The position numbers and the translations under genes were made by a program. 64,000 bases of DNA from Peribolospora baueri (taxonomy: Eukaryota > Basidiomycota > Peribolosporomycetes > Peribolosporales > Peribolosporaceae): positions 62,001 to 126,000 of the forward strand of contig JAMDHS010000060.1 of assembly GCA_029717555.1 (NCBI GenBank), written 5' to 3'. Numbering within the stretch: position 1 is the first letter of the stretch; each line of letters opens with the position of its first letter. The notes beneath the pieces were generated by a model. It ran no database searches and was not told where the DNA came from. It worked only from the letters and a program-made list of their open reading frames with translations. Positions 1 through 64,000 of the stretch are shown one piece after another.

Positions 1-3000
1 CTATTCAGCTGCCCACATCAGATCCAAAACGGTCATGCCGCCAAGTCGGCCAATCGCCGAGACCCGGGAAGCAAGCGACTCACTTGACATTTTCCCGCCC
101 CATCTCGGCCACCCTATCCCGATAAGCCTCAGTGATAGACTGCTCCTTCCCCTGCTGCTCGGCGAGATTCACCACGTAGACGGGACCGTACAGCTTCGTC
201 TGCGTCTCGAAGTGCCTGTCGCACGCCGTCAAGTTCTCTTCTGGGGACCGCTCGAGCACAGGTGGAGGCTTTAGTGAAAATGGGGATTGGGACCAGTAAA
301 GGGGGACTGGGGGACGAAGAAACGTCATGAACGAACAAGTGCCTGTCAGACGACATCTCGTGGTCCAAACGAGTCCGGAATGATCCCGGTGAGATGGCCA
401 GAAATCACTCACTGGACCCTCGGAACTGCACAAAGCTGAGAACGTGCGTGTCGTCTCCGCGCCTGATGCAGAGTATCTGCTCGCTGAGAGGGCCAGAAGC
501 ATCAGAATCCGTAATTAAGGAGATGGCGGTGAGCGTTCCCGACGTTGCAAGTCTAGAGGGCCTAGCAAAGTTCTCGCCATACTCACGTCTCGACATAGTT
601 GGCCACCTGACCAGCATCATTTACCCCGCGCCTCTGGTACCTTAGTCCCGCGCGCTCCTTGGACCTTCTTGACACGATGATCAGCTGCGCCTCCACCGAG
701 TCGTTCTTCTCATCAGTGTCGTCGGAGGCGGGATCGGGATGAGAAGGCCCGTCGGGCGCGAGGGTCAGGACATCTGATTCGGTCCGGGCAGAAGACGCAA
801 TGCCCGCGTTGGAAGGGGAGACCTCATCAAGCGGCTCGCCGGCGGGTTCCTTGGTGGTCCCAGAAACGGTCGGGGGAGGGATGCTGGTGCTGCTTGGGCT
901 AACCTCGATCGGAAGGCGGGACGATTGGAAGTACCCTACATGACAGAGTCAGTGAGTCAGTGAGCGCAGTCCGGGCTCGTTCGATAGCGTAAGTAAGAGC
1001 TCACCTTGCATGAGCGGAAGAACCAGCGAGTGAAGCTGACGGGTGAGCCGGTATCGAGACCATGAAAAAAAAGCGATTGTGAGACTGAGCGTGGCCGCTT
1101 CACTTGGCTGAGTGACAACCAATGTCCGAGGAAAAAATCAATTGGAACTCACACCTGCGTCGACGAAATCCCGAGTAAGATGCTCATTTTGCCAGAACCG
1201 TCTATCTACCCTTCCTATTAGTAGACGAGGACGCATCCACAGAGGGCCGGGGGGGGGGTATTAGTCCGGCACGGTGCGGGGGTGTCTTCGACTCCTTGGC
1301 CCCCCGATTAGAACTCCGGGACTTACGCCATAGAGGCAAAGCCGCCTGAGGCTCCTCGAACAGCATCGAGTCTCCTGGACGATCGCTCGTCCGTGAGGTG
1401 GATCCAGCAGCCGCGAAAGCCGTGCTCGGCTGCGCCTGTGCTTGTGGTTCCGATTTCGGTCGTGGAGGTAGAGACGAGGCCTGCGTGGTCGTGGGACTGG
1501 TTGGCGGCGAGGGTCTTGCGGACGAAGAGCGCGATTTGGACTGCGCGATGGCTTGATGCTTTCGCTGCAAGGAGTGGGTGAGGTCTGGAGATGGCGAAGG
1601 CGCTAGAGTCAGACGTCCACAAATCCAAAGAGAGAGGGCGCGGGCGAACGAACAAATGTGGAATTAATAAGATCAAGAACATCCGCGGGAGCTCACCGAA
1701 ATCATAGCTGAACCACATCTCTCCCCTACCAAACATGCGCACAGTCGCCATGACTACCTTCTCCTCCAGCTCCTCTCTCTGGGCGTCACGGTAGCGTTCT
1801 TCGGCCGTGCGAGTATTCAGAGGGTCGGGCTCGTTGGAAGGATCGTCAGCGGTGGCAGCGGGCGCGGAGACGGCGGAGGAGGGCTCGAAGGAGGCGGTCA
1901 GAGCTTCGGCCGTCACGGGGAGGTGATCGGGTTCCTTGTCGAGCTTAGAGTAAGTAGAGGAAGAATAGGATCGAGCGTGCTCGGCAAAGGAAACTTTCCC
2001 TTTCGAAGGGACGTCGCCACTGCGCCCAATAATGGCGGCGGCAGTCGAGGCGGCCGTCGGGGAGACGTCTTGACTAGACGATTTAGACGACGTCTGCGAT
2101 CCAGAAAGTCTGCCAATACGCAGGAAGCCACGTTTCGGCGAGTTGGCCTTGGGCGATGGAGAAAGTCGCGCCGAAGAAGGAACGGCCATTGCAGGCGTCG
2201 GGTCCGCGACGGGGGACGCCGTCACAGGAGGTTTCACGTCAAAGAAGGCCTCCAGGGCGATGGGCGCTGGAGTGACAACATCGTCCTCATGGCCCTCTTC
2301 ATCCGTGTCCTCTTCTTGTCCTTCCTCCTCCTCTTCTTCTTCCTCCTCCTCGTCCCCGGTCAACGAGGTGCTCAGGCTTGGCCTCTTGCCTCCCTCGACG
2401 CTGCTCCGCAAGTCCTTGGTCTTGCCCGCTTGCTCTTTGAGCACCTTGCGAGCGCGTTCCTCGGAGAGCGGGATGGCGATCACGCCGTTTGTGCGGTAGA
2501 CGGGACAAGATGGAGAGAGGAAATCCCCTGCGTGCTTCCTGGAAGTAATTACCAGTAGATATGACTCTGAGAGGGAAAGCATGACGAGATAATGAAAAAG
2601 TCGTGTGAGCTGGGACAGGGGTCGGACAGCATGCCATCTCAAGGATGGATGAACCTCGCTCACCCTTGAACAGCCGCAAGATGCCGACCACGCCAAAACA
2701 AACCACCGTCTTGGCTTCTGCCGCCATCCCTAGATCCAACCTGGCCAGCTCTGTGCTGTCCAGCGGCTCGACCTTTGCGGACCTTCCCCACCGCACCTTT
2801 GCGCCCTGTTCCCTGCCCACAGCCACGTCCGCCGTGCCACCGAGGCCCGCTCCGGCCGAAGGAGACCCGAACGAGGAAGAGAAGCCGACGGAACGGGGAA
2901 TGATCAAGAGACCGTCCTTGGTCGCATGGAGGATGAGCCGACGCTCGGGAAGCGGGTGAGGAAAGGGGGGGACGGAGAGTGCGGCCAAGGGGGCATCTCG

Positions 3001-3033
3001 CCTTCCGGGCCTCTTGGCGAACCAACCCTTCAT
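1..3033 (-). CDS. SAC-domain phosphoinositide phosphatase, 3' part outside the window
   Basis: Visible exons (minus): 3033-2664, 2566-1697, 1584-1327, 1205-1153, 1035-1005, 935-587, 483-413, 306-84; the next acceptor lies at or beyond base 1, so the CX5R catalytic exon is not seen. About 741 residues are visible. SAC-family motifs are reassembled across the splices: FGVVGILRLFK then SYLLVIT, YDFDLTHSLQRKH, RRFWQNEHL, LVLPLMQGYFQSSRLPI, RYQRRGVNDAGQVANYVETE, IPLYWSQSPFSLKPP. The family removes phosphates from phosphoinositides on ER, Golgi or endosomal membranes. An acidic, serine-rich insert (about residues 155-410) splits the N-terminal SAC segment. I chose the Met at 3033 because the upstream in-frame stretch to a Met at 3228 is proline-rich and not family-like; 3228 stays possible. 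Sac1, Fig4 and Inp5f classes cannot be separated without the missing end. The gene is head-to-head with the parvulin gene. Confidence 0.85.
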
Positions 3034-3292
3034 GAGGGGTGGGGGGTAGGGACGCGGGGGATGATAAGGAGGCAGGCGCGCCCGATGGGGGCGAGGAGGC
3101 GATGGGCTCGAGGAGGAAGAGCGCAAAAGAGGAGGATGGTCGTCGATAAACAGGGTGGAAGGTGTGAACCAGACAGGCGACTCGCTCTGATTGATCGCTG
3201 ACGCCGTCGGCGATCGGTCGCCGTCCATCTATCTTCCCACTGCTCCCTCCGGCTTGGCTTGGCCTGCGTTCTCAACCCCGCTCCGATTGACG
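3034..3292. promoter_or_regulatory. Shared divergent promoter, SAC phosphatase / parvulin
   Basis: The 259 bp between the two start codons must serve both genes (only 64 bp if the SAC gene starts at 3228). It contains an imperfect 23-bp palindrome at 3192-3214 (GATCGCTGACG / CGTCGGCGATC arms, 10 of 11 matching). No TATA box is obvious. The promoter role is inferred from position only. Confidence 0.5.
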
Positions 3293-3929
3293 ATGGGCAA
3301 GTCGAGACCACAGCAGCAGGCCGACAAGACCAAAGGAAAGGGCGGCGGCGGCGGCGGCGAGTCCAAGGACGAGCAAGGAGCGGCGAAGGGCAAGCTCAAG
3401 CCGGCGACCCACGTCAAAGTCCGGTGAGCGAACGAACGTGCGGGCTCATATCTGTCTGTACCGCATCGCCAGTACGTGCACTCCCTTCTCGTCAACGACG
3501 CTGACCGAGCCCGTCTGTCTTCGCACCCCTTCGTCCCTGGAAGCCACATTCTTTGTGAAAAGATGTCCAAGTTTGAAGAGGCAAAGGTCAAAGTAGTCGA
3601 GGGCGCAAAGTTCGACGCCGTGGCGAGGGAGTACTCGGAGGACAAGGCCAAGGCCGGCGGGGACTTGGGTTGGATGATGAGGAGTGAGCCACCGTCGCTC
3701 CGTCCGTCCATGCCAGCGAGTTCTCAAACCTGGAACCATCGAGAGCCGACTTTGACCGTTCGCTCGCTCGCTCGTCTTTTTCCCTCTTCCTCCCTGCGCA
3801 GACCAGCTCGTGGGTGCCTTCAGCGAGGTAGCCTTTGGCCTGCAGCCGTCAACGTGCGACAAGCCCGTCTTGGGCGAGGCAAAGACGCAATTCGGATACC
3901 ATCTCATCATGGTCGAAGGGAGACGATGA
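3293..3929 (+). CDS. PIN4: Parvulin-type peptidyl-prolyl isomerase (PIN4/Par14-like)
   Basis: Three exons, 3293-3423, 3544-3683 and 3802-3929, give 132 residues. A basic, glycine-rich N-terminus (residues 1-40) precedes one parvulin domain: [58 protein letters not shown]. Length and layout match human PIN4/Par14: no WW domain and a lysine/glycine-rich head, which in that family binds DNA or pre-ribosomes. It catalyses cis-trans isomerisation of X-Pro bonds. Splice sites were set by family continuity (VKVR|HILCEK and GWMMR|NQLVGAF) and the exons sum in frame. Note that yeast 'PIN4' names an unrelated gene; the symbol here follows the human family. Confidence 0.92.
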
Positions 3930-4272
3930 AGGTTTCCTGGAACGGTGACGCTCATGAGGCTTTCAATGTACAATCTCAAAACGGACAGATAGCTTGCGAT
4001 CTTCGCATCGCTTCTCGCATGTGTAGGCGAGCTGACGTTCAGAGTAGTAAAGGGAACAGGAGATGCAAATTGCTTAAGATAAGGGAGAACGAGCTTAGTT
4101 TAGTTAACAATGCCCCCCTCCATTTGATTCGCTCATCGGTTCTCCAAGCCTCTACGCCGTGTAGCTCGCAAGGTGCGACGCCGTCATGGACCACGTCCCA
4201 ACTGTCATCCTCATCGATGCCTTCCTTCACCTATCTTCGTCTTCGATGACGTCTTCTTTCTCCGTCACATTC

Positions 4273-5271
4273 TCACCGCCTCTCCCTCTCCGCCTCCCAC
4301 CTCTGCTTCATCATCCTGCGCACCGCCTCCGCCTGCGCCATTCTTTCGATCGACACTCCGCCAGCCCTCGATGCCAGAGCCGCCCACCGCGGGTCTTCGA
4401 CGAGGGAGTCCGTGCGGATCACCTGAAGTAATTAAAAGACAAACAGATGGATATGGCAGGGGGAATCGGCGCACAGGCGAGGAGCCTTTTCAGCACTGTG
4501 GAAGCTTGTCGAGAGAAAGGAAAGGAAAGGCTCACCGTTCCGATGCTGAGGAAGAAGCCGAAGGTGGCGGCTGAGGTGAGCATGTATTGAGAGAGCGTGT
4601 AGAGGAAGCCTCGCGGGCCGGCACCGTTCCTGAGACGGTTTGAGACGGGTGGAAGAAAGAACGTCCCACCGAAGGAGGGGATTGAGTATGCCGCGCGTGC
4701 CAGGTGCCTGGTGGAGTGTGCTCGAATGAAGAGAGGACAAAATAGGGGACGCACCTCAGAATGTTGAACGTTCCGAAGATGAACCCGATGGTGAGGCCCA
4801 CGCTACCGCCCATGGCTGCTCCCATTCCCACTGCGTATGTATGTCCCCAGGGCCAGAGCAAACAGAGGAGGGCGGAGTGGAAAGGAAGAGAGCGAAATGC
4901 CATGACCGTCAGTCCATCGGCGTCCTAGCATCCCTCTCCACTCTGCGCCAAGGGCAAACGGCTCATAGCTCCCACAGCACCTCTCGTCATCTATACAAAA
5001 GCTCTTCCATCCTTGCCATACATTCTTCTCCGTCCAGCCTCGGCCCAAAAGGCAACGCCAGCCCTCCGACATTCATTCTCCGGGTCAGCTCGGGAGCAGA
5101 CCGAGCGGCCACGGAAGCCAAGGTGCCAAGAGCAAGAAATGCGAAGAACAGAGACCGGAAGAAGAAGAGAGAGAAAAAAAATTGCAGAAGAATCTTGCAG
5201 GGGTGGGACTCACACTTCTGCCAAACCGAAGGCTGCTGGCCTTGTTGCTGCTGGGCCGGTGGGACGGGCAT
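4273..5271 (-). CDS. MGR2: Mgr2/Romo1-family inner mitochondrial membrane protein
   Basis: Four exons (minus): 5271-5214, 4830-4755, 4629-4536, 4422-4273, giving 125 residues. After a proline/glutamine-rich start come the family signatures: LGMGAAMGGSVGLTIGFIFG, then RNGAGPRGFLYTLSQYMLTS and FGFFLSIGTVIRTD. These are two glycine-zipper transmembrane hairpins, as in yeast Mgr2, the TIM23 subunit that gates lateral release of inner-membrane proteins, and in human ROMO1. The C-terminal 45 residues are charged and predicted helical, longer than ROMO1 and closer to fungal Mgr2. The gene is convergent with the parvulin gene (344 bp between stops) and divergent from calcipressin. Confidence 0.9.
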
Positions 5272-5565
5272 CTTGGGTCTGCGACTCTACTCTTCGTTAA
5301 GTGCAGTGTTTCTTGCCTAGTTTGGCTGTTCGTTCCCTCTCCTATCCGCCGTCCTGCCAGGGGGATTGACGCTGAGGAAGGTGGGTGGGCTCTTGCAGAC
5401 CAGGTTGCGCTCGGATTTCGAGGTGAAGGTCGACGTCGAAGAGGTCGCCGCGCCAGAGAAGCCGACAAATTTTGCCGATCGGTTGTGACACGACTATCAT
5501 CATCATCACTTGACCGACCGACCACAACCCTTCGTCTTTCTCGCCCACTGACCAACGAGAAGACG
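5272..5565. promoter_or_regulatory. Shared divergent promoter, MGR2 / RCN1
   Basis: 294 bp separate the two start codons. A CCGACCGACCAC stretch lies near the RCN1 side. No canonical calcineurin-response element was recognised by eye. The call rests on gene arrangement. Confidence 0.45.
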
Positions 5566-6837
5566 ATGCCCGCTCGCACCACTCCCACTCCACCACGGAC
5601 CAACACTATTCATATCACAGAGCTCCTCTCCCCCTTCTTCGAAGACGAGCAGCTCCCCTCCGCGCTCTTCGCCTACTTCCAAGCGTACGGCGACATCCTC
5701 TGCTGGGCGCCCCTGCCGAGCTTGGCACGGGTGATTTGCGTGTACGAGAGGGAGGAGGATGCGGCGCTGGCCAAGGCGGGAGCGGAGGGACTGCGAATAC
5801 CTAGGGAGGAGCCGCCACTGGACGGCGTGTCTGGAGATGACATGACAGACGAGTGAGTTCCGCCACCGTCGTCACAACGGCCATTGCCTGCCCTCCGTTC
5901 ACCCCCGTGGCCTGGCTGAATGAGTCGTTCCTCTGTTCGGCTTCCAGACCCATCTTCAAAGTATTCTTTGCAGCAGCGACGTCCCGCGAAGCGCTCTCCT
6001 CCGAGTTGTCCCGCCTCCAAGTGCCTACGCTGGATAAGAACTTTCTCATCTCCCCGCCCGGATCGCCTCCTGTCGGTTGGCAGCAGATTCGGGAGGACCC
6101 ACCGAATAAGGACACGCTGGCGGAAGATCTCATTGGCGCCCTCTTGTCGTTGACGAGCAAGGCCGAAGGAGCAGTCGAGGTGAGCCGGCCCGGGCCGTCG
6201 ATGAACTGGATATAGAAAAGCTCATCTCGTCGGTCTGTCTGCATGACACACACGCTGTCGCTTTTTCCACTGCGAGCAGAACGAAGACTCGCCGGCATCA
6301 GCATACGTCTCGCCGCTTGCTCCGTCCACGACGCCTCCGGCGACAGAGCATGTCGCGGCGGCCACGCCTCCCCAGCTGCTCATTCCTGCCTCCCAGCCCC
6401 TTTCCGTTTCTACCACCGAAGAAGACGAGACCACTTGCACATCTGCATCCCTCTCTGTGCCCGCTGTAACTCTCCAGGACTTCTCCCCCGCCTCGTCAGG
6501 CGCCGACGACGGGCGATTACAGGCGGCCCGAGACGCTGGAGCCTGGACGGGCGTCCCATCGCCGAGGGGAAAGATCGGAGATGTCAAGGCTACCGTGGAG
6601 AGTATGCAGGGCTGTAGGGGCGACGAGGATCATGTCATGGAAGTGGTACAGAGCTCCAGCGAGGATCGAGGAACGAGGCAGGAGAGCGGAGGGGAGTCGG
6701 AGTTCGGCGCTGCAGGAGCGGGGCAGGAGCAGGAGCTAGGGTCCGGCTTAGGCACTGGATTAGCACAAGAGGAGGGGCCTGGGAAGAGGATCACGCCGAC
6801 TGCACGGCCGCCGTTAGGGCATGGGAGCATGTGGTAG
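5566..6837 (+). CDS. RCN1: Calcipressin, calcineurin regulator
   Basis: Three exons, 5566-5852, 5948-6179 and 6280-6837, give 358 residues. The N-terminal part is the RRM-like calcipressin fold (ELLSPFFEDEQLPSALFAYF, then YGDILCWAPLPSLARVICVY). The second exon holds the hallmark serine-proline motif FLISPPGSPPVGWQQIRED at about residues 125-143. Calcipressins bind and tune calcineurin; phosphorylation of the SP motif is the known switch in the family. The C-terminal 180 residues (exon 3) are disordered, Ser/Glu-rich, and end in ITPTARPPL, which resembles the C-terminal calcineurin-binding tail. The start ATG is the first in the exon and follows the shared promoter. Confidence 0.92.
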
Positions 6838-7192
6838 AAGGGGACATGCTCTCTTCGCAGACGTCTTCTATCGTACCGGTGCTGTACTTTACGATTCCGT
6901 TCATTCTCATCCGATACCTCTTTCACGCAGGGTTGGTCGCCACGAATGTCTCCGCTGTTTTCAACGCTTCCCATCTTCCATGTGCACTGGTGTTGTCGTC
7001 CACGTACTCTTGTAGTGGCAGGCCGATTTGTCCAAGAAGATTGCAACCGGCTTCCTCAGAGAGCCAGAGTCGTGGGTATATTCTTCCCAGACGAAAGTGC
7101 ACAATGTCCAACACCGGACCACGCCGGACGATCTGCTTAAGCAACCCATGACGAACAGGTAGCCCTTGATTCACGCACATATGTATTCCATG

Positions 7193-8521
7193 TCATGTCA
7201 AGAAGCCAACCCCGCCCGCTCTGGCCGTCGCCGGATCTCGCAACTTCTTGTCTAGCATATCGCAGAGTGAGACCGCATATTTGATGCCGGTCTGATCGTG
7301 AGGGGTTCGGAAGTGAGTGGAAGCCACGGACGTTGAGCCGGCAAGAATGCCATCAGAGCCACGCATGTCAGCATGAGATAAACAACGGAAGGGAGAAAGC
7401 GGTTACACACCTTCATCGTCTCCTTCACCACGGCAGCATCCACCTCCCCACTGCCCAATTGTCGCATGGTGCACAATCGCCCGCTCGGTTCGACGACGAC
7501 CAAGATGCGCGTCGACGTACATAGCTCTTCTGCAAGCGTCGCGTCGAGGAAGGTGCGCCCGCCGAGCTGGATTTCGTAGGGAGAGGAGAAGGAGGAGGCA
7601 AAGAGCAACCATTCCGGCCGCGTACAACTTCAGAAACGACTTCGGTTGGGGGAAACAGTCTCCTTCCGTCATGCACCGGTAAACCTACCAGATTGAGTGT
7701 GATGCAAACTGGTAACCGTTCCCTCCCAATCAGCGGCCTCCCATCATCTCCTGTGTCCTCCAGCTCGAAATCGATCTCTTTGCTCCTGATCGACCCCTTA
7801 ATCCCCACTCTGTCCAAATCCCCGTCTTTCCCCAATAGTCCCGGCGTTGCTGTGATCCCGTCTGCACTTCCCCCGCCCGGTGCCTCATAGGCGATGCCCC
7901 TGGTAACGGGTAACCTCGTGTCCCATAGAGCGCTTCTCACGGCAATGAACAGTGCGTCGTATACGTTTCCGCCGCCAATCTCCAGGATGATGGCGTCGAC
8001 GTACAGCTTCCACGAACGTCTTCCCGGTACGACGACGAATTGGGAGTGTGGGAAGGGAGAGTTGTGGGAGATGGTATCGACCAGAATGGTGGTGAGTGAG
8101 GTTGTGTAATCTTCGAGGGTGCGAGAGTCGAGATGGTGGTGGGCTGACGGCGAGCTGCGACATACGATGATTAGGACGAAACGTCGAGGGGGAGTGAGCC
8201 GGAAGAATAAGGAGTCTGCCACGAGCATTTTTTCGTCAACTGAATGACAGGCAGCATCACTGACCATTCCACCGAACACTCAACGTAGCTCCTCCCTTCT
8301 CCTGTACCCTCCCCTTCCACATCCTCCACCTCAGCCTTCACACCCACCACCACGTCCGTCTCCGCGATCCTGACTCTCGCGCTGCCGTTAGCCTGAGGAG
8401 CGACGCCGGTGGTGAGCGAGATGAGACGATAGTCCGTCAGCGAGCGCCCATCTGCACGCGAGGAGGCAAATATTCCGGAGGCGATGTAAGAGGACTCGGA
8501 GCGCGAGACGGCGGCTGACAT
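7193..8521 (-). CDS. RRP42: Exosome core subunit RRP42 (RNase PH-like)
   Basis: Four exons (minus): 8521-8265, 8154-7689, 7566-7411, 7291-7193, giving 325 residues. Family markers: RADGRSLTDYR near residue 22, VECSVECSPSAHHHLDSRTL across the first splice, KLYVDAIILEIGGGNVYDAL, and DATLAEELCTSTRILVVVEP. These are RNase PH-fold strands of the Rrp42/EXOSC7 branch of the exosome ring, which processes and degrades nuclear and cytoplasmic RNA and is catalytically dead in eukaryotes. The last exon (TGIKYAVSLCDMLDKKLRD) supplies the C-terminal helix. The gene is divergent from MZM1 with 199 bp between starts. Confidence 0.9.
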
Positions 8522-8720
8522 GGTGGAGATGGAGCGGTCGGCTCGTGCAGAGGCAAGCCTGGTCGAAGTCGAAGGGGACGTTCGTGGTGAATCTCGAGCA
8601 CGATTTTAGAAGATTTGCTGCGGCGACCTCGAATTGCCGATCACGTCTTGCAAGCTTGCCTTACTGGCCATTGCAACGAACCCTCGTCGAAGTCCCAGCA
8701 ACCAACAAAAGTCCACGACG
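8522..8720. promoter_or_regulatory. Shared divergent promoter, RRP42 / MZM1
   Basis: 199 bp between start codons; no recognised element. Supported only by head-to-head arrangement. Confidence 0.4.
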
Positions 8721-9272
8721 ATGCCGCTCAGCCCCTCTCAACGCACCCGCGCCCTATCTCTATACCGCCTCCTCCTCCGAACGGAACGCAAAACGTTCGC
8801 AGGCGACCACGCCGCCATCCTCGCCGCCCGGGCACAGACGCGCAAGGCCTTTGAGGACGGCAGGCGGGAGACGGAGGAGGACAAGATCGAGGCGAATTTG
8901 AGCCTCGGGCACGAGATCGTGCGGGTGCTCAGGGCGAATGTCGTGCAAGGGAGGTGGCAGGAGGAGAAACACGCTTATGGTGAGTGGCCGTTGCGGTAGG
9001 GTGCGACGTCAACGGCGTCCTACGTCGTCGGCCTGCACACATCTCCTAATCCGACCGTACACCGCTCTCCTCTCTTTCTTCCCGACCGCCCCTTGCCAGA
9101 TATCCGCATCACCCCGGATACAGAGTTGGGCTCCAATGAGACGATCAAGCGGGAGCGCGAGCGGCAGATCGCCGAGCTCGAGGCGAGCAAGGGCAAGAGC
9201 AAGGGTAGCGCCGCCGGTCGGACACAATGTGGCGAGGCCGGAGGAACGCCTACTGCAGCCGCATCGTCATAG
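8721..9272 (+). CDS. MZM1: LYR-motif complex III assembly factor
   Basis: Two exons, 8721-8979 and 9100-9272, give 143 residues. The N-terminus carries the LYR signature: ALSLYRLLLRTERKTFAGD (about residues 11-29), followed by TRKAFEDGR and a helical, charged segment. This matches Mzm1/LYRM7, the matrix chaperone that holds the Rieske Fe-S protein before its insertion into respiratory complex III. The second exon (DIRITPDTELGSNETIK) is also typical of fungal Mzm1. The C-terminal lysine/alanine tail is unremarkable. Confidence 0.85.
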
Positions 9273-9501
9273 TTGGTTCTGACGATAAGGGGAACGGATA
9301 CGGATTCAGCTGTTAGAGGTGCTCGCCATATCCGCCTTTTCTTTCACCTTCAGTTCTTTTGTGACTTTGGAAGGCCAATCCTTAGAGAGATTAGAACACT
9401 AAAATACAGGAAGTGCTTAACACGTTGAGAGACGTTTCAGAGAAAGAGCGTCCGACAGAGTCTACGAAAGTGCTGTGGGAAGTCTTGGGACGCCAACTCT
9501 A

Positions 9502-11047
9502 TCATGCAGCAGCAGCCTTGCCCGAGTCAGCCTTGACGCTTTGGCTCGGGCCCGCCACAGCGCTCATTTCCGCCGCCGCCGAAGCTGAAGTCGGTCCGGT
9601 CCCACCGCCGCCATTCGCTTTCTTTCCAGGCCTCGCCCTGCCCCAAGACACCTTCACCTCCTTCCCTGCGATGTGCACCTTTGCCGCACACCTCTCCGCC
9701 GCCATCTCGGCCGACTCACGGTCGCGGAAGTTAACGAATGCGCACTTGGACTGCGGCACCATGACAATGGACTTGATCTGGTGCGATTGCAGGTTGGGAA
9801 CGGAGGTCATGAAGAACGTCCGAATGGCGGCTTCGTCCACGTCTGGCGATAGTGAGGCGAAAAAGAGGGAAGTCTGCGGAGACGAAGAACAGAGCGAGGT
9901 GAGGGGCGAAATACCCACGTCAGCGTCTGCAGCCAACCAAGAAAAGGAGGGGAGGGAATGACCCAGCTCACAATGGACTTATCCTCCGGAGGTGCGAGAC
10001 CAGCATCAATCGCGTTTTGTCGCAAGATCTTGCGCGCCACTGGGTCGTTGCGCCCATAATATCGATCCTTGATGTTTTGGTGAGACAGCTCGTTCTCAAT
10101 AGGTAGCTCGTGGCTGTGTGTCGCGATCAGGAAGAGCACATGAATAGTGAATGTCAGCAAACATGCGCTCAAAAACGCGCACTCAGGACGGATTACGTAC
10201 CGATACGGGCACTCATCGCCTCGCATGCAGTTGCCCTTGGCGTAGAACGAGCAGAGATGAGGTCGGTTGCGCTTGTAGTAAGGATCCGTTCGCGCTAGTT
10301 TCTTCAGCATCTCCTTCCCAGCGCTCTCTGCCTTGCCGTATGAAATGAGGGACGAGCTGCCTTCGAGCTGCGAGAAGGGAAGGACGGAATACCGAAGCTG
10401 TGTTAGGACAAGAATCAGCGCGCAAAAGAACACGAACAGTTGACTCACCTTGCCATCCATGTTCTGAGCGTAGTACTCCCGGTTTATATCGCTACTCGGC
10501 GCCTCGTTCTTGATATTCAGCGCCGTATCGCGCACCTGCACAGGCAAGCCGTACTGCAGGTCGAGCAGGCAAGTCTGACAGACATTCTTGACCTTGGCGC
10601 AAGTTTGACAAATCTCCGTCTTCTTGAACCGCATACCCGCTCCTGGACACCAGCGGAAGATGGTGAAGGGACGCGTGCAGATTTTGCACTCTCGGCCGAA
10701 GCCTTGCTTGGACATGCGTACGTAGGCATTGTCGCCAAGGCCTACAAATGCACGCGAACACACATAAGTAGGCATCAGTACCTATAAAGCCGTTGGGAGC
10801 AGCGCTCATTGCCCACACCATGTAAATGCAACACTTACACGTCTCACAGAGAATAGGAAAGTCAGAAGACTCCCAGTTCGACTGGTTGATGTCACTCTGT
10901 AAAGTCACAGAGAAAGGAGACTGTTAGCCTTCGTCCTACGTCCACGGAACCTGCCGGGTGATACCCGGTTTTGACTGTCTCCACAAGAAGAGTAAGCAAG
11001 TATAGGGAAGCTATCTCTGCAACTATCGCACTCACTTTGTAGTTCAT
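9502..11047 (-). CDS. SLT11: Pre-mRNA splicing factor SLT11/ECM2 (RBM22 family)
   Basis: Six exons (minus): 11047-11036 (12 nt, encoding MNYK), 10896-10839, 10741-10449, 10367-10201, 10113-9972, 9873-9502; 347 residues. Domains in order: N-terminal cysteine-rich zinc module (FPILCETC, then [16 protein letters not shown] and [14 protein letters not shown]), CCCH zinc finger ([19 protein letters not shown]), and an RRM ([20 protein letters not shown], then [15 protein letters not shown]). This layout is specific to Ecm2/Slt11/RBM22, which contacts U6 and the intron in the activated spliceosome. A C-terminal Gly/Ala/Ser tail ends the protein. The gene is divergent from NMT1 with 209 bp between starts. 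Confidence 0.93.
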
Positions 11048-11256
11048 GGTGGCGTGTCGAGTACGAGGGTCGTAGTTGAGACGGTCGACGGTCGACGGTC
11101 GATCCCGTCGGCTCCACAGGCGACCAACCGCAGTAGCGGCAACCACGTGGCAATACTGCGGCAAGGCCCCGGCTCTCCGGTTCCAACTGGCCTTGCTAGG
11201 CCGGGCTTCGTCAACCATACCCTATCTCTTCCATCTGTTATCGCGGTCCCCTCACT
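11048..11256. promoter_or_regulatory. Shared divergent promoter, SLT11 / NMT1, with E-box
   Basis: The 209-bp spacer holds three tandem GACGGTC units at about 11078-11100 and a perfect CCACGTGG palindrome at 11143-11150, a binding site type used by bHLH regulators. The sites are seen directly; their use is inferred. Confidence 0.5.
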
Positions 11257-13959
11257 ATGTCAGCCGAGTCGCACCCGACCTCGACCAAGGAGAAAGAGCT
11301 CCAGGCCGTTGACTCGGCCGCCAACAACGAGGAGGAGTCTTCGAGTGACTCCGACACGGAGGCTGTAGAGGGAGAGACGCCAGATGCCATTCTGCAGCCC
11401 GGCGGTGAGCTGTCTTCGACCTCGTCGAACAAGAAGAAGAAAAAGAAGAAGAAGAAGTCTAAGATGATGCAGAAGCTCAAGAAGAAGCTTGGTGCTGGCG
11501 AGGATGTGGAGGGACAGGGGAACGCTGCCGTTGGAGGGGCAGGGGGGGACGGCGCCGAGGTCGAGGTCCCAAAGGAGGTTCTGGATACAGTGCGGATGCA
11601 AGTGGAGGCGGATTTGGGCAAAGAGGCGGCGGGCAAGGTGAACATGGAGAGCTTGATGAAGGTCATGCGCCTTCTCAACCTTGAGAGGGAATCGATGCTC
11701 AGGAGCCAGGAGAGCAAGCAGAAGGGTCAAAAGGCAATCGCCGATCACAAGTTTTGGAAGACCCAGCCGGTGGCCAAGCCTGGTGAGCGCGCTGGAACCT
11801 GCCTTTCTTGACGGTCTCGGTTTTCCGATCTTCAACGGACTGTTGATTGCTTCAGCGCTCCCTTTTGTTTGTTTGTTTGTACTACCGCTCGATTCCAGGC
11901 GAGGGCCCAATCACGGAAGAAGGCCCGATCGAGCCGAGCGTGCCCCGGGAGCAGGTACGCCAGGAGCCGTACCCTCTCCCGAAGGACTTCCAATGGGTCA
12001 CCATTGACATCGACAACGAGACCGAGGTGCGTGTGACGTATTCGCTCAATGCTCGTTTCACGAAGGTGAGCGACGGAACCTTGTTCGATGCTGATGGCAG
12101 TTATGCGGCCCAATTTGCACGCGACAGCTCAAAGAGGTGTATGATCTTCTGTCAGCCAACTACGTCGAGGACGACGATGCCTCCTTGCGTTTCAACTACT
12201 CCGCTGAGTTTTTGGAGTGGTGAGCTATCGCGCCGCCATCTGTCCTCTGTTTCTTAGACGAGGCGTCGCTTATCCATGGTCGTTGTTGATCTCTCGTCGT
12301 CGACAGGGTTTTGAAGCATCCCGGCTACCACAAGTCCTGGCACGTTGGCATCCGCGCTGTTACCTCTGGCAAGCTTCTGGCGTTCATTTCCGGCATCCCG
12401 ACTGACCTCCGCGTCCGAAAGCAGTGCGTCCTTCCTCGCTCGAAAATAAGTCCTCGTCTTCTGATGTGTACTGACGGGTCTAGTTGATTCTTTTTCCAGG
12501 AAATATATCAGCGCCGAGATCAACTTTCTGTGCGTCCACAAGAAATTGCGCTCCAAGAGGCTTGCGCCCGTTCTCATCAAAGAGGTTACGCGCCGCTGTC
12601 ACCTCGAAGGCATCTTTCAGGCCATCTACACCGCCGGTGTAGTCCTGCCGACGCCGATATCGTGCGCGCGGTGAGTCACGTTAAGTGGACGGGTCGAAGC
12701 GATCGCTCGCCTCGGATGCTGATCCGCGGCCGTTTGCGGTCGGTTCGGCAGCTACTACCACCGTTCTCTGAACCCTCAGAAGTTGCTGGACATCGGCTTC
12801 TCCGCGCTGCCCGAGGACATGCCTCTGGACCGTTTCATAAAGCGCTTTAAGGTGCCGACGGAGACCACGACCCCGGGCCTGCGCGAGATGGAAGCCAAGG
12901 ACGTGGAGCAGGTCGGTCGGCTTCTCAGGAGATATCTGAGGAGGTATGACATGGCGCCCGATTTCACGGATGAGGAGGTGGCACACGTGCTACTGAGCGG
13001 CAAGGGCGAGGAGGTGGATGGAAAGAGGGAGAAGCAGGTCACTTGGACTTATGTGGTTGAGGTAAGCGCGTGCGACCGGTATCTCCATGGACGCGTGTCA
13101 TTCTGATGCCAGACGCTCTTCATTAACATTGACACCTTTTGCCTGCGTTCACTCTTTTAGGACCCCACAGCGCACACCATCACAGACTTCTTCTCCTTCT
13201 ACTCTCTACCCTCGACGGTCATACACGGCGAGGGCGAAAATAGACTGCTCTACGCCGCGTACCTGTTCTATTACGCCACGGACGCCGCCTTCGCAACGCC
13301 CACTTCCTCGCAGGGCGCGTCCACGTCGGAAGAACCCGAGTTGGACCCGCGTTGGGAGGACGAGAGCCCAGAGATCAAGGCGGGGCTGAAGCAGAGACTG
13401 AATAGCTTGATGGAGGACATGCTGATCCTCGCAAAGCAGGTGAGTGTGTAGGCTGCGGTGGGGCGGCACATTCGCTTGACATTGTCATGACACAGGCGAA
13501 AAGCGCTACATCCGGTTCCCTCTCTCATCGCTTCTTTTTTCGGCCCACCCGTCTTCGGCAACAGAACAACTTTGACGTGGTCAACTGTCTGACGGTCATG
13601 GACAATCAGTTGTTCATCGACCGACAGAAGTTTGGTCCCGGCGATGGTTTCCTGCGATATTACCTCTACGTGAGCCTTCTGTTCCCGTGATGCGACTGCA
13701 TCCCAATCCCGAGCTGACCGTCTTCCTTGCTGCTTACTTGCTTGTGTTACAGAATTGGCGAGTGTTCCCTGTCGCTGGCGGCATGGGCAACCGGGCAGGC
13801 GAGACAGAGCTGGACCCGGCGTTTCAGTACGCAAACCGGGAGAAGGTGCTGTCGGACAAGAACAAGCGTGGCGAGTTCTCCGTCGAGGAGCTCAGGAGCC
13901 TCCGGGCGAACATGCCGCGCCCGGAGCTGGGCTCGGGCTTGGGTGTTGTCATGCTGTAG
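11257..13959 (+). CDS. NMT1: Glycylpeptide N-tetradecanoyltransferase (N-myristoyltransferase)
   Basis: Nine exons (11257-11782, 11899-12026, 12128-12219, 12307-12423, 12500-12670, 12752-13061, 13161-13439, 13565-13669, 13753-13959) give 644 residues. An acidic then lysine-rich head (nine Lys in a row near residue 60) is the ribosome-targeting region seen in other NMTs. The catalytic GNAT-like halves follow: [101 protein letters not shown]. The enzyme moves myristate from myristoyl-CoA to N-terminal glycine of target proteins in the cytosol. Oddity: the C-terminus is about 55 residues longer than expected after YYLYNWR. The catalytic C-terminal carboxylate may therefore differ, or a splice was missed. 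Confidence 0.93.
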
Positions 13960-14552
13960 TGCGCCTTCCCTTCGCATGTGGCCGCCATTTCGTAACTGCC
14001 TTGCACATGTATGCCGTAGCGAAGAGATGAAATGGTTACGCTGTTGCGCTTGCTCGGAGCAGCATACGTGGAATCCTCTGCCCCCGCCCGGGCCGGAAGA
14101 ATCGCGGCCGACTCCACGTGACGGTGACGGGCGGACGCGCTGAGCGTGGCGAGGACGCGTAGCGCGTCTGGCCGAGCGTTCCCGCCAGGAGCGCTGGAGG
14201 GATCACGCATATACTACTCACTGTAACGAAGCAAGTAGGGTTCGTACGCGGACACCGCTGAACGCTCGAGTCGCGGCGAGGAGAGCACCACCACCTCTTC
14301 TCACCATCCACCTCCATCACGCAAGACACGCCACGACGCTCTATCGTCGCCGTCTCCTGCTCGGCTTCCCCCATCGCCCTTCTTTCTTCTTTCCACCGCG
14401 CTCCTTCGTCTTCTTGCTTCGCTTCTTACCCTCGTCGTCGTGCCTCTTCTTCGCATCCGTCTTGTTGGATCGCGGACGCGCTCGCGTACGTGGTCAGCGC
14501 TCCCACTTCTTTCTTTCTTTGTTCCTTCGCCTCCTGCTCGCTGTCCCCCGAC
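13960..14552. other. Intergenic spacer before the homeodomain gene
   Basis: 593 bp holding the NMT1 3' end and the homeodomain gene promoter. The last 200 bp are strongly CT-rich (TCTTCTT, TTTCTTTCTTTG), a common feature just upstream of fungal start codons. No gene is seen. Confidence 0.5.
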
Positions 14553-17303
14553 ATGCAACATCCCGACCCCAAGGCGTCGCCATGCGCCCACGACGAGCTC
14601 GTCGAATGGCCCTCCAGCTCGCCAGCCGCTGCCGCCGTCCCCGGTACCGCCCTCGACGCGAACCTGGCGCTACACGGCATCCCCCACGCTATCTCCCTCG
14701 CCCTCGCTCATCAAGCCCAATCCGAGTCGCTCGTGCAAGGCCCAGCGCCGGACGCCTTCTATCACGATAGTCTCGAAGAACACGCGGATCTCGCGCCTCC
14801 GCCCGCCGCGCCGACTCTTGACTCGCCCGTGCCGCTACAAGAGATCGATCCCGCTCAGCTCCCCAGCACTTCTCAGACTGCGCGAGCAACCGCGCGACAA
14901 GCGGCGGAGCGCAAGCGTCGTCGCCGTACCGCCCCCGATGAAGTCAACGTCCTCCTCTCTGCCTACCACGAGAACCCTTTCCCCGATGCGGCCATGCGCG
15001 GAGCGCTCGCTCAAACCGTAGGTATGACCCCGCGGGCCATCGGCGTCTGGTTCCAGAATAGGCGGCAGGCAGAGAAGAAGCGCAGGCTCAGGTACGACCC
15101 CGGCAGGGAGGCTACGGACGGCGTCGGCGTCGGCATCGGCGCTGCCGCCGATAAGTCGTCCCTGCCCCGTGCCGGCAGCCACCAGGGCTGGAATGATCCG
15201 GAAGGAGATAAGGAGAACATCCCTCCGCTCAGGGATGAAGACAAGGAAAACGAGCGTCCCTTCGGCACCCCGCTCCTCACACCCATCGCCGACACGCCCG
15301 CAGCACAGAGCGTTCCGAATGGCTCGAAGACCTCCGATTTCAGGGCCATGGCGTTGGGCGAGAGCGTCTCCGCGTTGGCCAGCCGCATTCGCCCCTGTCG
15401 AGGCGGACGCGCTTTGCAACGCCACGCTACCTTGTCCGAATCCAACGCGCCGCACCGACGACCTCGAGTTTCCTCGCCCGCGCGCGGCTCTCGTCCGTCC
15501 CTGCAGCGCTCATCCACTCTCGGCGACGTGACCAACGCGCGTCGCGAAGGTACCGTCATCGGGCCTGCGGCTTTGAAAGCTGCCTTTCCGGTGCGGAAAG
15601 AACCGTCTCACGGTGTGCTCAGACACAGACGCACGAAGCCTTCCCTGGACGCCGTGGCGAACGCGTCCAGCTACTTTGGCCGCACCGTGTTCAACGACGA
15701 CGACGACGACGACGACCCTAACACGGTGACGTCTCAAGATCGTGTCTCGCGATGGAGGCGGACCGACAGCGCCTTGACAGTCGCGACCGAGATCTTTGCC
15801 GATGGAACCGATACCACTCCCCAGTCTCCCTCACCAATGTACCCCTCCCACTTTTCGCTCCTCACAAATGCCTCTGGGCGCGCGTCTGTCGCCAGCCTTG
15901 GGGAGGAGGTGGACGACGACGCGGACCGTCGACGTTTCTCTCGGACGACCTCGTTCCAATCCATTGCGCATCCGACTTTCCCCGCGTCGCCTCACGAACA
16001 CTTGCCACGGACCGAGGTGGAGATATGGGAGCGCATGGAGTCCGATCCGCCCAGTATCGATTTGGAAGAGCTAACGCGCGCATCAGAGCCGGACGACGAG
16101 CGGACCGAGCGTCGAGGCGAGCCCGTGTCTTCCAAGAGCCCCGACGACCCGCGTCGCATCCTGCGCAGACGCAAGTCTGCCGTGGGAGACCAGACTCTGG
16201 GTGGCTTTTCCGGCCTGCGGAGGACGGCTAGCTTGGAGTGGGCTGCGAGCCGCCGGGATGGGAGCGGCTTGCCTAGCGAGCGCTCGCTGGCCATCAGCCT
16301 TAAGAGGAGGTGGCAGGATGATGCCATAGGCCTTGGCTCGCCGAGCGGGCAGTCTCAGTCGACCCTCAGCGTACGCAGCACGCCGGCTCGAGCTACCACG
16401 ACTCCCAAGGCGACGTCGAGTGAGAAGCGCTCCGGCCAGTCAAAAGCCGTCCTTTTGGCTCCCTCCGTGCCATCTACCGTTCCTCAAAGCCGTGCAGCGG
16501 AATGCAGGCTCGCCGGCACCTCTCGCAGCGCTTCGTGGTATGCCGGTTTCAAGGCTCCGCGCACAGTGGCCGGTTCAGTCGCGCCGAGCATCTCCCATCT
16601 ATCTCCCTCGTCGCTTCTGCCTGGTGTCCGCGACGCGTCCGAGACGCTGGGATCCAGTCCGTTAGTTTCTGCAGGCGTCAGTGCGGTGGGAAGCGCGAGA
16701 GGCCGCACACGAGAATCGTCGATCCGCGAAAGCTCTGGGGAAGACGAAGAAAGGAGTCCTCAAGTCGTTCAGGAGCCCACCACGATCGCCATGGCCGCCT
16801 TTGCCGAGGCGAACGCTGGCTCGCCCGTCGGTGCCGCCCCTCCTGCTAAAGAGGCGGCTTTGCAGCCTCCACGGGCGCCGCTCGCCGCAGTGCTTTCTGC
16901 CGCGAATACCCACGCCAACGTCAACGCCAGTCCTACCCTTGAGAGCGCCTCCAAGCTCGGCAATGGCCCCCAGACTAAGAGGGCATTCCGCTCCGTGCCC
17001 TCTCGATCCGCTCGAGGCCGTGCGACGCCCCCCGTGCGGGCTCGAGGCACCAAGCCCGCCGGCACTGTGGATGAGAATTACGATGACGACGAGGTGGACG
17101 AAGAGAATAGGGAACAGGATGAGAACCGCCGGCCGAACTCGTCCATCGGCCCCTCTCCGCTGTCACGTTCTCGCCCCTGGCCTTACCCCGAAGGCCGCGC
17201 CCGTCCCAGGCAGCCTGGACAGCCCCAACGTGGCGGGGCGCGCGAGCAGGATCGGGAGTGCGCCGAGCTGCTCCTTGGTTTGGGGATGGGGATGCCACGA
17301 TAG
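14553..17303 (+). CDS. Homeodomain transcription factor with KEN motifs
   Basis: A single uninterrupted reading frame, unusual in this window. The in-frame Met at 14553 gives 916 residues; a Met at 14490 would add 21. The homeobox spans about residues 118-180: ERKRRRRTAPDEVNVLLSAY, NPFPDAAMRGALAQTVGM, and the recognition helix IGVWFQNRRQAEKKRR with the invariant W, F, N and R. Outside it the protein is low complexity, rich in Ser, Pro and Arg. Two KEN motifs lie just after the homeobox (about 15210 and 15244), and a run of eight Asp sits near 15697-15717. Fungal relatives include Yox1/Yhp1-like repressors, but the homeobox alone cannot assign orthology. Confidence 0.88.
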   Translation: MQHPDPKASPCAHDELVEWPSSSPAAAAVPGTALDANLALHGIPHAISLALAHQAQSESLVQGPAPDAFYHDSLEEHADLAPPPAAPTLDSPVPLQEIDPAQLPSTSQTARATARQAAERKRRRRTAPDEVNVLLSAYHENPFPDAAMRGALAQTVGMTPRAIGVWFQNRRQAEKKRRLRYDPGREATDGVGVGIGAAADKSSLPRAGSHQGWNDPEGDKENIPPLRDEDKENERPFGTPLLTPIADTPAAQSVPNGSKTSDFRAMALGESVSALASRIRPCRGGRALQRHATLSESNAPHRRPRVSSPARGSRPSLQRSSTLGDVTNARREGTVIGPAALKAAFPVRKEPSHGVLRHRRTKPSLDAVANASSYFGRTVFNDDDDDDDPNTVTSQDRVSRWRRTDSALTVATEIFADGTDTTPQSPSPMYPSHFSLLTNASGRASVASLGEEVDDDADRRRFSRTTSFQSIAHPTFPASPHEHLPRTEVEIWERMESDPPSIDLEELTRASEPDDERTERRGEPVSSKSPDDPRRILRRRKSAVGDQTLGGFSGLRRTASLEWAASRRDGSGLPSERSLAISLKRRWQDDAIGLGSPSGQSQSTLSVRSTPARATTTPKATSSEKRSGQSKAVLLAPSVPSTVPQSRAAECRLAGTSRSASWYAGFKAPRTVAGSVAPSISHLSPSSLLPGVRDASETLGSSPLVSAGVSAVGSARGRTRESSIRESSGEDEERSPQVVQEPTTIAMAAFAEANAGSPVGAAPPAKEAALQPPRAPLAAVLSAANTHANVNASPTLESASKLGNGPQTKRAFRSVPSRSARGRATPPVRARGTKPAGTVDENYDDDEVDEENREQDENRRPNSSIGPSPLSRSRPWPYPEGRARPRQPGQPQRGGAREQDRECAELLLGLGMGMPR

Positions 17304-17782
17304 AGCGACGCCGCGTTGGATTGGAAGGAAAGAGTCAAGTGCGAAGAGGAGGGAAAGGGGAAGGGGAGAAGTCAAATATGAAAGTTAAATTCTTGTGTTC
17401 GTTCGTTCCATCTTCGACCCGCCTCGATTCCCGCTATTTCTTTTTTTCGCTCTTGAGCGCAAGGCAAAAAGCGCTCTCTTTGTCTTCCTCTGCCTACATT
17501 ACATTACCAACCTCGTCGGCGGGAGATTTTGCTGTTCTCCTTTTCTTTTCGCTCACATGCCCGAGTGTAATCTTCAATAGGAACACCTGGGCTTTCAGAC
17601 GTATTCGCGAGTTTGCACGTGCCTTGGACGCGAGACGCGTTAATTAAGAGATCGACCGACCGTGTGGCGGCCAACCTTTGTACGAGCGAGCGAGCGTCGA
17701 CGACACAACTTTTAGTGAGCATTTCCGGCAGCCAATCGCCCGCGTACGCTCATTCGATCCGCCAGGCGCCCGACGACCGAGC
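17304..17782. other. Intergenic spacer, homeodomain gene / MSH3
   Basis: 479 bp between tandem plus-strand genes. AT-richer than its surroundings with pyrimidine tracts near 17440-17500; presumably a terminator plus the MSH3 promoter. No gene is seen. Confidence 0.45.
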
Positions 17783-20700
17783 ATGGCGCCGGCCAAAATC
17801 ACCGGAGGCCAGCAGAGCACGCTTTCCTCTTTCTTCAAGCGCAAGGACGCCCCACCAACAAGCGACGGCAGCGATGCTTCGGCGGTCGTCGACAGCCATG
17901 GCAAAGGCGGATCGAACGTGGCCGGGACTTCTCTTCTGCCTGTCAAGAAGGCCAGGCAGAGCATTGTGGAGAGCACGCCCGAGCAAGCGAAGAAGGCCCG
18001 CGATCGCATGGGGAGGTGGCGGTTCGACCCCTCCTCGACGGACCAGTCGCAGTCACAGTTTGACCAGTCTCTTAAGATCGACGAGCACCAGGGAGAGGCG
18101 AGCATAGAGACGGATAGCTTAGCTGAGCGCCGAGAGCAAGAAAGAGAGAGGGCACAGAGGCACGAAGCATTTCGGAGGAAGCTTATCGGCGCCGATAATC
18201 CGCTCGCCAGGAGGAGATTACGTGCCATTGCGGACGAGGACGAGGTGGGAAGGACGGACAGGGAGGGGGCCACGGCTGGTTCGACGCCTATGGAGGTGGA
18301 CGAGGTCGAAAACGACGGCGGGCGAGCACCTGGTGAAGATGAGGATGAAGGAGAGGCGGGAGCGATAGCCAATCCCTTTTCGCGGTTTGCAGCGAGCGCA
18401 ACCGACGTGAGCAAATCGCCCAGCCCCGCCGTCTCTAGCCAGTCGGCAAAGGGCAAAGCGAAGGCGACCACAAAAGCAAGAGGGAAATCAAAGGAGGTGG
18501 ACGCTGGTATCAAATACACTCCGCTAGAGAAGCAGGTGTTGGAAATCAAGGCAGCTAACCCAGGGGTACTCCTCATCGTCGAGGTCGGCTACAAGTTCAG
18601 GTGAATAATGCAGCTCTGTTTCCAAGTCCAGAGCATCCGAGAAAAACTATTCGGAACTTGAGACTGATACTGTTTTCCGCCGTAATTTCTTGACCTGACA
18701 GGTTCTTTGGCGAGGACGCAAGAGTGAGTTTGACGTGGCTAGTTGTGCACGACCATCTTTGCCGTATTGTACTGAATTTGTCCGCCTTCTTTGCAAACAA
18801 GATCGCAGCCCGCGAACTGTGAGCGTAGGCTTTGAGCGCAGAAACGAACCCGTGGAGGACCGCTCATGCCTTCTTCTTCTTCTTCTTCTTCTTTTTTATA
18901 CCAGTAATGTCATGGCCTTCCCTGACAAGAACATGCTGTCCGCCATGATCCCAGTTCACCGTCTACACATCCATATCAAGAAGCTCATCACCCAAGGCTA
19001 CAAAGTTGGCATCGTCAGGCAGATGGAGACGCGTGCCCTCAAGGCGGCTGGTGACAATAAGAGTGCGCCATTCACTCGGGCGTTGACGCAGCTGTACACT
19101 GTGAGCATTTTTGTACGCTCCTGCCACCAGACGGGCGTCAATATTGAATCTCTTCTCTTGCAGGCTTCGACGTGGGTGGACGACCTTGACTCGCTTGACT
19201 CTCTCTCCAAGAGCTTCTCGTCACCGACAACTCCGAACACTCTTGTCGCCCTTATGGAGCGCCTAGAAGGGGGAAGCGGCGTAGACGAGCGAGTGTCGTT
19301 CGGCATGGTCGTACGTGTTCTATCTGTCCATCTGGTGGCCCAGAACTACAAAGGACAACCGTTGAGTTCTCAACTTCTCTTTTGAATTTCTTGGAACAGG
19401 CCGTCCAACCCTCCACTGGCGATATTGTTTACGACCAATTTGAGGACGGTTACATGCGCTCCGAGCTTGAGACCCGGTTAACGCATTTGCAGCCTTCCGA
19501 GTTTCTCCTTCAAAAGGACATGAGCAAGCCGACTGAGAAGATGCTTAGATATATTGCTGGCCAGACCACCACTGGCAAAGGGGAGAAGATTCGAGTCGAG
19601 CGGGTGAAGGACGAGGAGTTGTCAAAATACAACGCCGCCTTCACGGCCGTGAGCGAATTTTACCAAAAGGAGGCCAGTATGGACGAGAATGGTGCGGGCG
19701 GCAGCAGTCATGGCGAGTAGCTCTGGATTTACTTCGACGGCGTATCTCTGTCCAATATTAATACCTTTCACTTAATATATATCTTTTCCCAGTAGGCGAG
19801 GTGCTGGCGACAGTCGTGAACCTTCCCGACCAGGTCATCATGGCCTTGGCTGCTCTGATCAAGCATCTGACCGCCTTCGGTCTCGAGTCAGCCTTTCGCC
19901 TCACCAAGTTCTTTGCTCCTTTTACATCTCGATCATCTATGCTACTGACGGGCAATACCCTTACCAACTTGGTTAGTCCCATGCGCGGAGTGACGATTGC
20001 GGTACTGATGTTCAACAAGGTCGACTCTTTCCTCCGGCCCGTTTCATTTGTCCGGTAGGAGATTTACCGCAACTCGACCAACTTCGCCGAAAAGGGCAGC
20101 CTCCTATGGATCCTCGATCATACGAAGACCATGTTCGGCCGCCGTCTTCTGCGCAAGTGGATCGGCAGGCCGCTCGTAGATGTTGAGTGGGTTTACACCA
20201 CCAATTGCTTTTCCTCGAAAATGTAATTCGCTAACGCTTATCATGCGCAGAGCTTTGCAGGCCCGAGTCGACGCTGTGGAGGAGTGCTTGTCTAGCACTC
20301 ATCCTGCATTGGATAAGCTTAAAGGTTTACTACATGGGCGTGAGTGTGGCTTCTCCGAGTCCTGCACCGACTCCTTGTGGACTAACTAGTCTCATACCAC
20401 ATCTGACTCGCAGTACCGGACCTGGAAAGAGGTCTTGCTCGCTTGAATTATGGAAGGGTAAGCTCAGCTCGTATGTAGAACGTGATTAGAACTAAGGCTC
20501 CTTACGCGACGCTTTCCTTTCACCTCAGTCATCACCCGCGGAGCTCGCCCAAATCCTCGTGGCCTTCGACCGTATCGCCAGGGAGTTCGACCCCGTAGGA
20601 TCTCCATCCGAAGTCGGCTTCTCATCCTCCATCCTTAACGATGCAATCGCGGCTTTGCCTTGTCTGCGCGGCATCGTTGGTCGATTTCTAGCCGATATCA

Positions 20701-22944
20701 ATTTGGTCGAAGCGAGGGCAAACAATAAGGCCGACTTGTTTCGGGACCCGGACAAGTACCCGGAGATTCAGGACACCAAGGACTGTCTGGCTGTCATGGA
20801 ACACGACTTCAAGGAGGTGCGTTGAAAGACCCGCCGTTGGGTTGACTGTTTGTTTAGAAACTAAAGCCGATCATTGACTTCTGTACCGTCAGCATCTTGT
20901 TGAGCGTGAGTGACTACATCAAATTTCTGCACATAGTGGAATGCTTTGTAACCACCTCCTCCCGTCTCTGTGCCCCACTTTTAGTACGCAAGCTCTTGAG
21001 AAAGCCCAATTTGCAGTACGCGACGGTGTCTGGCGACGATTATCTTATCGAGGTACGCAATACTGAGGCAAAGAAGGTGCCCGTCAATTGGGTAAAACAT
21101 AGCAAGTAAGTCTTTGCCAGGCCATTTTCACTGATCGTCCGCTTTAGGGGATTGAACATTCGTCGTCGGGTCGTGGCCATCTGACCAGACTTCTCGTCTT
21201 GTCCTGCTCAGTACCAAGGCCGTGACGAGATTTCGAACTCCTGAGATCCTCCGCATGCTCAAAGAGCGGGACCAACTGAGGGAAAAGCTGGGCGCAGGTA
21301 TGTAAGCAAACCGTCTGTCGATTTAGAGTTGTGATCTGATAGGAACATCGCTCTGGTCTCGCCCTCGTACAGAGGCAGAGCTAGCTTTCAAGACCTTCGT
21401 GAGGTGAGCTGATTTTGACGCCAGGGTAGACGAGAGTATTCATGACACCGCGCCTCTCCCTTTTCCCAGCGATGTCGCCGACCGGTATGAGGTCTTCCGC
21501 AACGTCATTACGAAACTGGGGATCATTGGTAAGGCTTATTTTAGCCTGCATCAAGAAGGCGTTCGAGGTTGTGCTCATCTTGAGCGTTTGCAGACTGTCT
21601 CCTCAGCCTCAGTGCGGTGGCTATGCTTCCGGGCTACGTCAAGCCTACCTTTAATGAAGAAGGAAAGATCGCTATTAAGAACGGCAGACATCCGATGGTT
21701 GAAGCACTCCGGGACGACCCCTTCGTGCCAAATTCCGTCGAGCTTGGTAGGGTGAGTAGACGTTCATGAAGCGGGATCGTCTGGATGCTGAAGCTGAAGC
21801 ATCTTACGCTTTAGGACAAAGAACGGGCGATGCTGATCACGGGCCCAAACATGGGTGGCAAGAGCAGTTGCGTAAGGTGAATGAGCTATGTGCGACGAGC
21901 TTGGCTGGACCACTCCTCACCAAGCTGGCCCTTTTGTCCTTTCAGAATGGTCGCGCTGCTTGCCATTATGGCCCAGATCGGAAGCTATGTTCCGGCGGAG
22001 CAAGCCAGCTTCAGCATGTCCGATGCCATTCTCACTCGTATGGGAGCTTCGGACGAGCTAGCGAAAGGGTAGGTTTCTCCATCTAGTCGACGCCTGCATC
22101 CTCTCGGCATCTCCAGCTTACGAGAGTATTTTCTCGTTCCCTCTTTCGTTCTTTATTCTTCTTTCAAAGGCGCTCCACTTTCATGGTCGAGATGGGTGAA
22201 ACTGCCGATATCCTCAAAACAGCAACCAAGAATTCCCTTGTCATCCTGGACGAGCTCGGTCGCGGTACTTCAAGCTGCGACGGTATGGCGACGGCGTATG
22301 CAGTCCTCAACCACCTTCTATATCGCGTCCAGTCGCCGAAGCTCCTATTCATCACTCATTTCATTAACCTCGGTGCTGTTGTCGAAGAGGTGGGCAAAAG
22401 AGCATAAGAGTTATCGACGAGGCTTTCCGACGTTCTTCTGACGAGACGGGATTTGATGCTGCAGGCCAAGGGCATCATCGTCAACAAGCATATGGTGAGG
22501 ACTTGATTTGGTTCGTAAACGGCTGCAGTCCAATTGTATTGAAAAACCTGTTCATTTATTACTGATCAGGGGTTCATCGAGGAGAAGCGCTTAGGTGAGG
22601 ATGTGACGAAAACAATTATAGCCAATGTTGCCTGGCTAACTAACCGGCGCATTTGTTTGACAGACGGTTCCACGGACATTACGTTCCTTTACAAGCTTCG
22701 CGATGGCCTGGCTTCACATTCGTACGGTATTGAAGTCGGCCGGACCGCATCCTTGCCTCCACCGCTACTCGAACGAGCTCAACAGAAGTCGATCGAACTT
22801 GAAACTTCGCACAAGTCTCGGTTGGCGGCCAACCTCGTCTCCTCCCTTTTCCACACGGACACGGACGCCAACGAGGACAAGATGCGCACCGCTCTGTCCA
22901 GCGCCAAGTCTCTTCTCTCCTCCTCACACAGCGTACTATTGTGA
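17783..22944 (+). CDS. MSH3: DNA mismatch repair protein MSH3
   Basis: I reconstruct 23 exons: 17783-18600, 18702-18723, 18802-18818, 18905-19100, 19164-19310, 19400-19712, 19796-19971, 20059-20186, 20251-20339, 20414-20457, 20529-20816, 20893-20905, 20985-21105, 21212-21297, 21373-21403, 21470-21528, 21594-21751, 21815-21876, 21946-22068, 22170-22389, 22465-22494, 22570-22594, 22664-22944; total 1,148 residues in frame. The N-terminus has a PCNA-binding box (QSTLSSFF). The MutS domain I motif [35 protein letters not shown] and [14 protein letters not shown] identify the Msh3 branch. The ATPase has Walker [13 protein letters not shown] (about 909-920), Walker [12 protein letters not shown], and THFINLG. 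It pairs with Msh2 to bind insertion-deletion loops. The intron after 19712 needs a GC donor (see findings). Confidence 0.93.
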
Positions 22945-23357
22945 AAGATTTTCGCAACTCTTGTGTAGCCATGTACCCATCGCAATTTCACTGCGCGAAA
23001 CGAATAGATAGATGGCTCTTCCTTCCCCGTACGGGAGAGCATCCATTTGTCTTGTGGTCGTACCCACACTCATGTGTGGTATCCGCTCAAGTCACACGAG
23101 CCCTTCCATATGCTCGGCGTCTCCAGTCTGATATTCGTTCGATTCCACCCCGCTTAGACTACATCACGCAGGTCCCCCTCAAGCGTTATCCTCCTTTTCC
23201 CAATCCTTCTTTCTTTCCATCCGAGAACCATCCACTCGAGGAAGGACTCGTGAGAAGCGAATGAATGAGACGAACTCAAAGTTGAGAAGGAAAGGAAGGG
23301 CTCATGGTTCAACGCACTGAACCAGGCTGTAGCGGAACGGGAGTGAGCCTGGACCAC
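22945..23357. other. Convergent 3' spacer, MSH3 / FBA1
   Basis: 413 bp between two stop codons facing each other, holding both 3' UTRs. No gene is seen. Confidence 0.5.
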
Positions 23358-24153
23358 TCAGAGCTGGCCCTTGGTGAGGAGGTCGTCGAAGGCCTCGGAC
23401 ACACGCTTGGACATGGTCTTTTCGCCTTCGCGGACCTGTGATACGAGAGTGATAAATCGGGAAGGGTGGATCGGTCAGAGAGAAAATCCTCTAGATCGCA
23501 GTACGTCCTGGGAAACCACAGCGGGGGGCAAGAATTGTAAAATCTCACCCAGACTCGCGGGTCGTAGAACTGAATCGGTCACGCGAACGGAAGGGCGAAG
23601 GGGTCAAAGGCAGCAGAGACAAAAAATGGTCAACGCGTCGTGACATCGGAGCGACAAGTCGGCCTTCCCTCTTCCAGCGCACCTTCTTGTTAGGCTTCTG
23701 CGGTCCCTCGGGGTTTCCGACCTGGGTCATGATGTAGTCCTTCTTGTTGAGGACGTAGTCCCTGATGCCCTGGAGATAGGCCCACTGCGTGTCCGTATCA
23801 ACGTTCATCTTGATCACGCCGTTCTTGACGGCCGTCGTGATCTCCTCCTTGGTCGAGCCCGAGCCGCCGTGGAAGACGAGGAACCTGTCCGAGGGCAAGC
23901 GAAAAGTGACAAGTACAAGCACGACCGTGAGAAATATGGGCGACGTGAAATCTCGCCCTCCTCTTTAAAAAAAGGTGACACGTACACAGGGGTCTGCTTG
24001 TCCGTCTTGAGCTGACCGCGGACAAAGTCCTGGTGCTTGCCGAGGAGGCCAGGCTGAAGCTTGACGTTACCGGGGGTGTAGACACCGTGGACGTTGCCGA
24101 AGCCGGCGGCAATGGAGAAGTTGGGCGAGATCTCGGAAAGGGTGCGGTAAATG

Positions 24154-24184
<31 letters not shown>

Positions 24185-25407
24185 CGGCGTTGTCGACGCC
24201 CGTGTTGTCCACACCGTCCTCCTCGCCACCGGTGATGCCGATCTCCATCTCGAGCCAAAGGCCGACCTTGGCCATGCGCTCGAAGTACTTGCGGCACGTG
24301 GCAATGTTCTCGTCCTTGGACTCCTCCGACAAGTCGAGCATGTGCGACGAGAAGAGGGGCTCCTGGTGCTGCTTGTAGTACGCCTCGTCAGCCTCGAGCA
24401 TACCGTCGAACCACGGCAAGAGCTTCTTGGCGCAGTGGTCCGAGTGGATCACGACGGGGACGCCGTAGAGCGGAGCGACGGCCCTGTCGGGAGGGATGAG
24501 AACAGAATTGAGGCCTCGTTCACGGCCAACCGAACGGGAACATAACCCGCTCGACGATGATCGTTCACTCACCTGATGAAGTGGGCGGCCGCGGCAGCAC
24601 CGCCGATAGAAGCTTGCTGCTTGTCATTGGCGACACCCTTGCCAGCGAAGTACGCAGCGCCACCCTGAGACACCTGAAGAATAACAGGGGACTTGGAGTC
24701 ACTGCGACGATTGACAAAAGGGAAGATGATCCGAAGGCGTGAGCGTAGGCCGGGAGCAGATCGATATCAGCTCCTGAAGCGTGATTGGTTCGTCTGCGGC
24801 ACATGATAGGAGGGAAGAAAAGACGAGCCAAGCCAACGGTGCTCACCGAGCGGCCTCAAGGGCAGCGTTGACAGTAGAGGAGCTGGTCACGTTCTGCGGA
24901 CGCAGAGGAGACGACGGTGAGTGGGCACTGCAAGACGGTAAAACACCGAAGGAAGGCGAACTGAATGGCGGGGACACCCACGAAAGCCTGCAAAGGAAAG
25001 AGTAATCGAGAACGTGAGCGGGGAAAACCAAATACAACCATGTCGAGCTGACCGAACGCATTACAGATGCAGAAGAAGGCAGGCACACTCACAGGAATGG
25101 CGAACTAGGAAGACAATCGGCAGGGTGACATGTAGACAGGGTGGACGAGGCATGATAAACGATGAGCGATGGCTTCCTATGGTCGACGATCGGGAAAAGG
25201 CTCACCTTGTGCTCGCGAGCATAGTCGAAGAGCTTGTAGACGTTCTCGCCGGTGAGAACGCCAGCCTGGGGGCGGGTGGGGCGGGAGTGAGACGGGGTTG
25301 GAAGATGAGCATGATCAGCGATGGTACGTCATCGAGCCGACCGACGCATGCAAGGCGCCTCGGAAGACAGAAGGAAGACTTACGGGGACGACGTCGAGGA
25401 CACCCAT
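23358..25407 (-). CDS. FBA1: Fructose-bisphosphate aldolase, class II
   Basis: Ten exons (minus): 25407-25384, 25265-25206, 25104-25093, 24987-24982, 24893-24847, 24701-24573, 24483-23986, 23884-23683, 23569-23549, 23435-23358; 358 residues, one fewer than yeast Fba1. The third and fourth exons are only 12 and 6 nt, encoding FAIP and AF ahead of NVTSSSTVNAALEAAR. Class II marks: VVIHSDHCAKKLLPWFDGML (zinc-binding His near residue 107), EMEIGITGGEEDGV, FGNVHGVYTPGNVKL, FLVFHGGSGST, KMNVDTDTQWAY, and C-terminal FYDPRVWVREGEKTM. It splits fructose-1,6-bisphosphate in glycolysis and gluconeogenesis, in the cytosol. A CCATAAAAAG TATA-like box lies about 240 bp upstream (25647-25657), fitting a highly expressed gene. 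Confidence 0.95.
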
Positions 25408-25816
25408 TGTCTGTGTTGGCTGCTGTAGAGATGGGAGGGGTGGGTATGGTATGTATGTATGACGGCTGATGAGGTCGAGCAGTCGGTGGTTGGCGACGAA
25501 CGGCTTGCCTCCGACTGAAGCGCTGCCAGTCGATCTACGGCTACTTGCCGCAGCAGTGTCTTCGGGAGAACTCGCGCGGGGTCGGCAACGTTCGGGCCCC
25601 GCGTACGCCCCCGCCCACCACCACCCCACCTTGTCTCCAGAATCTTCTTTTTATGGAGATGGACGACTGGAGGATGGTTGAGTACGAACAGAGTACACGG
25701 CTAGACTGCGGCAGATAGCACTCCGAGCATCCGGTATATCCGAACGGCGGTCAAAAGTGGTCCATGCCCATTCCAAACCCGTCGAGCCAGCGTCCACCTC
25801 ACCTCTAAATACGGCC

Positions 25817-26316
25817 CTAAGTCTGCGCGCCCCCGGCCAATTGTCGCCCTCGACGTCGGTCAACGTCGAGTGCCGAGGGCGCATGAAGAGGTAGAACGAA
25901 AACCGCAGCGGTCCTGGCAGTCTGAGAAGGCTGGTCAAACGGGCGAGGGCGGTTGTGGCCCAACGACTCCGCATGCACAGGGAGCACGAAAGATGACGAG
26001 CGCGCCATCGTTGGGAAGGACAAGGCATATGAGGGGTGCAAAGGGTTGACGAGGAAGAAAAGCGTCTCTCCAGGTCCGGGCTGGCTGTGGGACACCACCA
26101 CCGCTGTGTCCGGCGGGAGGATGGCGGAGAGCTCGTGAGCGAGGAGCGAGTTGAACTGCATAGCCGCAAAGGATCGCCGATAGTCTTGGGCGCGAGGAAC
26201 GGAAGGATGTGGCTGGGGAAAGTTGGTCAAGCTATCTGGCAGGGAAGCGCGGCGACGTTCAGGTCAAACCAGGGACACTAACTGGCTTGGAGAGCGTTCG
26301 TATCGAGGTCGAGGCC
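25817..26316 (-). CDS. Unrecognised protein, partial model
   Basis: Two joined exons are supported: 26316-26283 and 26235 onward. The first follows a long CCCT-type pyrimidine tract ending in a good acceptor (CTCGTACAG) and reads GLDLDTNALQA. A GTTAGT donor leads in matching phase to NSLTNFPQPHPSVPRAQDY, MQFNSLLAHELSAILPPDTA and VVVSHSQPGPGETLFFLVNP. Codon use and composition look coding. The start exon lies upstream of 26316 and was not found; the C-terminus past about 25960 is uncertain, and other splices there would use downstream exons near 25800. I do not recognise the family. It lies between the FBA1 promoter and the transporter promoter. Confidence 0.4.
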
Positions 26317-26328
26317 CTGTACGAGGCA

Positions 26329-26350
26329 GGGAGGGAGGGAGGGAGGGAGG
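26329..26350. repeat. (GGGA)n tract
   Basis: A GGGAGGGA tetranucleotide run. On the minus strand it is the pyrimidine tract of the intron ahead of the unrecognised gene's exon. Confidence 0.7.
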
Positions 26351-26760
26351 GATGTTGGCCGCCTGCGCCTATGGCGTGCGTCACCTTTGGGCATCCTCTA
26401 CTGTCGGGGGGGTATCATGCCGCTATTCCTCGCCATGTTGTGACCGTTCCAGGACCATGTGGGCATGACATGACGCTGAGGCGAGCGTCAGCATCGAGCG
26501 AGCCCAGATCGCCGCGGAGAAATAAATTTACGGTTTCAAATTTCCCGACCGTCGCGTCTTGCTCCATCCGATGGGACAACGCCGCAAACTCGCTCGTTAC
26601 GCATGCGGGGTCCCGTCGCCGGTGGCGGGCAGGCACCACGGCCATGGTCTCACGCCCGTCTCATCGTGGCGATCTGTAGGGAGAGGGCGGAACGCAGATA
26701 AACGCCCCTCGTCGCTGTCTTTCAGTTCGACATACCTCGTCGACCGTCCCTCCCTGCACC

Positions 26761-28401
26761 ATGGACACGCCCTCCGGCTCGAAGCCCTCCTCCGACAGCG
26801 CTCAAGGCGAGAAGGAAGTAGCCCACCTTAATCATTTGCAAGATCCCATTGTCGCTGTCCTCTCCACCCATGCAGACGAGCAGAATGCCCCTGACGGAAT
26901 CGACGACGGCGAGGTGTTCGCTCGAACTGGAGATGGCCCCGATTTTCGGGCTGTGTCATGGTGAGGATAGGATCCCGGGAGCCTGCTGGATCTCCGTCGG
27001 ATTAGTAGACCGAGTGCGGCATGCTCACCTTGACGAGTTTTCGCTCGCCCTCTTGATGGACGCCGCGAACGCCGCAGGCCATCTGCCGCTGTGCTCATCA
27101 CCAAGACACAAATGGGCATCGGCGTCCTCGGTATTCCCGCGACGTTGGACACGCTGGGCTACGTGCCTGGCATCATCACCCTGATCACCCTGTGTGCCAT
27201 CACGACCTACGCTGGCATTCTCGCGGGCACCTTCCGCCACCGACATCCATCCGTACACAACATCGGCGACGTCGGCTACATGTTGTTTGGCACAGCCGGA
27301 CAGGAGGTCATAGGCGTCTTCTACTGGCTTTTCATGACGATGATCGCCGCGGGGGGCCTGCTCGGGTCGTCGATCGCTTTCAACGCCTTCACCGAGCATG
27401 CGACGTGCACCATGGTCTGGACCTTTGTCGCTGCCGCTCTCGCGTGGCTCGCCGGCGGCGGGTTTCGTTCCTTGAATCGGGTCGCTTGGCTTGGCTGGTT
27501 CGGGCTGGCTTGCGTATTCACCGCCGTGTGGCTGGCGACCATTGCGGTGATCGTCCAAGATCGCCCCGCCGCCGCCCCTCCTGGACCGGTTGACTTGGAC
27601 GTTCGCGCCTTCAAACGGCCGTCGTTCACGGCCGCTATGACGGCCGTGTCCACTCAGCTGACGGCTTTATCGGGGACGCCGGCCTTCTTCTCCATCGGCG
27701 CCGAGATGCGCGAGCCACGTCACTACAGACGCTCCCTCTTCTCGGCTCAGGTGTTTGTCTTTGTCAACTACGTGGCCGTCGGGCTGATCGTTTATTTGGA
27801 ATGCGGTCAGTATCTTGCGTCCCCCGCACTGGGATCGGCAGGCCCGCTCGTCAAGAAGATTGCCTACGGAATCGGCTTACCTGGCCTTCTGGTCACCGCC
27901 ATCCTCTATACCCACGTGGCGGCCAAGTACATCTTTGTGCGCGTCCTTCGACATACGCGACATCTCCAAGCCAACACCGTCACACACTGGCTGGTATGGG
28001 GCGCGTCCCTCACGGTCGGCGTCGCCTTCTCGTTCGTCATCTCCGGCGCAGTGCCCTTTTTCGACGACCTTCTCGGCCTCGTGGGCGCGTTTTTGGGCTC
28101 CTTCCTCACGCTCCTCATCCCGGGGCTCATGTGGTTTTATGACGCCGTGGGTAAGCCGGCGCACAAGGTGGAAGACGGAGACAAACCGAGCAAAGGCCGC
28201 TACGCATGGATTTTGCGCGCTCTGCGCAGCGCGCGCCACGGCAAAAAGCAGGCCATCAAGGTTCTCCTGAACGTCGTATTGGTCCTTCTCGGCGCTTTCC
28301 TGATGGTTGCCGGGACGTATAGCTCGGTCGTGTCCATCCGCGATAAGTATAATGCGGGGACCGTGGGGTCCGCCTTCTCTTGCGCGGACAACTCCAACTA
28401 A
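26761..28401 (+). CDS. Amino-acid transporter, AAAP/Aa_trans family
   Basis: Two exons, 26761-26960 and 27078-28401, give 507 residues. A polar N-terminus of about 65 residues leads across the splice into FRAVSWPSAAVLITKTQMGIGVLGIP, the first helix of the auxin/amino-acid permease (Aa_trans) fold. About eleven hydrophobic segments follow, for example IITLITLCAITTYAGILAG, VIGVFYWLFMTMIAAGGLLG, GWFGLACVFTAVWLATIAVI, FVNYVAVGLIVYL and LLGLVGAFLGSFLTLLIPGL. The substrate cannot be read from sequence; relatives are vacuolar (Avt-like) or plasma-membrane neutral amino-acid carriers. The gene is monocistronic with its own upstream spacer. Confidence 0.87.
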
Positions 28402-28765
28402 GGCTCTGTCTGTATCTAACGCGCACACCCGGATCCCTTTTTAATGCACATGCCCAGTTCTCCCCAATACCCCAGCAAACGTCGGGAGATTGGTAAATGT
28501 GTGGAGGAGGGTTGCGTACTGGAACAGGAAAGGGGACAACACAGCCTTCGTCCAATCTCCTCGACAAGGCTGTCGAGCAAGTCAAGTTTGCAACGAGTGC
28601 CAGCGCCCCGCCCCTTCAAAGGAAGGGGCCCTTGCGCTCTTCTCCCTGTTGGATAATTAAACAACCTGGCGTTGAGGCGCTGGCTTGTGTCCCTTCTACT
28701 CGACTGTAGGACGAACGAGGCACCAGTAGCCTGTGAACGAGCAGCGCCGATAAAGAGCGAGTGAC
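28402..28765. other. Spacer downstream of the transporter, with hairpin
   Basis: 364 bp with no gene seen. A perfect stem-loop lies at 28610-28629: GCCCCTTC, loop AAAG, GAAGGGGC. It could be a 3' UTR structure. Confidence 0.4.
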
Positions 28766-29524
28766 TCACTTCCTTTCTTTCAGGATCATCCGAACGCCCC
28801 CTTCGCCCCTCCGTACCCTCCGCGCCTCCGCACTTTTGAGCTCCGCCCAGGTTTCTTCGTCTTTATCCGTATGGCCCATCTTGACCAGCACAACTGTCAA
28901 GGTCTTGACTCTCCCCTTCTCCTCGTCCTTGGGCCCCGATCCGACCTCAGGTCCACTCCTTGAGCGCTCTATCGCTCGGATTAAGTCATCAAGCACGTTC
29001 GCCGTGAAGCCGGTCAACTTCTTGAACGTTAAAATGAGGTATTGAACCTTGCTTGGGCACCGAGAGGCGCCCTACCGTGTCAATGTAATATTTCTCTGCT
29101 CCTCCAATGCGGTAGACGCTGACGACGAGCTGGGTGAAATTGGAGCACAAGTACAGCGCACGATTGCGTAGGTTGCTGCAGCTTACGAACCCCTCCAGGC
29201 TCTCGCCGCACGCGCTCAGGAGATCGAGCTCGTAGGGATCGTAAAGTTTTGGGGGGCAGCCCACGTCCCTGTAGACCTTCTAGCTGATGTCCAGTCGGCG
29301 AACTTTGCTGAGGAGGAAGGTGGCGCGGGGAGAGACGGACGTACGGAGGAGAAGACGGAGAGAAGTTCTTGAGCGAATGATGACTGAGGTGTAGAGCAGA
29401 GGTGTCAGCACCGCATTGAAGGCACGAGAGACACGGGCGAGCGCCGCCGCCGTCATGCCGTCGATAGAGGCGGCCTCGCGAAAGATATTTCTACGAGCTC
29501 TACGGGGAATCGAGAGAGATCCAT
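28766..29524 (-). pseudogene. F-box protein gene relic
   Basis: Reading the minus strand from an ATG at 29524 gives MDLSRFPVELVEI, the start of an F-box. The frame then slips by one near 29483-29487 and continues as FREAASIDGMTAAALARVSR, FNAVLTPLLYTSVI and ATFLLSKVRRLDIS, classic F-box/LRR text. A TAG at 29282-29280 interrupts the same frame, which then continues as YELDLLSACGESLEGFVSC and NLRNRALYL. After a likely intron, KLTGFTANVLDDLIRAIERS and TLTVVLVKMG run to a stop at 28766. Intact homologues act as SCF ubiquitin-ligase adaptors. One frameshift plus one stop within clearly family-like text argues for a decayed copy; sequencing error remains possible. Confidence 0.55.
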
Positions 29525-30465
29525 GGTGGTGCGTTGGTTGGCCGAAAGGGAGGAGAGCGGGGATGAGAGGGTACCCATCGTCCTGACGAGAAGGTCAAGT
29601 AGATGGCAAGCACGTCAGCAGAGAAACCAACGCGTGAACGTTTGTCCTCACTGACCTTTCAAGCCACACTCACCTCGTGAGCCCTTCGTCGCAACTTCCT
29701 CGCGGGTGGTTGACGGTGTCAGTGTGACGGGGTTCAAGTCAAAGGGCGAGGCGAGTGCGTCCGAGTCGAGGTGAACGCGGCAAGGGGAGTTCAACGAGGC
29801 TGGAAGCCAGCAAGCAAGGTGTAACAAGGTTCACGATTGGGCAAGAGCGAAGGCGAGGGGCGAGATACAAGAGTCAAGAGCAAGGGTGAGATACGAGATG
29901 AGGGTGAGTTACAAGATGAGAGGTTACAAAGGAGATAGCGGATGATAGACAAGGCAAGAGTCAAGATCAAGGACAAGAACGGAGATGAGATATCGGATGC
30001 TGAGTCCCCGATGGTGTGGTCTGGATTGTATGGGTTTTCCTTTGGTTTGCTTCCCTGCTGTCTCTTTCCCGTCGTCCCTTCTCTTTATATCTCTCTTTTC
30101 CTTTCCCTCTCGAACTTAATCGACACTCTCTCCCTTCCCACTTAATCGACTCTCTCTCGCTCCTTCCCCGTCACCCCGTTGCCGTTGTCATTGCAACAGA
30201 AAATAGACGCCGCCCCCTGTAGTAGTAGCATTTAGAAGAGACACGGCGATGTCATCTTCCAGGCGGAATTGGAACCAGGCTGTTCCGTACCCGAAGTGCC
30301 CTGTTTTGAAGGAGAAGGAAATAGCGAACGTCGACGTCAGCCGGCGGCGATCTTGCGAGTCGAAACGAGGAACGCACGAGTCGGGACTCCGTCGGCTCCT
30401 TGCCACGCTTTGTTCGCTCTCCTCTCCTTCTCTCACCGCGACCACGACGCTGCTGTGTGCTCGCG
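29525..30465. other. Gene-free spacer with a purine-rich degenerate repeat
   Basis: No coding signal was found on either strand. From about 29790 to 30000 the plus strand is strongly purine-rich with recurring GAGATACGAGATGAG / GTTACAAGATGAG-like words, an imperfect short repeat. CT-rich sequence follows at 30060-30180. Confidence 0.5.
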
Positions 30466-30984
30466 ATGCAGCCATACGATCCGGAAAGCGTCATGGACGC
30501 AGCTCCCTCCGCCATCCCCGCCGAGGCGTTGTCGACGCTCACCCCGGAGAGCCAAGCATACATACGACGGCTCGCCGCCTTTCGGGAGAAATCGAGGTGT
30601 CCCTGACGAAGCATCTCCAAAAACCGCCAAGCGGCCGTCCTGGTCTTGCTCTTCGAAGCGCCCGTACATCCCACCGCCGCTGCCGCCGCCGACGCCGACG
30701 CTATATGCTCCGCGGCCAGCACATCGGCCACCGCACCGACACCGACGGCGCCAACGGAGCTCAGGGTCTTGTTGACCACCCATGCTTTGCACCTTCGTTC
30801 GCACCCGGGACAGACGGCCTTGCCTGGCGGGAGGGTGGATGAAAAGGATGGGTCGTATAGGATCACTGCGGTGCGAAGTCGCGCTGTGTCGCGTGATATG
30901 TCTTCTTTCGCTAGGGACATTGCTGCTGACGCTCGAGTGCCGTCTCTCTCTCTCTCTTATGGCCGCCCCGGTCAGATCCCCTGA
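30466..30984 (+). pseudogene. Nudix (CoA diphosphatase-like) gene relic
   Basis: From ATG 30466 the frame reads LTPESQAYIRRLAAFREK, typical of the head of fungal Pcd1/NUDT7-type Nudix enzymes. It then meets TGA at 30604-30606 and continues in the same frame as NRQAAVLVLLFEAPV, ELRVLLTTHALHLRSHPGQT and ALPGGRVDEKDGSY. The LLTTxxxxLRSHPGQxALPGGxxDexD signature is that of the CoA-pyrophosphatase subfamily. The Nudix box proper (GX5EX7REUXEEXGU), which holds the catalytic glutamates, is not found in any frame downstream. No intron of sensible length removes the stop. I call a degraded gene. It neighbours the F-box relic. Confidence 0.55.
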
Positions 30985-31201
30985 GGCTGCTGAACCACCA
31001 CCACTCTCTAAACGTCCCTCAACGTTTGGCTGGAACAAAGCTCTCATACGCAAACAATCCCACCGCTGTCGCCCTTTTCTCTCCTCCGCCCCATTCGTCC
31101 GTCCGTCCGTCCGTCCTGCCCCGTACGTATGTAATGTTCGAGTCGGCCTGCCGACGCGTCATCGCATCATGATTCGAGTCCAACGCAGCCACAGACGGAC
31201 C

Positions 31202-33584
31202 CTAGCGGAACGTCTTCTGCGTGGCCGCCAAGCCGCCGTACGTGCCCAGCTGGAGGCCCGAGGCGGCGCCCAAGAAGCTTCCTGCGGCGGCGCCAAACGA
31301 AGGTCGTTGGGCGGCTCGCGCGGCGGCCTGAGCCTCTCGCCACGCGGCGAGCTCAGCCTCCGCCTCTTCCCACTTGTCTCGCTGCACCTCCTCGCCAGAA
31401 ACCTTGAGCGAGCCCGCCACGGAGGCGCCCACCCAGCCGAACATGTTGGGCGCAAAGGCCGGAGCGCTCCCCGCATCGGCCGGGGATGTGTCAGGCGGGC
31501 TCGGGTCGTTTAGAATCGTCAAGTGCGGGCCGAGGTGGGCGAGCGGGGCCCAAGGATAGGCCACGCGGGCGCTACGCCACAAGGCAGAACCCGACTCTGG
31601 CGGAGGAGTCGATGCGGGGGCCGTCACAGCCATCGAGACGTCGGTGTCCGATCGTGCGCCACCCGGCGACGACATCTCAATAGCAGAGCCATTTGGGCTC
31701 AACGCACGATGAGTCAGTGGGGTAGATGATGATGATGCCGAGAGATGAAGGAGGAGCTCTGCTCGCACACGGGGGATGAAGCCGGGAAGCATTGCGGTGC
31801 CTCCTACGAGGAGAATCGACGACACAAGCGGTTTTCGAAGATCGATGTGCAGCTGAGAGAAGAAAAAGGGAGGGCTGTCAGCCTTCCTGTCACATGATTC
31901 ACACTCAAGTTGAAAGGGTCCATACTGGCATACCTTCATCAAAGCCCCCAGCACCACCTCCACCACGCTCTCCTCATCCAAGTCCCCGCCTTCGAACAAG
32001 CATTCCGCCGCCCTCTCTCGCACCCAACCAGGAATGACGATCGTCCCTCGCCCGAGGGCGCCAGCAGGACCAGCCGGCACGGCGACGTGCGTGCCGACGC
32101 TGCTGGACATCGTCTGTGCCGGAACACGTATGGCGAGGTCGGTGGCCGTAGAGCGAGAAGCGTACATGTCGTGTAATCGACGCATAAGCTCTTCGTCCTC
32201 TGCCTCGTCGTATGCGTGTGGCCCGATGGGATCCGAAACAAAGAGCGCCCGCGCCTTGATCTGTTCAAGGAACTCGTCAGTGAGCACCTCACGCGGAATG
32301 GGGGTGGAGCGGGAAGCGGCTGGCACATGGGCGGAGCCAAAGGTGGCAGGCGGGAGAACGAAGACGCCAAAGTGAAGGAGCAAGGCGCGTAATCGCTCTG
32401 TGAGCCGGCGGCCCGCGCGAGGGGTGGTTCGTACAAGCGAGGTCAGTGGTCGTCCGGAAAAGATCTGGAAGAGTTTAAAAACGCCCGCACGGAGGAGAAG
32501 ACTAAGTGAGAGGCTCATTAAGGCTTAGCAGCTGTCGAGATTTGTTCTCGATCAACGCACAGGGACGACAGAGGTCTCCAAATGTCCACAGTCCACCACC
32601 AGTCCGGTCATCTTCCCGGTCGCCATGACGGAGAGCAAGTGAGCAGGGAGAAAAGAAACAGATTTGACCTGAAAAAAGGCGAATTTAACGTTGCACACAA
32701 AGAGGAATCAGGGGTAATCAATCTCGGGCAGGCTCGATGAGGCGTCTCTTGGCAGGGAAGATCATACACACTTGCAAGTTGGAGAACAAGACTCGGGTGA
32801 TCGTTTCGCGGATCTTGACCGGCTGCAATACATTCTCCAAGACAACCACTCTTCGTGCCTTCAGATCGCCCAGCATGAGGTTCCTTTTGATCGCCAGAGC
32901 CAAAGAGAAAGACAGAATGCATAACACGTGGGAAGGCAAGGAAGGAGGTCAGACGATGCGGCGAAAGCACCGACGACGGAATATGGCCGATGCGCACGGA
33001 AAACGACAGCACGGCGGGAAGACTCACTCGATGAAAATATATCGAAGACAGGCCTGCACCCTTGCCTGAAGCACTGCCTCCACCTCATCCCTGCCCGCTT
33101 CGTCGTGAGCCCTCTCCAAATCCAGGTCCCACAGTTCGCCCGTGCCTGGGCCCCAAGGCACACTCAAGCTCTCGCTCCCTCCGCCGCTGGCGGGCCCTCT
33201 CCCCGCCCCACCACCACCAGTTGTAGACGTGATGTCTGCAACCCCAGAGGGCAAAGGCGCAGGAGCGACTACGGGGGCGGCGAATACGAGCCGTGGCCTC
33301 GGCTCCCCGCTGAAGCCAGCCTTCCAAACACGGCTGCCGAGGTCGAGGACGATGCGGTCCTCGGTGCCATAGATGGAGTGTCGACGGAGAGAGGAGGAGG
33401 AGGAAGAAGAAGAGTAGGAAGATAGAGACGTCCCTGGGGCAGCGCCAGCGACTGTCAAGTGCCTTGAGGAGGCGGACGAGGAACCGGTGGGCCTGCGCTG
33501 GCCGTCAGAGGCGAGCACACGTCGCGCCGGAGCGAGCGCATCGTCGGCGTTGCGAGGCGTCCGTGAGACGGAAGTAGCAGCCAT
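31202..33584 (-). CDS. ARP10: Actin-related protein of the dynactin complex (Arp10/ACTR10)
   Basis: Five exons (minus): 33584-33028, 32883-32772, 32668-32561, 32464-31934, 31852-31202; 652 residues. Actin-fold motifs: IVLDLGSRVWKAGFSGEPRP (phosphate loop 1), RRVVVLENVLQPVKIRETIT, LFSNLQVKSVSFLPAHLLSV, TGLVVDCGHLETSVVP (phosphate loop 2), SSILLVGGTAMLPGFI and AYPWAPLAHLG. This order and the LENxLxPxxIRE motif match ACTR10/Arp10, which caps the pointed end of the dynactin Arp1 filament and helps dynein bind cargo. Much longer than the usual ~400 residues because of Ser-rich and Gly-rich insertions (residues 25-75 and 110-140). MAATSVS at 33584 is taken as start; an in-frame Met at 33710 is possible. 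Confidence 0.88.
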
Positions 33585-34153
33585 TTTCGGTATCTCGCAA
33601 CAGCCCTTCTGCTGTCGCAGTCTCGTTCTGTCCGAATTGGGAATCTTGACTGGTTGTGGTGTCAGCTTGGTCTTGGGAACATCAGGGAATGTTGGTCGTG
33701 GAGAGATCACGTGATTACAATTCCATTCGATGATGGAGGGAAGATATTACCGGGCGGAACGAGGGAAAAGAAGAGCAGAGACGAGGGGGAGACAATTACA
33801 AGGATCGATGCGAGAGATAAAAGTTACCTAGAGGCGATGGGGCAGGAGAAAGAAGACCTTAAAGATGAGCGGGGAGGTGCCCGTTCGTCGTCCAGCGGCG
33901 GAGGGACCCATCGGGGGAACAAAGCGAATGGGACACAGAAAGAGCCAGGGACGAACGAAGCGAAAATTGCGAAAGCAAGCCAAGAGAGACAAGTATAGGT
34001 GAAACGGAGAAAGGAAGTGGCAGAACAGGTACCAAAGGTTTAAACAAAAATGCCTGCACGTCCTCCAGAAGCGAAATACCGATTCAAACGCACGGCAGTC
34101 TACGCAAAGGCCATGCAAGCAGGGTCGTGGCCCGACTCGAGCCGATTCATCGA
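33585..34153. other. Spacer, ARP10 promoter and 3' end of the zinc-cluster gene
   Basis: 569 bp, purine-rich on the plus strand between 33730 and 34030. No gene is seen. Confidence 0.45.
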
Positions 34154-37100
34154 TCAGGCCCTACCCGCCCCATCGCGAGCGCCAGGAGAAGGTGCTGGAG
34201 GAGGATGAGGATGATGAGAGGTCCACTCCTCTCCGCTGCCCACCCACCCCAGCTCAGGCCAGGAGAACTGCAGAGCGCCAAGCAAGGCCGACGAGTCGAG
34301 TCCACCGGACGAGGCAGACGCAAAGACGGAGGAGAAGAACGAATGGGGTTGAAGGTCCGAGACAGAGGCCGGGGCGTTACCGCCGGAGGAGGTGGAGGTG
34401 GAGGCTAGGAGCTCTTCAAAGAGCATTATGCTGTCTTGACCTGACCAGTCGAGCATCGCCGGCGCTTGCCCCGTTGCCGACCCCGTCTCACCGTTGGCTG
34501 CCTGAGCACCTATGGATATGGTGCCGGAGGAAAGCGTAGAACCGGGGCCGACTACGCTGTAGCCTCGGTCGTGGTGAGTCGCTTGCATCGTTTGCGGCAC
34601 CGAGGCGACCTGCTGAACTTGATCGCCGCCACCATCGTGTCGCGTTCCGCCTACGCCGGCTTGCCCATTCGCTGAAGTGTCCCCGTTCTCCTGCTGGCCT
34701 ACAGGTCCGGCATCGGCACCGGCAGACGTTGCAGCTGTAGGCGTCTCATAGATGTTCTGGTGCAAGAAGGCTTGCAAATCAAAGTCCAAGCCGGCATCGA
34801 CCAGACCGGAGATGCCGAAGCCGAACGGCGACGGCCCTTCGCCGCTCGCGTTCGAGACGTTGCTGGAAAACCCGTTAGGGGAGATGACGCCGGCTTCTGA
34901 TGCTGAAGACGGCGGCGCGTGGACGGCACCATGGGATTGAGTTTGGGTTTGATCGTTGGCATCAGCCGAGGCTGTACCGGTCGCCTCCTTCGCCGAAATT
35001 TCCTTGCGTGGTGACCCGGACGGCTGGGGTTGCCTTGCTCCGCTGCGTGCCATCTTGGCTGCCCTTTTCGCCCATTGGATGACCATCTCGACGTCGCGGA
35101 TGCTGGAAAAAAAAAAAAAAAAAAAAAAAAAAACGTAAGCCTCAGTCGGTCATCCACCACGTTTTGATAGAGCCCTACTCACTGCGCCATATGTGCATCC
35201 TCATCCGAAATGTCCGGATCCAGATTCTCCACGCTACCTGAAGCGGCAATCTCCTGGTCCAAAGCGCGCGCCACCCATCCCACGCCACCCCAGTAGACGG
35301 CCAGCTTGCGCAGAACGGCCCTGCACGTCTCGCAGTTGGACTCTGCCCAGCTGCGGGAGAGGAGCACAGAAGTGATCTGGCCAGAGCGACCTCCACCGCC
35401 GCTTCCTCCTCCGCCACCGCCACCGGCGGAGCTATCAGCTGCGCTGTTACTGCCATTCATCCCAGACGTGCTCCCAGGAGGCCCGCCTGCAAGTTTTGTC
35501 GGGCCAGGAGTGTTGGACTGGCTGCGGGGGGTAGACAAGGCGTTGGAAGCCGATTCCCGCTCCGCCCTGGCGTCATGGAGTGACCGGAGCGAGGCAAGGC
35601 ACATTCAGTGCAAGACGTCGAAGAGGAAGGAACGCTAATACGCGTGACCTCTTTTTTATCGCAGCAAGCCAGACCCAAGAAGGCGTGAGGAACGGGAAAC
35701 TTACAAGAAGGTCCTTGCGGCGGGCAAGATCAGCTGATCGAGGAAGGGATTGGCGAGATAGCTCTTGTCATCCAGGGCGTCAGAAAGGGCGAGGATGTCG
35801 ACGATGGTCCTCGAAGCGGTGCGCGCCACGTCGAGAGACGTGTCGGGAGGCAAGGCGACGTCCGGAGTGAAGGACTGCAAGAGGGAAGGACGGTGGAGGA
35901 GGGTGATGGTGGACTGGAAGAGGATGTGAAGGAAGATGAACGCCGGGCCTTGTTCCAACGCCGCCGCTCGCTTGAACGATTGGACGCTGGCAAAGGTGCA
36001 AAAGCGTCGGAGAACGAGGTTGACGCGCCCGCTCGACTACCGTCAACAACTAAGGCAGACTAGATTCCGTCTGCCCTCCGAACTCACTTAAAATGCAGCT
36101 CCGGGGGGAGGGTCTCATAGAAGCGAATGAGGTCTGGTAACAGCAGCGACAAAAAGAGGAGGTGTCTCCGCTGAAGATGAGCACGCTCATTCGTCCAGAT
36201 TCACCTCAGCACCTCCCCAACCCACCGTACTGCAACGAGCTGAGGTACATCCTCCGTTCTTCCGTCGTCGCATCCTGGTTCCTCCGAGCGTTGTTGAGCA
36301 TTTCAGAGATGCGTCCGCGGAGCAACAAGATACGGATGAGATGGGCGAAGATGAAAGCGTGCTTGTTCCCCTCGTTGCGCGTCAAGGGCGGGAGAGATAT
36401 TTCGATCTGGTCTTCCGTGACCTGCGAGTCAATGGAGGAGAGGAGAGAGGAAGCACGATAGGAAAAGAAAGAAGGGCGTGAGCAACATTCACACAACCGT
36501 GTTAGCGAGAGGAACAAACTCACCGAAAGGGGTCTGCCCGTACCGAAACCTGTGGCGGAGAGCAGGATCCCATCAGACCGAGCGATGAATGAGCACGACG
36601 CACGCGACATACCGAGCCACCAACACGAGTCGAGTGCGCTCGTCTCAGAGCCGGAACTCACAAATGATTTGATCAAGCATGACGACGCTCCAGAGCGTCA
36701 GCCTGATCCTCTCGCGTTCCCTCTCCACATCCACTGTATCCATCTCCCCACCACCCCCACCGCCACCACCGCGCCCGGCACCGAAACCGGCACTATTCGA
36801 ACCGATGACCACCATCTCCCCAATTGTCTGTTCATGCAAGAGCCCCAAATCCTGCGCCATCCGAATGCTCATCCCGGTCCACATCCAAAGGCCGCTGTCC
36901 GAGCCGGCCCCAAATTCAGACCAGGCAAGCAAGATGAGTGCCTGGATAACCTCAAGGGAGGGCCAGCTGAGCATGGGGACCACGAGCACTTTGGCCATCT
37001 CGCTAAAGGGTTCGCCCGCCGTTTTGATATTCGGAGCTGGACGCAACGGGTGGTGGCCATCTGTGGATGACGAGGCGTCGGCGCTGGCGCGTGCCTTGTT

Positions 37101-39775
37101 GGTGGCCGAGGCGACCCTACTGCAAATCTCAGGTCTGTCGGAGAACCTGGCGGCGATAGCGCATATGGCGTTGGCGAGAATGGCGGGCAAACTGCCCTTC
37201 TCGATGTCTTCCATCGTCTCCTCTCGATACAGCCAAGGGAACTGGCATCCAAAGGACTGGAAGAAGACTTCGGCAAGGTGGCGCAGCACCGGCTTGACCG
37301 GGTAACGAGGTCGATCAGGCTCGAAAAGGTGGTGGGTGGAGGAAGAAACGGAGGAGGTGTCAGTCATCGCTGGCGAAGAGGCGCTTGCGACGCCGCCGCC
37401 AGAGCCGGTTGGATCCTCCGAATTAGCGGGAGGACAAGAGGCCGGAGGCGCCTGTGCCCTCGGCCCCCGCGTCGTCGTAGCCTTCTCCTTGGCACGCTTC
37501 CTCTTTTCGCCAAGTCCGCCAGCCGCGAACCAGGTCCCCGCCGCATCCTCCCAAGAGCGCGGATCTGGGCCTAGACGCGACTTTGCCCATCCAGGACGGG
37601 GCAAAGCAGTGGTAATTGGCGCGTCTGCTCCCGCTCCTCCGACTCCTCCTCCTCGAATCAAGTTCACCATTCCTTCTTCCTTTTCGGTCTCCTCAGGATC
37701 CACGGCCGCCTCCCGAAGCACGCCGACCTTGATTCGCCGGTACCCAGGCGTGTTGGCCGTGGTGCCGAACCACCGGAAGAATGGCAGACAGAGTCGCTTG
37801 CTGCCGCTACCGCCGGCGGCCTTCAGATCCCCTGTCGCGGACGCGTTCGGCGCCTTCGACGTCATCGGTCGCGCGGTAAAGGGATGAGAGTCATTCGCCT
37901 CATTCCCGTCTCGTTTTCCAAGCTCATGTCCCTCCTCTATCTTCTCAGCCCTTGAGATCGACACCAAGTTGGTATCCTTTCTGTTGACCCTGTCCCCCTT
38001 CCCCACGTCGTTGTCAGAGCCTTTCTCGGAAGGGGCGGCTAGCCTCGCTAGCGCCGAAGGAGAAGGAGAGGACGAATGGTTCGTGCGAGGGTCATGACGT
38101 TGGTGGCCATATCCGTCCTCGACGACGTCCTCGTCTCGAGAACCGGAAGAACGGAAAGAGACGGCCTTGCCTCCCTTCTCACCGGCGGACGGGTCAGCTT
38201 GCGAACGTGAGCGAGATCGATCCTGGAAATGAGGGTGAGACTGGGACAAAGACGGGGATTGGGAAGAGGAGAACGGCGAAGGTGGGCGGCCGTTTCTGCC
38301 TCTTCCTCGGCCATGATCGCCGCGTTCCTTTTGCATATGTCCGCGCAAGTTCGAGTGCCAGGAGGTGGAGGAATGAGTATGGGGATCGAGCGATGGTAAA
38401 CGGTGTTGCGGAGAGCTGGCGAGAGGAGGAGCCGGACCTGGGCCTCCGATAGAAAAGGATAGTCTCGCAAACGGGTACGAAGGGCTCGTTGCGGAGCTGT
38501 AGCCGTCGGTGGGATGGTGTTGAATGGTCTGACTGTGAGTAGACATCTGCAAAGGAGGAGAGTGACCGTGGGATGGAGAGAGGGACAAGTCGAGGGCGGG
38601 GAAGGTGGAGCGGAGGGAAGGTAGAGGCTGCATGGATGGGGGGAAGCTTAGAGGCGGTGAGCCCTGAGACCCTCCCGAATCTACAGGACTGTGGAGAGGA
38701 GGATGACCGAAAGAAGGTGGGCCTTGACCGGTCGCCGAGGGGGCATGAGAAGGAGGGGGCATATAGGGCTCGACGGGTGGCGCAGTTAGTACATACGTAG
38801 ACGTCGCGGGGATTGGCCCTGCGTCGCCTCGTGGATTGGGGACTCCGCCATCGACGCGCGAAGAGAGGTAAGGGTGGAGCTGAGCATCGTGGAACCACTC
38901 GGTCTTTCGCCGTCCGTTGGCGAGGTCGTGTGAAGAAGAAGAAGAAGAGGAGGAGGAGGAGGAGGAAGAAGAAGCAGTGGATGAAGACGCAGCTGCTTGC
39001 CCCAAGCCTGCAAGAGCAGGCAAGGCGGACGGCGGGGCGAGGTGATCGGGGTTGGCCATGAGGTAGTGCTTGGCCCTGGATCTTGCGTCGGACCGTCTTC
39101 TCTTCCCTAGGTGCTGGCCCTGCTCTTTCCCTTTCTCTCCTTCCTCCGTCTTCTCTTCCCCGTCATCGGCCGTCGAGTCGGTCCGAGGAGAACGACGCTT
39201 GGGCGAAGGAACATAGTCGGGGAAGCGGGCAGCGCGGAGGGAAGGGGTGAGGTCGTCGACACGGAAAACGCACGTCTTGCCCGAGGCGGCGCAGTTGTCA
39301 CAGTACGGCCTGATCGGGTCGAGCCTGCATTTGATCTGCAAGGACGACCGACAGACGGGAGGTCAGCGAACCGTGGGCGGGGCGGTCCCCCGAAAAGGCG
39401 TCCCGGAAGAGGAGAGACGCGACCGCTCACCTTCTTTGCTCGACTGCCGACGGGGGAACGCTTGCAACGAAGATCAGCCTTCCTCCTTAACTCGACTAGC
39501 GTCCCAGCCGCCCTGTGTCGTCGTGCTCAAGCGTGGTCCATCGCGCGTTGAACTCACCAAGGCTCGCAAGCGCTAATCGGCCTCGTCCGCCTCTTCGCGC
39601 CAAAAGGGCAAGGGCGTGCGGCAGCCTGGCCGGCGGTGCATTCGTCCATGGACGCGGGCGATTGGGCGGAGACGCTGACTGACTTGGATACGGGAGTGAG
39701 GATGTGAAGGGGGATGGGACGAGGGTGGCGGTGGAGAGCAAGTGAACGGCCGTGCAGGGGAATCGACGTCGACAT
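34154..39775 (-). CDS. Zn2Cys6 fungal transcription factor
   Basis: Nine exons (minus): 39775-39558, 39443-39431 (13 nt), 39335-36662, 36549-36524 (26 nt), 36421-36226, 36133-36088, 35986-35705, 35566-35183, 35102-34154; 1,595 residues in frame. The zinc cluster is assembled over three exons as CEPC, RAKK, IKCRLDPIRPYCDNC, CAASGKTC: six cysteines with CX2CX6CX6CX2CX6C spacing (about residues 71-98). The middle-homology (Fungal_trans) domain follows: PVLRHLAEVFFQSFGCQFPW, SGLWMWTGMSIRMAQDLGL, LWSVVMLDQIICFGTGRPLS, HLIRILLLRGRISEMLNNAR. The stretch in between is Ser/Pro-rich. The regulated pathway cannot be told. The start is ambiguous; an in-frame Met at 39826 would add 17 residues. The last intron carries a 27-nt T run. 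Confidence 0.88.
35107..35133. repeat. 27-bp homopolymer A/T tract
   Basis: An uninterrupted A run on the plus strand. On the gene strand it is the poly-T of the last intron of the zinc-cluster gene, directly before CCAG. Confidence 0.9.
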
Positions 39776-40379
39776 ACGACGACCGAGCAAGTTTGTGGGG
39801 AAGGCAAAGCGGAGAGGACAATACAAGATTTCTAAAGCCGCATTTAGGCCAAGGGTATTGGATTGCTGCGGTACGCTAAGTGCACCTGGCTCTACCCGCT
39901 CGGCTACCTCTGCCAGACACTACTACACCACGACGGATCCAGGGCTCAGGGCCGGGGCAGGCAAGCACGGGGAAGGAGGACGCAACGAGGAGATCGTCCA
40001 ACTCGCGGACTACGAACGAACGATTCTGACACGCGCACAACGACGTAGGGAGCCATCTTTCGCTTCGTGCTTCAGCTCCTCGCGTTTCGCTTGGCAAGCC
40101 GTGTCTCTAGCGATCGACACCAGCAGGCGACGACGACGACGACAAAGGTGTGGTAAATCTCGACGTGCGCTCGCCAGGTATTGTATTCGCCATCAAGGGA
40201 GGTCCCGGGATCCACAAGAAAGGGTTCGGTAGAGGAGAGGAGAGGAGACAAATCCTGCGTCGTCACAACAGCCCGATCGACGGGCGTCGTCTCCCACCCG
40301 TCCCGCGAGCGACACCAACAAAGCTTCGTGGACGAACGGAGGAGGCGGACGGGTGACTGTCGAAGGCGACGAGCGACGA
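39776..40379. other. Promoter spacer of the zinc-cluster gene
   Basis: 604 bp between two minus-strand genes, covering the SRV2 3' end and the zinc-cluster promoter. A GACGAC run lies at 40127-40142. No gene is seen. Confidence 0.45.
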
Positions 40380-42660
40380 TCATCCGGAATGCTCGACGAT
40401 AGTGGTGACAAGCTTTCCATCCTTGACGACAGTCTTGAGCTGCTCGGGGATATTCCTCTCCTCAAACTCGCCTTCCTCGCCTCCCTCGACGGGCAGGCTG
40501 ACGTTGATCGCGCTGCACTTGGCCGTCACGATCTCGGCGTCGAGGCTGTCCTTGGAGAGGAAGATCTGTCCAGAGTCGGTCGAGTCAATGAGGATGGTAG
40601 GCACCTTGCCGAGGATCTGCACGGTGAAGGAAGGCGAGTTTGTGATTTCTAGGGAGGAGACGACAGATTCGAGCAAGACGGCCGTCTTTGTGCAAGAGGC
40701 TAGACAGATGACAAGAAAGAAAGAGCGGAAGACGGACAAAGGAATGCGTCAGCACGCGGGACGCGAGAAAAACCGGCGGCCAGCGGAGGGGGAACGAGGC
40801 AAGTCCAACGGACCGATGGAAATGGCATTGACTTTGCCCTTGACCTGAATGACAGAGTTCTTGCAGCCAAAGATGTTGACGCTGTGATTGAGCTCGGTGT
40901 CCTCGATGATGACGGCTCGGTCGTCCTCGAAATGTTCCTGAGGAAGTCACGGGCATCGAAGAGAGAATTGAGGATATCCTATCTTGCCGTTCCGCTCCTG
41001 ACCTCACCCATATGGCCAGCCATCCCTTCGAACGATACACGTGCACTCACGACGGCCCACTTGCTACCCTCCAACTGCTTCTTCGGCGGCTTCTTCACCC
41101 GGAAGGAAGCCGGTTTGGCGGGTCGCGCCGGCGGCTTCTTAGACGAAGAGGAAGAAGACTGCTGCGAATGGGCGGCCTTGCCTCGTAGCTCGGGGTTCTT
41201 GTGTGTCATCTGACCTGGGTCCACCTTTCTCAGCCCCTTGGAGATGGTTTCGCCCTGGTTCAGCTGTGCGAATACGGAGGCCATGTCGCCTCCACCGGGA
41301 GCAGGCGCGGCCGGGGTGGAGAAGTCGGTCATGACCGGGGGCGGAGGAGGCGGCGGCGGCGGGCCGCTGGCGGGAGGCGCTGGCGCAGCAGGCGCAGAAG
41401 AAGAAGCTTTGGAGAGGTAGGACTCGAGATCGTCGCCCTAGGAGCGAGAGAAGTGTCCGTGGGTGAGCCACAAGCGGCCTCGCTTCGTTTCCGGATTGGC
41501 TCAGCTCACCCTTGGATTCCACATCAGTCCGGTTGTGTGGAACTTCATGATGTACTGGCGGAGATCGTCGAGGAGCTTGGCGTAGCTTCGCGTCCACTCC
41601 ACGTGCTTCTTGTCGCTGGCGAGACCGGGGACGCAGACAGAGCGACGACGAGCGAGGTTTGTTCGTGAACATGAAGAGATGCCCCGCGGTGGAGGACGAG
41701 TAGAAGGTCGACGTACATGTCCTTGTACTCCTTGATCACGCGGTTGGCGTAAAACTGCGCCGCGTCTTTCATCTCGGCGACGAAAGGGCCAGGTTTGGGT
41801 TCCTGCACGCACAAACGACAAGAACAGAGATCGACGTCGGCGCCCTGCTGGTGTAGGTCACCTTTCGTAGAGCATGAGGGCATGCTGCTCACCACCTGCA
41901 CCCATCCGAGGGCGGGAATGCCCTCGCTGACGGTGCTCAAATGGTTGAACAACTTGCTCGGCCGGTTCCTGTCGCGCAACTCGGTGATCTTACCAATGTT
42001 CTCCTGGAAGGGCTCGAGCAATTTCATAAGCGGAGCCGCGGCAGGCTCCTTGGGCTTTTGGGCCTTGGACGCGGCTTTGAGAAGGTCTCTTTGAGCGCCA
42101 AACAGGGCTAGGACGAGGTCGGCCTGGGGGATGGTGAAAGGGTAGGGGAAAGGATGGGAGAGATGAAGGACGAGGACGAGGTGGGAGGGAGAGAGGGTGG
42201 AAATCCAAAGAGGACTGGGCACTCAACCTGCTCCTCTACGAGACCTCCAATCTCCTTGCTCAGCCGGCCAAATTCCTTGACGCTCTCTCCTACCATCTCG
42301 TCGTATCCGACCACAGCCGGCGCGTCCTCGTCCACGACCGGGACGGGGACAGGGACGGGGGCGGGGTCAAAAGCGACAGGCGAGGTGACGGTGACGACGG
42401 AGGAGGAGGGAACGATACCTGCGCCGACCTCAGACGTGGGCTTCATGAGCGCCGCCGAGCTCTGGGCGAGGGCAATGTCCTCGAGGCGGGACGTGGCCGC
42501 TTCCAGTCTGGTACGCGGGCCGGGAAGGGAGGGAGTGAAGTGAGCGGTGATCGCGATAGCCGCCGGCACGCTGCGCTGTGCTGGCCCCTGCCTTGCTCAC
42601 TCACCGCTTGATCAGCGTCTGGAGGTTGCCGACGCCTTGCTGCGGGATGGACGAAGCCAT
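40380..42660 (-). CDS. SRV2: Adenylyl cyclase-associated protein (CAP)
   Basis: Eight exons (minus): 42660-42605, 42507-42228, 42123-41893, 41802-41717, 41615-41510, 41437-41051, 40937-40814, 40699-40380; 529 residues. Order of parts: N-terminal oligomerisation and cyclase-binding helix (TLIKRLEAATSRLEDIALAQ), helical-folded domain (PSKLFNHLSTVSEGIPALGW, AAQFYANRVIKEYK, WTRSYAKLLDDLRQYI), a poly-proline stretch of nine Pro, a WH2-like segment (GLRKVDPGQMTHKNPEL), then the CARP beta-helix (HSVNIFGCKNSVIQVKGKV, SCTKTAVLLESVVSS, FLSKDSLDAEIVTAKCSAIN, IPEQLKTVV). CAP recycles cofilin-bound ADP-actin and links Ras to adenylyl cyclase in fungi. The fit is complete and unremarkable. Confidence 0.95.
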
Positions 42661-43682
42661 GGTTGTGAAGCGTTGAGAGGTGTGGCTGAAGGACAAGGGC
42701 TGGGTTGGTGTGGGTGTCCGTGTAGGAGCCAAGTCGAACGGCGAGGCGAGCATGCTCAGCCGGAAGGTCTCCAGGCACGACGTCGCCGACCTCGGACGGT
42801 GATCGCCGCGCTTCGCCGCCGGGCCTCGTTCGGGGCCCGCACGGGCCAAGGGAAGGAAAGAGAGACATATTACTGTACATACCGTCTTGGAGACGATCGC
42901 CTCGCTGAGGGAAGGGAAGGGTCAAGTCGACGGGGGATGCACGCGGATACACGGTGGAAGGTGGTGTAGCGGACGACGGGCGGGTGGGGCAACTTTCTTC
43001 TCCAAATCCCATCGTGAGCCGTCTCGTGGACCGCTTCCTTTCTGTCTGTTCGCGACTCCTGAGCACGGTAAAGGAGCGCACGTCTACAATTGTTCAAAGA
43101 GGCTCATTCATTGCAACGGTGAAAGAAGATCGCTGGATGCAGCTGGCCGACGGTGGGCGGTCAAGATGGCCGGCCGCCAGCCGTTCCGTTTGGCGACTCT
43201 GCTCGCAATCTACAAAAGGCGCCCGTCGCCTCCCACGTTTCCGTCGCTCTTTCAAGTCGACGACGGCGACGACAGCTCCGCCTCTCCTCCGTCGTGCGCG
43301 ACCAGGTGAGATGGCGGGCTTCGAGCCTGTGCTGGGGCGGTGATTGGAGACCGACCGAGCCTGCGCTGGGGAAGTGAGTGGAGACGGACGGGAGCTATGG
43401 ATGTGGACGTGAGACGATGGCGCCTCGACGAAGCGTCGACGAAGCGTCGACGAGTCGGCAGGTCTTGCGTCTTCGTCTCCGCCTCGATGTCGGACATGAC
43501 GGTGACGGGGTCCGATGGAGAGATAGATATCCGCGACCAGCCGTGATGTAGGAAGGAGGCGAGGACGGGCGGCAGTCGTATATACACACGAGAAGGCAAC
43601 GTGGAGGAAGAGAGAGGAGAGGAAGATGAACGGGCGGCGAAGACGTTTGGCGTTGTTCGCGAGCGGGGGTTTGCCGGCGCCC
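42661..43682. other. Spacer upstream of SRV2
   Basis: About 1 kb with no convincing gene. It holds the SRV2 promoter and the 3' flank of the cysteine-rich gene. A 34-bp unit (CGAGCCTGYGCTGGGG...) is repeated in tandem at 43322-43355 and 43356-43389, and GAAGCGTCGAC is repeated at 43430-43450. Confidence 0.5.
43322..43389. repeat. Imperfect 34-bp tandem dimer
   Basis: Two adjacent copies starting CGAGCCTG at 43322 and 43356 that differ at a few positions. Confidence 0.7.
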
Positions 43683-44330
43683 TCAGACGTCCGTCTTGGC
43701 TGTCCCTCCTTTGACTGCATACCCTGTCGAGCGTGAGGCGAGGCGAGGCGGCAGGTGTCAGTAACTGAGCGTCAGTGTGCACGGACTGGACGGCGACGAC
43801 GTGGATGGAGTTCACCTGCTCGGCAGACGCCTGCCGCTGGAGGACGAGCATGGGCGGATGAGGATGGGTGAGCGCACTCGAAGTGGGCGCAGAAGGAAGG
43901 AGGGAAAGAAAGAGGGAAGACGCACGACAGCCACAATCATCCTTCTTGGGACACGCGACCTTTGCCTCGCTCCTTCGGCACTCGCCAGAGGAGCAGCTAC
44001 AGTCTGCGGCGGCGGCGCAAAGGGGAAGGAGAAGGTGAGCGTCGACTCGTTCGACTCGTTCAACTCGTTCGACTCGTTCGACTCACTCGGCCAAACACCA
44101 CAGGTCTGCTTCGCGATACACTTGTCGACCGTCGTGGGCGGGCCGGGGGGCTTTAGGGCGGCCGTTTGGACGCATTCGCAGCTGGGAAAGAGAACGAGGG
44201 AAGGAAATCGGAGGGAAAGAAATGGAGCAAAGGTTGGTCGGTGGGTGGGTGAAAAGGAAAAGGAAGGTCGCTCGCTCGCTCACTTGACCCTGCAAATGAC
44301 AGTGGGATGGTGCTCGGGCTCCTCCTCCAT
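43683..44330 (-). CDS. Small cysteine-rich, metallothionein-like protein
   Basis: Five exons (minus): 44330-44284, 44181-44087, 44003-43926, 43836-43816 (21 nt), 43723-43683; 93 residues, in frame to TGA. Every splice has consensus sites (GTGAGC, GTGAGT, GTGCGT, GTGAAC donors; CAG acceptors). The product has 12 cysteines, many in CXC and CXCX4C clusters: CRVNCECV, NCSCSSGEC, DDCGCPAGVC, plus DKCIAKQTCGVW. The C-terminus is GYAVKGGTAKTDV. There is no signal peptide, so it is probably cytosolic. CXC clusters and small size fit metallothioneins, which bind Cu, Zn or Cd through thiolates; no known fungal subfamily is recalled, so the function is inferred. Each exon is too short to stand out as an ORF, so this gene is easily missed. 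The second intron holds an ACTCGTTCG-type tandem repeat. Confidence 0.72.
44047..44095. repeat. Tandem CTCGTTCGA 10-mer repeat
   Basis: About five imperfect copies of ACTCGTTCGA/ACTCGTTCAA, mostly within the second intron of the cysteine-rich gene. Confidence 0.7.
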
Positions 44331-44759
44331 GCTATCTTATGCTATGTTATGTTGTGTTGTGATGTGCCCAGGCGAGCCAAGGCTTTTTTCTTTGTCCTGT
44401 CCGTCCGTCTGCTGCCTTTTTTTTTTCGGTTCTGACCTGGTCTTGTTCTGTCCGTTCGTCCGTTCGTCTATCTGATCGTTTGTCTGTCTGTCTGCCTGCC
44501 CGCGTGTGTGTGTGTGTGTTCGCGTGTTCGTGTAGGTGCCGCCTTTCCTGCCTCTGGACGTCGTTTCGTAGACGTCGGTGGGGGAGAAGACGGATGGCGA
44601 GGACGTCAGACGTGCGTGTAATCGCCGCTTGCTTGCCTGCTTGCCTGCTTGCTTGCTTGCTTCGCTCACGGAGACGAGACGAGACGGGCTTGGTATGCTC
44701 TGGGTGGGGGAGCGACGTGGAAGGGAGGTTTCTCTCACGTACAAAGTCCAACCAGGCGA

Positions 44760-44793
<34 letters not shown>

Positions 44794-45487
44794 CGGACAT
44801 GCTTGACATGCTGACACAGCGAACTGAACCGACGCCGCCTCTGATCTCATCCCATCTCATCTCATCTCATCCCATCCCATCCCATCTCATCATCTCATCT
44901 ACATCTCATCAGCCGCGCCGCGTAACCCTAAAACTCGAGCTCGAGCTGATTCAGCACCCAAGGTCGGGTCGATGTAGAACAAAATCCGATTCGATTTGGC
45001 ATTTTGGCTTGGCTTTGAATTGATTGATTGATTGAGAGTGAGTGAGGGTAACGATGATGATGACGATGATGATGATGATGATGAGCTACGACGAAAACCA
45101 ATGTACGAATGTACGAAGGATGGAAGGATGGAAGGATGGAAGGAAAGAGCGGGGGAGCGAGGAAAAGGATGCGCGCAAGAAACGATACGATGAAGAGGGT
45201 AGGAAGAATTGATTTTTTGTCCCTTCGGCTTTGGCTTCGGCTTCGGCTTTGGCTTTGGTTTGCTCGAGTCCGGTCGCCGAAGGGGATTGTCTTGGAGGGG
45301 ACGAGGATGAACGAACGAATGAATGACTGACTGAATGGATGGATGGATGAGATGCGACGGTAGATAAGAGACACAAGATAGAGAGGGAGATGGGGTGATA
45401 GAGATGGACGATGGAGTGGGGAAGGAAGGAAGGGAGGAAGCGATGGCAAGGGGAAGGAATGCAAGACTTCGCTCGACGACCGGCCGA
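44331..45487. repeat. Simple-sequence-rich spacer upstream of the cysteine-rich gene
   Basis: 1.16 kb without a gene. It holds a GTGTGT run near 44508-44520, a GCTT/GCCT run at 44630-44662, (GACA)7 at 44762-44790, CATCT/CATCC pentamers at 44850-44900, GATGAT at 45053-45083, GGAT tetramers near 45117-45143 and 45336-45350, and a GGCTTT/GGCTTC hexamer array at 45225-45262. It should contain the promoter of the cysteine-rich gene; I saw no clear metal-response element. Confidence 0.6.
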
Positions 45488-47383
45488 TCAGACGACCACC
45501 GCACCGTCCCGCGCCATCCGTCCCCTCCCCCTCGCGTCTTCTGCCCCCTCTCCCCCCAAACCACGCGTCCCGATCGCCATGCCTATCGGCACGACGACAA
45601 CGCCGCTTCTCTCCCGCGAGCGAGAGCCGGCGACGTGCCCGGGGAGCGGCGAGGCGGTGCGCTTGCCCGACGTGCCGCGGGCGCGGGAGCGGCCTCTGGG
45701 TGGGGTCGAAGGGGAGGAGGGCATGGGAGTAGCAGAGGGGACGGGAGCGGGCGCTCCTCGCTCCTCGCGACCGCGCTCATGCGGGGAGACGGCGGCGGTA
45801 TCGAGGGGAGACGACGACGCGGGCGCGGGCGCAACGACAGGGCGGTAATCATGATGAAAGGGAAAGACAGCGACGGAGGAGTGGTTGTGTCGGTGAAAAG
45901 ACCTTGTGGTCGTCGGTGTCCGCTGCCTCGTCGCATCCGCCTCGGCAAGCGTCTTCAAGCTTTCCGGGCTCAGCAGCGGGCCGGGACCGGCTCCGAAGCC
46001 GGGGCACGAGGGGCGGTGGCACACGGACACGGACGACACCTCGCTGGAGGGCGCGGCAGTGAAGGAGCGGCCGAGGAGGAGGCGCGAGGGCGAGGGCGAG
46101 GGCGAGGGCGAGGGCATGGGCATGGTGGAGGTCACCGGCAGCGTCCTCTCGTCGCTGGGCGTGGGTGTGGACGACTCAGACAGGTCGCCGCCCTCCGCGC
46201 CGACGAGGCCGGTGCCGGAGGGCAGCGCGTCCATGGTCCTCCTGCGCATCGAAGCGTCGTGGCGCCGCGGGACGTCGTCGGACGAGTGACGGCCTTCGAC
46301 GCGGGCGTTGCGGGCGATGACGGCGCTGCCGACCGATCTGGCGAGCACGGGCGAGACGGAGCCGGGGTGGGCGGTCAAGGTGGGACTGGAGCGGTCCCTG
46401 TGAGCGGTGGCGGAGGTCCTGCGGAAGACGGTGGAGAGGGCGGACCGGATGGGCGCCGGGAGGTTGGTCGTGCTGGGACGACGGGCGAAGGAGAGCGAGG
46501 GCGACTTCCATGGCGAGGGGCGGGCGGTATTGGGCTGCTGCTGCTTCTTCTTTTCCTTCCTCTCTTCGACGGCGGGACCGGCACCGGAGACAAGAGGAGA
46601 GACGGCGGGAGGGAGCTTGAACTGCTCGTCATCGAGGCCCGCATCATCGTCGCCGTCGTCCTCCTCCTCTCGGCTGGTGTGCGAGTAGGAGTACGTTGCG
46701 GGGCTGGGGGCGCTGTCGGTGACGTTGGTGAACGAGGCGCTGGAATAGGGCGACGACTCGTCGTCGTCATCGTCGTCGTCATCCTCGACATCCGAGAGGG
46801 AGGAGAACGTGGACCGAGAGCTGCTCCTGGGCGTCTTGCTCGTTCTCGTCTCGATCGGGAGCATGTTTGGCGTCGCGAGCTTGCGGTCGTGGGCGTGGAG
46901 GGCAGGCGAGGTGAGGGCGAGCTTGGCGCGGGAGGAGGAAGGGATGGGCTGGCCGTCGGCGCCGACGAAGGCAGCCGAGGGGAGCGAGGCGAGCACGGCG
47001 GGCGAGGGAGGGCAAGGGTAGCGGAGGTCTACGGGGAGGCCGTCGTCGTGGTGGCGGCGTCGACGGTGGTCGTCGTCGTCGCCGTCGCGCAGGTCGGGGG
47101 AGCCGGAGGCGTAGGCGAGGGACTTGCGCCTGTCGTCGTCCCTGCATGCGTCAGAGCAATAGAGGAGGCCGCCGGTGGTGGGTCCGGCGCAGTTGGCGCA
47201 GAGGTCGTCGGCGAAGGGGGAGGCAAAGTCCAACATGTCGTCGTCGCGATCGCCGGGGCGCGGGGAGAGGCGACGGCCGCGGCGGTCTTGTTGCTGGCGG
47301 CGGTCGGGGTGATCGTCGGCGTAGGAGGCGGGGAGGAGGGGGTCGTCTAGATAAGCAAAGTTGCGAGCGGTGAGCTGTGGCAT
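45488..47383 (-). CDS. Ecl1-like (life-span regulatory) zinc-binding protein
   Basis: One exon, 631 residues from ATG 47383 (MPQLTARNFAYLDDPLLPAS). The only recognisable domain is a short zinc motif at residues 62-80, LCANCAGPTTGGLLYCSDAC, with CX2CX10CX3C spacing as in the fungal Ecl1/2/3 family that affects chronological life span and stress or zinc responses. The rest is low complexity: an acidic run near SLSDVEDDDDDDDDESS, Ser/Pro-rich blocks, PSPSPSPSPS from a hexamer repeat, and Arg-rich segments. Intact Ecl1 proteins in yeasts are ~80-120 residues; basidiomycete members are longer. The frame stays open upstream to a Met at 47905 (174 more codons), but that part is repeat-derived and reads like leader. 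Confidence 0.65.
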   Translation of the reverse strand: MPQLTARNFAYLDDPLLPASYADDHPDRRQQQDRRGRRLSPRPGDRDDDMLDFASPFADDLCANCAGPTTGGLLYCSDACRDDDRRKSLAYASGSPDLRDGDDDDHRRRRHHDDGLPVDLRYPCPPSPAVLASLPSAAFVGADGQPIPSSSRAKLALTSPALHAHDRKLATPNMLPIETRTSKTPRSSSRSTFSSLSDVEDDDDDDDDESSPYSSASFTNVTDSAPSPATYSYSHTSREEEDDGDDDAGLDDEQFKLPPAVSPLVSGAGPAVEERKEKKKQQQPNTARPSPWKSPSLSFARRPSTTNLPAPIRSALSTVFRRTSATAHRDRSSPTLTAHPGSVSPVLARSVGSAVIARNARVEGRHSSDDVPRRHDASMRRRTMDALPSGTGLVGAEGGDLSESSTPTPSDERTLPVTSTMPMPSPSPSPSPSRLLLGRSFTAAPSSEVSSVSVCHRPSCPGFGAGPGPLLSPESLKTLAEADATRQRTPTTTRSFHRHNHSSVAVFPFHHDYRPVVAPAPASSSPLDTAAVSPHERGREERGAPAPVPSATPMPSSPSTPPRGRSRARGTSGKRTASPLPGHVAGSRSRERSGVVVVPIGMAIGTRGLGGEGAEDARGRGRMARDGAVVV

Positions 47384-47566
47384 GAGGGGCGAGGAGGAGA
47401 GGGCGACGATGTGGGATGTGTGGAAGATGGGCGGAAGGATGCTTTTATATAGAAGTTTTGCGGCCGGGGCGATGACTCGTTGGTCGGTGGGTCGATCGAT
47501 ATCGTCGAGGCGGCGAGAGGAGGCGGGAGTGGTGACGACGGGCGAGGAGGTCGAGTCAGGGGCGAG

Positions 47567-47632
47567 GCGAAGGCGAGGGCGAAAGCGAAGGCGAAGGCGA
47601 AGGAAGGTGAAGGTGAAGGTGAAGGTGAAGGG
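47567..47632. repeat. GAAGGC/GAAGGT hexanucleotide array
   Basis: About ten hexamer units that drift from GAGGGC/GAAAGC to GAAGGC and then GAAGGT. It lies in the 5' leader region of the Ecl1-like gene. Confidence 0.8.
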
Positions 47633-48726
47633 AGCGGTGGTGACCAGAGGGTGATCACTCGAAGGGTACGCGCGCGCGTCGTCGTCGTGGCCGTGGTGGT
47701 GGTGGTCGGTGGAAGACGAAGAGATGGGGGCGTAGGAGAGGGCTAGGGTGAACGATGGGTCGATGGTGATGGAGAAGGAGAGGTGCGAATAAAAAGAAGC
47801 AGGCGAGTCGAGTGGGATGAGGGAGGGAGGGAAGAATGAGGTGCTGAGGAGGGGAGGAAGGGTTCGTTGCAAGGTGATGTGTGCAAGAAGAAGAAAAGAG
47901 GGCACGAGCGGCGGGGCGGGATGAGATGATGGGATGGTGAGATGATGAGATGGGAAGGGTTGGTTGGGTTGGTTGGTTGGTTGGTTGACAGCCAGACAGA
48001 GTCAGTCAGTAGTCGTCAGTCAGTCCTCACTAAGTCAGTCCGTGTCGTCTCTGAGGTACTGAGTCGCCGTCAGGTCATGCCATGTTATGTTACGCCGCCT
48101 TCTTCCTCCTTCCTGCCGCACAACGTCGGTCCACGACGGTGCTTAGTGTGCTCGCGGCGGGGCACGTATCACCATCCCCGCCGCCACACACGCACCCAAA
48201 CCCGTCGTCGTCCATCGGCCGCGACCCAATCCCCATCGTCCCCTCCCATCACGCACTACCCACTCGGAGACTCGGACTATAGCTGCTGTGTCACCACTCC
48301 ACGTAGCCCTCCCCGCGCGGCCGACGGCCGAGCGAGCGCGCGGATCCTCTTTTGTCTTCGCCTCGTTCCTCCTTCAGTGTCGCCTCCCCTTTCCTTGTGC
48401 TGTGCCGTTCTGTCATGTCCTGCCCCGCTCCCTCCCGGACATATCGAATCGAATCGAATCGGATCGGCTCGAAGGAAAGTGTAAGAAGGAAGGGGGAAGA
48501 AAATGGGGACCGAACGAACAAACGAACGACCGAACGCATAAGCCAGGCTCCTCTCTCTTTCCTTTCCTTTCCTCTCCTCATCGCCGCTCGTCCCGCCTGA
48601 GTCAGTCAGTCCGCAGTCAGTCAGTCGTCAGTCAGCAACTTAGCAAGCTCTCCCATTCGAGGCACAGGCGGGCACGCAATGCAGGCAGGGGAGCATTTTT
48701 TGGGTCCTGCCTCAGGGCGCGAGGCG

Positions 48727-48780
48727 GTCACGGTCACGGTCACGGTCACGGTACGGTACGGACGGGTACGGTAACGGTAA
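48727..48780. repeat. GGTCAC hexanucleotide array
   Basis: Four perfect GGTCAC units followed by degenerate GGTACG/GGTAAC units. Confidence 0.8.
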
Positions 48781-49889
48781 CTAAGTAAGCCCCGGTGAGG
48801 TATGGAGGGAGGGTGCAAGCGGCGGAGACGGAGAAGGTGCAATGCGATGCGATGCGTGCGTGCTTGCTTACCCGCCTGCCTCTCGCCGGCTGGCTCGCTG
48901 GCTGGCACGCCTTCTCGGGCACCCACGAATCGCGGCGGCGCGTGCCGGGAGGAGGGAGAACGGGAAGGAAAAAAAAAAGGGAGCAGAAGAAAACAAAAAA
49001 TAAAAAATAGAAAATTCGTCGTCGAACGGCGCCGATGCCGTGCGTGACGTGACCGACCCGCCTTGCCACGTGCGCCTCCGGAACGTCCCCAAAAGGCAGC
49101 ACGTTGCGTTGCGCTCTGTCAGCCACCGCAACCGCAGCCGCAGACAATGCTGACTGCGGCCGGTCTCACTTTCGTCAGCCACCGCGCGCCGGGCCGTTCT
49201 GTAGCGCGGACCACGTGCCCCGCCTGCGTCCTGACTGGGTGGACTGGGTGGACTGGATTGGACTCGCCCAAGTCGGGCGACTGTCCGTGTCTCGTCTTGT
49301 CTTGTCTTGTCTGACTGAGCACGGTCGCCGCCCACCGAGCGAACAAGAAAGAACAAGCATCCGCCCGTTCCTTTCTTCGCCTCCTTTTTCTTTCCTTTTC
49401 TCTTCGTCGTCGACCGTCATTCGCTAATACAATACAGCCAGCCAGCCGCGGGATGTCCGCGAGTTGTCCCCATGTACTCGCCGCGCCGTGTGCCAGCCAG
49501 CAAGAAAAAGGAAAGAAAGGAAGAAAGAATGCACTCGGACAATGACCGAAATCGCTTGAAACTAGGGAGCGTGCCTGCGGAAAAGGAAAATAGACAAGAG
49601 AGGCGAGACACGAGACAGACGGACAGACGAAGACACGCATAATACATAGTCAAACAGACAGACAGACAGACTGGCTGTCACCCGGCACGGCACGCGCACA
49701 TGGCGCTGCGGCTGCGGCAATGGCCCTGCAATTCGCGTTTCTTTCGCGACGCGACGCGACGCGCCGAGGGGAGCGAGTGAGGACGCAACCGGTCGACCTG
49801 TCCTTGCTCGTCGTCGTCCTCGTCGTCGCTCGCTCGATACCTTCCTCCATTGCCCTCTTTTACTCTTCCTATCTTCTCGCACCCCGTTC

Positions 49890-51361
49890 ATGCTTTCTTC
49901 TCACGTCCCGGCTCACAAGAGGTGAGTGAGTGGCTGGCTGGTCGGTAAGATAGAGAGATGGATGGGAGGTTGGATGGACATATGGACAGATGGATACACA
50001 CATGGACAGGCGCGAACGTCTTTCTGACCCCTCCCACCCCACTCTCCAGGTCCGTCACCCGCCAATATGGCTCCAACAAGCGTCAGCGCATCGCCCTGCC
50101 CGACCACCCCGCTCCTCCTCCTTTTCCTTTTCCCTCCACCCCAACCCGCACCGCTTATTCGTCTTCTAGCCCGCCTACGTCGCCCCCGCCCGCGACGCCC
50201 CCCGCCGCGTCCACCATTCCGCCGTCTTTTTTCAAGGCCCGCGAGAGCGACAAGGAGAACGCCCGTCCCGTCACCGTCGCCATCCGCGACCACCGGCCGG
50301 GCGAAGGGAAGGACAACCGTACCGGCGCTCGGACGGGGACGGGGCAGGCGACGCTCGACGCCTTCTTCGCACCCGTTCCCACGAGGGCGAAGACAAAGAC
50401 AAGGGGCACGGGCCTCTTTGATTCGCAGCCAAGGTCCGCCTCCTCCATCTCTCGCTTCTCTTCCTCTGCCTCCTCCGTCCCCGAGCAGCTCATACTCGAC
50501 CTTGGCCAGGCCTCCGCGCTCACGATCCACTGTGCAACGTGCGGCATGTCGTACGCCCGTGGTGCACCCGAGGACGAGGACCTCCACGGCAAACACCACA
50601 AGAGGGTGGTGCGCGGGATCGAGTGGCCCAAGGCGGGCGTGAGGGGACAGGTGGACGTTGGCGGCGTCGAGTGGGTGGCCGCCGGGCGGCAGGAGAAGAC
50701 GGTCGAGCAGCGGATTTTGGTCGTGCCGTGTGCCGCCGGTGACGCATCCTCGTCGTCGTTGTCGTCGTCGTCGTCGTCATCCTTTCTTCCCCCAAAAATA
50801 CGAGAAGTCCTTTCCACAATCGACACCGAGCTCGGCGCCGTACCTCTCTCTGCTCGAGCGCTCGCCGGATGCAAGATATTTCTGTGCTTGAGGGGAAGGA
50901 CGGTCGTTGGTGCTGCGGTGGTCGGCAGGATTGGCGTGGCGAGGAGGGTGAGACTGGTGGAATCGACGGGGTCAGGCGATGCGGTCAAATTGGGGGCGGG
51001 AACGAGGAAGAGCGAGGAGGAGGAAGAGGACGGGGCGGTGTTTGTCGAGTGCGTCTTCCCTCTGCCGGTCATCATCGCTCTCCTTTCTTCGCTCACCCTC
51101 CCTTTCTCTACTCTACATGCCAGCCCGACGCCGCACCCGACCACCATCGGCATCCACCGCATCTGGGTCTCCTGCACCTTGCGTCGCTCCGGCATCGCCT
51201 CACTCCTCCTCAACGCCGCACTAGACCGCTTCATCTACGGATCCCCCAAGGGTGCCCTTGACAAGGCACGCGACGTCGCTTTTAGCCAGCCTACGAGGAG
51301 CGGTAGAAAGCTCGCGGAGAGGTGGACGGGTCGTTCGGATTTTTTGGTGTTTGATGAGTGA
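49890..51361 (+). CDS. ECO1: Cohesin (sister-chromatid) acetyltransferase
   Basis: Two exons, 49890-49921 (MLSSHVPAHKR) and 50050-51361, give 447 residues. The N-terminus has SVTRQYGSNKRQR, typical of Eco1/ESCO, and a PCNA-interacting box QATLDAFF that ties acetylation to replication forks. A C2H2-type zinc finger follows: CATCGMSYARGAPEDEDLHGK with HHKRVVRGIEW. The acetyltransferase core ends with IGIHRIWVSCTLRRSGIA (acetyl-CoA loop), AFSQPTRSGRKLAERW and FLVFDE. It acetylates Smc3 to lock cohesin in S phase. A KEN motif (DKENARP) precedes the PIP box. The first intron is full of GGAT/GTGA repeats. Confidence 0.93.
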
Positions 51362-53839
51362 CGACGACGTGGCGAGAGGAGTGGTGCCGCTGATACTCTG
51401 TCTGTCTGCCTATCTGCCTGCCTATCTGCCTGCCTGTCTGTCTGTTTGTCTATCTCTCATACTCACTCGTACTCTAGGCATGCATGTCCCTACGCACTCG
51501 CTGTATTTCGCATGGCGGTTCGTAGGAATCGTATCGTTCGCCATGAGACGCGAGCGGTGCGAGCGCCGTTCTCGACAAAGCCGGCCGTCCGTCCATCGCT
51601 GTCGCTTACGTACATACAGCGTGTACGGCGCGGCGGCACTTGCCATGGAGAGATGATGAGCGCCGGAATGGAAGACACGACACGATGCAGGAGGGCGCAA
51701 GGTCGGGCGTGCGGGGAAGGAGGAGGGCGGGGAAATGGAGCGGGAGGAGGCCGCCTCGTCGGGTCGTCGCCGAGCCGCCCGCGTCATGTCTGTCTGCCGC
51801 GCCAACGACGAAACCTTGTCTCGTCTTTTTTTCTTCTTTTTTTTTATGGTCGCCCAATGCGCCGACACCAGCATTTTTTTTTCCCTTCTTTTCTTCTCCT
51901 TCTTCTCCTCCGCCGCCTTCTTTTGTGGCCGCCCCGCACCACACAAAATCTCAATCTCGCTTTCTTTCCCCTTCGACGGCGTCCAACTGCTCCCTTTTAT
52001 CCGCCCGGCCACCCGTTCTCCCCGCTCCCGTCGGCGCCAAAATAGTCAGCTCAGCTCGGTCGCCTGCGACCAGCGTGGTTGGTTGGTGGGCCAGAAGTTA
52101 ACCTTGGTTGAGCGGAACGAGTACGAGACGGGACGCGGCGCGGCGCGGCGGAGAGAAAGACAAGGCTAATGAAGTCGCTGGCCCAGCCTGCCCTGCGACG
52201 GACCGTCCGTGGACGGCGCTGAGTGAGGGCCAGAACGAAAATCACACCCGCCGACAGCTTTCCATCACGCCCGCTCACGATAGAACAGACAGACAGAGCT
52301 CAGCGCAGCGCAGTACACCTTCGTGACGGTACGTGTCCGCCGTGGAGAAATTGACGAGAAAGGGGACCTCTCTCTTCCCACATTACACATTGCACCCGTG
52401 AGCACGTTCGACCCTTCCTTCCATCGTCCGCCCATCCGCCATGCGCGTCGTGAGCACCTCGTCGTGAGCACAGTGCCGACTATTCCCCTCACGTCCAACG
52501 TGCCCGTACCGTGTCCTTGTCCTTGTCCATGTTCATATCCGTATCCGTATCCGTGTCCGCGTCCGCGTCCGTGCCTTCGGCACGGCGTCTCGTCTCGTTC
52601 TCGGCCAGCACGCGTCCGCACGTTGTACGTCCAGCTACTCGGCTCATGGAAACGGAAACACAGGTGCTCGAAATGGGTCAACAGACAGACAGTCAGTCAG
52701 CCGGTCAGCCAGTCAGCCCGATGGGTCACTCGTCCACGCACCCATCGCCGTCGCTTCGCTCCCTATTCTCCACCTGCAAACGGTTCGCTACGCACGCGAA
52801 CAAAAAAAGGGCAAGTTCCTAATTAATAAACGTAAACACCTTGCTCGCCGCACCCGTTCCGTTCGTCCATTCGAGGGTCCGTCCAGCGGGGCGGGCCGAT
52901 CGAGAACGACGACCGCGCTGGGGATGATCATCAGTGGCCGGCCCGTCGGTTTTCGTTCTCGCTATCGTCGGCGCTTCGTGTGCCGCCTTTGAATAGGAAA
53001 GCCAACGGCCTGACCGGCGGCGCGCATCGCAGACAGCCAACCAGCCCGGCCTCCAGCCCGCCTGGTGAAATGAGTCGGTGAGGCCGTTGCGTCTCATCGG
53101 ACACGAGGCTGGCTGGAGCAGCCCAGTTGGGCAGCAGTGCTGCACTCAAAAGAAAAAGGACAAACCCCGACCCGATCGAATGCGCATTGCCGTTTCTCAA
53201 ACCGACTTTCGACGGGGCCTCAACCGGAGCTGCTTCTTCCAGCGCCAGCGTGCCCTCGTTCCAATATCGTTCCATGAAAACCTCGAGTCGTCGTACTTGC
53301 CACTTGCTCCAGCACATGCCCTGGCACGACTGGATATGGAACGCCTCGGCGACAGCGCCAACGATAGCGCCACTTTGCGGCATGCTTGGACGTCCGACCT
53401 GCCGAGTGTAAGTCCGACGAACCGGCCCCCCCCTTTCATTCTTCGGCTTCTGGCGCGTACAAACGAGCAACTTTTTCTCCATGTCCGCGCGCGCGCGGCA
53501 TACCTGCTTAGTCGCCGGACTCAATTCTGACTTGGCACCGCCATCCCTCGCCGGCTCGCCGTAAGTGTGCGTCGTGATGATGATGATGACGACCAGCGAC
53601 GGACGTCCGGCCCGCTCGTCGTCCGACGGACACGTGGTTTACATAAGCGACGAGCGGAACGGTCCCATGGCCGGTCCCGGAAGGACCGCAGCAGTTGGAC
53701 GTCTTCCTGTCTCCAATCTAATCTTCGATCTCCTTCCTCAGCGTGTCTCCTTTCGCGCTTCGTCTCCTTTCTTTCCTCTTCTGTCTCTCCAAGGTCGAGC
53801 GGGAGAGAGAGCGAGTGTGGGCAGGGCGTCGTTGCTGAT
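51362..53839. other. 2.5-kb spacer between ECO1 and ISM1
   Basis: No gene is supported with confidence. CTGT/CTGC tetramers lie at 51396-51450, poly-T/CTT tracts at 51825-51920, a hexamer array at 52509-52575, and CAGA/CAGT tetramers at 52680-52720. One open stretch, 53127-53408 (+), reads RTNPDPIECALPFLKPTFDG and stops at a good GTAAGT donor; it could be an exon of an unknown gene. Confidence 0.5.
52509..52575. repeat. TGTCCT/TATCCG/CGTCCG hexanucleotide array
   Basis: Ten or eleven hexamers that change step by step along the array (TGTCCT, TATCCG, TGTCCG, CGTCCG). Confidence 0.8.
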
Positions 53840-56800
53840 ATGATGCTGCTCGGCGGACGGGTGCCTTTGGGGCGAAACCCGCCGCGCTGTCAGAGCGCCC
53901 GAGGCAGCTGGTCGTCGTCTTCACCCCCGGTCGCCTTCGCCCGTCGTCATCCTAGTCCCGACGCCTCCTTCACACCCTCGACAGTGCGCACTCCACGGCC
54001 CTTCTTCCTCTCCACCACAGCAGTGCGCCGCGATGCACCAGCCAGCTCCTCCAAGCTTGCGGCACCCAAAGACGCAGCAGACAAGGCGTTCGCCCACACC
54101 CTCCTCCTTCCCAAGACTCCCTTCCCTCTCCGAGCCGACGCCAAGAGGAGGGAGACGTTGTTTAGAGAGAGGACGACGGACGAACTATATCGGTGGCAGG
54201 TGAGCGCCGTTCCCGTCTCTTCCTATTCGCCGTATATGTACGCCGTAGAACTTGGTCGTTGCTGCCGCGTCGGCTCGGCCGAGGAGAATATCGAAACGAG
54301 AGTGTGCGAATCGCAGCGAGACGAGCCGTGGGGGGAGCCAGATGAACAGATTCCCCCAACCCTTGAATGTCTTTTTGTCTAGTGGGTGAACAACACTGGC
54401 TCCGTGTTTGTGTTGCACGATGGCCCGCCCTACGCCAATGGTCACCTTCACATGGGTGCGTCCGTAACCGGTACCACACCCTCCGCTCCTCATGCGGAGA
54501 CTACACGAAGAGATGGACTGGCATACTGACCTTTTTTTGCCGTCGTCCTTGGCGTTGTCCGTGTATGGTCTGCAGGCCATGCAATGAACAAGATCTTGAA
54601 GGATATCATCAACCGGTACAAGGTCTTGCGCGGTCATCGCGTGCAGTGAGTCCAAAGGCGACGGCATGCCTTTCCTCGATGCAGGTTCTCGGAGGACTGG
54701 AAGGAGGATGACTGAAAAGAAGGAGCAACCCTTCTGTCAACGTTTCCAGCTACATGCCCGGGTGGGATTGTCACGGCCTGCCCATCGAGCAGAAGGCCTT
54801 GGCCGAAAAGCTCAAGGTTAGTCTCGCCCTCTCTTTCTCTCCCCGGTCATTTTTCATCGAACTCGCATGTGCTGACGGACCGTTCCGACGGCCTTACGCG
54901 CGTAGGGCAGGGATTTCCGCACCATCTCTCCCGTTGACATCCGTCGCGCCGCCCGCGAGACAGCGCAAGAGGGCATCGCCCTCCAGCGGGGCGAGTTCCA
55001 ACGGTTCGGTGTCATGGCCGACTGGAGCCAGGCAGGGACGTACCGGACCCTAGGTGAGTTTCCGATCGGGGTGTGCCTTGGTTTTGGCTCGCCGCCACGA
55101 CTTTTTTCCGCCCCCCTCCTGCGACTGATTCGTTCACCTGGTCATGTGCCCTCCCTGCTCTACACAGACCGTGACTACGAGATGGCGCAGCTCCAAGTGT
55201 TCTCCGAAATGGTTCGAAAAGGTGCGGTGCCGGTTGCGAGCGCTCGGCTCAACTTGACTCCACGCTCTTCGACCGCTCAACGAGACATCCGTCTCCGTCG
55301 ATAGGTCTCATCTACCGCAAGCACAAACCCGTGTATTGGTCCCCGTCCTCGCGCACCGCGCTCGCCGAAGCGGAGCTCGTGTACGAAGATAACCACACGT
55401 CCAAGAGCGTGTACGTGCGGTTTCCGCTACGGGCGGGCCCAGGTCTCGTGAGCGCGGTCAAAGGCACGCCCGCAGAGGACAAACTGGGCGAGGCCGCGAT
55501 CGTCATCTGGACCACCACACCGTGGACCTTGCCTTCGAACATGGTGAGCTTAGTTCGTCTTGCGCCGCCGTTGGAGACAGCTCCCGTTCATCCGTCGTCT
55601 CGTGTCGCCGTATCGTCCGCACAGGCCGTCGCTGTCCACCCGGAGCTCAGGTACTGCTTGGCGCGGCTGAGGAGGGACGACTCGTATATGATCTTGTCTC
55701 GCGATCGGTTACCGGCGCTGCGCGAGCTCCTCGGCGACCTGGATCCTCTCGCCGAGTTCCCAGGTGAGCCCGTTTTCCCGACACCCGTGGCAGTCGGATT
55801 CGCACGCTGACCGGCGCGCTCGTTTCAACCTAGGCTCGGCGCTGCTCGACTCGAGCTACACGCACCTCTTCTTGGCCCCGACGTCTCCCCCGCGGCCGAT
55901 CGTCCCCGGCTCCCACGTCACCTCCGACTCTGGAACTGGTCTCGTCCACTCCGCTCCCGCACACGGAGCGGAGGACTATTTGCTGCTCGACTTGCTGGGC
56001 TTGCTCAAAGGTTCGACGGCCGTGCCTACTTCTTCCAACCTGGCCGGCCGTGCACAAGAGGAGATGATCTGCCCCGTCGATGAGGACGGCCGGTTCACCG
56101 GCGACGTCGCCTCCCTCGGCGATTCTGCCACCCTCGACCTCGCTTCCCGGCTTCAGGGCAAAGCCGTCCAGGGCGCCGGCGGTCGAGAAGTGATCAAGCT
56201 GCTCGAGGAAAACGGCGTCCTGCTCGGTCAGGCGACGATCAGGCACAAGTATCCTTACGATTGGAGGACGAAGAAGCCGGTGATCACGAGGTGAGTGAAT
56301 GAGGCCGTCGCCGTCGGGCGGCAGCGTTCCTCGTGGATAGATGGCGTCCGACTGAACGAGCCCGCTTTCTACCCACCCGCTTTCCCTGCCCCTCCCCGTC
56401 CGCGTGCTCCTTCCTCCTGTCCGTCCGACCCTGTTGGTCAGGGCGACGTCTCAATGGTTTGCCAACATTGACGAGATCAAGGAGCTGGCGCTCCAGGTCG
56501 CCGACAGCGTTCGGTTCTCTCCCGAGACTGGTGAGCCCGCTTCCGCTCGTACGTGTCTCAAACGGAAGCACTGAGCGCACGTCCTCCTCCTGGACGGCGC
56601 GCAGGGAAGAATCGCTTGAAAGCTTTCGTCCAAGGACGATCGGAGTGGTGCATATCCCGGCAGCGCGCATGGGGCGTGCCCATCCCTGTGCTCTACGACG
56701 CGACCACGGACGAACCTTTGTTGACGGAAGCGAGCGTGTCGCACATCGCCAAGGTGCTCGGCGACAAAGGAACCGACTACTGGTGGGAGGGTCCTGTGGA

Positions 56801-58803
56801 CGAGTTCCTTCCGGAGGACGTCAAGAAAGAGGGACGCTCCTGGCGAAAGGGCACGGATACCATGGACGTCTGGTTCGACAGCGGCGTGTCCTGGGCGCAT
56901 ATCCGCGACCTCCGGCTCCGTTCACACGCCGACGAAGTGGCCGACGTCTACTTGGAGGGCAGCGACCAGCACCGCGGCTGGTTCCAGTCCTCCCTTCTCA
57001 CCTCACTCTCCACAACGGGCAGAGCGCCTTGCCGCCACATCATCACGCACGGCTTCGCTCTCGACTCCAAAGGCAACAAGATGAGCAAGTCGCTCGGTAA
57101 CGTCGTCAGCCCTTTCACGGTCACCGATGGCGGCAAGGACCTGAGCAAGGAGCCGGCCTACGGAGCAGACGTCCTTCGACTGTGGGCGGCCGCCGTGGAG
57201 TACAAGAGGGACGTTCCCGTCGGGACGGAGATCATGAGACGCGTCTTTGACAAGATGAAGAAACTCCGCAACACCGCTCGCTTCATCCTCGGAAACGTGC
57301 CCGCCGACCAGTCCTTCCGTCCAGTGTCCAAGGCGGAAATGAGTCTCGTGAGCGGCGATGCGAGAAAGAGGGCGAGTGCGCTGCGCCGCCTGCCCCGACG
57401 CTTATCCTCGCTCTTTCCCCATTCGCCCGTCCTGTCCAGATCGAACGATATGTCATGAACGAGGTCTACCATTTGGAGCGGACCGCTCGGGATGCGTATG
57501 ACGCCGTGGAGTTTAACAAAGGTAAACGCCGACTTACCTCGCTTCTCAACCCGAATTGGCACGCTCAAATCTTTGCGCCGTCTTTGTCGTTCGTGAAACA
57601 GTGGTGGACGCCGTCACCAACTTTAGCAACGTGACTATCTCTGCATTTTATTTCGACATCACCAAGGACTGCCTGTACACGAACGCGGAGGACAGTCTGG
57701 AACGGCGGGCCGTGCTCACAGTGCTTCGGGAGGTGAGCTAGGCAGCAGACCAGGGCGCTTGCCCGCTGGGAGGTCGCAGCCGTCGTGCCGAACTTCATGC
57801 TGTCTGTTCTTCGCTTTCCCTAGGTCTTTCGAGTCTATGTGTCCATCCTCGCTCCGATCGCCCCGCACCTGGCAGAGGAAATCCATCACTTTGCGTCCGG
57901 CGCTATCCAGGACCCTGCGGAGGGACAGGAGGCTGTGTCGCCGACGTCCGTCTTTAGGGCAGGGTGGCAGCATGTCGTGAGTTCCTTTGCTGGACTTTGC
58001 ACGCGCTTTGATGAGTTTGCCTCACCGGAACTGCTCCTTCCGCTCACGTCTCCTATCACGCCAGGCCGAGGAGTGGAGGGACGACGGGGTGAAGGCGGAG
58101 ATGGAAGCTTTGATCCGTGTCCGGGACCGAGTGCTGGCTCTGCTCGAGCGAGCCAGAAAGGCCAAGTGAGCCCTGCGTCCATCCGTCGTCGTGTTTCGTT
58201 AGCGCTTCTCCAGCTGACCATTCTCGGACGGGTGGCTGTGACAGGGATCTGAAATCGTCCTTGGAGGCCGAGGTCGACGTTCGATTGTCGTCCCCGCCCG
58301 CCAGCGATATGGCTGCGTCGCTGCGAAGACATGGTGAGCGCGCCGTGCCGCCCGTCTTCGCCCTCGCACGAACGCCCCAAGAGGGCCCGGCCCGGCTGAC
58401 TGTGACCTTCTTGCGCCGTGTCGTGTCGCGTCGTTCGTGTCACCCACAGCGGACGTCCTTAGGACTCTATTCATCGTCTCCGACGTGCATCTCGTCGACG
58501 ACCCGATCGCCTTCGCCGCGGGCCCCTCACCGCCGTGGTCGTATGCTGACGAAGTGGACGGTGAGACACTTATTCCCGCAAAGTCTTGTCTGTGCGTGTG
58601 TTCGCTCGCTCATCGCCCATCCTCCCCTCTCTCGCCCACCCCTCCCTCTCCACCCCACCCTTCCCTTCCCGTCAGGCATCGCCCTATGCGTCCGGCCGGC
58701 AAGAAGAGAAAAGTGCCCGCGGTGCTGGACGTTTACGCGCGAGCACCACGAGCGGGTGTGCGCCAGATGCGAGGGCGTGCTTCAGGCCGGGTCCGCGCGA
58801 TGA
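53840..58803 (+). CDS. ISM1: Isoleucyl-tRNA synthetase, mitochondrial
   Basis: Eighteen exons: 53840-54199, 54383-54455, 54576-54645, 54750-54816, 54906-55053, 55168-55221, 55305-55543, 55625-55763, 55834-56290, 56442-56530, 56605-57347, 57440-57521, 57602-57732, 57824-57976, 58065-58165, 58245-58333, 58450-58560, 58676-58803; 1,077 residues. The first 90 residues are Arg/Ser-rich, a mitochondrial presequence. Class I motifs: HIGH-like [18 protein letters not shown] (about 136-150), [10 protein letters not shown], editing-domain [10 protein letters not shown] and [25 protein letters not shown], and KMSKSLGN (about 723). The C-terminus has the zinc knuckle CPRCW...CARC of bacterial/mitochondrial-type IleRS. 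It charges mitochondrial tRNA-Ile. It is convergent with ABD1. Confidence 0.95.
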
Positions 58804-59155
58804 CGTGGCGACGACCGTCATCGTCATTGCCATTCGCCTTTCGCTTTTCGCCGCCCCGCCGGCGTTTTCAGGAATGCAAGGCTTCCGCGGAGAAGGGTTC
58901 TGCTGGTGTGTGTGTGTGTGTGTGTGTGTGCGTAAAAGAAGGCGCGAATGATGATGGATAAGAGGAAGCAGGACAGGTACGGAAGACTAGAGTACAACGA
59001 CGACGACGACGGAGGACAACAAACAACAGAGACGGGTTCTGCAGGAACATGGGAGAGGAACGGGAAAAGTGAAAGAGACAGAAGCTGAAAGATGGAGGGG
59101 AGGGACATGGACATTGGGGGGGTTGGGACGCGCGCGGCGATCGAGCGAGCGAGCA
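58804..59155. other. Convergent 3' spacer, ISM1 / ABD1, with (TG)n
   Basis: 352 bp between facing stop codons with a (TG)13-type dinucleotide run at about 58905-58930 and GAC trinucleotides near 58998-59010. No gene is seen. Confidence 0.6.
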
Positions 59156-61536
59156 CTACCGCTTCTCGAATGCAAATCCGATGTAAATGTCTGGGAGGTG
59201 AAGGGGAACGAAGAGAGTGGAAAAGCGGTTCAGAAGAGGATTCACGAGCTGCTCGGACGGATCGACGACTCACTAGCCGCTTCCCACTGCTCCTCGGTCA
59301 TCTGGCTTGTCCCATCCGGCAGGACGACCTTCATGCGCTCCAACAGGGGGCCGAAGTCGGGAGTGTACCTCTCTTCCGCAAAGATCTCGTGGAACTCTTT
59401 GCGATAGATGAGGTGCAGGCCGTACTCGAGCGCGAGGCTGTGCGGCGGGGGCGGATCACGGGTTAGTTAGGTCAGATGGACGGAAAAGGCGTGGAACTGG
59501 GCCCGGCTGGCTGATGGGCATCCCTCCACTCACTCTTCAAATACGCTCCACTGCACCACAAACTCGGGCACATCCTCCACAGCGTCCTGCAGGAAAAAGT
59601 TGTACCGGTGACCAAAGGCCGGGAATTTGGCTTTGGTGTCAAAGGAGATGCGGTAGACCGAGTTGCCGTACGAGAGCTCGTCGGCCGGGAGGGAACGTAA
59701 TCGAGATCTGAAGGATGGAAAGGAGGGAGCAGGGAATAGGAAGCGCGAGTGAGAAATGACCGGCAAAGTCGCGCGCAGCCTTGGATCGTCCGGAGCGCCC
59801 ACTCACAACATGGTGTCCGCGTTGGGGATCGTGCCGAGGAAGACACCGCCCGGGCGCAAATGTCTCGACACGTTCTCGAGCATCATGCGCACCTTGGACG
59901 CGCTCTCGAAGGCATAATGCATGCAGAACTGCATCGATACGTTATCGAAACCGGGTTGGAGAATCTCGGACGCGATGACCGAGGAGATGGGGTTCTGGAG
60001 GGAGCAGGGAAAAGCAAGGGAGCGATTGAGCTGAGCCAGTCATCGCGCGAGGGGATGAACAAAGCCATCGTCGCCGCCTCACCGAATAGCAGTCGAGGGC
60101 GCGGAAACGGGCTCGAAACTTGGGTGTCCGCATCTGCTGGTATCGTGATTCGGCCTGCTGGACGGACACCTCGGCCAGATCTGCTCGGCGCGCGGGATAG
60201 CGGGATCAGCACGACCGTTCGGGCGACTCTTTGACGCACGACGGACTCACCGATGCCAATATATTCGTCGATCTGCGCCTTGGACCACTTCATGAGATCG
60301 CCGCCCTTGCCGCACCCAATGTCCAACACCCGTCCTCCTACCGGCCTGCCTGCCGCCCACGAATGTCTCCTGTCCGGCGGCGGCGGCCCAGGCGCTCCAT
60401 CGCGCCGGCCAAGACCGTTCTCCTCGCCCGCCGCTCCTTTGCCGGCGTGCCAGTCGAGATGGCGCGCAAACTTGCCGATGAGGACGGATTTGATCCAGTT
60501 GTTGAAGTTTTTCAAGCCAATGATCGGAGAGTCGAAGCGCCTCTGCAGGCCCACTTCGGGCCGCAGGTTGTCTGACGGCCGACCGCGCGCGCGGGTCATC
60601 AGCATCGGCAAGCGGGAGAGAACGGGCGGGACGGGAAGGCAGGAAAAGGGACTCACAATGATCGGCCACGACGTCGCCGGTAAACGCGCCGTTGACCCTG
60701 CGCTTCTGCCGCCTGCCATCGTCCGCAGAAACCAAGCCGTCCCACTTTTCCTCCTCCTCCACCGCCCTCTTGCCCAATGTCGTCGGCGACGGCTGACCCG
60801 CCGCCGAGCGCTCCTGCGAGCCAAGCGACCTCGTCGGCGACGTCGCCGCCGCCGCCGCCGTCGCCCCCGCGCGATCCTTGCCCGGCGTCGACGTGCGAAG
60901 AGGATTGGAGACGGAGGCCTGCAATCGCGCGAGTTCGTCTGGCTGGATGGGGACCATGACCGACCTCGCCGGCGTCACTCGGCGCGGACGATAGAAGGCG
61001 ACGGGCTTGGACGCCGACGGCGGCGGCTGTCGCTCCGCCGTACCGTCCCGGGCGAGGGTGGAAGGGCTGGAAGAGACGGTGGAGGCGGACATGGTCCGGC
61101 TTCGGCGATCTGCGGCGACGGCCTGGCGCGCCTCGCCGCCAGGACCGTTGAGGACGTCGGCGATGGTGGAGATGGAAGCCCTGCTGTGCCTGCTGGACAG
61201 CCTTCCCTCTTGCGCGTCCCGGGCGGACGTCGTGCTGTGACCAGACGGCGCCCTCGCATCTCGAGCCACGGCCGCGGGAGGAAAAGGATCTCGAAAGGCG
61301 GCGACGGGCGATCGAAGCGGGTCGATATCCTTGGCGTTGAGGATGTCCGACAGGGCGAACGAGCCGCTGCGTCGGGAAGAAGGCGGCGGAGAAGGCGACT
61401 TGGAGCCAGATGCGCGGGGTGGATCGGGGTCAGGTCCGGGGCCAGGGCCAGGGTCCGCCGAGGGGCCGCCGCTCTCATCAGCGAACGGTCTCGTCGGCGA
61501 CTCGACGACGGCGTCGCGAACGGGGTCGTAGGGCAT
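59156..61536 (-). CDS. ABD1: mRNA cap guanine-N7 methyltransferase
   Basis: Seven exons (minus): 61536-60657, 60571-60251, 60180-60083, 59994-59807, 59707-59534, 59437-59274, 59190-59156; 619 residues. The first 290 residues are disordered and Pro/Ser-rich. The catalytic domain begins at VVADHYNLRPEVG, with [13 protein letters not shown], the AdoMet site [15 protein letters not shown] (about 376-390), [56 protein letters not shown] and the closing [16 protein letters not shown]. It methylates the cap guanosine of nascent nuclear mRNA. The last splice (GCT A / AC ATT) is needed for the conserved end; without it the frame stops after 14 different residues. The Met at 61536 is chosen over 61758, whose extension is hydrophobic and not family-like. 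Confidence 0.93.
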
Positions 61537-63126
61537 ATCGCGCCAACGCGTCCGTCCGTGCGTCCGTGATGGTTCGGATGGTGGCGCTGTGCCTAGTGCT
61601 GGCCGACGGGCGTCGACGTGGCCGGCGAAGGCATCCGACGAGCGAGGCTGGCGAGAGGGCGGCGAGAGAGCGATGAGGAGGAGGAGGTGAGATATGAGGC
61701 GAGGGTGAGATAGATAGATGACAGCCAAGATGAAAACGGCGATGGAATGAATGTCCACCGCGCGTGAAGTTGCTGCGGCGACTCTGGAGCGACGGCGACG
61801 GGACGGGTACCGACCAGCTTGCTTCTAGCTCATGGCGCTCGAGACGCTAGCGATGCGACGCGACGAGCGGAAGACTACCAAGGGAGACAGACGTACAAAG
61901 GAGCCGGCCCAACGACGACGGACGGCGAGCGGCAGGGCTTGGACGAACGAATGCGTCTGCACGCACGGACGGTTTCCCCGCCAGCGTTCAAGGCGTCACC
62001 CTTCTACCCGGCGGCAATGCGCGGCAATACGCGGTGAGTAGTGGCGACAAAGACGAAAACGAAAAGGCCGAAAAGGACTACCCGCTGACTGGATTGCACC
62101 ATCGACCCTGGTAGGAGTGCTGCGCTGATAGGAACGCTGCGCTCCCCTGAGCGCAGCGCGTGGCTGCGAGAAAGCAGGTTCTCCGTCGCCAGCTAGGAGC
62201 GACGCTGCGGAGCAAGTGCTGATCAAAGGGCCCCCTGAACGGTTATTGCGTTTCGCGATGCCGTCGACTCCACCCGGAGTACCCAGTCAGTTCCACCCGC
62301 GATAACAACAACAATCGCTGCGACCGAGAAGGCACGGACCCACCGACGTTCCATTCTCGGACCCGAGGACGAGCGTGCCAAATAACTTACCAGGACACCT
62401 GGTGTGCCGTTTAACAAGGAGCGGGAGAGGAGGAATTGCCCTCCCTCCCAACGTCGCCCTTGACTCCTTGGACTCTCATCCATTACCCAGTCGCTGCGGT
62501 GATTTCCCTTCACCGCCATTCGTCAGCTTCTTCTCCGTCTTGCCTATGAAACTAGGTACCCTTGGCTTTTTCCTCTCCATCTTTCCAACTCCGACCGCTT
62601 ACTGGCCTTTTGCGTTCCTTTACCCATGCTATGCACTGCGATCTCCCAGCTCGACTCCTTTGTAGCGCACAGGTATATTTCTATTACATGAGCCAGCTCA
62701 AAGACTCTCTAATCCTCCGTTTATCAGGCGTCCAGTCCTCCGTTTATTAGGCGTCCTACTCCTCTTTCTTATCGACATGGTCGACTCGTATGTGTTATGC
62801 TCACCGGATATTCAATTTCGTGCGCAAGCCTAGGGGTGCAATGTGAGAGTGATCAAATGATGATGGTCTCGGGCAAGATCTCTCCCTGATTGGGCATACG
62901 AGTATCCTTTCGTCGTGTCCTGACTCGCGGCTGTCCCTCTGGTTTCGCAGATTGACCATAACGATTCTCGCTATCTGCATCATGCAATTCGTAGGTGGGT
63001 GGGGTGTCCATAACCCGAGCGAGGAGGGCGGCGACCTCGGGCACGAGCTTCGTGACATTCATACCTTCAACACAGCTTCCAGCTGCGCTATCTTGCGTAT
63101 CACCATCCTCATCCTAATCCTAATCC
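61537..63126. other. 1.6-kb spacer upstream of ABD1
   Basis: Mostly gene-free. It has an 8-bp stem hairpin (GCTGCGCT, loop CCCCTG, AGCGCAGC) at 62136-62157. A minus-strand open stretch at 62853-63062 (MNVTKLVPEVAALLARVMDT) reads protein-like but has no recognisable family or gene context. The segment 62560-62880 is AT-richer than the window. Confidence 0.5.
62713..62758. repeat. 23-bp tandem dimer
   Basis: TCCTCCGTTTATCAGGCGTC and TCCTCCGTTTATTAGGCGTC start two adjacent 23-bp copies. Confidence 0.8.
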
Positions 63127-63972
63127 TCAAAGGTCGAAATTAGATTCTATAAACTTGGAGATTCCCTCTTCGTCCTCATTGAGTGCCATATGTATGCAAT
63201 CTTCAATCTTGGCTATGGTGGGAAACTTGGCCCGCCAAGCGTCGCTGTACACCAAGTAATGCAGAGGTTCGTTCATGTAGGCGTAATAGTCTTCGTGCGG
63301 TAGAATCCCGCGTATTCCCAGTCCAACAAAGCCGTCACTTTGCCGTCCTTGGCAAGGATGTTGCACGCCGGAAAAATCGCCGTGGCACAGAACGATGTCG
63401 CATGGCTCGATCTGAATGGCGCCCGATTCCAAATGACGAATGAGCCGGTCCAACGGTTCGACGTGCGGCCTTTCAATGACCCCAAGACGCCGGATGAGGT
63501 ACTCCACAACCGATCCACACGGCTCGACAGGGGGACGAACGCCCAGGCATGTGACCCGCGGGTGCGTCAGCTTCTGCTCCGGACCAAAGCCTCGAATCAC
63601 GTCGCTTTTGAACGAGCGCAGCTGCTCCCGAAAGGCTAGTATTTGGGCGACGAGGTTGTCGTCAATCACGGCGTCGTCATCATCCGGGAGCGGAGTTCCC
63701 TCCATCTTCTCCAGGTACATGAATTCGTAGCGCCCACCGACCATTCCAAGGCGATATACCTCTGGCACTGGAATGGTCGTATTTTCCTTGATGAATCGTA
63801 CCGCTCCCGCGTAGTTTTTGTGAGCCTCTAAGTCAAGGTGGGCCTTGCCGTCTTCGACGACGTCCTGCACGCGTAAAACCTGACCGCCGACCACAGAAGC
63901 GGCCCTTGCACAGTAATTCAAGTAAACCTCGTCGCCCGGGCTCAGCTCGGCTGGCCAGCTGCCGCCCTCCAT
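63127..63972 (-). pseudogene. APH-type phosphotransferase gene with a shifted catalytic loop
   Basis: A continuous 281-codon frame starts at 63972 (MEGGSWPAELSPGDEVYLNY) and shows the aminoglycoside-phosphotransferase/choline-kinase-like fold: FIKENTTIPVPEVYRLGMVG, YEFMYLEKMEGTPL, CDIVLCHGDFS. Immediately after HGDFS the family text moves to the +1 frame (ACNILAKDGKVTALLDWEYA), then returns to the original frame at PHEDYYAYMNEPLHYLV. An extra G near 63368-63371 and a missing C near 63297-63301 explain both moves. As it stands, the catalytic Asn and the DWE metal-binding Asp are lost although the ORF stays open. The gene is either inactive or the assembly has two compensating single-base errors. 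The substrate is unknown; fungal members are often small-molecule kinases. Confidence 0.65.
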
Positions 63973-64000
63973 TGCAGTTTCCGGCTGCCGTGGAGAGAAA

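Follow-up and report, generated by a model that had tools for sequence, protein, structure and literature searches.

Multi-exon fungal metallothioneins with tiny exons have already been published (PMC4755600, PMC12508003). The gene for TmMT of Tremella mesenterica consists of 10 exons of 63-105 bp with introns of 48-204 bp, and its product carries 57 cysteines in 257 residues (about 23%), arranged in a repeated unit of seven cysteines, CXCX3CSCPPGXCXCAXCP (PMC4755600). Such genes are described by the authors as often misannotated because of their short exons, the earlier annotation of the Cryptococcus CnMT1/2 genes is given as wrong, and the Neurospora-type copper metallothionein is listed with 26 residues (PMC4755600). 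Among agaricomycetes, AcMT1 and AcMT2 of Agaricus crocodilinus are encoded by four and three exons, respectively, with introns of about 50 bp, and an internal duplication was proposed for the lengthening of AcMT1 (PMC12508003). Phytochelatin synthase was tied to tolerance of cadmium and copper in Sporobolomyces, a basidiomycete yeast, where metallothioneins appear in the authors' account only as another chelator class possibly serving fungi without this enzyme (PMC4410428). In addition, a paper on Rhodotorula toruloides names an orthologue of CUP2, the activator of Saccharomyces metallothionein genes (PMC11134681). Titles on metallothionein genes of Rhodotorula, Rhodosporidium and related red-yeast genera were absent from the matches listed, which is no proof of absence from print.

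The window analyzed here is a 64,000-nucleotide stretch of a Peribolospora baueri contig, in which the original prediction had placed a five-exon metallothionein-like gene on the minus strand. Exact reconstruction returned all five exons at the sizes claimed (47, 95, 78, 21 and 41 nt), and the junctions described as consensus sites are those of four introns (102, 83, 89 and 92 nt), each beginning with GT and ending with AG. The resulting 282-nt coding sequence runs from an ATG to a TGA and gives the expected 93-residue protein with 12 cysteines, in which three CXC and two CXCX4C motifs were counted, in agreement with the clusters first reported. The parts of the gene, in coding order, are:
44284-44330, minus strand: exon 1, 47 nt, with the ATG; residues 1-15 and 2 nt of codon 16; one cysteine
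44182-44283, minus strand: intron 1, 102 nt, phase 2, GTGAGC...CCCAG; the pyrimidine tract is strong, and the sole branch-like site, TTCAC, is weak
44087-44181, minus strand: exon 2, 95 nt; four cysteines, namely a CxC and the first cysteine of repeat unit 1
44004-44086, minus strand: intron 2, 83 nt, phase 1, GTGAGT...CGCAG; a branch-like site, CTCAC, lies 36 nt from the 3' end
43926-44003, minus strand: exon 3, 78 nt, symmetric phase 1-1; the cysteine core with six cysteines, CSCSSGEC...CPKKDDCGC
43837-43925, minus strand: intron 3, 89 nt, phase 1, GTGCGT...TCCAG; here too a branch-like CTCAC lies 36 nt from the 3' end
43816-43836, minus strand: exon 4, 21 nt, symmetric phase 1-1; PAGVCRA, one cysteine
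43724-43815, minus strand: intron 4, 92 nt, phase 1, GTGAAC...GACAG; two branch-like CTGAC sites
43683-43723, minus strand: exon 5, 41 nt; C-terminal GYAVKGGTAKTDV and the TGA stop; no cysteine

The start codon has an A at -3 and a G at +4, and an in-frame TAA lies nine bases upstream. It had been claimed that an open frame requires the removal of all four introns, and this is nearly so: retention of intron 1 brings a stop after 16 residues, but among the 16 retention combinations examined intron 4 kept alone leaves a closed 94-residue frame with 12 cysteines, and introns 2, 3 and 4 kept together leave a closed 138-residue frame with six. The cysteines were also said to fall in three exons; they are carried by four, with 1, 4, 6, 1 and 0 in exons 1 to 5, and intron 3 interrupts the second CXCX4C, whose parts lie in exons 3 and 4, so that its removal makes the second CxCxxGxC whole. 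Judging from the exon lengths, exons 3 and 4, both symmetric, could be gained or lost with the frame kept. Tandem repeats were noted inside two introns, with a 9-nt unit at 44042-44084 (intron 2) and a 14-nt unit at 44184-44227 (intron 1). The locus is probably a small spliced cysteine-rich gene that is missed by scans for open reading frames, as was originally stated, and the same trouble is documented for fungal metallothioneins (PMC4755600).

The full five-exon product, MEEEPEHHPTVICRVNCECVQTAALKPPGPPTTVDKCIAKQTCGVWPNCSCSSGECRRSEAKVACPKKDDCGCPAGVCRAGYAVKGGTAKTDV, has cysteines at residues 13, 17, 19, 37, 43, 49, 51, 56, 65, 71, 73 and 78, separated by gaps of 3, 1, 17, 5, 5, 1, 4, 8, 5, 1 and 4 residues, and its cysteine fraction of 0.129 compares with a maximum of 0.022 among 18 other predicted genes. 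An N-terminal C-x3-C-x-C precedes two 22-residue units, which align without gaps (residues 39-60, AKQTCGVWPNCSCSSGECRRSE; residues 61-82, AKVACPKKDDCGCPAGVCRAGY) and have A-K-x2-C-x5-C-x-C-x2-G-x-C-R in common. The score of this repeat was reached by 21 of 5000 shuffled proteins, and it was marginal (213 of 5000) when the cysteines were held fixed. For motifs picked after the protein had been seen, two C-x5-C-x-C-x4-C units were found in 15 of 200,000 protein shuffles and two C-x-C-x4-C in 1638 of 200,000, while three CXC are not unusual for a protein with 12 cysteines (29,974 of 200,000 shuffles have as many). Since the joining of exons 3 and 4 completes the second unit, that junction is supported independently of codon statistics. 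The protein has one tryptophan, one tyrosine and no phenylalanine, and residues 20-36 and 79-93 are free of cysteine. Its start, examined by eye, is acidic and without a hydrophobic stretch, so the protein is most likely intracellular; a secreted cysteine-rich or EGF-like protein was rejected on the same ground.

Compared with the described systems, the locus resembles the Tremellales metallothioneins in that the TmMT gene likewise lies in many tiny exons and encodes modular repeats. The TmMT core CSCPPGXC is similar to CSCSSGEC and CGCPAGVC of the present protein, with the inner glycine in common, and the core of the latter can be written C-[SG]-C-[PS]-x-G-x-C. However, TmMT has seven cysteines per unit, whereas here there are four per 22 residues (C-x5-C-x-C-x4-C) and a cysteine content of 13%, and the Tremella unit pattern had no match in the protein in either a strict or a relaxed form. 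The agaricomycete heptaCys metallothioneins are also small and multi-exon and share the sub-motif C-x-C-x4-C, and an unusual C-x5-C of AcMT1, a spacing found in the present units too, has been described (PMC12508003). The heptaCys motif given there, C-x4-C-x-C-x2,3-C-x-C-x4-C-x-C, is absent from the protein, also with x5 as the first gap, and heptaCys proteins are of up to 59 residues (PMC12508003) versus 93 here. By pattern comparison, the only sub-motif shared with the compared fungal types is C-x-C-x4-C. The Neurospora-type copper metallothionein has seven cysteines in the pattern CxCx5CxCx3CxCx2C; it is a small protein with CXC-based thiolate clusters, as are predicted here, but its pattern is not matched by the present protein of 93 residues and 12 cysteines. 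The mismatch with fungal cysteine spacings that had been claimed was, therefore, borne out for the Tremella, heptaCys and Neurospora patterns alike.

Profile searches, which had been proposed with metallothionein profiles in mind, returned no Pfam family for the whole protein or for two core fragments at E values up to 10, and no NCBIfam family for the whole protein. In the PDB at E up to 10, the whole protein gave three weak unrelated matches (E 2.3-8.3) and the core gave none. Relatives of the protein, and of a part of the neighboring adenylyl cyclase-associated protein CAP through which a syntenic fungal contig was sought, were looked for in viral, bacterial and archaeal collections, seeded from short exact peptides; these scans say nothing on fungi. 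They gave 4 and 7 pattern matches in viral contigs and 69 and 57 in bacterial and archaeal contigs, none of which was upheld by tblastn. The core peptides, searched as text in the literature, matched only the Tremella paper (PMC4755600), through its own motif. Over the window, nothing was found with Rfam at gathering scores or with ARAGORN.

The proposal of a thiol metal-buffer protein was upheld in part: a spliced cysteine-rich gene is supported and the chemistry is reasonable, but the protein lacks a Pfam, NCBIfam or related PDB match and a match to the three fungal patterns compared. Metallothionein-like chemistry is a reasonable inference from the sequence because of the 12 cysteines, the three CXC and two CXCX4C, and the acidic, non-hydrophobic start; metallothioneins have few or no aromatic residues, and this protein has one tryptophan and one tyrosine. 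The description of metallothioneins as short, cysteine-rich and CXC-spaced suits a protein of 93 residues with 12 cysteines and three CXC, which at 13% cysteine lies at the low end. In the proposed mechanism, the 12 cysteine thiolates, most of them in the two 22-residue modules and the N-terminal C-x3-C-x-C, would wrap d10 metal ions in clusters, for which Cu(I), or Zn(II)/Cd(II), are the candidate metals, and the protein, if expressed, may thereby buffer and detoxify metal as metallothioneins do. By analogy with known metallothioneins, 12 cysteines would correspond to about four Zn(II)/Cd(II), while for Cu(I) the number might rise to about eight, and without metal metallothioneins have little fold. 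We, therefore, consider it somewhat more probable than the opposite that 44330-43683 on the minus strand is a real four-intron fungal gene for a 93-residue intracellular cysteine-rich protein serving as a metallothionein-like metal buffer.

A structural role for the metal would be unlikely, though not negligibly so: the spliced gene would be real, and its product would be a small structural zinc-binding or regulatory protein with one structural zinc per C-x5-C-x-C-x4-C unit. Four cysteines per unit would fit one zinc site, the 13% cysteine, together with one tryptophan and one tyrosine, is at the low end of what metallothioneins show (TmMT has 57 cysteines in 257 residues), long stretches (20-36 and 79-93) are without cysteine, and a metallothionein profile match is absent. 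On the other hand, Pfam at E up to 10 contains no zinc-finger or other domain family that matches, and CXC spacing generally favors clusters over isolated metal sites. The tesmin-type CXC pattern was likewise unmatched in the protein, and a tesmin CXC domain was rejected. Within the favored metal-buffer reading, it is a tentative and rather doubtful extension that the protein represents an unrecognized fungal metallothionein family built on a 22-residue, four-cysteine module, A-K-x2-C-x5-C-x-C-x2-G-x-C-R, which would lie partly on symmetric phase 1-1 mini-exons that could be added or lost in frame and would have been overlooked throughout its lineage owing to exons of 95 nt at most.

The gene model was evaluated with a home-made semi-Markov gene finder that combines codon usage, donor and acceptor profiles, a branch site and intron length, with penalties and starting consensus set by hand. 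It was seeded with eight Pfam-matching open reading frames and retrained, excluding the target region, on genes it had itself predicted in the window, and the final training rounds contained 13 genes and 152-154 introns. Although blind to the target, the finder called the five exons exactly, with a score of 19.25. Against 154 training introns, the four donors stood at the 70th, 79th, 31st and 46th percentiles and the four acceptors at the 90th, 25th, 64th and 33rd; the intron lengths (83-102 nt) fall inside the 25th-75th percentile span of the training introns (78-116), and introns 2, 3 and 4 contain CTNAC branch-like sites. GC at the three codon positions was 0.57, 0.58 and 0.71, versus 0.61, 0.51 and 0.73 in the other genes.

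As a check of the finder, seven of nine Pfam-matching open reading frames lay inside a predicted gene on the same strand. The two that were missed, 9810-10781 on the minus strand and 27034-28398 on the plus strand, are overlapped by opposite-strand predictions, so the training set of 13 contained two genes that are at least partly wrong, and the test was, therefore, redone with five Pfam-consistent predicted genes (53 introns). The frame at 9810-10781, which matches the STL11/RBM22 splicing factor (PF21369, E 1e-25), was missed because a plus-strand gene was predicted across it. The finder also fuses adjacent genes, as in a prediction at 31202-39775 that covers two Pfam-matching frames from different families, and its outer exons for both neighbors of the target are unreliable. 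Some scans covered only 42000-46500, which cuts CAP; a wider scan of 36000-49500 gave identical counts of exact models. Default scoring penalizes cysteine codons because cysteine is rare (about 1%) in the other predicted genes, and an alternative cysteine-neutral scoring, in which cysteine is set at its background frequency (2.7%), was chosen after the target had been seen.

Coding bias was measured with a synonymous codon score that disregards amino-acid content. The coding frame had log-odds of 4.5, the two alternative frames -9.6 and -3.5, and the observed score was reached by resampled synonymous codons with P = 0.001 under the usage of the 13 genes (5000 draws), by 22 of 5000 draws under that of the five Pfam-consistent genes (P 0.004), and by 95 of 5000 under that of the nine Pfam-matching frames alone (P 0.019). 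The coding frame scores best of the three in exons 1, 2 and 3. In exon 5 the score is negative in all frames and least so in the coding frame, and exon 4, with its 21 nt, offers too few codons for such a test, another frame scoring higher there. Codon usage lends exons 4 and 5 little support.

This bias bears on the very improbable reading that the locus is a splice-like chain, cysteine-rich by accident, in repeat-rich intergenic DNA, against which its P values of 0.001, 0.004 or 0.019, depending on the training set, also stand. When chains were picked for maximum cysteine, 28 of 300 shuffled windows did at least as well as the target. In the real window, the five-exon model was itself slightly surpassed by two chains: a four-exon variant of the target locus and a single plus-strand frame at 44296-44475. 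Cysteine density by itself is thus no proof of a gene and was rejected as such. The tandem repeats inside introns 1 and 2 also favor accident. With the finder trained on 13 genes, 60 dinucleotide-shuffled windows yielded 869 null genes, counted without regard to length; 35 of them reached 19.3, every one with at least 10 exons. In 155 further shuffles under the cysteine penalty, 19.25 was reached by 16 of the 1582 null genes that had no more than nine exons, and by 3 of 1166 null genes of up to 150 residues. Under cysteine-neutral scoring (156 shuffles), however, the target's 31.5 was reached by none of 1190 null genes of up to 150 residues, the null maximum being 23.9. A cysteine fraction of 0.129 was reached by no null gene of at least 60 residues in the full sets of all lengths (2215 cysteine-penalized, 2378 cysteine-neutral). 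Moreover, the four introns are typical in signals and lengths, whereas 11 of the 12 cysteine-maximized null chains listed are single open frames, unlike the four-intron gene.

The junctions were tested in sets of 100 perturbed runs, in which the training genes were resampled and the penalties varied. With 13 training genes, the exact model was returned in 53 of 100 runs under the cysteine penalty and in 97 of 100 under cysteine-neutral scoring. With the five Pfam-consistent genes, the corresponding figures were 28 and 90 of 100; the unperturbed call was exact under neutral scoring, and a model reading through intron 2 was preferred under the penalty, which makes the junctions of intron 2 the weak point. 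The exact junctions are, therefore, not robust under cysteine-penalized scoring, and the main rival to the five-exon splicing is reading through intron 2. Among the 47 non-exact runs obtained under the penalty with 13 genes, 30 read through intron 2 (29 of these continuing into CAP), 13 used an exon 3 donor 9 nt earlier, and four ran otherwise into CAP; the 72 non-exact runs obtained with five genes comprised 48 with intron 2 read through, 13 into CAP without read-through, eight with the earlier exon 3 donor and three otherwise different.

Such runs lend some weight to the improbable reading that the region is transcribed and the model partly wrong, with intron 2 kept, with exons 3-5 different and the cysteine core partly lost, or with the exons forming part of a longer gene extending into CAP. 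In the same direction, the read-through frame, which is that of exon 2, gives intron 2 a coding score of +3.59, exons 4 and 5 carry little codon signal, and retention of intron 4 also leaves a closed frame. The read-through frame, however, loses the core cysteines of exon 3 and gives this exon a synonymous score of -4.45, versus +1.35 in the five-exon frame, and exon 2, intron 2 and exon 3 read through total +1.13, versus 4.41 for exons 2 and 3 in their five-exon frames. The high exact counts of the cysteine-neutral runs and the repeat motif that is completed by splicing, which codon statistics cannot see, argue for the five-exon model as well. Since the cysteine-penalized result weakened under stricter training, the metal-buffer gene as the leading explanation is held slightly less firmly, and the weights of a partly wrong model and of chance were raised.

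The surroundings of the gene, and other genes of the window, were predicted as follows:
44331-44950, minus strand: upstream spacer of 620 nt that contains simple repeats and is presumed to hold the promoter and 5' UTR
44951-48175, minus strand: predicted upstream neighbor gene with a short cysteine motif, DDLCANCAGPTTGGLLYCSDAC
43012-40380, minus strand: downstream neighbor gene for the adenylyl cyclase-associated protein CAP (PF21938); predicted first exons doubtful
3293-3929, plus strand: predicted three-exon gene, 132 residues
14262-17300, plus strand: long reading frame with a homeodomain (PF00046, E 6e-14)
49949-51358, plus strand: ESCO1/2-type cohesin acetyltransferase with a zinc finger (PF13880, PF13878)

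The size of the spacer suits a promoter, and a search of its 620 nt for metal-response motifs in their consensus forms found one copper-type site, versus 0.31 expected, and no MRE, Yap1 or Zap1 site. This gives no clear sign of metal response, although metallothioneins confer or regulate tolerance to metals and are often induced by them. The cysteine motif of the upstream neighbor has a weak Pfam match to Ecl1, a TORC1 inhibitor family (24.3 bits, below the cut-off of 28.3); Ecl1-type proteins bind zinc. The product of the gene at 3293-3929 is presumably a parvulin-type peptidyl-prolyl isomerase. A fungal transcription-factor domain (PF04082) is present in the window, which together with the many predicted introns points to an intron-rich fungus.

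If the gene is real, it would add a cysteine spacing beyond the three fungal metallothionein types compared, and it would be another case of genes in exons of 21-95 nt that escape scans for open reading frames, while the understanding of metallothionein function would stay as it is. The pattern C-x5-C-x-C-x2-G-x-C-R, with a module length of 22, may serve in searching related fungi for overlooked metal-buffer genes.
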